Shown here piece after piece: positions 1-64,000 of a stretch of 64,000 bases of DNA (position 1 is its first letter; the number at the start of each line of letters is the position of its first letter). The notes beneath the pieces are model-generated. The model worked only from the letters and a program-made list of their open reading frames with translations, was not told where the DNA came from and made no database searches. The translations under genes were made by a program, and so were the position numbers. Origin of the DNA: Halichondria panicea (Eukaryota > Porifera > Demospongiae > Suberitida > Halichondriidae). The stretch covers positions 3,228,201-3,292,200 of the forward strand of contig NC_087379.1 in NCBI RefSeq assembly GCF_963675165.1, in the 5' to 3' direction.

Positions 1-20
1 CCCCCCCCCCCCCCCCCCCC
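1..20. repeat. Poly-C tract at window edge
   Basis: The first 20 bases are all C. A second C run of 19 bases lies at 23260-23278. Both are homopolymers with no coding context, and the first may mark an assembly gap or edge. Confidence 0.9.
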
Positions 21-227
21 AACAGACCTGATAGTCAATCTATAGCTATAGCTACTGATTGCATTGCGGTGGCTGATTTTTATATCATTGTTGTAGCATA
101 AATTATACTTAAAGCTATATAATTATACAGACCATATTGAAAGTCTGCATACGTATATACAAATTGAATGTGAAAGTGCATAAACTGATGCCGCAAACGA
201 ACATAAACAGAGTCATTAATAGTCCAA

Positions 228-3200
228 TCAATCTCCAGACAGTAGGTTTGAGAGTGACTTCTTTCTCGATCGAGACCCTGGGTCTTGTTTTGGCTCCACC
301 TCCACAGAGCGGGTGTAGCCCTGTTCCTCATCAAACTCTCTGCTAGACTCGAGCTGATTGTCCAAATACACCAATACCTGTAGCAGTGGAGCAAAATATG
401 AAGATGAACACTAAACGATTATCCTGCTATCCCATTCAATGATATCTACTTTAATGCAGACTAGAATCTATCATGGACTGTGCAAACGATCGAAGGGATG
501 GTCAAGCCTAACACAGAACGATGCAGATGCAAGGGCACCAGCTATAGAGGTGTGTGTATACTAACATACCGATCCATCGGCTGGTATGCTATACTTCGGG
601 TTTTGGAATCGCGTTACTTCCTCTATCACCGAAGCCAGCTGCAAGAGGTATAATAATATTGCAATTAAATTGCTACAAAAAGTCATGTATGAGCAACAAT
701 AATTTTAATGTGTAAACTAGTGCTCACTAAAAGTATATATGTCACTGATTTGGTTACTAGTTAGCTGAAGCGAGTTAAACTTTATAGTAATACAACATCA
801 TTATTGTTCTTGGCACGGTGAGGATCACCATTCTGCTAACCTTGGTGAGTTTCAGAAAGTTGACATGCTCTGGTGGGTTCTTGACAAAGGTTGACATACC
901 GACTTCAATAGAGACCAGGAGGTTCAAATAGGGACCAATGTAGGGGATACTCGGAGAAGGGGAGCTGTAGTTTTGTACGTGAGAGAGTAATTCAAAGGTG
1001 TGCTTAAAATTGCTACAAAGGCTGTTTCTGAGAAACAAGTCCTCGGACAACGTATTATCGAAATGATATGATTTGTGTTCATTATTATATAAAGCTTACG
1101 TAACTCAAGACTTAAAGGAGTACATTACTAAACAATTCACAATTTGGCACACCTTTTCTGCCTGAGACGGTAGACCTTTGACCCTCCATCCACACTGGTG
1201 AGTGCTCTCAGCTCCTCGAACGTGTCACGTACCTGCATGTGTCAGAATAATATAACCATTCATTTTTTAGTATAATTCTTGCCAGAATCAATAAATAATT
1301 GGCAAGGTTTTGCTCATTCTATGGCATGCTAAATGCATGGTCCTACATAAATATTATGCTCACAAGGTCCTATTACATTCAGCTGCATTTATCTTTACGT
1401 GCTTACTGTGTAGGGAACTGCTCAGTACGTAGCTTAATTAGTTCTATTTCTCTCACATTGTGTGGCAAGTGGTCCCAGGTCTTCTTGAGTCTCTGTATAG
1501 AGGAGGAGCTGAGGGCACTGGTGATCTGGAACACAGTCACGAAGTTGCCTAACTCCAGACAGTGTTTGGTCACCTCTATCAAGTGCTGAACGATCGCACA
1601 CCTCTTACGAGGAGTTACCGGAGAGAGAACTTCCTTTGTCAGCCATAGAGTCACCTGGGGGAAGAGCAATTACACTGCTTATACGTAGTGACCATAATTA
1701 CGGACAAACTTGGTATGCCAAATTAGTATCCTCAACTATTGTAATGAAAGCACCGCGGGTGCTGATGCCTCGGTGTAAGTGCCAAAGCTTTAGAGCAATG
1801 AAGCTACAGTACTATAGCAGATTACATGCAGTGGACTCTCGCTATTCCGGCTCTCTGAAGTACGGCCACCTCGATATACCAACCATTTGGTTTGGCACCG
1901 ATTGCTAGCTAGATGTTACTGCACAAAACTCGCCCTGATATGTGGCCACTCGCTATTCCGTATACTGGCCAGTACTGGCTGTCCCAAATGTAGGTTTTTA
2001 ATGTACGGCCGGATATGACGTCTTGGATATGGTTTGGCAGATAAAATTGGAAATAGAGAGTAGAATGATTCATTATCATCCTTCATTATCCTCGAGACAG
2101 AACCGTTCGTTTTTTTAGCCGTGGCTATTTTCTGAAATGTGGCCACCTCGCTATTCCGGCTAAGCTGCTCTGTCCCAAGGGTGGCTGGATTAACAAGAGT
2201 CTACTGCATTATTACAGAAGGTGCAGATTTTTTCGCTATTAATTTTGTCTCGAGAGCTCTCAGAATAAATGTTCGTGGGTCGCATTTAGTGCCATGAAAT
2301 CACACCTACCAGGAGCTTACACACATGTACAGTACATTTGCATGCAGGTAAGAATTTAGTCTCATGAATCAGACACCCTTTTTGACCGTAATTGTTGCTA
2401 AAAAAGATATTGAAAGTTCAAAGTACATATTGTCTCTTCTTTTCAAGTTCATGCTTCCTGTAGCAGTTGGTGTGTTGGTTCGATCTTGCGTGGGGATTAA
2501 ACACTCTTACATCCAGATATGTACGTTCAAAGCGCCCACCCTAGAAGCTATTACACGCAATGTCTAATCTGGCACCGTCTTGGACGTTTGATGACAGCCC
2601 GATTAGTTCTTCACCACTTACAGGTTGTAGTTCAGGCTCTACACAGACGTCACTGATTTCAGTGAGTAGGTTGGCCGTTAAATCTCTTATTTCATTGTGC
2701 CTGGTGATAGTGAACCACCCTTAGGGCATGACAGAGCGTGATCGACTGAATTGTTTACCGCATGCACAAGATGAAGAGACTCCTGATGGTTGCCAACTGT
2801 AGCGAAGTGAGAGGGCATCTCGAAAAGCATCTCGAAAAGCTCCTTTGTGTAAGGCAAATCCAAATTCTTGGATGGGGAGGGAGGTGAGCCAATTTGAAGC
2901 ATCTTTCTCTTGTGCTAAGTCCATAGATCTTCTTAAAGTGGTAGAAAGGATTGCTTCAGGGTGTCCACTGTATGTTTACATACGTACGTACATGTATGTA
3001 CTTAATTATGCCTCGAGGCGTAGCCGCACGAGGGATACGGTAAAGCCGACTGTGTGTGTGTCTGTTCCAGCTGTAACTGCTCAATGAGACGAAAAATAAC
3101 AGCTTCTATAGGCTTCTAGCCACGTTCTCTTGGATTTTGATTTGTGGATTAGCAAAATAAAGCTTCTTTCTCTAGTTGTGGCTACTTTGACTCACATTAA

Positions 3201-6200
3201 AGGCTTTTGCAGTCTCTTCAGAATCTTTCATAGCGTTTCTATACAACTTACAAGTTAGCTTTGCACTAAAGCGCTAGGTTTTTGTTAGCTACAAGAGTCA
3301 GAAAAGAGCTACAAAGCTAACGAGTGTTGCAAGCGTGCGCTTGCTAATGCCTCTCGCCATGTTTTTGCTTTCGCTCAAAAGTAGTAGAGTGTTATAGAAG
3401 AGGTAAATAATTTGCAATGTGCTTTAATTGTTTCACAAGAAAGAGGTGTCCACAGTTAATAGTGTATACTGATTTAAATGGCTGTAGCCAAACAGTGGGA
3501 GCAAACCTTTGTCAAAGGCATAGTCAGTAGTCTGCGAGATAAGCAGAATTCAATCACAGAAAGTAGTATCTATAACAAACAGTCTTTCTGCCAGGATTCA
3601 AATTGGATTCTCTTACATGTGGTATTGAGCGCACATGCGCATTACATCCAGGAATAAGGGGTGTGTCTGCAAGTTCTATAGTGGCTACTAGCTTCTTTAG
3701 CAGCTCTTTCTGAAGGCTAACTCATAAGTTGAATAGAAAGTTGTGCGAACAGATGATGCTATGAAAGATTCTGAAGAGACTGCAACAGCCTTCAATGTGA
3801 GTCAAACTAGCCATAACTCGAGAAAGAAGCTTTAGTTTGCTAATCCACGAATAAAAATCCAAGAGAACGTGGCTAGAAGCCTATAGAAGCTGTTAGTTTT
3901 AGTTGCATTGTAACCGTTAAGCAGTTACAGCTGGAACAGACACACACACACACACAGTCAGCTTTACCATATCCCTCGTGGCTACGCCTCAAGGCATAAC
4001 TAGCTGTATATGTACATGTACTTACTGCATCTACTGCATGCAGGCCTAATTGATGTCGTACCTTCTCTGTCTGCATGTACACCTACACCCACGTATGCCT
4101 GTACACCCACGTATGCCTGTACACCCATATAATTATGTATGCATATACACACACACACATACACCCACATAATTATGTTATACTTATTGTCCACTACATC
4201 AGAATTTATGGCAGTAAACCTCCGAGGACGAGGGCAAAGCCCCGAGGCCAAGGATGATTTACGTTTGCCATAAATTTGAATGTAGTGGACAGCAAGTGTT
4301 ATAATTATACCCACTTGAATGAAAAGTACTTGCTACCTAAGCTACCTCACCTTGGATACAACTAGCAAACAGTCTCAAAAACTATTGAAAACGAACAAAA
4401 AGCTTGTGCGTATAGCTTGAAGCCAGTGCTAAGCTTCTAGCTCTACGCACTAACTTGTCAATGAATGTCCAAGCAGTGAGCCATACCCTTCCTCCAGCCT
4501 TCCTGGTGTTTAGCGAGCCCCACCCATCTGTCCTGCCCTTGTCAACAAGTGTTTAGCTTCTTTTGGCTGTATAGATCTAGTATAAAATCAGTGCGCCCTC
4601 AACGCAAGGGAGTTTATGAGGAATGTGCTCCAGGGCTGGGGTTTATGGTAGTTAAACCCCACCCAGTTGCTATGATACAGACCCCAAGTGGAGTATATGT
4701 ATGCATAATACACACACATACACCCACATAATTATGTATGTATGTACACGCACACACACACCCACACACATACGTACGCGCAAAGCCATTTATTATATAC
4801 CAGCTGCACTATGCTGATGAGGCTCAATCAAGCCGAAACCATCTGACCATGAGCGCAAAATGGTCAGATGGTCCATAGTTGTTTGGTCAGTACGTATCGT
4901 TACCGTATATCTTCTAATTTATCGGACAGCAAAAAATAATTATTTTGGAAATTGTCCGGGTATAATTGGAACAGATTTTTATAGAACATGCAAAGTGTCT
5001 GGAATAATTAGAACAAGCAAGCAGCTGCATGCGAGCTAGCTAAGTTTAATAGAACAGTGTGCGACTGAATAGTTGCACTAGCTATCTAAAACTAGCTCTC
5101 AAAGCTATCTAACTGCAGCACTCTAAGTCTTACTTGCCGCCGGTCTATGAATGAAACTCAACTTTTCAAGGGTATTGTCCGGATATTTAGAACAAATGTA
5201 ATATTAAAGCACTGGAGTGTCCGGTGTATTAGAACAACGAAAATTGCCCAAAAGAGTGTCCGGGGTAATTAGAAGTGTCCGATAAATTAGAAGATATACG
5301 GTATTACATTTTCCTTGTGTTTCTTACATACAAACTGCACTATGCTGACGAGGCTCAATAAGGCCGAAACCATCTGACCATGAGGGCAGATGGTCCATAT
5401 AGTTGTTTGGTATAATTATGTTTGAACTTGCAGACACACCCCTTATTCCTGGATATAATGCGCATGCGCGCTCAATACCAGAGAGAATCCATTTTGAACC
5501 CCAGATCCTGGCAGAATCAATTTTATTCTTTGTTGAGGTCCTGGTAAGCCCTTTTCTGATAACCCTTTTTAGACTGCTTGTTATAGGTACTACTTTCTGT
5601 GATTGAATTCTGCTTATCTCACAGACTACTGACTATGCCTTTGACAAACGTTTGCTCCCACTGTTTGGCTACAGACGATCATTATCACTATTAACTATGG
5701 ACACCCCTTTCTTGTGAAACAATCAAAGCACATGGCAAATTATTTACCGCTTCTACAACACTCTAATACTTTTGAGCTAAAGCAAAAACATGGCGAGAGG
5801 CATTGCTTGCAACACTCGTTATAGTCATTTTTAAGCCAGATTCTCGTAAGGTTTATATGGATGTACAGAGAGATCACGTTTGCATGTTTGTGGGCCCAAT
5901 ATCATCTTCATCTTCGAGTCTTGATTAGTTAACCATTGTTGTAAAATTGGCTCAACCGAATTTCGATACTTTTCTGGTACTTCTGACCGAATATCAGCGA
6001 CAACATTATTGTAGGTATCCTGAGTAAGATTTTTCCATGGGTACTTGCGGTGCTTTGGGTTTTGTGCTCTAAGGCGAGGATCCATAACCACCTCTTTATT
6101 AAATACGATATTACACTTGATGATAGTATACAGTTGTGAGTACCACCAGCTCACTGAATCATACTTTGCTGTGTATGGAAGTAAGTGGTCGATTGCTTGA

Positions 6201-9200
6201 TAGTGAAAGGCATTGAAGATAGCATCCATGAAGTATACTTGTGTGTATCGTGTGGGTTCACAATTCACTCGCTCAGGAACCTTTTCGTTGGAGAATTTCC
6301 TTAAGAGAATGACAGCTACAGCTGGTTGAAAAGTCTTGAGAGACTCCTCATACATCCTCCATGGATTCTGTGTTTTTGTTATATTCAATTGTTTTAGTTG
6401 AACATCGTCGTCCATGAAAATATAGTGGATGTACTTTTCTTTCCTTTCCTTGGCTGCTTCGTAAAGCAAGTTTCTTCCAACAGTCCAGGTTATAGACTTA
6501 CTAGAGTTGAATAAGTATTGGACATGAGGCAATGACGTGTCAGCACACTTTGTTTTGTAACTGAGGATAATGACATCACACTGACATGCTTCAGAGTTAC
6601 CGATCACTTTGGGAGACTTTAAATAAGTTGGAATACAGTTTTCTGTTTGTGTTAGATAGAGAAAGCGAGTTGGTGCAATTTCAACAGTCATGACTGCGGT
6701 CAAAGTACGTCTTGGCAAAGGTCTTGGGGCCGTGATTTTTAAGCTTGGAAAATAACATAGCACTGTGATACTGCCAAGGAAAACAAATAATAATATCACC
6801 TTAGAAGTGAGTTGATTCATTGCCTATAGTTCCTTTTCCTGCTATCAACACGTTATTAGAAAACTGACAACAAATTGAACGCACGCAAAATGTTGCTTGC
6901 CTTTTCTCTAACTAAACTAGCTATAGCTTTTATATACCCACCACAACTGTTTACGTTATAATTATACATGCCTGAAGGATATGGGATGTGGTTAAGATAA
7001 TTATTTATATGATATCACTATAACCTGCAAGATGAGGGACATTGCATTTGATGATATTATAGGCGAATGGTTGAGCTAAAACAAATCTTTTGGCAACGTA
7101 AGGTGGTGGTTTGTGGTTGCTTGTAACAGCAAAAATCGTTCCAGTGGGCAAATCGCTTAGCGATGGTACACACTAACCGTTGTCAAAAGATCTGGAACTC
7201 AGTACAACATCAATGGATAGTTCACCTAACATTACGGTTTTAATTAACATAAGTGCACACACTGTACTCCATTATCTGTCTTAGTGATGCAGCTCACGCA
7301 AATTTGTCAGGCTAAGGTCTAATTTTTTCACACCTGGAATTGTCATTGTCTTCTACTACCAGCATGCATTTTCTAGAATAATAGGGACAGATTTGGTGCT
7401 ATGATTATATTAGCAACTGAGAATAATGGGCGTATTATAGGAATTAAGCTTGTTGCCTTTTGACCTCTGAGATCAGAAACGCAGTGCAAATAATAATTAT
7501 TATATACCATATTGCACTGTAGGAAAGCAAAACTGCATTGTACTACAGTGGACCCTCTTATAACGGACTCTCTAAATTGCGGATCCCTCTGTTATAGCGG
7601 ACAGCATACTACCAACTGCTTTACTATCTAACTAGTGTACTTGCAACCCCGAAAAGCGGACACTTCTTAACTCTGGACAACGGACGTCACACTTGCACGA
7701 AAGATACATTTAGTGCAAGAATTACCGGACGAAGGGTGTGGTTATAGATCTTCGATAAGAATGGCATCACCTACCTGTTGCTCCACAGAGTCTGAGTTTA
7801 CTTCTCCTTCAAGGATAAATGCCTATATCAAGTAATTTGGAACCTATATGCCAGTTGTTGGGGATGTTGCTGCTTGAAAGAGAATTCAGTAGTCTACTGA
7901 GACTGAGTAGACAGGTCTGCCAGTTGCAGTGTGGACTTGAAACAAGATGACATTGTTGGTCGTGCTCCTACTTTTTATTCTAAAATCTTAGCAAGAAAAC
8001 TGCTGTGACTATTAGCTAAGTATATTCTTGTCATGTGTGCATGCATAGTTCAGATTCAGTCTGCTGTAGCCCAATCCAGTCTCACTCGCTGTCATGCCAC
8101 TTTGCATTTACAATAATGTCAATTTGTGGTATTAATCTGTTCCCAAAGACCATGGCTACATGTATTCCAGTTCATCATATTTGTGTATTTGAAGTCATTA
8201 TTGTCTCATTAAACACATTCGGGGTAACGTAACTTTATATGGTATAACCTCCCAATAAAGGAAACCTCCGAATAGCGAACAAAACCTTCTGCACCAACTT
8301 GTCTGTTATTCGGAGGGTCCACTGTATTTGTAATTAATAGTATGCATGGTTAAGAGTGCAATATGGGATTAATAGCACAAATAACAAGCAATGGCAAGGT
8401 TGCATGAGGTAAGCCGAGTGCTTGCATGGCCTTGCCAGCCGTGCTTGTTATGAGTTTCAATTGTTACAGTTTTGAAACATGTTGGGTCCCTGAATTCTGG
8501 TCTAGTTTCTATACAACAAATGGTTTCTACGCAGCATATGCTGTTTCATATACACAGCATATGCTGTTTCATATGCAGCAAATGGTTTTCAAGACAACAA
8601 AGTAGTTTCAGTAGAACCGATGATCCAAAATCTCAGGCTTGGCAATTTTATCTAAAATGGACACAGGCATGTTTATATTCTGCACATGTGCAGACGCCCA
8701 CGTGCACTAAATTTACACTGCTGATTAAGTGGGTGGATTGAGGGCGTGGTTTATCCATTCGTTATCCAGCCTGCCTCTGGAACCAAGGTGTCTGAGGTTC
8801 TACGTACTACATGGAAATTAGACCACTCTACCACTCTACTCATTGCGATGTAATATAGACGCCCTTGCTAATACAGTTAGAGCTCTAGGTGTACGAGGTT
8901 CAGGGGTAGTTTAATCACAATTCACGGTTACAGGCCCTGACAAATTAAAACACTGCAGGTGCTGATGCATTGGTGGATGCATGTGTCAAAGCTACATAAC
9001 AAAAAGCTACTATAATTTATATATAGCTATTGTTATAATACCAGAAATTACCAGAAATACATGAAGGGGAGCTAGTAAGTATAACTATAAAAAGTTTTGT
9101 TATTTGAGTACGTCACAAACATTTTTAGTAATGCGTGTGGGTTGACATGACCATGATTATTTACAATCAGAAATTCTACGGTGTGCTCCGGCCACGTTGT

Positions 9201-11038
9201 TTTGAGTGCGATTATAGAGCCACTTAAGACGTGGGTGTTTTGCACACGTAGTATAATTATGACATACTCAGATAAAAATGTGTCCTACTTGCCCTTCATG
9301 GAAGAAGACAGAAAATATTCCAACAAAAGGCAGGATAATTGCAGCCAATTTTCCAAAACAACGATAAGAAATGGCCGGGAGGGGGGCTACAGCAGATGCT
9401 CGAGATAAAACGTGTTTGAATGTATAGTAGTTGTTTACTCCCCATTTTTCGCTGATTTCGTGGGTTAGCAACCCTACACGAAAATTAAGTCCACGAAAAT
9501 CGTTCTTTAATTTGAATTACCTGCTATAACGTGCAAAGATTAAAGGCGTGGCTTCCGGTAAGCAGTCATTCCACGAACATTGTGCAAGGGAAATGCTTTT
9601 AGAGGCCAAACTACGAAATAATATTATGAGTGCCTCGAAAATTTCACGCTATACCGTATAATACACACGTGATTACCGGCCAGTGCTGGCTGCCCCAAAC
9701 AAGGTTTTCAATGTAATTTTATACGTTTAACACGGCCGGATATAACGTTTTGGGTGTGGTTTGGTAAATAAAATTGGATTACACTTAAATAAAGAACAGA
9801 ATGATTCATTATCCTCGAGGCATATCCGCAAAATTAGTCATTAGATTCGAGGTAAGGTCGTTTTTAAACTAATAATGCAAGCGGTGCTGCATGTGCTAAT
9901 TATGCCTCTCGCCATGCTTTGCTCGGCTCAAAAAGTACACAGAAGAAGTATATATTAGTTTATATTAGTTTTCTTAGTATTGTTGTTTGCAATTGTTGAC
10001 AATAAACCCACAGTCATTATAGAAGAGGAGCTTAATCTTAATCGAAACAGAAGTGTAGACATCTCTGATGGCTTGAGATGAAATCTTCAAGGATAGTAGA
10101 TCTACAATGTGTATTTTGTATTTCCTGTCGATGAATAATTAAAAAAGGGAGTGGATCTGCAATGAGGTCAGAGTTCACAGGGGCTGTTTCCGGCAGTATA
10201 GTGTAATGCAGCTTTGCAGCTCTTTCCTGACTCTTGTAGCTAACAAACAGCAATTATCGGAAGTCATCATAATTATGTTGGACACTGACATTCAAACCTA
10301 CAGCAGATACAGACACCATTCATGGACCATTTTAAATCCATTTTGTTTGCCTATCTATCCTCCAAATATCGTAGCTATACATTGAGAATTGTCTGTCTTA
10401 CAGCTGAAAGAAGAGCGTCCGGTAGTTGCAATTGTCGGACAAAAATAATTGATTATTGATTGCAAATGTTCGATTTATTGATCAAGAGACCTTAATCGAG
10501 TGTAGTACAGAGCCTGATAGGAATTTAATTGATTTTTGATCAGCAGCTAGCTAAAGAGTTCCGCTATAGTCCTCAGTTTTTACATTTTCGCACGAGTCCT
10601 TACTGGTGAGAATATCAACACTGTCTGAACTTTCATTGTTTTTGTCTGACAATTGCAACCATCGTCTTCTTTCAGCTGTAATACAAACAATTATTCTTAA
10701 CGTATAGCTATAGCTTTTTGAATGGTGTCTGTATCTGCTGTAGTTTTGAAGATCAGTTTCCGACATAATTATGATGACATCCGATGATTGATACTACTTT
10801 ACTCATAATACTTTACTCATAGTGTACGTATGGCTAACATATAAGTTGAAGCAAACAGATTATGCTAAGATTCTGAAGATACTGCAATAGCCCTCACTGT
10901 GAGTCAAACTACATGTAGCCATAACTTGAGTTGAAAATCCACGAATCAAAATCGAAGAGAAGGTAGCTGAGAAGCCTATAAAAGTTGTTCAGTTTTCGTC
11001 GCATTGCAACCGTTGAGCAGTTACAGCTGGAACAGACT

Positions 11039-11091
<53 letters not shown>

Positions 11092-14000
11092 TACCGTATC
11101 CCTCGTGCGGCTACATCTCGAGGCATACTACTAAGTACAGTAGCAACACTCCAGGGACAAGATTTGCTACGCACTATTCTGAAAAGGCTGCAATGACATT
11201 CTAAGTAAGCATAACTCAAGAACGAAGCAAATCCACGTAAAATCCAAGAAAAATATGACTAGAAATTAAGCCTACAAACGCTCATACTTGCACTTCATTG
11301 ATCCTTGTGCAACTGTAGCAGTCTACACAGATAGACACACACACAAATATACTTACTGCTGTATACCTCGCTTGCGCATACGCACACCGAGGCATACTAC
11401 CAAATGAAATCTTGACAATCTTTTTCGTTAAGAATAACCATCATTGTTCAAAAACTCATTACTCACTTCATTGAATCTTGAGATGACGTAACAGATATTA
11501 GGAGCCAGTTCTAATTTGTTCTTTTTGGTCCACTTCTGCTGGAGGAATTCACTGCAAAGGAGATGAAACCATGAACAGCAACGGATCATTACACACTTTC
11601 AGGAGGGTTATTATCCAACACTGCATAAAGGCTATAATTATGCATTCTGAGACAATAGCTGAGGAAAGGAATTTCAGACACTCCGGCAGTCACAAACAAT
11701 ACTATTATTGCATCAAAATGGAAGTACATTTAAGTTTGTTACCAATTGATGTCCACACTCACTATGGTTTTATTCTTCCGTAGATCTCATGCTCCATCCA
11801 AGTCAGCTGCTTGGCCAGCTGCTCTGTTGGTATGCTCAGTAGGGAGTCGGGTACTCTGCGCAAAGCCTTTGGCACTTGAATCTGTGCCACAAAGAATAAA
11901 AGCTCAACACTATGTTACATCATCCATTCCCTGCATTCATACACAGTCTCAAACACAATTAAAAGAGACATATATAATTATAGCTATAGGCTGAGCATGC
12001 ACTGTAATGAGTATCTGAACAGACAATCTGAGCCAGAATAAATCAAGTACAGCAAAATATTACTGACTACTATAGCTGCATGTGAAATGTTGCTCTGAGG
12101 ATCTCAAGACTTATTGATAAGTACCTTGAGTTTGCTCTTCCTGATCAGTGGAATGTGGCCCCTTGTATTGACAGTCCTGGAAGTGGTATATAGTGTGTAT
12201 GCAGTACATAATCACAGAGTAATAAATCAATACCCGTGATTTTACTCCAGGATTATACTTAATTATGTAAGTCCATACATTATCGATGAGCTGCATGACT
12301 ACATGAACCCTTTGTGTGGTGCCTATGTAAGCACACCTCCACACTAAAATGGTGATTGTGTTTAGACTGGCTGAGGTTGAAGGTACTAACTAATCAATGA
12401 CCCCTGAAGCTGACACGTACATCAATGGGGCTGCACCCATGGGAACGGTATAGCTGACAATAACAACCGATGTAGCTTAGAACCACTTGGGGATAATTCG
12501 CAGCTCGTAACAAAACAACTAGGTATGAAGTGAAACAATAATTATAACGGAAAGAAGCGTCTAAAACTACAAAGTGATGTGTAAATGTAAAGTTCAGTAG
12601 TTTTTCGAGGCAAATCAAAATGCTTAAAAAGGTGGTCTAAGAGAGTTTCATTTACACAACGTTGTACACTATCAACTTTCTTTGTAAACTATGAAGGAAA
12701 CTATTGTAGATGAACTAAAATTCAACAACATTGTAAACTATGATGTACACTCGCAAGTACAAACATAGTTTACAAGCTGTAAACTACCACTTCTGGCCCT
12801 GTGATATATTAATTAGCTATAATTATACACAATCAAGCACTAATTTCCTGCTCAATCCTCACCTTAGAATACCCTTCACAAGTTCCCCCTCTTTTGAGTG
12901 GAGGTATTCGTGGTCTTTGATGCTGTTCAGGTACACCATCAGCATCTGCTTCAGTGACACATCATGATGGAAGTCCTGTGAGGTGTAGGTGGGGGGGCTA
13001 ATAATTATGTGATACAGTGTATTTCTGGTCGAAACATACATAGATGAGTGAATATAGCTACGCATTTATATGCTAACTGAGTGGTTGAAAAAGAGCAAGT
13101 TTACAGATGCATAAGGTCCACCACTGACTCAGGGATGTATGTCGCTAACTAATATCTGGTCAAGAATTTAACTGGCTGACAGTGTGATTGCTGTGTGTAA
13201 GGGTTGGCTCACCACATAGTACTTGTTGACCCAGATCCTGAGAGTGTTGAAGAATCGCAGTGACTCAGACGAGACTGAAAAAGCCTGTGACCAAACAGAA
13301 TATGCGTACATTATATTGCAGACCTTGTCTCATAGTAGCGCGAAGGCTTCTGACAAGGGAGAGGCCTTAAAGATTAAGATTCTCACTAGCTATACTCTCT
13401 CTTATTTCAATTGGCGTATGTATTGCTTTCAGGGCTAGTCACCTTTCTGAGTTGAGTTCTTCCATCTAGCCCCGTCCTGTGCTCGTCGATAAGTGCGTCC
13501 AGCACCTCATGAGCATTCGTGAACATGCGGTAGGTGAGTAAGAAGGTGGCAGGGTAGCGGGGACTTGGCGGGTTACATGTCAGCAGAGAGAACAGTGTGG
13601 GGATAGAGTAGTAATCCCGAACTACCTTCGGACTGAAGGGTATAGAAAATGGCAAATATTGTATTACACTAGGTTTGGATTAACACATACTGATGTTGGA
13701 TCGAAGTTGACAACTACTTTTACATGCAAGCATGATTAGCAAAAATAAGTTTCACGCAACATACAGTATTCCTGCACTATGTCCCAGTATGTTGGCCATG
13801 CCATACACACTATCACTTAATAATCCCTACTGCGGTAATACCCACATACAAGCGTACAGTGTGATTCACTCACCGTGCTGGCGGTAACTCTGCTGGCACT
13901 AAGAACATAGACGTGGATCGTGTGACGCAGCTGTGACTTTGAGCCGAGGAGTTAGAGTGAGACAGTCTGAGCTGGTCCACACTAGTACTGCTTGCGAAAC

Positions 14001-17000
14001 ATGTCTCCCTCTCCCTCTTCTCTACGGAACACAAGGAATAAAAGGAATAACTTTTAGGCCACACGTACAATACTATTTCTCCAAAACACACACTAACTTG
14101 ATAGGTTAGAAAATAAACAGCCTTTGGTTGAAAAGTTGGTGTTCCGTACTTACCCAGTGAGCTCAAGGAGACACTGCTACTCAGGAGGGGGTGGGGCTTG
14201 GTAGTGCGTTGAGATGTGGTTTCAGGATAGGTGAAAGGATGGTGGGAGGGGGACGAGTGCTGGTCATTTACGGGTGCTATAGCTACTGAAGCACGACGAA
14301 GGGCTGGACTCAACTGTAAGCCAGGGGAGGAGAAAGTACAACGTACGTGCATTTATGCCTGCATGCAGTAGATTACTGCTATCAATAATAATACCATAAT
14401 TATAGCTATATAATTTATAGTGTTGTATATGAACCTGAGGTGGTGTGTTATGTGTAGGAGAAGTGACTTGTGTGCTTGACGTGAGGAGTGCGGGTGTGTG
14501 AACCCTCCTTGCAGTTTGTGATGGTGATGGCGATGGCGAGGGTGAGGGTGAGCTATCCCCTGGGGTGCAGTGGGATATGATCTCACAGATCTTGGCCAGC
14601 CACACAGACTTTGTACTCTGTGTGAAGAAGATGATCACCACTCCATTCCTGGGGCCATCGGGCGAGTAGAGCTTCAGAGCGCGCGCTTCTACCTCTATAA
14701 AATATAGGACAGTTGATACGTTGCATCACACAAAAGTCTACGAGTATGAAGTGTCATAATTATAGAGTCTGTGACTGTTGAACAAGACAGTCCACATGCA
14801 CCAAATCTAACTTCTCATTTCAGCTGATGTTGTATGTAGTACAAGTCTAGATTAGTAAAATTAATGTTACCTGGGTTTTTAGCATAAGTGACATCTCCTG
14901 TCCTAGACACATTCTCGTACACAGTAGCTCCACACAAGGGGAGCAGCTGGTTCTTGGCCTGCGAAACGGATGGATAATGATATTCACTGTATTCGCTCAT
15001 TATAATGTAACACGGCCTGACACGTAGTTAACTGTTTATAGAGGGTAATTTCCTCGGGGGTTCTATTATTATACACACATATTTCGTCGTTGAGTAAAGG
15101 ACCTAATTTATATAATTATTGTTGAATAAAACTGACTCAAGCCACGACACCCTAAGTGCTACACTGCAGTCAACAGCAGCAGTTTTCATTTCTTAGCTAC
15201 ATTATATACCTTTCTGTCTCCCGCAACAACCACCAAGGCATTTGTGTAGAGGTAGCAATGGACCTTCCTCTGTTTGATAGTACCGGTGGTCCACTTACTG
15301 GAGGCTGGCAAGAATGTGTCACCTGCATTGTTGTAACATGAGGGCATAAAACAGACCAGGGGAATACCTGCCTATAATTATGGTTAGCAATAGATACCAA
15401 TAAGTTTTATGCAACGTAGCGCTCACTATAGTCTTGCAGAAATTATGTACCATCATAATACTAACACCATCCAGTGTGATCAAGTAACTCGTGTACAACG
15501 TGATGCATAGATGGTTGGCTATAAATAGTCTCGCACACTCACTTTCCAGCACCAGAGAGCAGTCTGGCTCAAGCAGGATGAGTCCCCGTGGCCCCACACT
15601 GCCCAGAATGCTCAGCATATTCTCCTGTCGCTCATGGATACCAGACAGACTGCTCAAACTCTGTCAATGTAAGTGGATAGGTGATTAATGTGCCTACAAG
15701 GTTAGGGGGTGGCATATGTCTGCCAGGATCGCTTAGATAACGAACAGGCTCTGTACGCCTTAAAATTTGATAGATTTGATGCACGTGGCACATACCATCA
15801 CTGTCCATGCATGCAGGAAACACATTGAAAGGGATAAAATTTGAAGAGTTCTGCATAGTTACATGTACACAGTACAACAGTGAAGCTCACAGCCTTAATG
15901 TCTCCCAGCTCCTGTAGTGCTGTGCCGAGGGGGGCATAGTCACAGTGACTCTCACTCGTCTGCTTGAGCACATCTTCTAGAAATGCTTCATAGATCACTA
16001 GCTGTTGTGTGCGTGTGATGGGGAAAGGTGAACTATGGCACACACGGCGAATAATTGTGCTCTTGCGGGAATTCAAGTAGCTAGATACGTCATGTTAGGT
16101 ACGTACAGTTTATTGTCTCTCAGTGTGCATTCTGGACACACGCAGGTGGTCCTATTTAAGAACTTAACACACATTCTTCATAAGTTTTGAATCACTGCAC
16201 CTATTTAGGAGAGTTGAGGACCTAATATGGAGTCTAGGTTTAATGCGATGAGACCATACCGATTCTTAATCAGGCATCTCCCACCCTCCTCTCTCCCGGT
16301 ATCAAATTGCTCAGTAAATCGCTTGTTTGGACTGAGCTAATCATATTTTATTCAAGTGATAATATGATATCATTGCAATCAATACCGGAGGGCATATACC
16401 CTGCAACACGTGTAAACATGACAAGCGAATTCATAGTATTCGTTAAGTGTATACATGAGCACACAGAAACTTAAAGCAATAATAAGGGGACTCACACCAA
16501 ACCAACTATTTTCCATTCTAACACAAATGTTTTGACCATGGAAAGTTTAATCCCTGCATGGGTACATTTCTTCAGCTACTTAACTTTGTAAAAGCAAGCC
16601 ATGGGCTACAAAGTGCTATAAATGCTTAAACGATGTACTATACATTAATTATGTATAATTATAATATGTATGTAAAAAGTCTTTGATAGAATATGCATGG
16701 CACAATTTAGCGGGGTGCTTACTCTTCCGGTTGGTTGCTGCAATAGCATCTTGAGATGCTGTGCTTCACAATCATGAGACGAGTGATAGTTCTCCAGATA
16801 ATCAGTCAGTGAAGGGTTAACCAAGCACTCCTCCAGCACCTGCACAGAATTAACAACATGCATTGGCCACTCAAAGAGAAAATGGTCGGGAGTATAGACA
16901 GAGGCTAGCTCTAGCTCCCTGTGAGCACAGTAGCCTATAAACATATAATGCACAAGATATTGATGCTTCAGTATTAAATGATCCTGAGGAGGTCATTGAA

Positions 17001-19679
17001 AGTACAGATACAAATGTAATGACTAATGACTATTCAGTACCTTGCTACTGTGATCCTGGCTCTTGACAAAGTCCGCATAGAGGCTCAAGTGAGAAATGAA
17101 GCGAAGGAGCAGCTGACCAAAGTTAGGGTGTGGGAGAACAATAGAACTTCTCATTTGCGAAAGGAATATCTTGTGGAAGGTAAACAAGGACTCACTGTAT
17201 TGTGTGTGCATAGTGAGTGCAGAGTAATATGCCTGTCTAAAGTTAGGAGGTGCATAATTCTATAATTATGCGTGGGCATTAATTGGTCCAAACATAGTTC
17301 AGAGGAGTTCTTCACATGCTTACCGAATGAAGAACATAGATCGAGTTAACAGGAGGCAACAAAAAAACATGAGAAGTGCATGTATAGAAAGTTTAACGAC
17401 AACAGCCAAAGACATCGTAAGTAGTCAAGACGATTAATTTTACCAGTTCAAGAATATGGTATCTATTCTGGTCCAGGGAATGTTGACATGACCCGAGGCG
17501 ATGGCTGTTTTGATTGGTCGAAAGTAGACCTCGACGAGGGTGCTCAGATCACTTACATACCTCTCCTCATTAACCACCAGACGCTCAAGAATCTAAGCAG
17601 ATAATTCAGTGCATGGGTGTATGTGTATGATCAAGTCAAACGATTGTAGGCATACAATGCCACACTGTCACTACTTTTTAACCCATAAAACAATAAAACA
17701 CCAACTGATGTTCGACATGATCACACTAATAAGTCTCCCACCATTTCCATTGCCAATAAATCACCCGTCTCTAAATCACCCTTTAATTCTCTTACACATG
17801 TAACTACCAAATGACTATAACTACATGTATATACTCTATTGTGTGAACGCTGCTGACCTCGTGCTTCATCCTCATCTGAGAAGCTTCGGGTAGAGAAAGC
17901 ACTCGCCTTGCAGCCAGCTTCCACTGATGCTTCCAGGCGCGGTGTTGGTCTGGTGACACTACGGACTCCTGTAAGAGATTTTGAGCTACTTAACCACATA
18001 AATAGTATTCATGGCCATACAAATCCCATTAAAAGGGGGGGGGTTGTCATGACAAGAGTCAATTGGTCCCAACAACAACAACATCAATCCCTGTGAAAAC
18101 ACAGTTTTGAAAGTTCAAACTGTCAACTGATTGATTGCTGATTGCTTTGACTAGACATTATTCATTCACTTACTTGTCGAGTGTAGAGAGAGTCATTGAC
18201 ATCTGCATCAATGATGACCACCTTTTTGCGACCATCTCTACCAGCCAAGCTCTTGTTCTGAAGAAAAACAACCATGAGCAATGATATCGTAACAAAAATA
18301 GTGTGATAGGCTACAAACAAGTTCCGTGCTTCAAAAGAACACTAATTTCAATTGATTCAGCCTCAATCAGAACATAATATTTATAGAGACTATAAAATTA
18401 ATTACATCACAGGAATGTATATACGCACAACTTCAAAAATTACACTTACCGATTGCCTTCTTGCAGGTACTTCTAGCCTGTGTGTGTGGGGGTGGGTGGG
18501 TATATATCTGATTAGTGCACAGGTCACTATTCTGTAGTCTGACAGTTAAATCCATCTCAAAAATGTAATTGGTATGGTGTTAAATATCAATTCTGGCATA
18601 ACTCGCCACAGTAAGAGGGAGTACTATATACATGTAAACAGATCTAGTGCAGCACCTAATTAATAGAGTTGTAGACTGACAGGCACCCATGTGCTTTTTA
18701 GATAAGCTCTGTGGTTAGATGTAGCTAATAGGGAGGTGAAGCTAAACCAGATTGGGTACAGACATTATATGGATGCACAGTATAATAGAAGAAAAGAAGG
18801 CCCAAGGAAGAGTTAGGGTTTAGGTACCGTAGCCAAAGATCTACTGCATGTTTGACAATTAATTCTCACACAATTCCACACATGCTACACCACCACCACT
18901 ATGCAAACTATAAACATTATTAAAATGAAAAACAAACCACTATACAAACAAACAATTATTATTACCAATCAAACAAGTCCCAAGAAAGGTGCCATTATGC
19001 AGTATGCAACTAAAATAGTGCAATTCCCTTTAACCAGGCTTACATACCCTGCTTGCTGTATTAAATCTAGCCAGGTCCTCTTTTCCTCAGCAGTGGATGG
19101 GCACAACAAGATATCCACATCACCCATCAGTACTCCTTCAAGGTACAAGCTGTTTGCCTAAAGTGGAAGAACACATTGAATCAGCATTTATCTTCAGACA
19201 AGCCACACACACTAACATCTAGACTAATCTATAATTCCGCTACATAATATCTCTATTGAACTAGACTGTCACCATAATTTATACGTACTTATACAGCTGT
19301 TATTTTTTTTTAAGAAGTTTTGCATGCTTTTACAGCTAGTTTTATGAACCTGCAGAGTTTCATCAGCATGGAAGCTCTCCAACTTTTTGTCGTCCACTCT
19401 CGCAATGACTGGACTGAAGACATCAGTCAGCAGAGCTCCAGTAAAATCCACGGAGTCCTTTTGCAAACAGTGGAAGAGGCAGTGTCCCAAAAGTGTGAAG
19501 CATCTCTCCACTACATTGGCCCCAGCATCACTGATGCCATCAGTGTGACCATTTAGATAGGTTCTCTTGATCTTGGTCTTGAGATAGCCCTTTACAAAGG
19601 GATGCTCTCTGTCTTTAGTCAGCCACAGAGCTCTTAGCTGCTCAGACATTCTTGATCTCAGAGGCAGTTGGCTTGTCAT
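228..19679 (-). CDS. RASGRF: RasGRF-like guanine-nucleotide exchange factor (PH-DH-PH-REM-CDC25), 27 exons
   Basis: Likely activates Ras- and Rho-family GTPases at membranes. I traced 27 exons with agreeing phases, giving about 1105 residues (human RasGRF1 is ~1270). The ATG is at 19679 and TGA at 228-230. Order: PH1 (19350-19679, 19048-19157); linker (18450-18477, 18174-18257, 17858-17968); DH (17444-17592, 17324-17345, 17041-17112, 16723-16839, 15891-16001); PH2 (15543-15660, 15210-15367, 14871-14958, 14435-14694); Ser/Pro linker (14154-14313, 13874-14021); REM (13443-13632, 13213-13284, 12863-12975, 12125-12176); CDC25 (11763-11881, 11467-11551, 1457-1654, 1153-1232, 841-964, 570-638, 228-377). 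Motifs include LERLVVNEERYVSDL (DH start), PATFLLTYRMFTNAHE (REM) and LAPNICYVISRFNE and IPYIGPYL (CDC25). The PH-DH-PH order favours RasGRF over SOS. A 9.8 kb intron (1655-11466) contains another gene. One acceptor (before 17345) reads AA instead of AG. Confidence 0.9.
1841..2160. repeat. Degenerate interspersed repeat with thrice-repeated TCGCTATTCC motif
   Basis: The phrase TCGCTATTCC occurs three times here, near 1848, 1950 and 2149, twice preceded by GTGGCCAC. The inner part (about 1960-2100) matches a second copy at about 9670-9830, sharing CCAGT-CTGGCTG, ACGGCCGGATAT and TGGTTTGG-A-ATAAAATTGGA. It is intronic to the RasGRF-like gene. No coding frame is credible. Confidence 0.6.
3009..3999. 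mobile_element. Foldback (long-TIR) non-autonomous transposon, ~1 kb
   Basis: The left arm starts TGCCTCGAGGCGTAGCCG and the right arm ends in its reverse complement (GGCTACGCCTCAAGGCA). Both arms then carry CGAGGGATA, a (GT)n or (CA)n microsatellite, a CAGCTGTAACTGCT-type block, and a stretch matching for about 200-300 bases. Relatives lie at 10850-11130, 42518-43563, 49760-50060 and 57050-57150. No transposase frame was seen, so it is MITE- or foldback-like. Confidence 0.8.
4186..4303. repeat. Short palindromic element
   Basis: TTGTCCACTACAT at the left and ATGTAGTGGACAGCAAG at the right pair as inverted repeats, followed inward by AATTTATGGCA and TGCCATAAATT. The loop holds CGAGGGCAAAGCCCCGAGG. 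This is a ~115 bp hairpin-forming element with no coding capacity. Confidence 0.7.
4804..4890 (+). ncRNA. Type I hammerhead self-cleaving ribozyme motif (copy 1)
   Basis: All conserved hammerhead core parts are present in order. Stem I is ACTATG (4808-4813) with CATAGT (4874-4879). The core CTGATGA is 4814-4820. Stem II is GGCT/AGCC (4821-4824 with 4831-4834). GAAA is 4835-4838. Stem III is a perfect 13-bp pairing of 4838-4850 with 4860-4872. The predicted cleavage site GUC ends at C4873. The open end is at stem I, making it type I, the class known from animal and plant retrozymes, Penelope-like elements and satellite repeats. Activity is inferred, but the compensated stems are seen directly. 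Confidence 0.88.
4901..5303. mobile_element. Mariner-like MITE inserted between the two hammerhead repeats
   Basis: Terminal inverted repeats are perfect over at least 20 bases: CCGTATATCTTCTAATTTAT at the left, its complement at the right, flanked by TA on both sides, as in Tc1/mariner target duplication. A second copy lies at 61992-62380. The interior repeats GTGTCCGG-type phrases. No open frame is present. Confidence 0.85.
5336..5410 (+). ncRNA. Type I hammerhead ribozyme motif (copy 2)
   Basis: This is a tandem partner of the 4804 copy. The core CTGACGA is at 5345-5351, stem II is GGCT/GGCC with a G-U pair, and GAAA is 5366-5369. Stem III is shortened to 8 bp (5369-5376 with 5387-5394), and the cleavage C is 5395. 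Stem I is ACTATG with CATATAGT, carrying a 2-base bulge. Substitutions relative to copy 1 fall in loops or keep pairing, as expected of a once-functional RNA. Confidence 0.85.
5420..5825. repeat. Inverted copy of the interior of the 3009-3999 element
   Basis: Read in reverse, this matches about 3325-3690. Shared phrases include ATGGCGAGAGGCATT, GTCCATAGTTAATAGTG-type sequence, and the ACACCCCTTATTCCTGGAT block with a GCGCATGCGC core. A third version is at 42518-43170. It lies just downstream of the nested gene's stop codon. Confidence 0.7.
5831..6820 (-). CDS. Putative type II membrane glycosyltransferase-like protein, intronless, nested in the RasGRF intron
   Basis: A single 329-residue frame runs from ATG at 6818-6820 to TAA at 5831-5833. 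Residues about 7-25 form a hydrophobic signal-anchor, followed by a Pro/Arg-rich stem, which is the usual Golgi glycosyltransferase layout. Residues 130-142 contain YIHYIFMDDDVQL, a candidate DxD metal/nucleotide-sugar motif, preceded by WTVGRNLLYEAA. Several NxS/T sites are present. I do not recognise a specific family or substrate. It sits on the same strand as its host gene, within an intron of about 9.8 kb, and has its own TATA-like box. The lack of introns may reflect retroposition. Confidence 0.75.
   Translation of the reverse strand: MNQLTSKVILLFVFLGSITVLCYFPSLKITAPRPLPRRTLTAVMTVEIAPTRFLYLTQTENCIPTYLKSPKVIGNSEACQCDVIILSYKTKCADTSLPHVQYLFNSSKSITWTVGRNLLYEAAKERKEKYIHYIFMDDDVQLKQLNITKTQNPWRMYEESLKTFQPAVAVILLRKFSNEKVPERVNCEPTRYTQVYFMDAIFNAFHYQAIDHLLPYTAKYDSVSWWYSQLYTIIKCNIVFNKEVVMDPRLRAQNPKHRKYPWKNLTQDTYNNVVADIRSEVPEKYRNSVEPILQQWLTNQDSKMKMILGPQTCKRDLSVHPYKPYENLA
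6927..6936 (-). promoter_or_regulatory. TATA-like box of the nested glycosyltransferase-like gene
   Basis: On the minus strand this reads TATATAAAAG, about 107 bases upstream of the ATG at 6820. Position and sequence fit a core promoter. This is inference from sequence only. Confidence 0.5.
7544..8326. mobile_element. Pogo/Tigger-like MITE (~780 bp)
   Basis: The ends are TACAGTGGACCCTC and GAGGGTCCACTGTA, perfect 14-base inverted repeats including TA. Both interiors carry pogo-style GCGGAC/CCGAATAGCG phrases. No transposase frame survives. Confidence 0.75.
9430..9660. mobile_element. MITE copy with TACCGTATAGCG-type end, left end truncated
   Basis: The reverse complement matches 53122-53339 over most of its length, including GGCGTGGCTTCCGGTAAGCA, TTAAGTCCACGAAAAT and the end TTTCACGCTATACCGTA. 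The opposite terminus is eroded. Confidence 0.7.
10260..10783. mobile_element. Foldback element, ~520 bp
   Basis: Arms pair as inverted repeats: CTACAGCAGATACAGACACC near 10297 with GGTGTCTGTATCTGCTGTAG near 10724, and CAGCTGAAAGAAGA with TCTTCTTTCAGCTG further in. Outer parts pair through CATAATTATG. No coding frame. Confidence 0.75.
10850..11130. repeat. Arm of the 3009-type foldback element with a (CA)n tract
   Basis: This matches the right arm at 3800-3999: AGCAGTTACAGCTGGAACAG, then a CA dinucleotide run (about 11037-11090), then TTTACCGTATCCCTCGTG and the CTCGAGGCATA end. The CA run is the longest in the window. Confidence 0.75.
11330..11400. repeat. Short palindromic terminus CCTCGCTTGCGCAT...GAGGCATA with adjoining CA tract
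   Basis: A ~35-base imperfect palindrome centred on GCGCATGCGC-like sequence. Other copies are at 31377-31411 and 49760-49796. All three read TATACCTCGCTTGCGCAT on one strand, and the copies at 11330 and 49760 have CA or GT repeats just outside. Confidence 0.65.
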
Positions 19680-20057
19680 ATCAGAGATCTGAAGTTGTGT
19701 TTAAATAAGAAGTGTTGCTTTTACAATAGGAAGCCCGCCAATGATGTTTGTGGCTAGTAAACAAACAAGCTTGCACTTGTAGGGCTTGTAGATCTACATC
19801 AACAAGCAGTTGAAGATGAACAAGAGCATGCACAATTAATGAGCTTGTTGTAGACCTCAGGAAGCATCGCTTGGCTAAGACTTTTATAGCCATACTATGA
19901 CTCATAGATCTAGAGTTAGCTATTAATTATTCATAGCCAATTCAAATGTCAGAACACATGGAAAAATGCATGACTGTAGCTCAATGAGGCAATGTAATAT
20001 AATTTATTCATGTCATGACATAATCGAACAATGATATTGATAAACAGCTAAGCAAGA

Positions 20058-23000
20058 TTAGGCCCTCTTAGAGTGTGGGTGCAGAATGTCAATGATCATG
20101 ACAGTCACATTGTCAGTGCAGCCTCTCCTCACAGCCTCTACTGCCAATCGGTTGCACGCCTCTTCATAACGAACTTCTTTAAGCATCTTGGGCCCACCGG
20201 ACTCAAAGTTGGTACCCTTCTCGTCATCTAGCATTAATGCATGCAAGTAAAGGGGGTGAGTTTTATCAGGAGTTATGCAATGAACATAGACCCAATTGAA
20301 TTTTAAGGCAAGAGTATATTCACTGAAAGACCAAAAGCAACTAAGTTAACCACAGGAAACTCTGAAGGCTTTGATATACTGCAAGTCTAACCAGATCATA
20401 AGCCACTCAACATGGAAGCAACACCAAGCTGACTCTACTAGCATTTATTGCGAAAGAGCAATGTTTACAATTAAGTAGGGGTGGGTGTATAACGCAAGTA
20501 TGCATGCATGCATGCATGCATGTAGGAGGGGGTGTTTGGGTTGGCAGTAGTAACTGTAACAGAAATTAGAATTTTATACCGTTCAGGTGCAAGACCAAGC
20601 GGAAGCTCTATAAGCATTGATCTAACCAGATCATAAGCCAGGCAACATGGAAGCAACACCAAGCTGACTCCACTGCCAAATAGTGGCAGGTACATGGGTA
20701 ATAGGCTAAAATGGACTTGTACATGATTATTGGTACGCATATATAAAAGCAATTTAATCTGCAAGCAAGAGTTATGTCTGGAGTGTAGTCATTCAGGCTG
20801 ACCAAGGAATCTCTACAAGATTTGATCTCTTAACCAGATCTTAGACCAGCTACAGTAGGCAGCACCAAAATTGGGATCAGCAGGTGTACATGTATATACC
20901 GACTAGCAGAGAAGTAGCTTGTATCTTAAATTGTGATGTTACTCACCTTTAGGTGACTTTATACTTTCATCCTAGACAATTTTCCAAGCGGTGTGTATGT
21001 GTGTGTGTGTGTGTGTGTGTGCGTGTGGAAGTTGGTATGTGGAAATTGGCATACCAAGATGCACGTACTGTTCTACACACGCATTATCGTCGATCACATA
21101 CAATTGTATGTACACTGTACCTGTAGAACTTCAATGATGAACCTGGCAGCATCTTCAGCAGTGAACACTTTCCACAGACCATCACAGCCAATGAGTATAA
21201 ACCTGCAAGACAACTTGCAGGTTTATACTTACTTACATGTAATGTAGACTCAGTTAGTCAACACATGCAGACTGTGGTGCTAGAAATGTATGCGTGATGC
21301 TAACTAATTGCATTTATGCGAGCGATCACCATTTCGCATAAATTCGTATCACACAATTAAATTGGCTTTTAGTCGAGGCCTGATCGCATACATAAATAAA
21401 TATTGCAAATTTTTCGGAGCCTCAATAATTAAATTTTATGCTCATAATTTGCTTACATAATTATAGCACTACAGTACTTTTAATATAGCGGTTCTACACT
21501 GATTGTATTTGGTGTGTGGTGTGTAAGCATGGAATCATGGGAATCATGGAAGCTATAGAGTCTAGGCTCTGAATCCATAATACAGCAATTTTATGGCTAA
21601 ATAATGGTCACTGATACACATAATATTATTCTACACTTACTGATCTTTATCTGTGATTGTACAACGAAACACATCGGGTTTGCAGGTAACCCCGCATCCT
21701 TTGAATCTTCCATCCCCAATAGAGCGGGACACCTCCAGTATACCCATCACACGACCCTCACTGGAGGAGTCACAGTGTAAGGTCATTAGGGTAACATTAA
21801 TTGAAGGTGATCGACATGTCCCATTACACAACCATTACCAGCGGGTGGGGGTATAAATGAACCATGTAACTACATGTACAAATATAGGTTAATTCAGCAC
21901 ATTCTTGCATACCGAACAACTCCTCCTGCTTTCTCAATTCTCTTTCTCTCTTCAAACTATACATGTATCAGCAAAAACAAAAGTGAACACGATGAATAAA
22001 TTAAGTAACAGACATTAGAGGGTCCATGATCTTTGGAGAGCCCTACAAAAATCAGCTTGTCTCCCTCTGATCTGCGACAGAGCACAGCTCTACTGTCCCC
22101 AACATTAGCAGAGTAGATGGTGTTGTCCAGTACCAGGAGAGATGTCACTGTGGTACCATCCTGTAAAAGATACGAGTCTGAAAGTGTATCATAATTACAA
22201 AATAATTATCATCTCCAATATAATTATGTGAAAATAATTATAACGTGTTAGCGGTCAATTTTTACGATTGTAACAATGAAGTTTCAATCGTGAATATGAG
22301 TAACAAATATAGGGGCTGCAAATATTTTATATCCAGTAAATTAAAACTAGTAAAAGGTTAGGGTCAGCTAATTTGCAATTGCTACACATATACGTACGGT
22401 ATCAATTACAAGAAATAAAATCATGGTAATTAAGTGATCAATACATGCATGTATAACTCCAACACTACATGCATTGTACATTCTAGAACTGCAATACTAC
22501 ATGCATTGTACATTCTAGAACTGAAACAACTTGCACCAGGTTACAAAGCAGCTATAGAGCTACCCATACAAAACCCAATAGATGTTTTACCCACAGTAAG
22601 TGCACCTGCTGTGTTGCAGTTGCACCCTGACCTTCCATGAAGGACTGGCTGCCGATGCTTTTTGGAGGAAATCGTCATCTGTCTTCTTGAATGATTCAAC
22701 CAAACATTTCTTGACCTCTCTATCAAGGTTCTGCACATTACCTGAGCAAAATAAATATTATACGCAAGATGATTATGAACGTTATAGACACGAATTTACA
22801 TGTACATTGTACATGCATACACTCTAAACAATTACTACTTTCCAGGGATACCAACTGAGACTTTGCAGTATAGTCGACAGATATTAATGACACTAGCAAG
22901 TACATTGCACACAGTAGAAATATACGCTCAAATGGTTTAAATCATCGCCAATCGGTATACTGTACATGTACATTGCATACCAACTTGGCAAAGGTCTGTA

Positions 23001-25144
23001 TGTAATAGATATAGCATGAGACTGAGTGTTTTATGAAATATACAGGCACAAGCATGAGGGCGAAGCCCCGAAGGTAAGTTGCCTGTGTATTCTACAGGGT
23101 TTTGCAGAATTCTTGCAACAGGGCTAAACAGACACAGCAATGACTTCCATATATGGAAGTCAAGTCAACTGCTGACTTAAAATATTGTGTGTACTATGCA
23201 GGGTGTCATACTGCTCATACAGAGGAGGGATATGATTATATCCCTCCTCTGGCTCCAATCCCCCCCCCCCCCCCCCCCTAAAATGTGCATTTAGGTACTC
23301 AGTTGTATTTGAGTGCCCATAGCGGTAGGGTATCGAAATAACTGTTGACCTTTTTTTTTATGTTCTGGTGATGTTTCAAATGGTAATGTTTGAAAGTCCC
23401 CTCTCTAATTGCAATTGTATGACACTCTGGTATGTGTATAATTATTCGAATGGCTTGAATTGAAAGTTGTCCTGTGAGCCTAAAAGAGAGCATCACAAGA
23501 TCAGGAGGACATCCTGACAAGATTTAAGGTGGTGCATGGACGGTGTACCAGGTGGAAATGTCGTAAAGTTGGTGACAAGACAATTTGCTTCAACTGTGTG
23601 CAGAACTGTTGCTCTTTTCAATGACAGCCTGATAAGCATTTCCATGGTGCACCACCCACCACCTTAATTAAATCTTGTGAATAAGCTGATGCTCTCTTAA
23701 GGCTCCAGGACATCTTTCAATTCAAAATACAGATACCTGCACATGTACAATAATAAAAGTAATAATAAGTAAAAGTCAGCAGTTGACTTCCATATATGGA
23801 AGTCATTGCTGTGTCTGCTTAGCCCTGTTACAAGAACTCTGCAAAACCCTGTACCCAAAATATTATAGTCAGCAGTTGACTTCCATATATGGAAGTCTTT
23901 GCAGTGTCTGTTTAGCCCTGTTGCAAGGATTTTGCAAAACCCTGTAATAAAACACGAGGATTCTCTATAATTATGTGTTTATCACGATGACCCCTTACCA
24001 AATCACACCTCGAGGCTTGCTACTGTGTACTAAAAATAATATAACACATGACTTTTATTACACCCTTGTAACCTTGAAAACGTGATCAAAAGACTATTAT
24101 AAGTGTTTGAGCTCACCTTTCGGTAAGTAGGTCATGATGTTCTTGTGCAAGTGGTCAGCAACAAACTTGGAGGCTCTTGGTCCAGCATGGCCATCGAAAA
24201 CACCATAGTAAGCCACTCTCACACTACAATGTCACATGCAATTATAATACTAGTCTTAATTCTAATAAGAATTTGTCACGAAATATTTGGTAATCTGAAA
24301 TATTCTATCCCCCAAACTGGAAAACATAATTATTTGGTCCTGGGGGACAGAATATTTCAGCTACTTCTGTAATATTTGGTCCTCCAGTCCATTGACAATT
24401 AGATATAGCTATTACAGCCGTCTGTTCAAAGTGTGAGATTTTACTGGAAAGGACTTTGTAGCAATGGCATACGAATGTCTAAATAATAGTCAGACACTGT
24501 TTTGGAGGTGTCTATGGGATTTAGAAGCCCAAAGGCACTGATTTAGTATCCCGAGCGTAGCGAGGGTACTAAAGTGGCTGAGGGCTTCTAAATCACATGG
24601 ATACCGATACTGATCGGAAGGACTGCCAATTAATGGTATACACTGCACACATCTAAGAAATCACGCACATGTTATTGGGTAAGGAGTTGGAAACGGAAGG
24701 TGGTGTACAGTCGTCCAAGATGAGGTGAGCATCCTGCATATCCTCCCTCTCTCCCTTCCTTTCTCCAAGGAACCCTTGCAGCTTGACCACCTCTGATTTA
24801 ACAATAGTAGATAGTCAAACCCTGACTGTACATTTACAATTAAAGCATGCAAGTAGCCCTTGAATGCAACAAACAGGTTCAAGGTGCCCCTAAAGATCCA
24901 AACCACTACAAAGAGGTTCGCACATAATTACACAGAATCTAATGACACCTAGTTTAGGCTGTTTAGGGTCAGATCCGTGATCGTCTCCAACCAAATGCCT
25001 CTTCCTATTAGCAGACTCCGATTTTGGAGGGAGGTCTTCAGACAAAGCCGGTGCTGTAGCATGTGAAGATATGAGATGAAGTCATGCAATCAAGTTCATA
25101 GGAGTACCTGTGGAAGGAGGAGGAAGATCACCAAAGAGATCCAT
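20058..25144 (-). CDS. ILKAP: ILKAP-type PP2C serine/threonine phosphatase, 11 exons
   Basis: Metal-dependent PPM-family phosphatase; in mammals ILKAP binds integrin-linked kinase and dampens its signalling. Exons: 25108-25144, 24949-25053, 24669-24792, 24117-24223, 22632-22741, 22014-22160, 21913-21956, 21641-21760, 21121-21202, 20947-20971 and 20058-20227, giving 356 residues with all phases agreeing. The N-terminus MDLFGDLPPP matches the ILKAP start. PP2C motifs follow in order: GEREDMQDAH, YYGVFDGHAG, YSANVGDSRAVLCR, GRVMGILEVSRSIGDG, FILIGCDGLWKVF and RRGCTDNVTVMI. The catalytic-site GHGG is GHAG here. It is divergently paired with H2A.X. The acceptor of the exon starting at 21202 lies inside a perfect hairpin. 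Confidence 0.95.
20371..20875. repeat. Three diverged direct repeats in an ILKAP intron
   Basis: The phrase CTAACCAGATCATAAGCCA followed by CAACATGGAAGCAACACCAA occurs at about 20386 and 20622, with a more diverged third copy near 20828. Spacing is about 210-240 bases. These are intronic, with no coding meaning seen. Confidence 0.7.
21195..21228 (-). promoter_or_regulatory. Perfect hairpin straddling an ILKAP 3' splice site
   Basis: GTATAAACCTGCAAG (21195-21209) and CTTGCAGGTTTATAC (21214-21228) are perfect 15-base inverted repeats with a 4-base loop, extendable by one A-T pair. On the minus strand the acceptor TTGCAG and the first bases of the exon (start 21202) form one arm, so folding would bury the splice site. 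Confidence 0.65.
22462..22523. repeat. Two-copy 32-bp tandem repeat
   Basis: The unit with core ACTACATGCATTGTACATTC occurs at 22464 and 22496 in direct orientation within an ILKAP intron. Confidence 0.8.
23093..23946. mobile_element. TIR element with duplicated right end and poly-C tract
   Basis: The left arm (23093-23176), starting TACAGGGTTTTGCAGAA, is inverted at 23775-23853 and again at 23868-23946, each about 80 bases and containing the palindrome GACTTCCATATATGGAAGTC. Nested inside is a second inverted pair (about 23458-23510 and 23670-23735). A 19-base C run sits at 23260-23278. It lies in an ILKAP intron. Confidence 0.75.
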
Positions 25145-25424
25145 GATAAACCTCCTACAGGAAGCACACGTACACGTGGAGATTGAATCGAACCACACCT
25201 CTTCTTGATGATTAGTGGGTGTGCCCACCGGACACAATTCGAGCGTACAATCAGGTCGGGTAGAAAAAATCAGACCTGATTGGTAGACAGCAGAATGATC
25301 TTTTCTTTTTGATCCTACACGTGTTTGGCGGCAAAAATGGAGTATAAAAGTTTTCTGAGCTTCTTTGTAATTGAAGAACTTGTGTTAATACAGTTACAAT
25401 TCAGCACTCTCAAGATTCATAACA
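25145..25424. promoter_or_regulatory. Divergent ILKAP / H2A.X promoter with TATA box and inverted CCAAT
   Basis: Only 280 bases separate the two start codons. TATAAAA at 25343-25349 is about 75 bases upstream of the H2A ATG. CTGATTGG near 25276 is an inverted CCAAT-type element, common in histone promoters. Sharing of regulation is inferred. Confidence 0.6.
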
Positions 25425-25829
25425 ATGTCTGGACGTGGAAAAGGAGGCAAAGCTCGTGCCAAGGCCAAGACTCGATCTGCCCGTGCTGGTCTACAGTTCC
25501 CCGTTGGTCGTGTTCATCGGCTTCTCAGACAAGGTCACTACGCTGAGAGAATCGGAGCTGGTGCTCCAGTCTACCTAGCAGCAGTCATGGAATATCTGGC
25601 AGCTGAGATTCTGGAGTTGGCTGGCAATGCAGCTCGTGACAATAAGAAACAGCGTATTAATCCAAGGCATCTTCAACTAGCCATCAGAAATGATGAGGAA
25701 TTAAACAAGCTTCTTGCTGGTGTGACTATTGCACAGGGTGGTGTGCTTCCCAACATTCAAGCCATACTCCTGCCAAAGAAAAGTGGACACTCTGGAAAGA
25801 AGAGTGACTCTCAGAGCCAAGAATATTAA
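25425..25829 (+). CDS. H2AX: Histone H2A.X
   Basis: Core histone of the nucleosome: an intronless 134-residue frame with the full H2A fold, including [15 protein letters not shown], the acidic-patch region [19 protein letters not shown] and [20 protein letters not shown]. The C-terminus ends SQSQEY, matching the H2A.X consensus SQ(E/D)-hydrophobic, the site phosphorylated by PIKK kinases at DNA breaks (gamma-H2A.X). A replication-type 3' stem-loop follows 27 bases after the stop, so the transcript is probably non-polyadenylated and S-phase linked, though H2A.X genes in some animals make both forms. It is a lone copy here, not part of a histone cluster. Confidence 0.97.
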
Positions 25830-25856
25830 GGAACTCTATCCTAAATGATTTGAACC

Positions 25857-25872
25857 GGCTTTTCTAAAAGCC
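25857..25872 (+). terminator. Histone mRNA 3' stem-loop
   Basis: GGCTTT-TCTA-AAAGCC forms the canonical 6-bp stem and 4-base UYUM loop, followed by ACCAC and a purine-rich AACAAAAGAC downstream element. These are signals for SLBP and U7 snRNP cleavage. Confidence 0.93.
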
Positions 25873-26118
25873 ACCACTTTAACAAAAGACAACACTCCAT
25901 TTTTATCCTTAATGTTCTTACCTCTTACCCCTGACCCTTACCCAGCTATTCAATATGAGATCGCAGTCTGAAAGGGATTCCTACAGATTCCATTTCAAAC
26001 TCATTCATTGTGGAATGAAGCTTATAAATATTTGTAGTAGACTACATGATTGTATTAAAGAGGAAGAACTCCTCAGAGCCTTCCTTTGTGAAGTTACAAA
26101 TGACAAATGTGTCCAACT

Positions 26119-26548
26119 ACGGTATAGCTGGTAATTTTTGGGGGACAAAACATTCGTGGTTGGAGCAATATTTAGTCACTTCGTGGTTAGGCCCTGGCAA
26201 ATCATGCTCTTTTTTCTGCCTATTATGCCCCACATTGATGTCCTTTTTTCAGCAGTAATAGTAACAACAAATTATCTCTTGTTGTATTGTACATTTGCCA
26301 GTAACATAACTGAAGATTCAACATAATCTTCTAGCCGTGAAAGAGTAATTTAAAAGAGAAAACACGTTCAGCAACGTAGAGGACCGTCATATTTGTACCA
26401 AATTGACCAAATTCAAAATTTTTAATCCTATTATGCCGGCATAATTTGCCAGGGGCACTGCAGGTAAAGGTAGGCAAGGTTGCTTCATTCGTGGTCTAAG
26501 CTCCAACCACGAATATTTTGTCCCCTGGAAATTACCAGCTATACGGTA
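26119..26548. mobile_element. MITE with TACCGTATAGCTGG-type ends
   Basis: The left end, TACGGTATAGCTGGTAATTT, is inverted at the right end as AAATTACCAGCTATACGGTA, and inner blocks with GGGGACAAAA-ATTCGTGGTTGGAGC also pair. Only the right part is present at about 33120-33167 in the duplicated unit. Confidence 0.8.
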
Positions 26549-26645
26549 CTCCATCAGTGTCACACAAAATAATTTTTGCCAAAAATAATATTACGTGCAA
26601 AACAGTTGCTATTCTAGTTCAGTTGTATGTGCATGCCACGAAAAT

Positions 26646-29600
26646 TTACTCATGTTCCTCTATCATTGCAGCAGGACCACATTCTGGGTCTCTCCACACA
26701 TAATCAAAAATCGGACCACATGTTTGCATGTGACCATCAGGTGCAGGAATTTCCATTTGCATCAGCCTTTTAGCCTGAATCTGCATAGCCTCCATAACAT
26801 ATATAGCTTCATCTAGTTCTTCGGGTTTTCCATTGAAAACAATTTGCAAAGAGTTTAGAAGAGAAAGGTACATGTTGTGGAATACCTTGGCTTGGTGGTA
26901 GACATGTGTATTCGGAGGAATGTTTTTAGATGCTGGATTATCACGCATGGGCCAAACACCTTCAGAGACAAATTCAATATCTTCGCCTTTGTAACTGTAT
27001 GTTTTATGATCTTCAGATGAATTCAAATGTTTCTTGCACGCAATTTCACCAAATTTATAAAAGTGTGCCAGCTCTTGTGTGCCAAGGTAGGTGGGATCTA
27101 ACTGATCAGTTCCTTCCCCTTGTTCAACTATCATGGCAATAGCTGCTTTGGCATCCTCAATACATTTCACCTGGTACAATTTACTCGAAGAATCGGACAT
27201 TTTCCACGGCCATTTCAATTGATTCATAAAATTATCAGTCTCTGGGTTAACAGGATAACCGAGCAAACGTTTCTCGTCCAAATCCTCCATACATTTTTCA
27301 ATTTTAGAGTAGAAGGTTCCAATTGTCAATGCATTAACTGTTTTTTCACCAACATGCATGTTACCGTCATACACAATTTTATCAGGGAATTCAATCATCA
27401 TAAATATATCTCGAATATGCTGTGGTGAGGCCTTGGCAAGACGCACTGTCAAATTGGGTAAAACGTCACCGGGCAAATTTGTTGGGAAGCATTTAGGTAT
27501 AAAACTCTCTTTTGGGTTTTCCATTTTCGGTTTTCCGCCAATAGAAATCAACAAATTCGCTGCTTGTGCCATGTGTAACATTTCCTGCATTACAACAGAA
27601 CGGATAATGCTGTAAACCTCCTGATTAAAGCCATCTTTGATAGAATACAGTGCAGTCATGTAGGGGGGAATCGTTGAAAATTCAAGAGCTATAGCCGTCT
27701 GGAGGGCAATGATCAAATCGTCTTTTGTCTCACATTTTTGCCACATCAATTCACTAGAGTCAAGTTTGGAAGCAGGTATTGTCAGAGATACAAATTCATC
27801 TACTACTTCAAGTACGTCACTACTAGGTAAGTTTTGATCTCTGACATGGGACAAAATGTTTGAGAAGTGGAGGGCAAGTTTAGATTCTGCCAGTCTATAT
27901 GCAAGCTTCTTTTTTTTTGAGCCGGTACCAGATTTTTGAGGGCTTGTGTCAGCATTATTTGAGTTAATGTTCATGTGAGGTTCCTCTTTGTCATTATACA
28001 AGAAATGAACGTCACAATAAGCTGGGGTTTCGAACAGTTTTCGGTCGATGTCTTCCCAGCTTCTAGGTAAATTAGGAGTTTTGAGCCATTCTAAGATCAT
28101 GTTTCGTTTTGAAGGAGACAAATCTCTAGTTACGGGCATATAACTCACATGCTCCTCAGGAAGATTCATAGCATTTAAAATTAACTTGACGTTGTGTGGC
28201 TTTGTTACATCATCATAGTCGCCTAGCCTTACAATACTGCTCATAACTGGATATAGATTCTCGTACTGCTTAAAAATCGGCTCTATATGCTTGTCCCAGA
28301 AATATGGCCTGACTTCAGTGAATGGGCTCCAAATCAAAAACATAAAGTAATTCCCCTCATTTTTTGGAGTACAAATATTTTTTGCATTTAGTTTCGAAAT
28401 AAAGTTATCTTGAAGAATACAATCGTGAGAGGAATATCTATACGAAAAGACTTGTCCATCCATTCTAATGCTTCCTCTTGGCCTTCCTACATCTCCAGCC
28501 TTAAACACAAATGTCGCTATCCCATTACTGTCAGTGGTAGCCGTTTTAGTATTTGAACCACCCAGATTAGATGTAGTATCTTTTCCATGGTAAGAAATAG
28601 CAGTTTCAGAGGTGCGACCATTAGGGCTAGTATCGTGAAGTTTTACCGTTCTACCGGGACGTTTCTCGCCAAAATAATTCATTTTCAGCCTGATGTCTGC
28701 AGTGTTGTGTTTCTCCATTCTATTAACAAAAATGTCCATAGGGCGAATCATGCAAGCGGTTTCTTCTAATAGTCTATATACACACGCATAACTATCATTA
28801 TCACTAGAAGGCGAAAATTGTGTTTCTCGGTGCAACAACAAAATTTTCTTATAATAACAGGACTCATAACTCTTTCCAATTTCAATTTCACCTTCAGTAG
28901 TAACAACAACAACTTTCGAGTGTGTTTGAATCAAGTCTATTTGTGTTTTGTCTAGCTTAAAATCAAAAATTCCTGCTTTTTTGTTGTACCATGTTTCATC
29001 TTGATATGGAACTTCACCAATTATCTTGAACTTTGTATCACTACCTTCAGTTTCGGTTATACCAAGATAGAGTTTGAATAATTTACAAATTTTGCCTTGT
29101 ACACCAATTGCAAAAGAATTGCTCATGTCAATGCTTATTGTAGACTTTTCCATATCAATATCAAAATAGGCACCATGCATCCAATCGCCAATAGTACGAC
29201 AGTCCTCATCCGTGTGGTTTAGTGGAGGATTATCGAGAAATTCCATAACACGGCTTTCAGGAAACTGCAAAGAGTCGTCTTTTTTCGATATACCAATGCT
29301 CCCAACAACGTTTCCATATGTAAACCAATTGTCACTAGGATTCTTGCTATAATTGAACAAGGTGAACCTGATTGAGAGTGCTGTACCCTCCTCTGTTAAT
29401 GCCTCTTGGAGTAATTCCAATGCCTTAGATCCTGGAAGTAAAGATTCAACTTTGGACCACGTCACATTCTCAATTCTGGAAACAACTCGAGTACCAATTG
29501 TTTGCTGGAAATACGCTTCAGATTTTGCCTGGCGGTCCCACCAATCACTGGCTACCACAGCTGGTTTAAAATCACCAATAAAGCAGTTGGGTTTCGGATT

Positions 29601-29978
29601 TAAGCTATCATAATTAATGCCGAGTTTCATTCCATGAATAACAGAACTCAATAACTGTTCATCGACATCGATATCCACCAATTTGGCAGGGGCAGTATTG
29701 GGATTGTTAACTAGCGGCAGGCCAATGAGGGAGTCATCTTCACTATCAACTTTTATATTATCAATGCCATATGCTACAGAAGTAACCTTGCAATCAACAA
29801 AACTCCACGTATTTGCGCCATTTTTATTGAAACTGCCACGACCATCCAAAAGCATGTCTTCCTTGCTGATACTAGCAAACAAGAAATTGAGTCGTTCATT
29901 GTTATTCGTGGCTACGTCAGGGTTAAATTTTCCTTCAAAGTTAATTCGTGGAAATTGTAGATAAGAGCTTGTGGCCAA
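26646..29978 (-). CDS. VioB-like protein (iminophenyl-pyruvate dimer synthase type), copy A
   Basis: The open frame covers 1110 residues and resembles full-length bacterial VioB/RebD/StaD, which couple two indole-pyruvate imines in violacein and indolocarbazole synthesis. The N-terminus YLQFPRINFEGKF matches the family's FPR-x-F-x-G start. A ferritin-like iminophenyl-pyruvate dimer synthase domain covers about residues 745-960, with ALEFSTIPPYMTALYSI near 762 and VVMQEMLHMAQAANLL near 797 (Glu/His metal-ligand candidates). The frame's first codon, at 29978, is TTG, not ATG. It is preceded by TTCCTTCCAG, a good 3' splice site, so a 5' exon upstream is missing from my model; end 29978 is the frame edge. 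Function in an animal is unknown; bacterial ancestry is inferred. Confidence 0.85.
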   Translation of the reverse strand: MATSSYLQFPRINFEGKFNPDVATNNNERLNFLFASISKEDMLLDGRGSFNKNGANTWSFVDCKVTSVAYGIDNIKVDSEDDSLIGLPLVNNPNTAPAKLVDIDVDEQLLSSVIHGMKLGINYDSLNPKPNCFIGDFKPAVVASDWWDRQAKSEAYFQQTIGTRVVSRIENVTWSKVESLLPGSKALELLQEALTEEGTALSIRFTLFNYSKNPSDNWFTYGNVVGSIGISKKDDSLQFPESRVMEFLDNPPLNHTDEDCRTIGDWMHGAYFDIDMEKSTISIDMSNSFAIGVQGKICKLFKLYLGITETEGSDTKFKIIGEVPYQDETWYNKKAGIFDFKLDKTQIDLIQTHSKVVVVTTEGEIEIGKSYESCYYKKILLLHRETQFSPSSDNDSYACVYRLLEETACMIRPMDIFVNRMEKHNTADIRLKMNYFGEKRPGRTVKLHDTSPNGRTSETAISYHGKDTTSNLGGSNTKTATTDSNGIATFVFKAGDVGRPRGSIRMDGQVFSYRYSSHDCILQDNFISKLNAKNICTPKNEGNYFMFLIWSPFTEVRPYFWDKHIEPIFKQYENLYPVMSSIVRLGDYDDVTKPHNVKLILNAMNLPEEHVSYMPVTRDLSPSKRNMILEWLKTPNLPRSWEDIDRKLFETPAYCDVHFLYNDKEEPHMNINSNNADTSPQKSGTGSKKKKLAYRLAESKLALHFSNILSHVRDQNLPSSDVLEVVDEFVSLTIPASKLDSSELMWQKCETKDDLIIALQTAIALEFSTIPPYMTALYSIKDGFNQEVYSIIRSVVMQEMLHMAQAANLLISIGGKPKMENPKESFIPKCFPTNLPGDVLPNLTVRLAKASPQHIRDIFMMIEFPDKIVYDGNMHVGEKTVNALTIGTFYSKIEKCMEDLDEKRLLGYPVNPETDNFMNQLKWPWKMSDSSSKLYQVKCIEDAKAAIAMIVEQGEGTDQLDPTYLGTQELAHFYKFGEIACKKHLNSSEDHKTYSYKGEDIEFVSEGVWPMRDNPASKNIPPNTHVYHQAKVFHNMYLSLLNSLQIVFNGKPEELDEAIYVMEAMQIQAKRLMQMEIPAPDGHMQTCGPIFDYVWRDPECGPAAMIEEHE

Positions 29979-32180
29979 ACTGACCCTGGAAGGAAATTTT
30001 TAATAATAATGATTAATTCCATGCACTTTTAGTTATTAGCTACAATGTACACTGAATCTGAATTGAAGTACAAAGAAAAAGTACTATTACCTAGTTTAGG
30101 GAAAAATATTAATAGTAAAAGAAAATTTTGTAAATCACGGCACCACTGTGTCATATTTACTGATTTGCTCCAAACCTCAGAGTGAGCTGCAAAGCACAGT
30201 GGAGTTTATAAGATTAGAGGGAGTTCAGTTGATAATGCTGCACAAACATGACCCCGCTGTGGCTACAGCTGCATACATAAAGGTGGTCACCACTCACCAG
30301 CGTAAATATAAGGCTTGAACCACGTACAGATTATACTGATAGTGTGTTCCCATCTTTATTATTCCCATCTTTATTATTATACCAAAATGAAGTTATTGTG
30401 CAATGGAGTGACCCAAAATATATGAGTTATGTTTTTGCATTTCCTTTTGATCCATCCTCGTAAGTCACAATTGTTACAACCCAAACTAGTGACGTTGCCA
30501 AGCACCTGCAGTGCAATGCCGGCGTGAGAAAAAGACGTTTATCAGCAAAAAGGTCCAAATTAAATGGCTGCTGCTTTTTAAAAGGTGAAACTTTGCAGCT
30601 CTTTTCTCACTGATGTAGCTGCTATAGTGCAAGGCTAACTCGTAAGTGGTAAAGAACAGACGTTGCCAAGTATGATTCTGAAGAGACTGCAACTTCAATC
30701 TAAGTAGAAGTAACGCATATGCTTTAGTTATAAGAAGTGGCTAGAAACCTAAAGCCTTAGGGCTGTTAGTGTTGCTATAGAGTTTCTGGTACAGCAAGAT
30801 TGTCTAGTTTTGATTAGCATGAAGCTATACTTGTAACCAGGAAGGTCAGACACAGGGTATACACCTGGCAAACCCGTGCAAAAAGAGTACAAAGTACAAT
30901 AGATTATACAGGCAGTTTTACAACAATAATACGAAGGTGAAGCACATATAGAATGGTTTTAGTAATACTCACTACACGCACAGTACTTAGTACTTGTGTG
31001 CATTAACTGAAAAATTAAGGCCACAAAGCAATGGCGCTAGATCTAGGAAAAACGTTCAAATATTGCATAAATTATTTAGAGGGTCTTCTTAAAATTACAG
31101 CAGCATTAATTTGTCAATTAATATTTTAACTGGACTAATATTTCTAGACCATATATACAAGTATATTTGTCACTGGAAAAATGGTTGAACAAAATAATAG
31201 TCTGGGAACCAATATTCAAAAAATGTTGGTCCGGGGACTGAAAAATAATATGGTTCACCCCTGAAAATATCGGTCTGCTAAATATATGAAAGCACCACAG
31301 GTGCTGATGCCTCGGTGGAGTCACCAAACATGAAGCTACTAGATCTAGCTACAGATACACAAACACACTACCGTATACCTCGCTTGCGCATGCGCACACT
31401 GAGGCGTACATGAATATTTGTGATTGCACAAGATCTATATAGTAGTAATGAAAGAGGTGTATGTATATATGGCAAGCTAGGGTCCTTTCCACACCATTAT
31501 ATATAATATACATGCACAGGCAGCTACAAGCTGCACAGGCAATTAGCTACAAGCTCATCATGTAATTATTGATCTGAATGAATGTGCAATGGAGCATGTC
31601 GATACTTGATAAGTAATTCCTTGGTTATGAAATTAAGCATTTGTAGAAGTGCTGCCTGATTATTTTATACTGGAAAAGTACGGGCGAGTGGCCAAAAGCA
31701 AGAGCTGTTGCGTGCGCTTGCAACTGTAGATCTCTAGGAGTACAAGGGCGTACCAATACTTTCAGCATACAAAAATTGAGTGCAGTACCCAGATCAAATT
31801 TTCGTGACATATCTACTGGTCATGGAAAACGTCATGTTGCACACTGCATGAATACTGATGCATGTGCAGCAGTCTATAATTAACTATAGATTTATATAGG
31901 TCTATGCTGCATGCAGTACTGTACTGACCCAATCAATTTGCTCACTATGCTAGCAGAAGAAGCAGTGATATGTCACCTTGCATGATAGCTCCAGCAGTCA
32001 CTAGTCCAGCAGTCTAAACAGTGAGTCTGAAATACTTGTTTGCATGAGCATGCAGATCATTAAATTATGAGATCTAATTATAATTAACTCCACCCCATAA
32101 TTATGATCAACCCTCTTCAATTTGGAGCATAGAGACATGCATGTATTCTCTTCTGCTGTGTATAATTATATAAGAGACCT
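29979..32180. other. Region upstream of VioB-like copy A
   Basis: It should hold the promoter and first exon of copy A, which I could not place. Blocks conserved with unit B are 30160-30225 (CAAAGCACAGTGGAGTT), 31680-31760 (GAGTGGCCAAAAGCAAGAGC) and 31925-32060 (ATGCTAGCAGAAGAAGCA). There is also a decayed arm of the 3009-type element near 30600-30790, a GGTGCTGATGCCTCGGTGGA repeat at 31298 and a palindrome at 31377. Confidence 0.6.
31285..31328. repeat. Interspersed repeat tail (GGTGCTGATGCCTCGG family)
   Basis: The core GAAAGCACCACAGGTGCTGA followed by TGCCTCGGTGGAG occurs here. Variants are at about 1747-1790, 8948-8990 and, inverted, 50296-50338. A weaker one may lie near 290. The parent element is not recognisable. 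Confidence 0.6.
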
Positions 32181-32204
32181 GTAAATAATAATACATGAAG
32201 TTAC

Positions 32205-32750
32205 TGTTGCTCAGAATCTAAAAGAGGGTCAAGAAGAACTTTTTAAAGCTAGCAAAACTAGACTATATTCAATGACAGCAATATCGCGTACAGATACTTG
32301 ACATGTACAAGTACCTGTAAAATACACGGCACAATATACTAAAATTTCAAAGATTCAAATTGACTTACTTGTTACTGAAAAGTCGTACTGTTGAATGTTG
32401 GGCGATTCACTCAGTATTTCACAGAGTTCCAGCACTGAAGGAGACTCAGTGTCGAACATGTCATGAGAAGAGAGGGAGGAGTGGCTGGAAGCAGACGTTG
32501 TCCATGAAGGTATCGAAGAAGCTCCAGTGCGATAATCATACACGTCTAGCTGATGCATGATTGGAAGCTCCTCCAGATTCATCTGTGAGCCCTCCGGTTG
32601 TCCTTAGGGCACTCATGTTACTCAGACAGCTCAAAGAACATGCACTGGTGGACTGTGTTGATGTTTGAGCGTGATCTGAGAGGAATTGAGACCAAGTGGC
32701 AGCATCATCGATTTAATTGGTTCAAATCTGCTCTTGAAATGTTAAGTCAT
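32205..32750 (-). pseudogene. Truncated CAMTA 3' fragment from segmental duplication
   Basis: This matches the end of the CAMTA large exon (39041-39440) and part of its first IQ exon. It keeps the MNLEELPIMHQLDVYDYRTG peptide, but small indels (near 32600 and 32710) break the frame. The donor region and the SPGQ segment are altered, and the downstream IQ exons and everything upstream are absent. Confidence 0.85.
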
Positions 32751-32869
32751 TAGTTCTAGAAGCCATCAATGCTGAAGACTTATTTTATAGCAACATTGTA
32801 TGCTGGTTTTGTGATAATGCAGTGAGTAATTTAGTATTTTGCAACGTCTGTGCAAACAGCTGTATTAAA

Positions 32870-33010
32870 GGCCTAAATGATTTGAATACTCTTTTCTAAA
32901 AGCCACCATGGCACTTGACTCACACCAATGAAAGCCACCACTTAAAACCACACCTGACTCACATCATTTTATTCTGTATGCATAAAATAATGTTGACCTA
33001 GGGGTAGATT
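32870..33010. pseudogene. Relic of the H2A.X 3' end
   Basis: CTAAATGATTTGAA is followed by a decayed version of the histone stem-loop (only CTTTTCTAAAAGCCACCA is kept; the left GGCTTT arm is lost). No H2A coding sequence precedes it. It marks the left edge of duplication unit B. Confidence 0.75.
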
Positions 33011-33302
33011 GCAGTTTAAAAGGAATTCATACCTTGGTACATTAATTTTAGATCCACTATTATAATTATTTCGGAGGCTTATATGTACGAAAATATTATC
33101 CATGAAGTAACTAAATATTGCTCAACCACGAATGTTTTGCCCCCCGAAAATTACCAGCTATACGGTATACAAATTTCACCAAGTGTCACAAAATATATTT
33201 TTCTTGTTCTATTAACAAGACACTGATAATTAATTTTGAGTGGCGCTGTAATTAGCAGTATTGCCGAAAATAATCTAGAAATTTAATCCGTGCAAAAAGT
33301 TG

Positions 33303-36300
33303 CTATGCATGTTCCTTTATTGTTGCAGCAGGTCCACATTCTGGGTCTCTCCACACATAATCGAAAATCGGACCACATGTTTGCATGTGACCATCAGGTG
33401 CAGGAATTTTCATTTGCATGAGCCTTTTAGCCTGAATCTGCATAGCCTCCATAACATATATAGCTTCATATAGTTCTTCGGGTTTTCCATTGAAAACTAT
33501 TTGCAAAGAGTTGAGAAGAGAAAGGTACATGTTGTGGAATACCTTGGCTTGATGGTAGACATGTGTATTCGGAGGAATGTTTTTAGATGCTGGATTATCA
33601 CGCATGGGCCAAACACCTTCAGAGACAAACTCAATATCTTCACCTTTGTAACTGTATGTTTTATGATCTTCAGATGAATTCAAATGTTTCTTGCACGCAA
33701 TTTCACCAAATTTATAAAAGTGTGCCAGCTCTTGTGTGCCAAGGTAGGTGGGATCTAACTGATCAGTTCCTTCCCCTTGTTCAATTATCATGGCAATAGC
33801 TGCTTTGGCATCCTCAATACTCTTCACCTGGTACAATTTACTCGTAGGATCAGACATTTTCCACGGCCATTTCAACTGATTCTTAAAATTATCAGTCTCT
33901 GGGTTAACAGGATAACCGAGCAAACGTTTCTCGTCCAAATCTTCCATACATTCTTCAATTTTAGAGTAGAAGGTTCCAATTGTCAATGCATTAGCTGTTT
34001 TTTCACCAACATGCATGTTGCCGTCATACACAATTTTATCAGGGAATTCAATCATCATAAATATATCTCGAATATGCTGTGGTGAGGCCTTGGCAAGACG
34101 CACTGTCAAATTGGGTAAAACGTCACCAGGCAAATTTGTTGGGAAGCATTTAGGTATAAAACTCTCCTTTGGGTTTTCCATTTTCGGTTTTCCGCCAATA
34201 GAAATCAACAAATTCGCTGCTTGTGCCATGTGTAACATTTCCTGCATTACAACAGAACGGATAATGCTGTAAGCCTCCTGATTAAAGCCATCTTTGATAG
34301 AATACAGTGCAGTCATGTAGGGGGGAATCGTTGAAAATTCAAGAGCTATAGCCATCTGGAGGGCAACGATCAAATCGTCTTTTGTCTCACATTTTTGCCA
34401 CATCAATTCACTAGAGTCAAGTTTGGAAGCAGGTATTGTTCCTTCAAATTTATCTACTACTTCAAGTACGTCACTACTAGGTAAGTTCTGATCTTTGGCA
34501 AGGGACAAAATGTTTGAGAATTGGAGGGCAAGTTTAGATTCTGCCAGTCTATATGCAAGCTTCTTTTTTTTTGAGCCGGTACCAGATTTTTGGGGGCTTG
34601 TGTCAGCATTGTTCGAGTCAATTTTCGTGTGAGGTTCCTCTTTGTCATTATACAAGAAATGAACGTCACAATAAGCTGGGGTTTCAAACAGTTTTCGGTC
34701 GATGTCTTCCCAGCTTCTAGGTAAATTAGGGGTTTGGAGCCATTCTAAGATCATGTTTCGTTTTGAAGGAGACAAATCTCTAGTTACGGGCATATAACTC
34801 ACATGCTCCTCAGGAAGATTCATAGCATTTAAAATTAACTTGACGTTGTGTGGCTTTGTCACATCATCATAGTCGCCTAGCCGTACAATACTGCTCATAG
34901 CTGGGTATAGATTCTCGTACTGCTTAAAAATCGGCTCTATGTGTTTGTCCCAGAAATATGGCCTGACTTCAGTGAACGGGCTCCAAATCAAAAACACAAA
35001 GTAATTTCCCTCATTTTTTGGAGTACAAATATTTTTTGCATTCTGTTTTGAAATAAAGTTATCTTGAAGAATACAATCGTGAGAGGAATATCTATACGAA
35101 AAAATCTGTCCATCCATTCTAATGCTTCCTCTTGGCTCTCCTACATCTCCAGCCTTAAACACAAATGTCGCTATCCCATTACCGTCAGTGGTAGCCGTTT
35201 TAGTATTTGAACCACCCAGATCAATCGCATTAGATGTAGTATCTTTTCCATGGTAAGAAATAGCAGTTTCAGAGGTGCGACCATTAGGGCTAGTATCGTG
35301 AAGTTTTATTGTTCTACCGGGACGTTTCTCGCCAAAATAATTCATTTTCAGCTTGATGTCTGCAGTGTTGTGTTTCTCCATTCTATTAACAAAAATGTCC
35401 ATAGGGCGAATCATGCAAGCGGTTTCTTCTAATAGTCTATACACACACGCACAACTATCATTATCACTAGACGGTGAAAATTGTGTTTCTCGGTGCAACA
35501 AAATTTTCTTATAATAACAGGACTCATAACTCTTTCCAATTTCAATTTCACCTTCAGTAGTAACAACAACAACTTTCGAGTGTGTTTGAATCAAGTCTAT
35601 TTGTGTTTTGTCTAGCTTAAAATCAAAAATTCCTGCATTTTTGTTGTACCATGTTTCATCTTGATATGGAACTTCACCAATTATCTTGAACTTTGTATCA
35701 GTTTCGGTTATACCAAGATAAATTTTGAATAATTTACAAATTTCGCCTTGTACACTAATTGCAAAAGAATTGCTCATGTCAATACTTATCATAGACTTTT
35801 CAATATCAATATCAAAATAGGCACCATGCATCCAATCGCCAATAGTACGACAGTCCTCATCTGTGTGGTTTAGTGGAGGATTGTCGAGAAATTCCATAAC
35901 GCGGCTTTCAGGAAACTGCAAAGATTCGTCTTTTTTCGACACACCAATGCTCCCAATAACGTTTCCATATAGATACCTATAATTGAACAAGGTGAACCTG
36001 ATTGAGAGTGCTGTACCATCCTCTGTTAATGCCTCTTGGAGCGTTTCCAATGCCTTAGATCCGGGAAGTGAAGATTTAACTTTGGGCCATGTCACATTCT
36101 CAATTCTGGAAACGATTCGGGTACCAATTGTTTGCTGGAAATACACTTCAGATTTTGCCTGGCGCTCCCACCAATCACTGGCTACTACAGCTGGTTTAAA
36201 ATCACCAATAAAGGAGTTGGGTTTTGGATTAAAGCGATCATAGTTAATGCCGAGTTTCATTCCATGAATAACAGAACTCAATAACTGTTCATCGACATCG

Positions 36301-36608
36301 ATGTCCACCAATTTGGCAGGGGCAGTATTGGGATTGTTAACTAGCGACAGGCCAATGAGGGGGTCATCTTCATTACTAACTTTTATATCATCAATGCCAT
36401 ATGCTACAGAAGTAACCTTGCAATCAACAAAACTCCACGTATTTGTACCATGTTGATTGTAAGTGGTACGACCATTCAAGAGCATGTCTTCCTTGCTAAT
36501 ACTTGCAAACAAGAAATTGAGTCGTTCGTTGTTATTTGTGGCTACATCAGTGTGAAATTTTCCTTCAAAGTTAATTCGTGGAAATTCTAGATAAGAGCTT
36601 GTGGCCAA
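33303..36608 (-). CDS. VioB-like protein (iminophenyl-pyruvate dimer synthase type), copy B
   Basis: A 1101-residue open frame nearly identical to copy A along its length. The same FPRINFEGKF start, IALEFSTIPPYMTALYSI and MQEMLHMAQAANLLISIG motifs are intact. Differences are scattered substitutions and in-frame indels: a shorter loop at FNYRYLYGNV, TETDTKFK, an extra AID before LGGSN, and EGTIPAS for VSLTIPAS. No stop or frameshift has entered either copy, which suggests both are under selection or the duplication is young. As in copy A the frame opens with TTG; the preceding acceptor is TTCCTTCTAG, with the AG kept despite a C-to-T change. The first exon is not located. Confidence 0.85.
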   Translation of the reverse strand: MATSSYLEFPRINFEGKFHTDVATNNNERLNFLFASISKEDMLLNGRTTYNQHGTNTWSFVDCKVTSVAYGIDDIKVSNEDDPLIGLSLVNNPNTAPAKLVDIDVDEQLLSSVIHGMKLGINYDRFNPKPNSFIGDFKPAVVASDWWERQAKSEVYFQQTIGTRIVSRIENVTWPKVKSSLPGSKALETLQEALTEDGTALSIRFTLFNYRYLYGNVIGSIGVSKKDESLQFPESRVMEFLDNPPLNHTDEDCRTIGDWMHGAYFDIDIEKSMISIDMSNSFAISVQGEICKLFKIYLGITETDTKFKIIGEVPYQDETWYNKNAGIFDFKLDKTQIDLIQTHSKVVVVTTEGEIEIGKSYESCYYKKILLHRETQFSPSSDNDSCACVYRLLEETACMIRPMDIFVNRMEKHNTADIKLKMNYFGEKRPGRTIKLHDTSPNGRTSETAISYHGKDTTSNAIDLGGSNTKTATTDGNGIATFVFKAGDVGEPRGSIRMDGQIFSYRYSSHDCILQDNFISKQNAKNICTPKNEGNYFVFLIWSPFTEVRPYFWDKHIEPIFKQYENLYPAMSSIVRLGDYDDVTKPHNVKLILNAMNLPEEHVSYMPVTRDLSPSKRNMILEWLQTPNLPRSWEDIDRKLFETPAYCDVHFLYNDKEEPHTKIDSNNADTSPQKSGTGSKKKKLAYRLAESKLALQFSNILSLAKDQNLPSSDVLEVVDKFEGTIPASKLDSSELMWQKCETKDDLIVALQMAIALEFSTIPPYMTALYSIKDGFNQEAYSIIRSVVMQEMLHMAQAANLLISIGGKPKMENPKESFIPKCFPTNLPGDVLPNLTVRLAKASPQHIRDIFMMIEFPDKIVYDGNMHVGEKTANALTIGTFYSKIEECMEDLDEKRLLGYPVNPETDNFKNQLKWPWKMSDPTSKLYQVKSIEDAKAAIAMIIEQGEGTDQLDPTYLGTQELAHFYKFGEIACKKHLNSSEDHKTYSYKGEDIEFVSEGVWPMRDNPASKNIPPNTHVYHQAKVFHNMYLSLLNSLQIVFNGKPEELYEAIYVMEAMQIQAKRLMQMKIPAPDGHMQTCGPIFDYVWRDPECGPAATIKEHA

Positions 36609-38224
36609 ACTGACCCTAGAAGGAAATTTTTGATATGATTAAATCCACAATATTATTTTCAATACTTGACACAAACATAAATTAACTACAACCATTAAAG
36701 CAATAAGCTTTAGCCTTTTTAGTTATTAGCTACACTGAATCTGAGATGAAGTACAGAGCAAGTAATTGAAGCTATTACCAATCAAAACTGCTTGTTAACA
36801 GTAAATCACAACACCACTGTCATATCTCAAGTATTTTTTGTGTTTTACTATTTGTCCTCAGCCTCAGAGTGAGTTGCAAAGCACAGTGGAGTTCATAAGA
36901 CTGGGTTGTAGTATACTATACAGACATGACCCTGTTGTGACCTAGCTAGCTGGCATAAACTGCCTTGCAAACTTCCAGTTCCATGCAATTAATTCCATAT
37001 GGCTATGTCCAGCTTGCAGGCACACACGTTTTATATTAGTCATAGATCTCTATTTTCACCCTTCTACCACCCTTTCTACCCTCACGCGACTTCGCGATAC
37101 AGGCTCTACTTTTTCATAACTCTACCTCTATTTCTTTCTTTATTCCTCCAATTAATACTGTCTTATTGAATAATTGCGACAATTAAAGAACAGAAAAAGC
37201 AGAGCTTGTGTAGAGGCTAGTACAGTACTTGTGTGCATTATGACACATACCACAACATTTTATGGGCAAAAAGTTCAAATATTGCATATTCCGAAATCTC
37301 GATTATCCCGATGAAAGATTCGGTAAAATTTATATACTCGCACATGCATTAAGTGTCCATGTGGTTGAACGCTTTTTGCGTTGCTGATTAGCAGAAGCAG
37401 CTAAACGTTTCAGCTTATAGCCTTTAATAGTAATAGTTGCTATATACCTTGTTCTATCCACTGATGCATTATGTCCAAGACGTACTAGCTAGTACACTTG
37501 GAAGAGCTCTATAGACATCGTTTTCTGATTTTGAATGCAGAGGCTACTTAAAGTAGTTATGGGCGTGGCTCATTGATGAGTCATTCTGGTATCCGAAATA
37601 ATCGAGGCTCAACTGTACTAGATTTAGAACTGTCCAAGTGAGTGGCCAAAAGCAAGAGCTGTGGCTGCGTGCATGCGAACTGTAGATATCTAGGACCACT
37701 TTTTCAAGGGCGAACCAGTAAACATTTTTTCCAGGAAATAGTACCTGTATCTGTACCAAATTTTGTCATGGAAAACATGTGTGTGCAAGCATAACAATTA
37801 ATTATGACCTATGGTACTGGTATACTGTACTGACCCATTTTTTCAATTTGCTCACCATGCTAGCAGAAGAAGCAATGATCTGTCACCTTGCATGACAGCT
37901 TCTGCAGCTATTGTCAGTCTAAAACAACGAGTCTGAAATACTTGTTTTGAGCATGCAGATCAGATGACCATGTGGTAGACATTGTATAATTAGCTCCACC
38001 CCCATGGGGCATAGACTGAAATAATTATAATACATATTGTACTCTTGCAGTCAGACTCACATAGTCATCTAATTAAGACTAGTTTCTGCTGTCTAATTAC
38101 CCATGCATTCATGCACCTGTCATTAAAATTTGTTTGTGAACATGAATTCAATCAAAACAATTAGAATGATGTATCTCAATTAGATGAACCTATACACACA
38201 AAAATCAAGCTACCTATCTACTAT
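36609..38224. other. Intergenic: VioB-like copy B upstream region to CAMTA stop
   Basis: It contains blocks conserved with unit A: 36860-36900, 37636-37700 and 37850-37970. One may hold the first exon or promoter. I see no other gene or transposon end; 38041-38224 is unremarkable AT-rich sequence. Confidence 0.6.
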
Positions 38225-41200
38225 CTAGCTGGTAGTGTTTGGTGGGTAGTTTCCCTTTTTGTTTCTGTGATATCTGTACATCTGCTGAACAAACAGTACG
38301 GCTCTTTTAAGGTCTCTACTTCTTCGGTAATGCCTATACTGTTGCTGTATTTTCCTAGCAGCATGATCCTGTTGCTCCTTTGCCTACAATGATAGTATCT
38401 CATGTCATGTGTGTGAGGGGTGTGTGTGGGTGTAGAGTGTGTGAGGAATGTGTGTAGTTCGCTGTGGTCACACATATACTACGGTCAACTAGACTACAAT
38501 GGAAACCCCTCTAAAAATTTATGATCGTGAAAACAGGGCAATTGCGACGCAAAGGAAAGGCACTCAACTAAAAAACTCAACAATGGCCACTTATGTATAT
38601 AAAATATTCCCCATAATAATGGCATAATCATGTTCTGTTAAACGAGTCCCTTATAAAGAGTTCAAATTTATGTGTCAGTACGTGTTAATCATGCAGGCAT
38701 TTACTTACTTCGCGATATTGTTTGTAGTACTTTTCGATCATCAGTGCAGCTCTTTTTTGCCGACTCCTAACCTGCCTTCTGTCCTGTCAGTCAAAGACAC
38801 CACAAATGAATTATGCATGTAGGAGCATTAAACCTGCAAAGATTTTTTACCTTGTATTTTCGGAATGCACCCTGAATAGTTTTGGCAGCATGAAACAGTT
38901 GCTGTTGCTCCGAATCTGAAAGAGGGTCAAGAAGAACTTTTAAAAGTTATGAAAACTATATTCAACAACGACAATATCGTGTACTAGTACATGTAAAATA
39001 CACAGCTATTTAAAATGTATCTAATGCTAAATTGACTCACCTGTTAGTGTAAGGTGTGAAAAGTCGTACTGTTGAACGTTGGGCGATTCACTCAGCATTT
39101 CACAGAGTTCCAGCACTGAAGGAGACCCAGTGTCAAACATGTCATGAGCAGAGAGGGAGGAGTGGCTGGAAGCAGACGTTTGCCCGGGGGACGAAGGTAT
39201 CGAAGAAGCTCCAGTGCGATAATCATACACGTCTAGCTGATGCATGATCGGAAGCTCCTCCAGATTCATTTGTGAGCCCTCTGGTATGTCCTGTAGGGCA
39301 CTCATGTTACTCAAACAGCTCGAAGAACGTGCACTGGTGGACTGTGTTGAGGTTTGAGCGTGATCTGAAAGGAATTGAGACCAAGTGGCAGCATCATCAA
39401 TATTTGATTGGTTCAAATCGTGCTCTTGAAATGTTAAGTCAGGCAGAGAAAGGTGTGTTTGGCCTCCATCTTGTGAGGATAAGTCAGATGACGTGTTTGA
39501 AAATCTAAGTGAGCCAGCTGAGTTCGCAGCAAGTGCGTAATTATTTGCGCCAGTTGACTGACACGCTTGCTGAACATCCAATGTGGGATTCATCAATACA
39601 CCTACTGATGACGTGTCAGAGACTAAAACTTGAGGTTGTGCTTCAGCATCATTGCTGGTAATTACAGTATTCATAAGTGATTCTAAGTCTTGATACTCTT
39701 GAGCGGGTGCAAAAGAGCCGGGAAATTGAGAGAATGAGCTTGAAGTCGCATCACTGGAAGCATTTGGCAAGGAATACAAAGAGCCTGAGTGAAAGGAGCT
39801 TTGATTGCCGAGAATATCTGTTAATAAGTGATTTTCGGGTTGCTGGAACATGTCGTGTATCGTATTGGGAGCAGTAGAACTATTTGGGGCATTAAAATTA
39901 TATGAGTGATGATTTGGTGCTGACAAATGTGGTAGTGGCTGAAACGAAGTGTGTGTATTCATATCAAAGTTCATGGGAAGATTCATTGAGGTGGAAGATT
40001 GATGGTGTTCTGGCATTGTTGTTGTTGTAGAATTAGACCACATGTTACTGCTTGAGGTGCTTGAATCCGTTCCAGCTTGAAAGCTGCTAGAATCTGCTCC
40101 AGTTTGAAAGCTGTTAGAAATGTGATGTGTGATGGGTTCACCCAAAGGTGATGCCAAACTGTTCATAAGCTGAGTGAGGGGAGACATTGGAGGCTCAATA
40201 TGGGAGGAGCCATTGAGAAGATTGCTGGATTGCATCGGCTCTGGTGACAACCGAAGCAATTGTTGGACACTTTCATCATCTAGTTCAATATCGAGAAGAT
40301 CACTTTCTCCTGAATCGTTATGGAGATCAGTCATTGTTGACGCTGAAGAATGTTGCACTGTAGTTTGTTGAGATACAAGTGACGCTGTGATATTGGAAAG
40401 AGAATGTGCAGGAACAGGGATGTCTTGTTGGACGTTTGATAAATCCATTTCTGAATTGCTAAGGCTCACAGTGTTACTGTGCCCAGTAAAATTGCTCATG
40501 TTTAATTCATCAACGTCGGAACTCGCACTAGATTGTGACATTTGTCGCTCAAGGTCGGGAGTTACTCCTTCAGTTGATAGACGAAGTGCAAAGTCTGAAA
40601 ACTTTTCAGGGTCGTAATCGGGTGTTTTTAAGATACTCGGTTGTGAAATACCCGTCGCAGTTGAAACAACTAAATTTCCATTCCCTGCCTGCTTTGTAAA
40701 AGGTACCATCTTCGAAAAAATACCCATAATTTTGTCTCCACTGACAGCTTTTTCTTTTCCATTTATGATTCGCTTAGATTTACTGCCTGTTTTCTGAGGG
40801 GTCTTCAATTTCATTTGAATTGACTGTTTAATCGAGGGAAGTGGTAGCTTTGTGCCAGGTGGGAACATAGCCGCTGCAGAGGATTCAGTAGGTGGGGGGA
40901 TTGTCAAAAAACAGCTCATTGCACCATTTTGGGCTTGACACACAAGAAAATGTGGTGCTTTATAAATTGGGTCTTGTGGGTTGATCGAGTTACTTGTTGA
41001 AAGTTCCATGTTTGTTGATTTAGAAGTGCTTTGAAGTTCAGTAATGGGTGAAGTGTCTACTTTCGAGCTGCTTGCCTTTTTGGAGCGAGTGTCAAGGTAC
41101 ATATCGAATGGTAGCCCTTCGTTGTTGGAAACTAATGTTTCTTCAAGAGTAGCAGCTTGTTCGAGATTGTTGTTGAGGATTAGTGAGAGCTGAGAGAGTA

Positions 41201-44200
41201 TGATCTCTGTCGTCGTGTCAGAATCCACCATGTGAATGAGCGAGCATACATTGCAGTCACTAACAGTCAACATACCCCAGTCAGATGGAGTGTCTGCTAG
41301 CTCCAGGCCTTCTTGTTCCTGAGTGGGATAGGGAATAAGGGAATGAAGTAATTATAAGCAGGCAACACAACTCCATTTTGTGATATTGGTTGCTTTATAG
41401 GAGCATACAGGTATACTATATATAACACAGCAAGTAAGCGATACCTACATTGTATCAGTGGTCACATACATGTACAGTCTATGCTTCCTATTAATGGTTT
41501 CAGCAAAACTGTTATTATACAATGTACTACTCAATCAATTGCCTCATTTAAAAAGTTCGTGAATCAACATGCTCTAGAGCATACGAGATATATGTAGAGA
41601 ACAGTTGCAATACCCATTTATAGAAGCTAGAGAAAATCAAACAGAAATATCCCCTTAGCAACAGTCAATACAGAAAGCATACAAAACAATGTAAACAAAA
41701 TAAATGTGCAATCCCTATGCACCAAATCAATGCATAACAGTGAATGAGCACTTACTTCGATGGACTTTCTAAACACATAGTTGCTAGAAGTCACCTCTAG
41801 ATAGTGCACCATGATGATGTTGGGGTTCTGTTAGGTGCATGCAGGAATGTGTGATGCTAGAGCATATGCTGAAAACAATACATGTAGCTATAGACAGGTG
41901 TACATAGCATACGTACCCAAGACTACAGCTGGCAAACTTAAGGTGAAACGTCAATCAGAATCTCCACTTTCAATGTACACTGTACATGTATATGCAGTGT
42001 TAGTCTCTTATAAGCAGGTGTTATGAGAAGAAAGACTGCTACTGACTGTTCGCACAGAGTACATATACATGTGCATACATGTAGGCATAGCTTGAGCGTA
42101 AACAGAAAACATTGACTTCATTCTAGGTTTGTTTAGCAGCGTTTCAACTCTAGTGCTGCAGCTTCCAAATAATAGTCATCGAACTTTCTTGCAGCATATT
42201 TTGTTAGGAGTACATTGTACACAGTATTAGGGGTAGAGCCTAAATCGAACTGTAAAATGTACGTTCAATGAAGTTCCAGCTCCAGATTACTGATCTATCT
42301 TTCTTCTCTCTGACTGTGTGCGCCGGATATCAGTGGGTGGCTAGAGCAAGCGTAAGCAGTCGATACCAGGCCCTCGGGTAACCAATAAGGACGAAAGTTG
42401 GTATAGGGATGAGGTAACATAAGTTCCGCTAACTCTTGATCAATTCAACCCCAGATCATAAAGTCACATACAGATTCACTGTAGCTCAAATGGGGCCTAC
42501 AACTGTCAAGTAACTAGTGTTGCAAGCGCACGCTTGCTAATGCCTCTCGCCATGTTTTTGCTTTCGTTTAAAAGTATTAGAGAGTGTTATAGAAGAGGTA
42601 AATAATTTGCAATGTAAGCAGTCTAAAAAGAGTTCAATCACAGAATTCAATCGCCATTGTTTTGCTTTCGTCAAAAACTATTAGAAGAGGTATAATTACG
42701 TTGATTGCAATTGTTGACAGAATTGAATTCCACACAGTCATTATAGGATCTAGGAGAGGAGCTGAATGGAAACAGATGGCTTGATGAATAATCAATCTTC
42801 AACGATACTGAAGCAACTGCATGTTATTTAAATGGCCTGTAGCCAAACAGTGGGAGCAAACCTTTGTTAAAGGGACAGAGTAAGAGAGATTTAAGCACTG
42901 ACAGTATAGTATATAAACAAGCAGAAAGTGTATATCTATCTATAACTGAGAAGAAAAGACTTGTGTACATGTATCTATTGTTAATAGACTTGTGTACATG
43001 CATCTACTGTTATCTATTCTATATGGTATTGTGGCTTACCGGTATACCAGGACTCAAGAAAAAGAAGTACCGTAAGTTGATTCTGCCAGTGCTGGATTCT
43101 CTAACATGTGGGGATGAGCGCGCATGCGCATTACATACACAGGGATAATTAAAGGATGTGTCCAAAGACATCAAGTTCACAATGGCTACTATATACATGT
43201 ATATATAGCTAGCTGCTTTAACAAATCTTTTCTGACTTATGTAGCTAACAAAAAGCTAGCGCTTTAGTGGAAGGCTAACTTATATGTTGAATAGAAAGTT
43301 TGTGCGAACAGATGATGCTATGAAAGATTCTGAAGAGACTGAAACAGCCTTCAATGTGAAAACTAACCATAACTCGAGAAAGAAGCTTTAGTTTGCTAAT
43401 CCACGAATCAAAATCCAGAGAACGTGGCTAGAAGCCTATAGAAGCTGTTAGTTTTCGTCGCATTGCAACCGTTGAGCAGTTACAGCTGGAATACACACAC
43501 ACAGACACACACACACACACAGTCAGCTTTACCGTATCCCTCGTGCGGCTACGCCTCGAGGTATAATAATATATTTGAACTCACATTAATAAGCCAGTAT
43601 GTTCTCCTATGCAGGTCAGGGTTAGAGGAAGAGTGGGCATAGCAACCATACAATAGCTGTAAATGTGTGTGTGTGTGTGTGTGTCCATAGCAGTCAATAC
43701 AGAATCAATACAAGCGAGCCTGCTAGAGGAAACTATTCCTATTCCACAGCGATAGTACAGTTTTCACACCCACTTTCAATGGATTGATTTCAAGAATGAA
43801 GACATCTAGAGTACAGTATTTTTATTGACTGTCTACCTCACCTGATGCTGTCCAACCTTGAGCCTCATTCTGTCCTCCCTCACACAGGAGGAGGAAGCCT
43901 TTCTCTTCTTCCAGTCGTAGCCATCGTTGCGATACTTCTTTGTCTGCAGGGAGCATTAAGAATGATTGAGCTGCATCGGATTAAATTGTCAGACCTAAGG
44001 AAATTTTTAGTGGAGATGAACAATGTGAAATTTAATATTGTGAAAGTCACCCTTAGGCTGAACTCGATGAATACAGAATTACATGTATAACACGTGCAGC
44101 TCCCCAAGGATATCTCACTTAACACCTTTACTAAATGATCGTTGTCAGTAATTATTGCCCACATGTATGAAAACTGATGCTGAATAGGTCAATCAATTAA

Positions 44201-44977
44201 CGATCATATAATCACACATTCTTGTACTATTGAGCCAAGGATTGTACATGTACCTTGGAGCGGTCGTAGAAAAATATAGTTCCTGAAGGTGGTCTGTAGA
44301 GGGTACAAAGTGCAACAGTAAAAGTAAACAGAGGTGCTATTTCCAATCAGAGCATAGGGTGAAAAAGTACAGACGAATGTGACAATTACATGTATATAAT
44401 TATAGGCACGATGAAGTTTAACATACTGTTGTGGAATTTGATCCGTTATCCAGATTCCATGACTGTCAAAACTGATCAGGTAACTGAGAATCTCCTGGAA
44501 ATGGGGGAGGAAGTCAAGTGTTGACACACTGCAAGGAAATGAAACTGATAATTATTATACCCAAACCACACAAGCATGCAACCGTAACGCTGTGAAAACA
44601 GTCCACCAATGAGTCCTCACCACATCACCTACTGAGCCGTCCCCTAACCCTTAGCTACATTACACGTAAAACATATCAATTTTAACCGAACCACATACCT
44701 CCGCTGTGGCCCATCTGAGCAGTTTGTTGGGATAGCCAATTCGAGGGTAGATCCTCTTACGCCATTGTTTTCCATCCTTGAGATTGAAAGCCAACATATT
44801 GTCAAAATGGTCGCGGTCTACCTCCAACCCAAATCCTGTAGTGGTAGATCGCGATATAACAATGTCAGCCATTGAATCGAATGCACATACAGGCATAAAA
44901 TTGCTAGTTTGACGACAGCTAATAATATGGATTGCTTTGGAAGGAGAGTGGCCTAATAAATTGCTCACATACAACAT
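38225..44977 (-). CDS. CAMTA: Calmodulin-binding transcription activator (CAMTA), 10 exons
   Basis: Nuclear transcription factor with a CG-1 DNA-binding domain and calmodulin-binding IQ motifs. Exons: 44699-44977, 44427-44494, 44254-44293, 43842-43943, 43585-43656, 41756-41827, 39041-41318, 38851-38915, 38709-38783 and 38225-38383; about 1069 residues with all phases agreeing. CG-1 motifs include LISFDSHGIW, KYRNDGYDWKKRK, LYGCYAHSS, HRRTYWLIN and NIIMVHYLEV. A 2.3 kb exon encodes a Ser/Thr/Gln-rich activation-type region. The C-terminus has three IQ-like repeats (AAKTIQGAFRKYK, ALMIEKYYKQYRE, AARKIQQQYRHYRR). I find no TIG or ankyrin region, both typical of the family. The 5' end is uncertain: 44977 is the first in-frame ATG after a stop, with others at 44896 and 44872. 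Confidence 0.9.
42518..43563. mobile_element. 3009-family element in a CAMTA intron
   Basis: It begins GTGTTGCAAGCGCACGCTTG and carries the CTCGCCATGTTTTTGCTTTCG-type block, the GCGCATGCGCATTACAT block and an arm ending CGTGCGGCTACGCCTCGAGG. A (CA)n tract is at about 43495-43520. It lacks the second arm. Confidence 0.75.
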
Positions 44978-45350
44978 ATTCTCTATAGAATCCACACACA
45001 CCCTCCAATAGTGATGGCCTGGGAGGGACAGTGGGGACTCTTGAATTTCCCTGGCTGCCCAGTCCCACTGCAACTGCTACATCCTCACACACTTCCATAT
45101 GGCTCGGTGACTGATCTAGCAGCTAGATAATTATAGATAGAAGACAAACATGGAGCTTCAGTGCACCTCTCGCCTATTTATTTATACAAAACTAGACTGT
45201 AGACATCATGACATTGAGACTTCATAATTCATAATTTAAGACCACGCCCTCCTTTAGATCATTGTCGATACAGTGTGTTATCTTACTGACTAGACATAAT
45301 TATTATACACAACTGAGTAAACAACCACAAAACACAAACTATCAGGACTG

Positions 45351-46449
45351 TCACTGCACATGTTTTAAATGTTCCACTACATTCTGCACAATGTTGTCCA
45401 CAGTTGCCATAGCTCCTATACCTGCGAGAGCAAATTAAAGAACTGCAATTACGACAAAAAGCGACACCCACCATGGTCACCACAAGCAAGCAGTTTAATG
45501 GCAGGGTGCACCTGGATATAGCCAAGGTCAGCCAGTGCAGCTGTGTGCTTGGATGTGATGGAGTGCTCCCACATTAGGGTGTTCATAGCAGGACAGTAGA
45601 GGAGGGGCTTGACAGGGTCCCAAGCACGTACCACACACGTCTGCATGAGGTGAAGAGTGCAGGCTAAGACATCATACTTACTTCTGCGAAATATCTAAGC
45701 AGCAGCACTTAGTTATGATGATAAGCATGAGCCAATAGTACGTAGAGAAACAAAAAACGCTTTCAGTTTCAGGTGGATTAGTACATAATGGTAATGGTTT
45801 AATACAGTCCAATACCAGCATACTAGTACCAATAGATTGTCACAGAGTCCAGTAGCCATCTTGGCCATAGTGTTGGCATCCAGTGGAGCTATGACGAGCA
45901 AGTCAGCCCATTTCCTCAGCTGCACATACAATGTCAAAACAGTGCTTTCAGTGCTAATCTATTTGCAAACAACAGGAACACACCTCAATATGCAGCACAG
46001 GGTCACCCTTCTCCTTCCATTCCTGCAAGTGTTGGGGACACGTAATTATAAATACAAAATAAAATAGACTGTGACAGTCACACCATACATAATAGACAAT
46101 ACTGCTGGCGGTATCGGTCAATCGACAGTCAGATATAAGGAGAGAGATAGATAGTTGTCACGTCCCGTATGTTCATATACTTATAATGCATACCCATTCT
46201 TCAGCATCAGTATGACACGCTGCAGGCAGTTTGGCAGCATCAAAAAAATGCAGTCCTCTCTCTGTACTCACAACCTTCACTTGTATCTGTGTAAAAATCT
46301 CTCAGTATTAAACTAATCCATGCAGACATTATTGTTCCACAGCCTACTTTGATGCTTGACAGTTCTGAGAGGGTTTTCACCAGCTCAGGAACTTTAATTG
46401 CTGCTACACTGCCTGTAACTCCCAAGAGAACATGTTTACAATCCTCCAT
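45351..46449 (-). CDS. PPCDC: Phosphopantothenoylcysteine decarboxylase, 6 exons
   Basis: FMN-dependent enzyme of coenzyme A synthesis that converts 4'-phosphopantothenoylcysteine to 4'-phosphopantetheine plus CO2 in the cytosol. Exons: 46348-46449, 46194-46286, 45984-46022, 45830-45919, 45472-45640 and 45351-45421; 187 residues. Motifs: HVLLGVTGSVAAIKVPELV (flavin site), DPVLHIELRKWADLL (with the catalytic-type His), IAPLDANTMAKMATGLCDNL, LLYCPAMNTLMWEH (PxMNxxMW) and LACGDHGIGAM (active Cys loop). Length matches human PPCDC (~204). The ATG is at 46447-46449. It shares a 228-base divergent promoter region with the coiled-coil gene. Confidence 0.95.
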
Positions 46450-46677
46450 TCAGAAAGTGTCAAATATCACATCTTTGTTAGTTGACCCTTTTCTTTAGCA
46501 GTAAAGATCATGAATCAAGTTACTCTAACTTAGAGTCTAAGTGGTTTTCTATTTTCAGTAACTTGAGAAAGTGATCTTTACCCCTAAGCCTGCTAAGGAA
46601 AAGTCTTGTCATACACGTACACTAGTAATACACCTCGGTATTACACAGGTCTGATCTCATAGGTGCTCAATCCAAAG
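46450..46677. promoter_or_regulatory. Head-to-head promoter region, PPCDC / coiled-coil gene
   Basis: The 228 bases between the two ATGs hold no other frame. No clear TATA box is seen. Confidence 0.5.
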
Positions 46678-49600
46678 ATGAACAATCTCGAGACTGATAT
46701 CCATCAGGGGGGGAATATACAACAGGTAAAAAGTCATGGTATGGCATGCAGCTGTAGCTCTATAGATCTACACTGTAGTACTCTACAGTGTATAGAGCTA
46801 CAGCTGCAAATGTAAAATATCCTGTTGATTTCATGCTGTAGCCTTGCCTATTCAGATTGACTCGTGTACAGATTCCATCATTGTGATTCCAGGCCTAAAT
46901 ATTATTAATAGTGCCACTGTGTTGTTTCACAGAGTGATGGTGTCCAGTGGATGGAGAGCAAGGCAAACATGCTGGATGAGGTAGGGGCATTCGTCTTCAT
47001 GTTTCTGTTCAAGATGTCATGAATCACCTTCTTCTACATGCAGATGAGTCAGCTCGTGGACTTAATGACATCTGAGAAGATTGAACTCACCAACAAAATC
47101 ACAGTGCTGAAGGTCAGTACCGTCTTTCTTCTAATTACAGCGCCACTCTAAAGAGAAGTGCCTAGTCCACATTTCTTTTTGAGTGCCAATTAACATTGCT
47201 GGCGTAGAAAAGAAATTATAACGTGGCCTTAATCAAGGCTACATAGATCTATGATAGCCTCGTGGAAACAGCTACTGCTACTAGTACTCTTATGCTAAGC
47301 ACCAAACTAGAATTATAGTTTTTCTTGTTCTATTTGTGCGCCACTGGAAAATCATTAGTGGCGCTGTATTTAGAAGAAAGGCGATAGTTAGCGTTTTTTC
47401 GTGCCGTTTTTCATGCCACAACTGTCAGTGTGTTTGATTCAGGCTGAATTGGAGAGTGCTAAAGATGAACTCACTAAACTAGGAGAGTGTCGAATGCAAG
47501 CAGATAAAGATAAGAAAAGCTACAGAACTCAACTGAAGGAGCTCAAGCGGAATGAAAAACATGTAAAAGGATTGACTGCAATTATAGTAATACATAGTTA
47601 TATATTAATATACAGGGAATATTAACTCTGAACGTGGTATTAGAGGCTACCAGAAAAGAGCTGGAAGCCACAAAGCTCAAATTGAGCAGGCTCAGCAGTG
47701 ATTTGGAGAAGTCACAAACTGAGACCAAACACCTGTAAGCTGTATGTGTTAACCTAGCCTGGAAATGAATGCTCTTTGTACTGTGAACACCTGTTGGTAC
47801 TTAGCTGTACATGTAGGACTGAGAGAAACAGTGCACTGGAAGCAAGGCTGGCTGCAGTACAATCGAAGAAAACTGAGCAATTGGCATCCCTGAGCAAGAA
47901 AACTGAAGAGAAGGCAAAAGTATGTTACTTATTGTACAGCTTAATAATTAAGCTTAATAAACCCTCTCTGTCTGTTCCACTAATTTTTGTAACTGTTTGG
48001 ACACTGGTTTAATACGACGTAATGTAAGGATGTGTCTGCATGCTTACCATCAACACTTGGATTACTAGCTCAACACTGCTGACGGACGGCTACACACACA
48101 TTTACAGCTATCCTCTCAGCTGACTAATTGGCGGGAACGCTGCTACACCCTGCGTGCAGACAACACTCAGCTGATGTCAAGTCTCACCTCTGCCCAGAAA
48201 AATTTTCACCATTCTCAGGACGAGGTTCTTGCCCTTAGGGGGCGTCTAACAAGCACCAGAAAGGCTTGCGAGCAGCTACAAATGAAGTGTACTAGCCTGG
48301 AGCATACAGTAGAAACTCTTGCTAGGCGGTCCCCCACTGTGGTGAGGGTACCCTCAAGGTCTAGGGAGGAGGTCCGACTGACAGAAGAGTGCAAGCGTAA
48401 GGTGGGAATGAGGTGTTGCACTCTTGTTCGTTGTACATACATGTACAGTCAACATTGTGCTGTGGGCCTACTATTCTATTATAATAGCATTTACAGTTTA
48501 TTTTTTTATCTTACTGTCGACTGTCTCCTTCACCTTATCATTGCAGGATGTCCTTTTTACCAGTTGCATGAAAGACATGTCAGCTAGTAACTCCAAAAAC
48601 CACCTCCTTCAAAAGGATGTAAAGTAAGTTATTGCCCAGAGGAGGTTGGTCACGATTGTTAATTAATCTTCTAATTTTCTTTGTAACCTCCTATTCCGTG
48701 GAAACTTGAGAGAAAGTAGCTATCCTAGCTAAGCCAAAAGGCTGCAAACGATCATAGCCTCTTATACTAGTAGGAAGTGATGCTAACAATACTCAGTGAT
48801 ACTAGAAAGTGAGTAGCATAGTCATACTCGAAGTAATAAGCCAGAAACTAAGATTAGTCACAAAGTTCCAGTTGTTGGCTGCACTTTCCTTGTTTCTTTG
48901 ACTCCTGTCTTAATATAGCAGGTGTAGCAACGATAGTTTTAAACTACTACGACTCATAGGCTAACAGGAGACGTAATACAAGACAGATAAACGCTCAAGA
49001 ATGCCAAAATAAGATAAAAATGCTGACTCAGCGGGTTGGGTAGGTTGGGGTTCTTTCAATGGCTTCTGTGCATTTACTGTAGGAATTGGAGGTTACAAAG
49101 AAAATTAGAAGATTAATTAACAATCGTGACCAACCTCCTCTGGTTATGGCCCATATAATTCATAATAATCATTTGTAATGTAGTGTTCTACAGTCGCAAT
49201 TGGAGACTGAGAAAAGAGAGAGGATGTTGCTGTTATCAACCCTCAAGGTTTGTCCCAGTGTTTCCATACCATATCGTTCAGTGTTGGGTTGTTGTGTGTA
49301 AGATCCTGTTTCGGAAAGTACGCTCAGCCACTGACTTTCATAACAATTGTCATAACAGAATGAAAATAGTTTTGCTCAGAGTACAAGACAGAGGAGATGC
49401 TTGATACTTATTGTCTGTCGTACCTAACCGGAGTTGTGTCGTGTTTATGGTTATTTGCTTACCTGCTCATTCCAGACGAGGGAGAGAGAGTGGGAAGACA
49501 CGTGTAAGGACTTCAAACTCAGAATGACATCACTGACTGCAACTATTGAGGCTAAGGAGAAACAGGTGATTTATAAATTATACAGTGATGAGATATTGCA

Positions 49601-49814
49601 GTTTTGTGTCACTCGCGTTTACGATAAGCACAACTGTATGTGTTTTCTGTAAAAAAAAAAAACGAATATCGTAAAACTTAAGTAGCTTATTTTTTAAGTT
49701 TGCTCATCTCATTTCAAACAAACACTGGTTAATTTAGAGGGCATCAAGTAACGGTTATTATGCCTCGGTGCGCATGCGCAAGCGAGGTATACGGTAGTGT
49801 GTTTGTGTGTCTGT

Positions 49815-49846
<32 letters not shown>

Positions 49847-51502
49847 AGACCGCTACGGCTGCTCAAGGATGAATCAAGTGCAAGTAAGAGTTTCTATAGG
49901 CTTCTAGTCATGTTTACTTGGATTTTAATTCGTGGATTTGCAAAATAATGCTTCGTTCTCGAGTTATGCCTAGTTTTGCTTACTTGGAATGCTATTGCAG
50001 CCTTTTCAGAAGAGTCCGTAGCAAAACTTGTTCACCGAGTGTTACTACTCTACTTAGTAGTTAGCTCTGCACTAGAACGCTAGCTATTGGTAGCTGCAAG
50101 AGTGAGCAGAGAGCTGCAAGGCTCTGCTGACTTGCAGCCATTAATTTTAGACTTGAACTTTTGGCATCAATCGTTTTTAACAACAATCATGGTCGATCAT
50201 TACCCACTATTCGGTTGATTGCATGCAGCAAAATTCATCATAATCAATGTGTGTATAATAAAAGCTAGCTATTAGTAGTTTTATGTTATGTAGTTTTGGC
50301 ACCTCCACCGAGGCATCAGCACCTGCAGTGCTTTTTATTAAGTCCAGTTTGTACTGTTTTCCTGAGCCTAAAATTAATATGTGTTCAGGATAATTGTGTT
50401 GAGTCTCTTAATCTCGACTTATTACTACCCCTTCAGAAATTGACCCTAACTGATTTAAGGAAGGATGTTGGGAGTAGAATGAGTATGATAGAGACTGAGC
50501 TGAAGACTGCTCGTGATGAACTATGTCTAGTGAGGAGAGAGGTTGCAGGGAAAGAGGAATTGTGGGACAAGGAGAAGAGGCAGTTGAAGGAAAAGAGGGA
50601 ACAAATGCAAATAGAACTAAAAGTAATCCTTTGTGAAGTATTTTCTGATCGTAGTGGCTTACCCCTAGACGTACATTAAAGCTCACTGAAATAGAATTCA
50701 GTTAATTCTGTTCCATCTATCAATCATACCTTTGTCGTTTTATGTAGGCATGTCAAGAGAAGGTCATGAGTTTAACTAGTGAGCTGGAATGTGCTCAAGA
50801 TGATCACCAGACCTCTGCAGAATCACAAAGTAGGGAATGTGACCGTCAGATTAATGAGATTAAAGAGGACTACAGGAGAATGAAGGTGTGTTTCTATCAT
50901 TGAATTTTCTAATTTACGGGGAGGAGTAGCTGTGGAATTTTCGGTGTTTTGTTCAGGTGTAAATGTATGTGCACTAGCTTACAAATAATTATACTAATTT
51001 AACTGCATGAAGAAATATAAAGAAATCACTAAAATGACAGTAATTACAATTTTCGTGATGCTACAGTGTGAGTGTGATAGAAATACGGTAGGTTGCAAAA
51101 CGAAGTTGGCGAAGTTTAACAAAGACTTTGCAAAGGTTCATAAGTTTAGGCTTTGGAATAATTAGTAAACTTTTTACCTGTTGCAAAGCTACGCAAACTT
51201 TTTATTCAGCCTACAACATGTGTTCTATGGAAACCATTCCCGAAGCCTCCACAAGCCTTTTGTAACGTACCCGTATATGTAGATATTTTTTCAAGCTCAA
51301 TCTGTGCGAATCAAAACTCAGCAGCTTGCCAGAATTTTAAAGTAAAAGTGTAGATCTAGCTGAACGTATTTCCTGTATGTAATCATCTTATCACAGTGTC
51401 ACACACTTAATATTTTTGCAGGAGGCAAGCACAAACCGATGTACGGAGTTAGCCAAAGAAGTGTGGAGATTAAAGACTGAACTGGAACAATGTAATGTTT
51501 AA
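46678..51502 (+). CDS. Coiled-coil protein of unknown function, 13 exons
   Basis: The start is ATG at 46678 and the stop TAA at 51500-51502. Exons: 46678-46725, 46933-46980, 47044-47112, 47443-47562, 47616-47734, 47817-47919, 48069-48401, 48547-48618, 49194-49247, 49476-49565, 50437-50622, 50748-50885 and 51422-51502. They total 1461 bases (486 residues). Nearly the whole product is Glu/Lys/Leu heptad sequence (for example VLEATRKELEATKLKLSRL, ELKTARDELCLVRREV), with a short basic/Pro break around RRSPTVVRVPSRSREE. Such proteins are often centrosomal, ciliary or cytoskeletal, but I do not recognise the family. Alternative acceptors at 48069 or 48099 would differ by ten residues. Confidence 0.8.
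48636..49143. mobile_element. Foldback MITE, ~508 bp, in an intron
   Basis: About 55-base terminal inverted repeats: CCAGAGGAGGTTGGTCACGA at the left and its complement TCGTGACCAACCTCCTCTGG at the right, continuing through TTAATTAATCTTCTAATTTT. No frame inside. Confidence 0.85.
49760..50060. repeat. 3009-family arm with GCGCATGCGC palindrome and (GT)n tract
   Basis: It starts TGCCTCGGTGCGCATGCGCA, then AGCGAGGTATACGGTA, a GT run to about 49847, and an arm with AGTTTCTATAGGCTTCTAG, as at 3090-3120. It is intronic to the coiled-coil gene. A GGCACCTCCACCGAGGCATC repeat follows at 50298. Confidence 0.7.
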
Positions 51503-52176
51503 TCTGCTCGATGTGATATACAATGAAACTACTGGTTACAACTTACAAAACGTACATGTAACGCGTGTTTTTACCCGAGGTAGTGTAGTCCGTTGGTTTG
51601 TTTGTTTGTTTGTGTGTGACATCTGAGTCTACTCACCTAGATGCCATAGCACTCACTGCATGGATAGCCTCCACACAACAATTAAGTTATTAGTTTTAAT
51701 TGTGGCAGGTTTCGATGTTAAAGCTTCTTTGTCGTATAAAAGCAAGCAGAAGCTAAGAAGCTTGAAATTGCACGTTGGCTAGCTCTACACGCGACCTTTA
51801 TTCGAAGTAGATCTACATATTTGCAGCTGAAGTGATTTTTTGCCGGTCTTTGTTAAAAGTAGAATTGTAGCTTTACTATTGTATAACTGAAAGCTACTAT
51901 TGTATAACTGAACAGTCCTCTGGTTTTTATAGATCTGTTTATTCATGTCAGCAGCCTAGGGTTAGCACTTCAGTGCTCTAGTTTTTTTAGCATCTTGCAT
52001 GTTGGGATGATTAAGTTATATAGTTATACTATGGTTCTAGCCGAGGGCGAGGTGTGGTTTACATTGCCATAAATCCCTAGAATATATATATATATAGGAT
52101 GTATTTTGTATTAACATGAAGCTGAAGTGAAAACTGCACTAGCTTAGCTCCCTTTCCTTAGTCTGGAATCGAGGCT

Positions 52177-52484
52177 AGCATTAGCTTAGTTGGGCGTGGC
52201 CCGACCTTCCGTTGCAAGCTTATCTGGGATTTGCTCTGCTGCATTATGTAACATTGCTATGAATATTATTATTCTCAAGTGGATGTTAACCGTTGCTAAA
52301 CCACCATAGCATACTGCATGCAGTTTCACAACTAGATGCAAACGGAAGTGTAACCAAGCATGTGAAAAATATTGCAATCTGATAGGGCGCCACTATACTG
52401 GCGGTAGAAAAAATCCCAGATAACCTTGCAACCCGACCTCCCATCCTAACAGAAAGTCGAGCCACGCCCAACTAACATTAGCTA
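52177..52484. mobile_element. Foldback element, ~308 bp
   Basis: Ends AGCATTAGCTTAGTTGGGCG and GCCCAACTAACATTAGCTA are inverted; inner parts TTGCAAGCTTATCTGGGATT and AATCCCAGATAACCTTGCAA also pair. Confidence 0.75.
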
Positions 52485-53121
52485 AACACTCTGTTTGTGG
52501 GAATGGCATCCTTTTACTAATCCAATTAGTATTGTTACTTGTGTGTATATAGCTATCTTTATTAATTGGCCTAGGATGCAAGAATGTCTACATGACAATC
52601 AATGTTAATAACAGTAAGTGTAGTCGACATTCATGTGTCATTAATTAAAGGTGATACAATCATAAAGACAACTTTATAGTGATTGTGTCCCAAGTACAGC
52701 CATACAAAAAGGGCCCCCAACATACGGGCATAATGCTAACCACAGGGGCCCCTCACTCAGTAATCCCCCAAAACCTAATCGCAATCACATGACCCTCGAT
52801 CCCTAGTGCGGGATCGAGACTGAGGGTCACGTAATAGCTGCTTAGGCTTAGTATTACGCTTTTACCATTCATTCCTTCAACCCCCAAAACAGGGGAGACA
52901 ACTGATTCATTTCATCGCTGTACTAACTTGCCCACCTTCTTGGCTTGAACAGATTTCTGTGGTTGTTATGCATTTATTGTCATTATACTGAGGGCGAGGG
53001 CTAAGTGTGAAGAAAAGAAAGCTTTAAAAATCCGCTATTCACAGCAATTTTTTGGAATTTTGATGGCTTTATGCGGGTAAATAAGGTACATGTACTAGCT
53101 AATGACTTAATTGTAGACAAG

Positions 53122-53339
53122 TACCGTATAGCGCGAAATTTTTGAGGCACTTATATTTCATGGATTGGCCTCTAAAAACCATTTCGTTGCACAATGTTCG
53201 CGGAATGACTGCTTACCGGAAGCCACGCCTTTAAATATTTGGTAATTCTAATTAAAGAACACTTTTTGTGGACTTAATTTTCGTGTAGAATTCTAACCCA
53301 CGAAATTTAAGCCCCTCAAAAATTTCACGCTATACGGTA
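53122..53339. mobile_element. MITE with TACCGTATAGCGCGAAATTTTT-type ends
   Basis: The left TACCGTATAGCGCGAAATTT and right AAATTTCACGCTATACGGTA are inverted, followed inward by TTGAGGC/GCCCCTCAA. Length 218. A related inverted copy is at 9430-9660. Confidence 0.8.
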
Positions 53340-54128
53340 ATTAACGTGCACTATAATAAATACTAAATTTATCGAGAGATTTTATACAAACTGCAGGTGT
53401 AAAAATAGAGAGGTATTGTGCAGGCATAAAAATAAATATAGCTTATATACCACAAAAATGCTTTAATCAAGAGCATTGCTTGTGAAGAGCATTGCTTGGT
53501 TTGTCACTATATTGATATTGTACATATAGTGACATTATGGTAAATTCAAGGATACCTTTAATTAATACTACATGTACACACTTTACTTTCATGTACAGTC
53601 AACCGCTAAAACCATGCAGATCGATACTTACATGCACAACAACCAGTGGTAGGGCTATATATGGTAACTCTACATTGTTGCATTTGATCTGATATCAAAG
53701 TTATATTATTATGATGCACTGTGTTATTATAGTACCAATATAATTTTGATTACATTGTGCCAATATAATTATTATGTATTACACTACCTATGATATACAC
53801 TACATTGTTACCACATAGTCTAGTTGCATTTTGACCTCTGAGATCAAAGTTATGTCTTACTCCAGAGTTTAATAGATGACACATGATGACATGACACCAG
53901 GAGCAGCATGAAGTCACACTCCTGATGACACATACAGGCTTGAATTCCTGCCATAATAAAGGAAATCAGAGTGGGTGTGAGTTAAAAGTCACTGTGTCAA
54001 TGATCTAGCTGATGATTATAAAAGTAGCCATGTACTGCATTCATGCCAGCAGGAGTGTATGTCTGATGCCAGATGTAGTAACTTTTTGCTAAACTCCAGA
54101 GATCACCCAAAATATCGTAACACCAACG

Positions 54129-55556
54129 ATGTGCATTTTGTTCTTGTACTACCTCCCACATGGAAGCTACTATCGATTAATTGTAGCCAACAATAGAGAT
54201 GAAGTGTTTGAACGTCCTACTGAGCCAGCAACTTTTTGGAAGGATCACTCTGACGTATTGGCAGGTAAAATTAATGGCATTGCATATAAATCCGTGCAAC
54301 CTGCATGCTAGTTGAAAATTGGCATAGGCCTACAGTGATCATGAAAGCTGTCTGCAAATTATAATGGGAGATCCCCCTATCTCTAGAGTCAGATAGCCTG
54401 CATGCATGCTGGTAATTTCTTCATTGTGAACTAGAAGGTAAATATTTGGTGCGCAGAGAATGTTATGTCGAGACATGAGAAAATGTTAATGTGTTTTACA
54501 ACGTGCTTCTATTTCTTTTGAAGGCCGTGATCTTAAAGTGAACAATGGTGGAACGTGGTTTGGAATCACCGTAGGTGGCCGATTCTCAACTGTTACAAAC
54601 TTTGTTACTCCTCCTAGCGGGCTAATCTCCAAACCAAAGTCCAAAGGTGAGTCCATTTGGTATCATACATGCATGCAGGTCATGTTTATGCAGGCCACTT
54701 AGTTTCAGACTATCTTGTTGGGAATACCTCACCACTAGATTATTGCAAGCAAGTCGTATCGTGATGGGCACCATCTGAATGGTTTTTCTCTCTTGACAGC
54801 TGATCTAAGGTGAGGCTTCCACACCAATGCCATAAATGTTCAGCCTGTGTGTATAGTGCTGAGAATAAGGATACAAGTCTAGCATACACATGCAACTATG
54901 ATACTGATGGTGCTAGAGTATTGGATCCTGGTGTGTACGGCCTAGGCAACTCTCTACTCGACAATCCATGGCACAAAGTCAAGCAAGGAATGGAAAAATT
55001 CTCTAATATAGTCAAATCTCCTGATTCAACACTGACTGATCAGCTCTTCAACCTGCTTTCAGACTGTACCAAGTAAGTAGTCTAGTAGTCTCATGATTAT
55101 TGTGCACTTTCGATTACACTGTAATTTAGCAAAAAGTTGAACAATATATACAGTGATTGTGTATTTTCCTTGCACAGATGGCCAGATCCAAATATTCCCA
55201 ATATCGGATGTAACGAAGAATACAATAATAATGTATCTGCAATATTCATGAAACCAAGTCGTGATCAGAAAGGACGATTATGTGGCACAAGGTATCACTA
55301 TGTAGTTTGAACATGCACATGGAGATGTGAACAATCATAACAGCTATGCAAATTTGTAGTTGTATCTTATGGATGACTTCGACACTTTAGTCATTGCATG
55401 TTAGTTGATTACTTGACCATTATGTGAATTCCACTCAGGTCTCAAACTGTATTACTGGTCAGTGGTGATGGTGATGTGACATACACAGAGAGATCACTTC
55501 AACCTAGTACTGCTCAGTGGACGACAGTGTCTCATACAGTTACCCTTAAAATTTGA
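54129..55556 (+). CDS. TANGO2: TANGO2-type NRDE protein, 6 exons, with an apparent frameshift
   Basis: TANGO2 is a conserved cytosolic/mitochondrial NRDE-domain protein linked to Golgi organisation and, more recently, heme and lipid handling. Exons: 54129-54264, 54524-54646, 54694-54809, 54857-55072, 55178-55291 and 55439-55556. Motifs: MCILFLYYLP, LIVANNRDEVFERPTEP (NRDE signature), NNGGTWFGIT, GRFSTVTNF, LDPGVYGLGNSLLDNPW, SAIFMKPSRDQKGRLCGTR and GDVTYTERSL. Exon 3 starts in one frame (HLVSDYLVGNTSPLDYC) and ends in another (YRDGHHLNGFSLLTADL). The switch is at a CAAGCAAG near 54745-54754, making the coding sum 3n+1. This could be an assembly error, an allele or a real lesion. The intron at 54810-54856 is only 47 bp. 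Confidence 0.88.
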
Positions 55557-58239
55557 GAAGTGCATGCATGGCACTTAACTAGACGTGTATCGTGTTATTA
55601 CTCACGTACTTTCTTGATTTATGTGTGCACTCTACTCTTCTACTTTTTTGTGTGTGTCAAAGCCCTCAATATCTAATTGTTGCATGAAACCATTTGCTGC
55701 ATAGAAACCATATATATCACAGGAATTCCTCAGGCACCCATGCATGCATTATAGCTAAGGTTTCCGAAAATTAATATTATATCATGTGTATTGGCATAAT
55801 CATATTGGCACTGCGGTTCCTTTGATCAAGGGCCAATAAATGTTCGTGGCACAAATTGCCATGGAAACTATTTGTATAGAAACCATACCACAGGAATTCC
55901 TCAGGCCCCACAAATAGTTAAGTACTGTGGTGACGTGTGGTCCTTATAATGGTAACTGTTTGCTCTTTAATTTGGGTGGAGGGTGCGGCAGGTTTCCATT
56001 TACCCACAGTCTAATATAATATATAATAATTGCCGAGCGAGGCTAACAAATGGAAAAAACATTTTGTGAAAAAATGGGGAAGAGTATGGTTGGAAGAGCA
56101 TGTGCACTGAAAAAACAAAAAGTTCGCAAACAAGATTGTGGGTTGGTGTAGTCTTTGCATGCTCCAACTAGTTGGGGTGGGGCTCAATCTTTGCGACCTT
56201 TAGACCATTTGATCCAGCACTACTTCTCGTTACGTCCTTCTTTATGCAAGACGCTCGATCCAGCCCCTATTGACCGTCAACAATGTCATTCGAATGGTGC
56301 TTTTACAAAACTGTACTGGACCCAACTAGTTGCATGGAGCATAGTCTCGCGCCGGCCAGCCCCAGATGTTGTCTATTTGAACGCTAGGTCGATAACATTT
56401 TAATGGGCTGCTGCAAGACTACATGGAATGCAAAGACTCAGAGGAGGATCAGGTTCGACAGGGTCAAAAGATCAAGAATAACGACACTAGAAAATTATTG
56501 CGTACTGCATTCCTGGCCGTTGAACCCAATGCGTATTGCATTCTTGACCTTTGGCGTTACTTAGTACTTAATTAACACGCATAACGCAAACTATATTTTA
56601 ATCGTTTAAAGGCACATTAATAAGCTTTTTTTCAGTAAAATAACTAAGGCTTAGTCTCAGCAACGTCTTTGAAGGCTGCTAATGCTTGTAAGCACTGCTA
56701 TACTTCATGCGTTTCCAAAGCGTTGGTGAAAATGGGCGTGGTGTAGAATTCAAAAGGTTAAGCTAGAATTTCTCACTTCCTACTGATGTACCTGAGGGGT
56801 ACATCGGATTTATTGTTATTATTTGAATCAAGAGAACTGATCAAAATGATGAAAGAGCTGGGCCGGGTACATCGACAAATTAGCATCAGGTTGGATCTCC
56901 ATGAGCATGTGATTAATTCATTAATGACCTTTTGACCATGTCGAACCTCCTTTGGGAGGTTTGTCAGGGTCAATATGGGAGGTGATTATCGCCAAAATTA
57001 GCAGTGAAAAGTAGAGGTGCATTTTGCAAAAATAGGTGGTGCCGTTTTCATGCCTCGAGGCGTAGCCACACGAGGGATACGGTAAAGTTGGACTGTGTGT
57101 GTGTATTCTAGCTATACTGCTCAACGGTTGCAATGCGACGAAAATTAACAGCATTATATAAATGTATTTATAAATTTATTATTATAATTCAGAGAGGAGA
57201 TTTCAGAAAAGTGCATTTTTCCGAGAAGTGCGTTTTGTAGTTTTCACAGCTTTTTCAGCCAATTCCACCCACGAGATGATCATGTGATTTGGTCATGATT
57301 TTGCAAAAGCTATCTCTCTGAGTAAAGTATAGTATAAGCTCATGGTCACAACAGCCTTGTTACTATACGGTGACCGTATAGTAACCAGGCTAGCTGTCGT
57401 GGCTACCTATCCTCCCTCTTGCATGTTGACTCGAGTCTGTCTACAGGTTTCAACAGCCAGCTTGGTGCTCTCCACAACTTGCTGCCTGAGCATGTCCATC
57501 TTAATAGCAGAGCCACGTGGAGAAGAAAGTAACGTTCCTTCTCTTTTGCTTCTGTCACGCGAGCATGCGCTCTCTGAAAAATGCGCCCTACAAAACGCAC
57601 TTCTCTGAAAAGTTCACCTTTCTCTGAAAAATGCACCTCTCTACAAAACGCACCTCACTAAAAAACATTGCACTGCCTATTTTTTCAAAATACACCTCCG
57701 TAAACAAAATAGCACAACATATTTTTGCAAAACGCACCTATACTTTTTATTGCTAAGTTTGGCGGTAATCACCTCCCATAGGTCAAAAGGTCTTAATCAA
57801 GCTGCTTCCGCAGTTTAATTGCAACTTGTTCCCGGCCCAACTTTTCTCTAATTGAACGCTAGGTCTAACATTTATTCCCCTTCCTAAAAAATTTGGCCCG
57901 GGACCGAGGTTACTCTTGATTATAATTAAACCAGGCCGGCTGACATATCAGATATAACAGAAAACACGTCTTGGTCATAAAACAATCAATTCACATCATT
58001 GATATAAACTATAATCTTACCACCCAGCCTGACCTCACTTCTAGTACACTCACTCTGCATGCAGGTCTCATTAAATAATCTGCTGTCCACCAATGAAAAG
58101 TCCAAATAGAAAGTAGGACTGTAATCAGGAGTTCATGAACTCCTGCTGTAATCCAAATAATTATAGATCATTATTACACAGCTAGTATGCACTGAGAGAG
58201 AAAGCAATAATAGTGTTTGTGCCTCTATATAGAATGCCT
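55557..58239. other. Intergenic, repeat-rich
   Basis: A direct repeat (CACAGGAATTCCTCAGGC) occurs at about 55720 and 55890. An element near 56165-56350 has CCAACTAGTTG at both ends. A foldback is at 56926-57792. No gene recognised; the short frames here overlap repeats. Confidence 0.6.
56926..57792. mobile_element. Large foldback element with nested 3009-family arm
   Basis: GACCTTTTGACC at the left and GGTCAAAAGGTC at the right are inverted, followed inward by TGGGAGGTGATTA/TAATCACCTCCCA and the tract with TGCATTTTGCAAAAATA. Inside, 57050-57150 is a TGCCTCGAGGCGTAGCCACA arm of the 3009 family, and 57540-57740 repeats a ~20-base AAAACGCACCTCTCTGAAAA-like unit several times. Confidence 0.7.
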
Positions 58240-59295
58240 CTACGGAATGCCTTCTTGTCTCTCACAGCACATGGTTGGAGGGCTTTTCCAGTTGTATTCA
58301 TAAGACAACCTAGTCTGGTACTCTTTCTGACACTGTTCTCCCACATCACGAAGATTCCTGAATTTCGACCTCATGTCTCCTGGGCTCTGTTTATGGGACA
58401 CAATGTAAATGTTCCTGCATCCTCTGGAGACAAACTCAGTGTTGAAACGAACATCATGCTTTCGCTCAGCTTTGTACGGACTAAGCCACACACCCACAGA
58501 TACATCCTCGCTATTATATAGTTCCAGACCATCTGCAGAGGTTGCTATTCTCTGTACTAGGTCTTGCGAGAGCACATACCCTCCTCCAAGGGCATAAGGA
58601 AGGTATCGATCACACAGGAACCAGTCTTTCTCTCTCCATTTGCCTTTAATTTTGATGTGAGCTCTGCCATCGAAGAACCCCCAATAAAAACTGTGTGTAC
58701 TGTTTCTGGCTGCTAATTCTGTCACAAATGTGTCCAAAAGTATGTAACTGTCGTCATCACATTTCAATAAATAGGAGAATTTATAGTCTTGGATTATTTT
58801 GGTGAAACTGTATAATACTTTTATCGTTAGATTAGCATAGTCTTCCTGTAAATCAGAGAGAAATAGCAAATCACCATACTTATCCTGCTCAGATCTCAAA
58901 CTCATAACTTCTTCGGGCAATAAACTTTGAGTGCCAATAGCGAATTTGACCATTACAGTATGTTTCGCTATTTCATACCCTTGTATCCAGGTTTCCCTGG
59001 CAACATTTCGTCTCTCGAGTCCTGAAACACTTGACAGAACGAGCACAAATAGGAGATAGTGGGTGCGGTCTCCCTGAGAGACCTTAGTGGGTGCTACACA
59101 CATGGCCGGCTCTTCTGATTGGTTAATATTAGGGCATTGGCAGTCACTGCTTTGGGGTATTGATGGATATGCAGCAGGAGCCCACAATCCAGCAAATAAG
59201 AGGAGCATGAACTGAACAGCTAGGTTCAGGGCTAGGAATATGGCACATAGTAAAAGTTTTGAGTGGAAAAAAGACCTCATTTCTTGATCTTTCAT
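58240..59295 (-). CDS. B3GALT6: Beta-1,3-galactosyltransferase 6 (galactosyltransferase II)
   Basis: A Golgi type II membrane enzyme of family GT31. It adds the second galactose of the GlcA-Gal-Gal-Xyl linker that primes heparan and chondroitin sulfate chains on proteoglycans. An intronless frame of 351 residues starts at ATG 59293-59295. Residues about 13-38 form the signal-anchor. GT31 motifs: RRNVARETWIQGY (96-108), YLLKCDDDSYILLD with the DDD metal site at 180-182, FYWGFFDGRAHIKIKGKW, YLPYALGGGYVLSQDL, NSEDVSVGVWL, and the C-terminal PPTMCCERQEGIP, nearly the same as the human enzyme's end. The human gene is also single-exon. It is divergent from XPA, 182 bases away. Confidence 0.96.
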   Translation of the reverse strand: MKDQEMRSFFHSKLLLCAIFLALNLAVQFMLLLFAGLWAPAAYPSIPQSSDCQCPNINQSEEPAMCVAPTKVSQGDRTHYLLFVLVLSSVSGLERRNVARETWIQGYEIAKHTVMVKFAIGTQSLLPEEVMSLRSEQDKYGDLLFLSDLQEDYANLTIKVLYSFTKIIQDYKFSYLLKCDDDSYILLDTFVTELAARNSTHSFYWGFFDGRAHIKIKGKWREKDWFLCDRYLPYALGGGYVLSQDLVQRIATSADGLELYNSEDVSVGVWLSPYKAERKHDVRFNTEFVSRGCRNIYIVSHKQSPGDMRSKFRNLRDVGEQCQKEYQTRLSYEYNWKSPPTMCCERQEGIP

Positions 59296-59477
59296 CCTTC
59301 CATGGTTAACATCTAGGCTCAGTTTCTTGCAATAGAGAGTCTAAGGATCACACATGAAAGATCCTCTCCAGCTCCATCTTGTCACTGAATGGGAATGGGT
59401 CATCAGACCTAGTTGTGAAACATGAACGTCCACCCTGAAACTTGAATGTCCAGACTAGACTGGAAGTGGTGATTGGG
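59296..59477. promoter_or_regulatory. Head-to-head promoter region, B3GALT6 / XPA
   Basis: 182 bases separate the start codons, consistent with a bidirectional promoter. No TATA box is evident. Upstream in-frame codons of XPA include a TTG at 59442, but the first suitable ATG is 59478. Confidence 0.5.
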
Positions 59478-62400
59478 ATGAATGAAGCCTGTAGCAGCAC
59501 ATTAGACACAGACCCAGCTACCCTTTCTGGCAGCCATGGCCAGGTATCTCAAGAGAAGGTGGAGAGGGCTAAAAAGAACAAGGAGAGAGCATTGAAGCTT
59601 AGGGAGGCACGAAATCGGGCACAGCCATACACCAAGTCTCTGCCCAACACCAAATCAGCAGATAGTAGGGGCCATGGGGCAGCCACTCCCATGATCCATA
59701 TGAAAACACACAGTAGTGCTCCCAGCATCAGAGACAGCCATGCTGGTTATATTATTGAGGAGGGACCTGTCGAGCGTGCTCCTGTGTACAGAGTTGCTGA
59801 GGAAAGCGGTACGTACGCACTTTACATTTACTCTAGAACCTTAGTATTATAAATTCAAGAAGTGATCACCACTGCAATATAATTATAATTATCCTACAGT
59901 TTCACCTGCAAATAATGTTGTCAAGGGTCTTTAATTAACTCTTAAGCTAAGGTCTGCTCCGTAACTCCCTTTTTTCAGTGTACTGGCTCTTATACAATTG
60001 ACTTTATGCATGTAGCTCCACTGTAATAGCAACACGATTATCTTTTTTGCAGTGCCAGCGCTGCCTGATGCATTGCTAGTGTGCTCCGAGTGTGGCAAGA
60101 AGTTTGCCGAGTCTTACCTCTACACCAAGTTCCAGCTGATCACTTGTGACAAATGTAGGTGGGTAACATAATCAACATGACATTAAATGCCATCGCTCCA
60201 CTTCATTTTGTATACTGCCACAATGCATTGTAGCAACATGTGCATGTAAAAACTCATTATTATTATAGTAATCTACGTGTAGTGATTTGTGAATTTGTAA
60301 TTCCCCCTCCGCAGGGACCCAGAGGGAAAGCATGCCCTGCTCACCAAGACTGAAGCCAAGCAGGTAAGCTGCTGGATTTATGAATAGCAGCACACGAGTA
60401 GATCTACTTACAATGGCATATACAACGCTTGTAATGTTGTTTCTGTATAGAGATATCTCCTGAAGGACTGTGATTTTGAAGAACGGAATGGTCCGCCACT
60501 ACCATTCCTACTTAAGAAGAATCCTCACTCCAGTGGATGGGGGGAGATGAAACTGTATTCTCTCTGTCAGGTCAGTTGTGTGAATGCTTATTCTATAGTG
60601 AACCCAGTTACAGATGTAAGGCAGTGCACTTTCCTTGTATTAATTTACAGTATACTGTATATGCTCGATCAGAGGCCGCTCTTGTATAAAGGCCGCACTC
60701 AAATAGTAGCCTCCCTTGCTAGCAAAATGAAACATTTAGTAGCCGCTCTCAAATAGTAGCCTCAGTGAACTTAGACTCTAGCATTTCTGCACGTGGCAGC
60801 AAAAAAAATATTACTAGCAGCTAGCTACATGTACGTAGCTACAAGTAGCAGCTTGTTAGTGCTTCACAAAGACTTTCTCATGGCAGAGTTCAAGTTTATG
60901 CAGGTGAAAACAACTTTTGATGACAAACTAAATTATCTGGAGCTAATAAACGCCGCTCTTGAACAGTGGCCTCTCTTGAATTGTAGCCTCCTCTTCCAGC
61001 AAAATGAAACATTTAGTAGCCGCGGCTCCTGATCAAGCATATACGGTACTCATAATTATGTTGTATGTGTTTATCAGGTTCAGGCTCGATCACATGCTGT
61101 GTGGGGTGGTGAGGAGGGTCTCGAAGCAGAGCGTCTTAACAAGGCAGAGAGGAGAGAAAAGAGGGTAGAGAGAAAGTATACTAAGGATATTAAAGGTTAG
61201 ATAGGATTCCATATTGTGGGCTTAACGTAGAGAATATAATGGTAGACCATAATGTAGATTCCTAGACGCATTCATTCTAAACACCCTCACGCTAGGATTT
61301 CAAAAGTATAAATCTTACCCAGATTGTCATTCTGAGGTATTTTGTCCGTGTTTTCCTTCCACTCCATTAAGTTTCTATCAGGAATGCACTCCTGTATCTA
61401 TATATAGCTATAATCCCTAGCTTTTGCATATGTGACTCTTTTTTCGGCTTCCAGTACGATTGAACTCACCATTATTAATTGAGAGCATAAAAATAATGTG
61501 GTTAGGTGGCCAACATGGTTCATGAGGTAGAGCATGTTGAAACAATGGAAGCTGTTATCATGAAACTATTTGGACTTATTTGGAGAGGTTAGGGGTATAT
61601 TTTACATGCGCATGCACGAAATAATTCGTATAATTGATTTAGTATACACACCAAATTTCATCATGCAAATTGTAAATAAACAGACAAAGTACACAGATCT
61701 ACGCAAGACCACGTGGTTAGTGGTAAAATGTTCCTGACCACAATGGCAGCCTTCAAAGACACTAGTAGAATAATTGTGCTGCAACATTTTAGCTCTGTTT
61801 AGCAAAGAGGCAGTTCAAGGAGGCCTTTATTTACTGACGCGTATCCACAAAATAATAATTATACTGATTATCCCCTTTTTAGGATAATGTATGCACATTA
61901 CGTATACAATGTATACCAGGCCGCTGATCTGAGTTTCAAGGGCAGCCGGGAAATCGAGGCTAGGGTTAGGCCTCTTAACGATGCTTGCTTATACCGTATA
62001 TCTTCTAATTTATCGGACAGGAAAAAATAATTATTTTGGAAATTGTCCGGGTATAATTGGAATAGAGCATGCGAAGTGTCCGGAATAATTAGAACAAGCA
62101 AGCAGCTGCATGCGAGCTACCTAAGTTTAATAGAACAGGGTACGACTGAATAGTTGCACTAGCTATCTAAAACTAGCTACTCAAAGCTATCTAACTGCAG
62201 CACTCTAAGTCTTACTTGCCGTCTGTGAATGATAACTCAACTTTTCAAGGTATTGTCCGGATATTTAGAACAAATGTAATATTAAAGTACTGGAGTGTCC
62301 GTTGTATTAGAACAACGAAAATTGCCCAAAAGAGTGTCCGGGTAATTAGAAGTGTCCGATAAATTAGAAGATATACGGTAATATAATTATGCTTGTAAAA

Positions 62401-62606
62401 ATCAGTTACATGTACAGAATTAAAATGTGGGGTGTTTTTGGTTCACAGATTTGCGAAGAGCAGTGCGGTCCAGTCTGATAAAGCCGTCCTCCTCCAGTCA
62501 CACTCACACCTTCCCATCTGGTCAAGAAGTTCACAATCCTGACGATGATACATGGACTAAAACGTGTTCTGATTGTGGTTACCAAGTAATTTTTGAGAAA
62601 ATGTGA
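59478..62606 (+). CDS. XPA: XPA nucleotide-excision repair protein, 6 exons
   Basis: XPA is a scaffold of nucleotide excision repair that verifies damage and binds RPA, TFIIH and ERCC1-XPF. Exons: 59478-59808, 60053-60158, 60315-60363, 60451-60570, 61078-61195 and 62449-62606; 293 residues with all phases agreeing. The N-terminus has a basic Lys/Arg stretch ([19 protein letters not shown]). The C4 zinc finger is CSECGKKF...CDKC, followed by [35 protein letters not shown] and the basic helix [20 protein letters not shown]. The C-terminal [13 protein letters not shown] corresponds to the TFIIH-binding tail of the vertebrate protein. The ERCC1-binding Gly triplet is not obvious. Introns 4 and 5 carry MITEs. 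Confidence 0.95.
60657..61044. mobile_element. MITE in an XPA intron
   Basis: Ends GTATATGCTCGATCAGAGGC and GCTCCTGATCAAGCATATAC are inverted. Inner GCCGCTC-AAATAGTAGCCTC blocks repeat on both sides. Confidence 0.75.
61992..62380. mobile_element. Mariner-like MITE, second copy of the 4901 family
   Basis: Nearly the same sequence as 4901-5303, with intact CCGTATATCTTCTAATTTAT ends and TA flanks, 389 bases long. Here it has no hammerhead motifs around it, showing that the MITE and the ribozyme repeat are separate elements. Confidence 0.87.
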
Positions 62607-64000
62607 CAATATAATTGCCTTTGTGTCTACACTAGTCCCTCTGTTATTAGATCAGGATCATTTCCTTCATTATTTTGTTCTATCCTTCACAACTAACTCG
62701 AGTTTCCTTTGAACATTCATACAGTAAAACTAATGTACAGTATAACGCCAAATTTTCACTGATTGATCTGAATCTCAAAATTATGCGCCTTGAAATTTTA
62801 TATTTCCTACTTCCGGCAGTGTAAGGGGGATATCTCAAAAATAATAAATGTTTATTTTAAACAATCTGCAAAATATATGGTCCTTGAAAATATTGACCGT
62901 GCTGTTTTTTTATGCACAATATTTTACCTACTGATATGCATAGGCAATGCAGTTTGTGGCCATTATTTACTAACTTTTGGATCAGTAGTGTCATCAGTGT
63001 TTATACATAATTATGCATGTAGTGATATCATGTGTACTGTACTACTTACTGTAAGCTAGAGCTGAACCTTAATTGGGCAATTAAAACGCAGTTAGTACAT
63101 TAATTGCCACCCTTGCTAAATAAAGGTGCCATAACTACAATTTATAGTCAGCGTAAACTTCGATCATGGTTATGAGCACAACGAATACCCTCTATACAGT
63201 TTCTAACTAAAATGCCATTATGATTTGTTATTAATTGCTAATTGCTAATTCTCCCTATTAAATAAGTGGTTTTTCCAGACAGGTTTCGTTTTACCACTAA
63301 TAGACGTACCATCAAAGTGGCATTCCCAGCATCCCCACCTGATGGATGTGCGCACTCATCCATCAGGTACCTACCTTTGACTTGAATAGGACCCAATTTT
63401 ACGGTTCAAGGAAAGCTGTTTAATCCAACCAAAGGAACGCAACTTTAGTCTGCTTTAATATCACCCCACTTTTTTCCCATACAAAGATCTGTGGACACAC
63501 AACGACAAAAATTCAAATTACCGCTCTCCCTGACGGGCAGTTACAGCTCAATAGCTTTGTTATCTGTTACCGTTCCTCAAGAGAAAGCAATAGTACACCA
63601 CACAATATTGCGTAATTTCCTGGTCACTAAATGATGCGATCTAGTTCATACTTAAAGCTAAAGATCAACAGTTATGTGATATATTAGTTGGTTCTGATTA
63701 GGAAGAAATGAGTGGTATGACTTACTCCTTTGCACTCAATGAGAGAATAATTTACGCTGGTTTTACCCTATATATAGGCACTTAACAGAATACATGTACT
63801 ACTTGTTGTTCAATATGAAGATATGTCTTCCAGCACTATATAAAACTGAGCTTTAATTTCAAGCAAGCAGCCCCGCCCCTACTGGAGTCATTTACCACAT
63901 TCCAATAAGCTTCTTATAACAATATTCATTAGATCTACTTGCCCATCCCACCTTTTAGCTTATAGAGAGCTAACTAGCTAGCTCTAGTTTCAGCTAGTAC
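62607..64000. other. Intergenic, no gene seen
   Basis: Downstream of XPA. A 12-bp perfect hairpin (ACCTGATGGATG / CATCCATCAGGT) is at 63337-63368. A TATATAAAA string is near 63837. No convincing coding frame or transposon end. Confidence 0.6.

What the first reader, a model, noticed from the sequence alone, without database searches (positions are those of the whole stretch)
26646..36608. Duplicated VioB-like (violacein/indolocarbazole-type dimer synthase) genes in an animal genome
Seen: two intact >1100-residue frames with the FPRINFEGKF start and ferritin-like IALEFSTIPPY / EMLHM motifs of the VioB/RebD/StaD group, flanked by clear animal genes (H2A.X, CAMTA). Known: these enzymes are mostly bacterial and act on amino-acid-derived imines in pigment and alkaloid synthesis. 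Inference: ancient transfer from bacteria, domesticated and duplicated, perhaps making an indole or phenyl natural product or acting as a repurposed ferritin-like oxidase. No VioA-like oxidase partner is in the window.
Basis: partly seen in the sequence, partly recalled or inferred. Interest (0 to 1): 0.87.

Follow-up and report, generated by a model that had tools for sequence, protein, structure and literature searches.

The report
Secreted bacterial-type iron enzymes in animal
An animal genome carries a family of eight large genes whose only relatives found here are bacterial enzymes distantly related to those that make pigments and alkaloids, and the animal has fitted the family with export signals, so it probably runs an iron-based chemical reaction in its secretory pathway or outside its cells.

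Summary
Both frames are real and intact; eight full-length copies were found in the genome, not two. They are not VioB. Each has a large N-terminal domain and a C-terminal ferritin-like domain (PF12902) and matches, full length, a bacterial two-gene enzyme (fused in Streptomyces). In 10 of 19 bacterial loci examined that enzyme lies beside ebo genes, known for metabolite export. Trees separate animal plus ebo-type proteins from VioB/RebD/StaD at full support; whether the animal clade is inside or beside the bacterial one is unresolved. Six predicted di-iron ligands are kept throughout. An upstream 38-44-base exon encoding a signal peptide precedes each copy, but in the left-hand window copy (w1) its junction codon reads TAG. 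Twelve cysteine positions are animal-specific among these rows. The enzyme is therefore probably secreted. Recent copies show purifying selection. Best reading: a bacterial gene domesticated into a secreted di-iron oxidase family acting on an unknown small molecule. Bisindole synthesis is not excluded but not supported; horizontal transfer is likely but not shown.

The parts
33303..36615 (-). copy w2, exon 2: 1103 aa after the split junction codon (VSLATSSYLEFPRINF... to stop), uninterrupted
37856..37893 (-). copy w2, exon 1 (38 bases, predicted): MQGDRSLLLLLAW, signal peptide; a 1240-base intron GTGAGC...TTCTAG joins it in frame to exon 2
33699..34361 (-). w2 ferritin-like domain PF12902 (ORF residues 750-970); predicted ligands E759, E792, H795, E856, E948, H965 (counted from V of VSLATSS)
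26646..29985 (-). copy w1, exon 2: 1112 aa, uninterrupted, 93% identical to w2
31946..31983 (-). copy w1, exon 1 counterpart: MQGDISLLLLLA then TAG where w2 has the junction TGG; as joined, translation stops at codon 13
27042..27704 (-). w1 ferritin-like domain PF12902 (ORF residues 759-979)
32199..32712 (-). partial second copy of sequence found at 38897-38958 and 39057-39401, presumed CAMTA 3' region, carried along in the tandem duplication
   Evidence: assignment to CAMTA by position
43839..43946 (-). CG-1 exon of the flanking CAMTA gene
25425..25829 (+). flanking histone H2A.X gene (C-terminus SQEY)

Best explanation
The two frames are the main exons of two members of an eight-gene animal family of secreted enzymes. 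Each protein has a signal peptide encoded by its own short exon, a large N-terminal domain of about 700 residues, and a C-terminal ferritin-like helical domain with a predicted di-iron site (4 Glu, 2 His). The closest relatives found are bacterial 'ebo-type' enzymes: two adjacent genes, or one fused gene in Streptomyces, in about half of the loci beside ebo export genes. VioB/RebD/StaD, which couple two amino-acid-derived imines, form a separate, more distant group. Most likely an animal ancestor took up a bacterial gene, gained a signal-peptide exon and disulphide cysteines, and multiplied it. The most likely mechanism is that, after export, the di-iron site activates O2 and oxidises, perhaps couples, a small and probably aromatic amino-acid-derived molecule for defence or pigment. 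Shown: intact frames, copy number, homology, ligand conservation, fold of the C-terminal domain (predicted model), and the family-wide pattern of signal exon and cysteines at sequence level. Inferred: splicing, iron binding, disulphides, O2 chemistry, substrate, direction and donor of transfer. w2 is probably functional; w1's signal exon carries a stop, so its output is in doubt although its main exon shows no extra decay.
For: Eight full-length uninterrupted copies. Acceptor of the same phase before the PRINF motif in 8 of 8. A hydrophobic exon 1 is visible in 8 of 8, with a stop in w1: a fixed filter finds exactly one in 6 of 8 upstream regions, misses C6 by its hydropathy threshold and w1 by its TAG; shuffled regions gave 0.02-0.13 hits each. 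Twelve alignment columns are Cys in at least 6 of 8 animal copies and at most 1 of 14 ebo-type rows. The six ligand columns are identical in 22 of 22 animal plus ebo-type rows and 3 of 3 VioB/RebD/StaD rows. The C-terminal model (mean pLDDT 78, pTM 0.83) matches 3hl1, a solved relative also found by sequence, at Z 26.2 over 264 residues. Full-length bacterial matches; ebo genes beside 10 of 19 loci. Trees: animal clade 100/100, split from VioB/RebD/StaD 100/100. dN/dS 0.25-0.33 in five pairs of recent copies.
Against: No expression, metal, activity or product data. The N-terminal half has no solved relative by sequence and the full-length model is poor (pLDDT 52). Exon 1 is predicted, not seen in a transcript; for C1 it is not backed by similarity to another copy; w1's exon 1 has a stop. 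Cysteine number alone is not diagnostic (15-21 in animal copies, 2-10 in ebo-type rows, but 10-14 in the three synthases) and N-glycosylation motifs are not enriched (3-7 against 0-9). Nine of 19 bacterial loci show no ebo genes. EboE and LodA models found nothing in this genome (gaps and withheld stretches mean this does not show absence). The animal clade may lie beside rather than inside the bacterial set (support 40/12) and the program warns of long branches; other eukaryotes could not be searched, so transfer is not demonstrated.
Confidence: 0.6

Rival explanations
1. True VioB/RebD/StaD-type dimer synthase: the animal itself couples two indole- or phenyl-pyruvate imines into a bisindole-like pigment or alkaloid, fed by a flavin amino-acid oxidase.
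For: Full-length distant homology, including the MPxxRDLS region and all six ligands. The genome has 40 PF01593 amino-oxidase matches (exon by exon), many of them long open frames; five of the seven frames read begin with a hydrophobic, signal-like stretch. One ebo-type locus has a LodA-like amino-acid-oxidase gene nearby.
Against: The trees separate the groups at 100/100. The insertion shared by VioB, RebD and StaD after helix 1 is absent. VioB model scores at most 29 bits against 1250 in five animal copies tested. A signal peptide is predicted. A VioA/RebO/StaO relative was found beside 0 of 19 ebo-type loci tested (15, L070-L073). The two oxidases compared with solved structures are nearest monoamine oxidase and plant polyamine oxidase.
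Confidence: 0.12
2. Secreted ferroxidase or iron-binding protein with no small-molecule product; the di-iron site serves iron handling or innate immunity.
For: The C-terminal fold also matches bacterioferritin and Dps at Z 10-11, a level that helical bundles can reach without kinship; the ligands are kept.
Against: Many full-length relatives sit in metabolite contexts: ebo clusters and, in Streptomyces, P450, aminotransferase-methyltransferase and glycosyltransferase genes. The N-terminal domain is co-conserved.
Confidence: 0.15
3. Old, vertically inherited eukaryotic family rather than a transferred bacterial gene.
For: The animal clade can be drawn as sister to all ebo-type bacteria (support 40/12). 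PF12902 genes are reported in Agaricomycete fungi near lodA/lodB (PMC4417212, passages), and PF12902 domains are named among Schistosoma vesicle proteins (PMC7563238, one passage; possibly ordinary ferritins, not checked). The animal copies are diverged.
Against: Patchy, rare bacterial distribution with no other eukaryote to compare. The single large exon behind a short signal exon suggests a late-added start.
Confidence: 0.2
4. Bacterial contamination or symbiont sequence in the assembly.
For: Only bacterial relatives found in the collections searched.
Against: Predicted introns and signal exons, base composition like the window (0.39 against 0.40), duplication together with part of a neighbouring animal gene, eight copies on five contigs of 6.5-18 Mb, the window pair between H2A.X and CAMTA; Wnt matches show the genome is animal.
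Confidence: 0.01

Closest known systems
ebo-type VioB-like pair (name given here; Chromobacterium, Mycetohabitans, Aureibacter, Azospirillum, Gloeothece, Caulobacter split; Streptomyces fused)
   Same: Full-length collinear homology, 26-38% identity; TIPPYL-type helix 1; no insertion after helix 1; same six ligands.
   Different: Animal proteins are fused, carry a predicted signal-peptide exon and 12 extra conserved cysteines, occur in eight copies, and no EboE was detected in the genome.
VioB / RebD / StaD (iminophenyl-pyruvate or chromopyrrolate synthases)
   Same: Same two-part layout; N-terminal and ferritin-like motifs and ligands align.
   Different: Separate clade at 100/100; they share an insertion and an LQY motif after helix 1 and sit beside an amino-acid oxidase gene.
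ebo/EDB cluster
   Same: Lies beside bacterial relatives. In Nostoc it is reported to move the scytonemin monomer to the periplasm, and a nematode-repelling EDB cluster of Pseudomonas fluorescens contains it (PMC6282210, passages).
   Different: Only EboE was searched in this genome, without a match. The main texts of the two ebo papers searched hold no 'ferritin' or 'VioB'.
3hl1, Caulobacter CC_0557, ferritin-like protein
   Same: Same C-terminal fold, Z 26.2 over 264 residues; also the best sequence match.
   Different: 317-residue chain without the N-terminal domain; function not known to me.

Membership tests
VioB (TIGR04492) | model score at or above 1250 bits | tested here: not met
   29.2 and 18.8 bits for the window proteins, 16-20 for three other copies; a true VioB from C. 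subtsugae scores 1702
VioB/RebD/StaD synthases | branches inside the VioB/RebD/StaD clade | tested here: not met
   separated at 100/100 in both trees; only three members of that group were in the trees
VioB/RebD/StaD synthases | insertion after ferritin-like helix 1 | tested here: not met
   present in 3 of 3 synthases, absent in 8 of 8 animal and 14 of 14 ebo-type rows
VioB/RebD/StaD synthases | amino-acid oxidase partner gene | tested here: inconclusive
   none among the window frames of 120 aa or more scanned; 40 PF01593 matches elsewhere in the genome, only two compared with solved structures
VioB/RebD/StaD synthases | couples two imines; haem in the protein (recalled for RebD) | not testable with these tools
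   no activity or cofactor data
PF12902 ferritin-like | score over the gathering cut-off, and fold | tested here: met
   176 and 178 bits against 22.3; model matches 3hl1
ebo-type VioB-like family (defined here) | full-length collinear N-terminal domain plus ferritin-like domain without the insertion | tested here: met
ebo-type VioB-like family (defined here) | animal clade nested within the bacterial members | tested here: inconclusive
   in an unresolved fork among them in the 25-row tree, sister at 40/12 in the 29-row tree
ebo-type VioB-like family (defined here) | ebo genes in the same genome | tested here: inconclusive
   EboE model finds nothing; the other five not searched; only 10 of 19 bacterial loci have ebo genes nearby

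The most novel reading that the evidence does not exclude
The animal makes an extracellular aromatic-dimer (bisindole-like) pigment or repellent with its own host-encoded enzyme family, taken from bacteria and re-routed to the secretory pathway; the signal peptide replaces the bacterial ebo export system as the way to bring the reaction outside the cell.
Probability: 0.15. Interest if true: 0.88.

Novelty: new variant of a known kind. Interest (0 to 1): 0.64.

Why it matters
Animal alkaloids, and those of sponges in particular, are often credited to symbionts (general knowledge). A multiplied, apparently secreted family of a bacterial biosynthetic type in the animal's own chromosomes is a directly testable exception. 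It also links, in bacteria, a VioB-like enzyme pair to the ebo cluster and gives that cluster a candidate chemistry.

Tried and rejected
VioB membership: rejected on model score, tree and insertion. Contamination: rejected. Ebo and LodA partners in the genome: the EboE and LodA_N models found nothing, which does not show absence. An L-amino-acid oxidase partner: 40 PF01593 matches; six stretches holding seven frames were read and two frames compared with solved structures; none shown to be one. Phages: no tblastn match; viral contigs: no relative among stretches holding one of two short patterns. Donor: not resolved. Samples of genomes with a match at E 0.001, the centre genome included: 3 of 398 Pseudomonadota (2 strong), 2 of 396 Actinomycetota (1 strong), 26 of 394 Streptomycetaceae (6 strong, 20 weak and partial), 2 of 385 Alphaproteobacteria (1 strong). 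Species name: a genome-note search listed no assembly of 131.5 Mb; 'sponge' remains a guess. w1 as a decayed pseudogene: its main exon has fewer derived changes than w2's (11 against 18), so decay of the body is not seen. Literature: the listings showed no paper on VioB-like genes in animals; the main texts of PMC4784904 and PMC13342648 hold no 'ferritin' or 'VioB', and PMC7563238 names PF12902 among Schistosoma vesicle proteins. Supplements could not be read and most subscription papers are not held. The C-terminal fold search says nothing about the N-terminal half.

Rows dropped before counts: C. haemolyticum L008 (near copy of L010) left out of the trees but counted in the 19 loci; plasmid hits H2, H3 and H5 (of eight full-length ones) not opened and in neither; G134 (three partial matches, fetched as L051, not analysed further), the 20 weak Streptomycetaceae genomes and C-terminal-only relatives (such as L015-L020 and L026) left out of the full-length trees. 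The StrepBGC_L073 row went in with an untrimmed start. L052 was fetched and not analysed apart from the Ebo search.
Full report
Observation. The two frames exist as described: 26646-29978 and 33303-36608, minus strand, 1110 and 1101 aa, each with a PF12902 ferritin-like domain at E about 1e-51. Frames of this length in a 64 kb window where the next longest is 748 aa are not chance, and they are 93% identical to each other. The VioB model gives only 29 and 19 bits, against a cut-off of 1250. The window lies in a 131.46 Mb, 39-contig genome. That genome has ten Wnt matches, about four genes by position, so it is an animal; that it is a sponge is an inference I could not test.

Copy number and gene structure. 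Searching the whole genome with the first protein or with PF12902 gives eight full-length uninterrupted copies: two here (C3), one on C1, one on C6, two on C11 about 445 kb apart, and two in tandem on C14 (lower bounds). Identity ranges from 44 to 93%. In all eight the long frame is entered at an AG|G acceptor of the same phase, 34 bases before the PRINF codons. Upstream, each copy has a short exon starting with ATG and encoding a hydrophobic peptide whose last codon is split by the intron: MQGDRSLLLLLAW (w2), MHKFQWVQLLVLLW (C1), MKTSTHWLCLFFFW (C6), MKVLYLSCCLYFW and MKVFYLSCCLCLW (C11), MKTSTPWLYLFIIW and MKTSTHWWLCLFICW (C14), and MQGDISLLLLLA-stop in w1. Except for C1, these exons fall in islands of similarity between recent copies. 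A fixed filter for such an exon finds exactly one in 6 of 8 upstream regions, with 0.02 to 0.13 hits per shuffled region; it misses C6 on its hydropathy threshold and w1 because of the stop. In w1 the junction codon reads TAG where w2 has TGG, so the predicted join ends at codon 13. Its main exon nevertheless shows no excess of changes (11 derived against 18 in w2), so w1 is a very recent loss, a start-exon switch or an assembly matter. dN/dS in five pairs of recent copies is 0.25-0.33. The unit duplicated in the window, about 6.66 kb, includes sequence from the presumed 3' part of the neighbouring CAMTA gene.

Relatives. The one scan of bacterial genomes allowed gave 14 loci, eight of them full length, in Chromobacterium, Streptomyces and Caulobacter; plasmids added eight full-length records in Mycetohabitans, Aureibacter, Azospirillum and Gloeothece, of which five were opened. 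Except in Streptomyces the protein is split into two adjacent genes, an N-terminal protein of about 590-675 aa and a ferritin-like protein of about 350-420 aa. Ebo genes lie beside 10 of the 19 bacterial loci examined: six each in Chromobacterium L007, L008, L009, L010 and L013, six annotated in Aureibacter and Mycetohabitans, at least three in Streptomyces L011 and L012, two in Gloeothece. None was seen at L014, L023, L024, L050, L070-L073 and the 7.3-kb contig L074. These 19 were chosen by similarity, not at random. A second Streptomyces kind (L070-L073) lies in what looks like a natural-product setting: of nine neighbouring or nearby frames scanned, P450 matches came from L070 and L072, aminotransferase-methyltransferase fusions from L071 and L072, a glycosyltransferase from L070 and GH95-like proteins from L070 and L072; L073's neighbours were not scanned. 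S. cinerochromogenes also has a LodA-like oxidase gene upstream. Strong matches are rare: 2 of 398 Pseudomonadota, 1 of 396 Actinomycetota, 6 of 394 Streptomycetaceae and 1 of 385 Alphaproteobacteria genomes, centre genomes included; with weak matches the counts are 3, 2, 26 and 2.

Not VioB. The C. subtsugae genome that holds ebo-type pair L013 also holds a true VioB (1702 bits) beside VioA; RebD-like and StaD-like proteins were fetched beside their oxidase genes (names given by me from the neighbourhood). In trees of 25 and 29 rows the three synthases split from animal plus ebo-type rows at 100/100, and the animal clade is 100/100. The tree program warns of long branches and uneven composition, and the place of the animal clade is open: an unresolved fork among the bacteria in the first tree, beside them at 40/12 in the second. 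The synthases share an insertion after helix 1 that animal and ebo-type rows lack. No VioA, RebO or StaO relative lies beside 15 ebo-type loci tested, where the three positive controls hit, nor beside L070-L073.

Metal site and secretion. Six positions that fit a di-iron site (E759, E792, H795, E856, E948, H965, counted from V of VSLATSS in w2) are identical in all 22 animal and ebo-type rows and in the three synthases. The assignment to iron is from general knowledge of ferritin-like proteins. A model of the C-terminal domain alone (pLDDT 78) matches 3hl1 at Z 26.2; matches to bacterioferritins and Dps at Z 10-11 are at a level that helical bundles can reach by chance. Twelve columns are Cys in at least six of eight animal copies and in at most one of 14 bacterial rows; but the synthases too have 10-14 Cys in all, and N-glycosylation motifs are not enriched in the animal copies. 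Together with the signal exon this suggests a disulphide-bonded secreted protein. Bacterial members show no strongly hydrophobic start; the highest value is a modest 1.50 in one Azospirillum protein.

How it works, most likely. After secretion the di-iron site would activate O2 to oxidise, possibly couple, a small molecule, by analogy with VioB/RebD/StaD and with the metabolite setting of several bacterial relatives. The substrate is unknown; aromatic amino-acid derivatives are the best guess. Ebo in Nostoc is reported to move the scytonemin monomer to the periplasm, and an ebo-containing cluster to make P. fluorescens unpalatable to nematodes (PMC6282210, passages), so an exported, possibly defensive product is plausible for the bacterial ancestors. 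No EboE or LodA match was found in this genome. Amino-oxidase matches are many (40, exon by exon), but the two compared with solved structures look like monoamine and polyamine oxidases.

Origin. Transfer from bacteria before the eight-copy radiation is the simplest reading, but other eukaryotes could not be searched. Fungal PF12902 genes near lodA/lodB are in print (PMC4417212, passages), and PF12902 domains are named among Schistosoma vesicle proteins (PMC7563238, one passage), which may be ordinary ferritins. The listings named under Tried and rejected showed no report of VioB-like genes in animals; the library lacks most subscription papers and no supplements could be read.

Noticed in passing
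L007, L008, L009, L010, L013, L021, L022 (bacterial loci): A VioB-like gene pair stands directly upstream of ebo clusters of six genes in Chromobacterium, Mycetohabitans and Aureibacter; the main texts of the two ebo papers searched hold no 'ferritin' or 'VioB'.
   Followed up: partly
L070, L071, L072 (Streptomyces): A fused VioB-like protein of about 915 aa lies near P450, aminotransferase-methyltransferase, glycosyltransferase and GH95-like genes: an apparent natural-product cluster.
   Followed up: partly
L069:3574-7011 (-): LodA-like oxidase with a haem-oxygenase-like domain (PF17990, PF18417, PF14518) lies upstream of and divergent from the VioB-like gene in S. cinerochromogenes.
   Followed up: no
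G000:C16:5192884-5200007 and G000:C7:3694772-3722328: Clusters of amino-oxidase frames (PF01593), most uninterrupted; the one tested from C16 begins with a signal-like stretch and is nearest plant polyamine oxidase.
   Followed up: partly
window 58240-59295 (-): Galactosyltransferase (PF01762) frame of 351 aa.
   Followed up: no
window 5831-6820 (-): Frame of 329 aa with no Pfam match at E 0.001.
   Followed up: no
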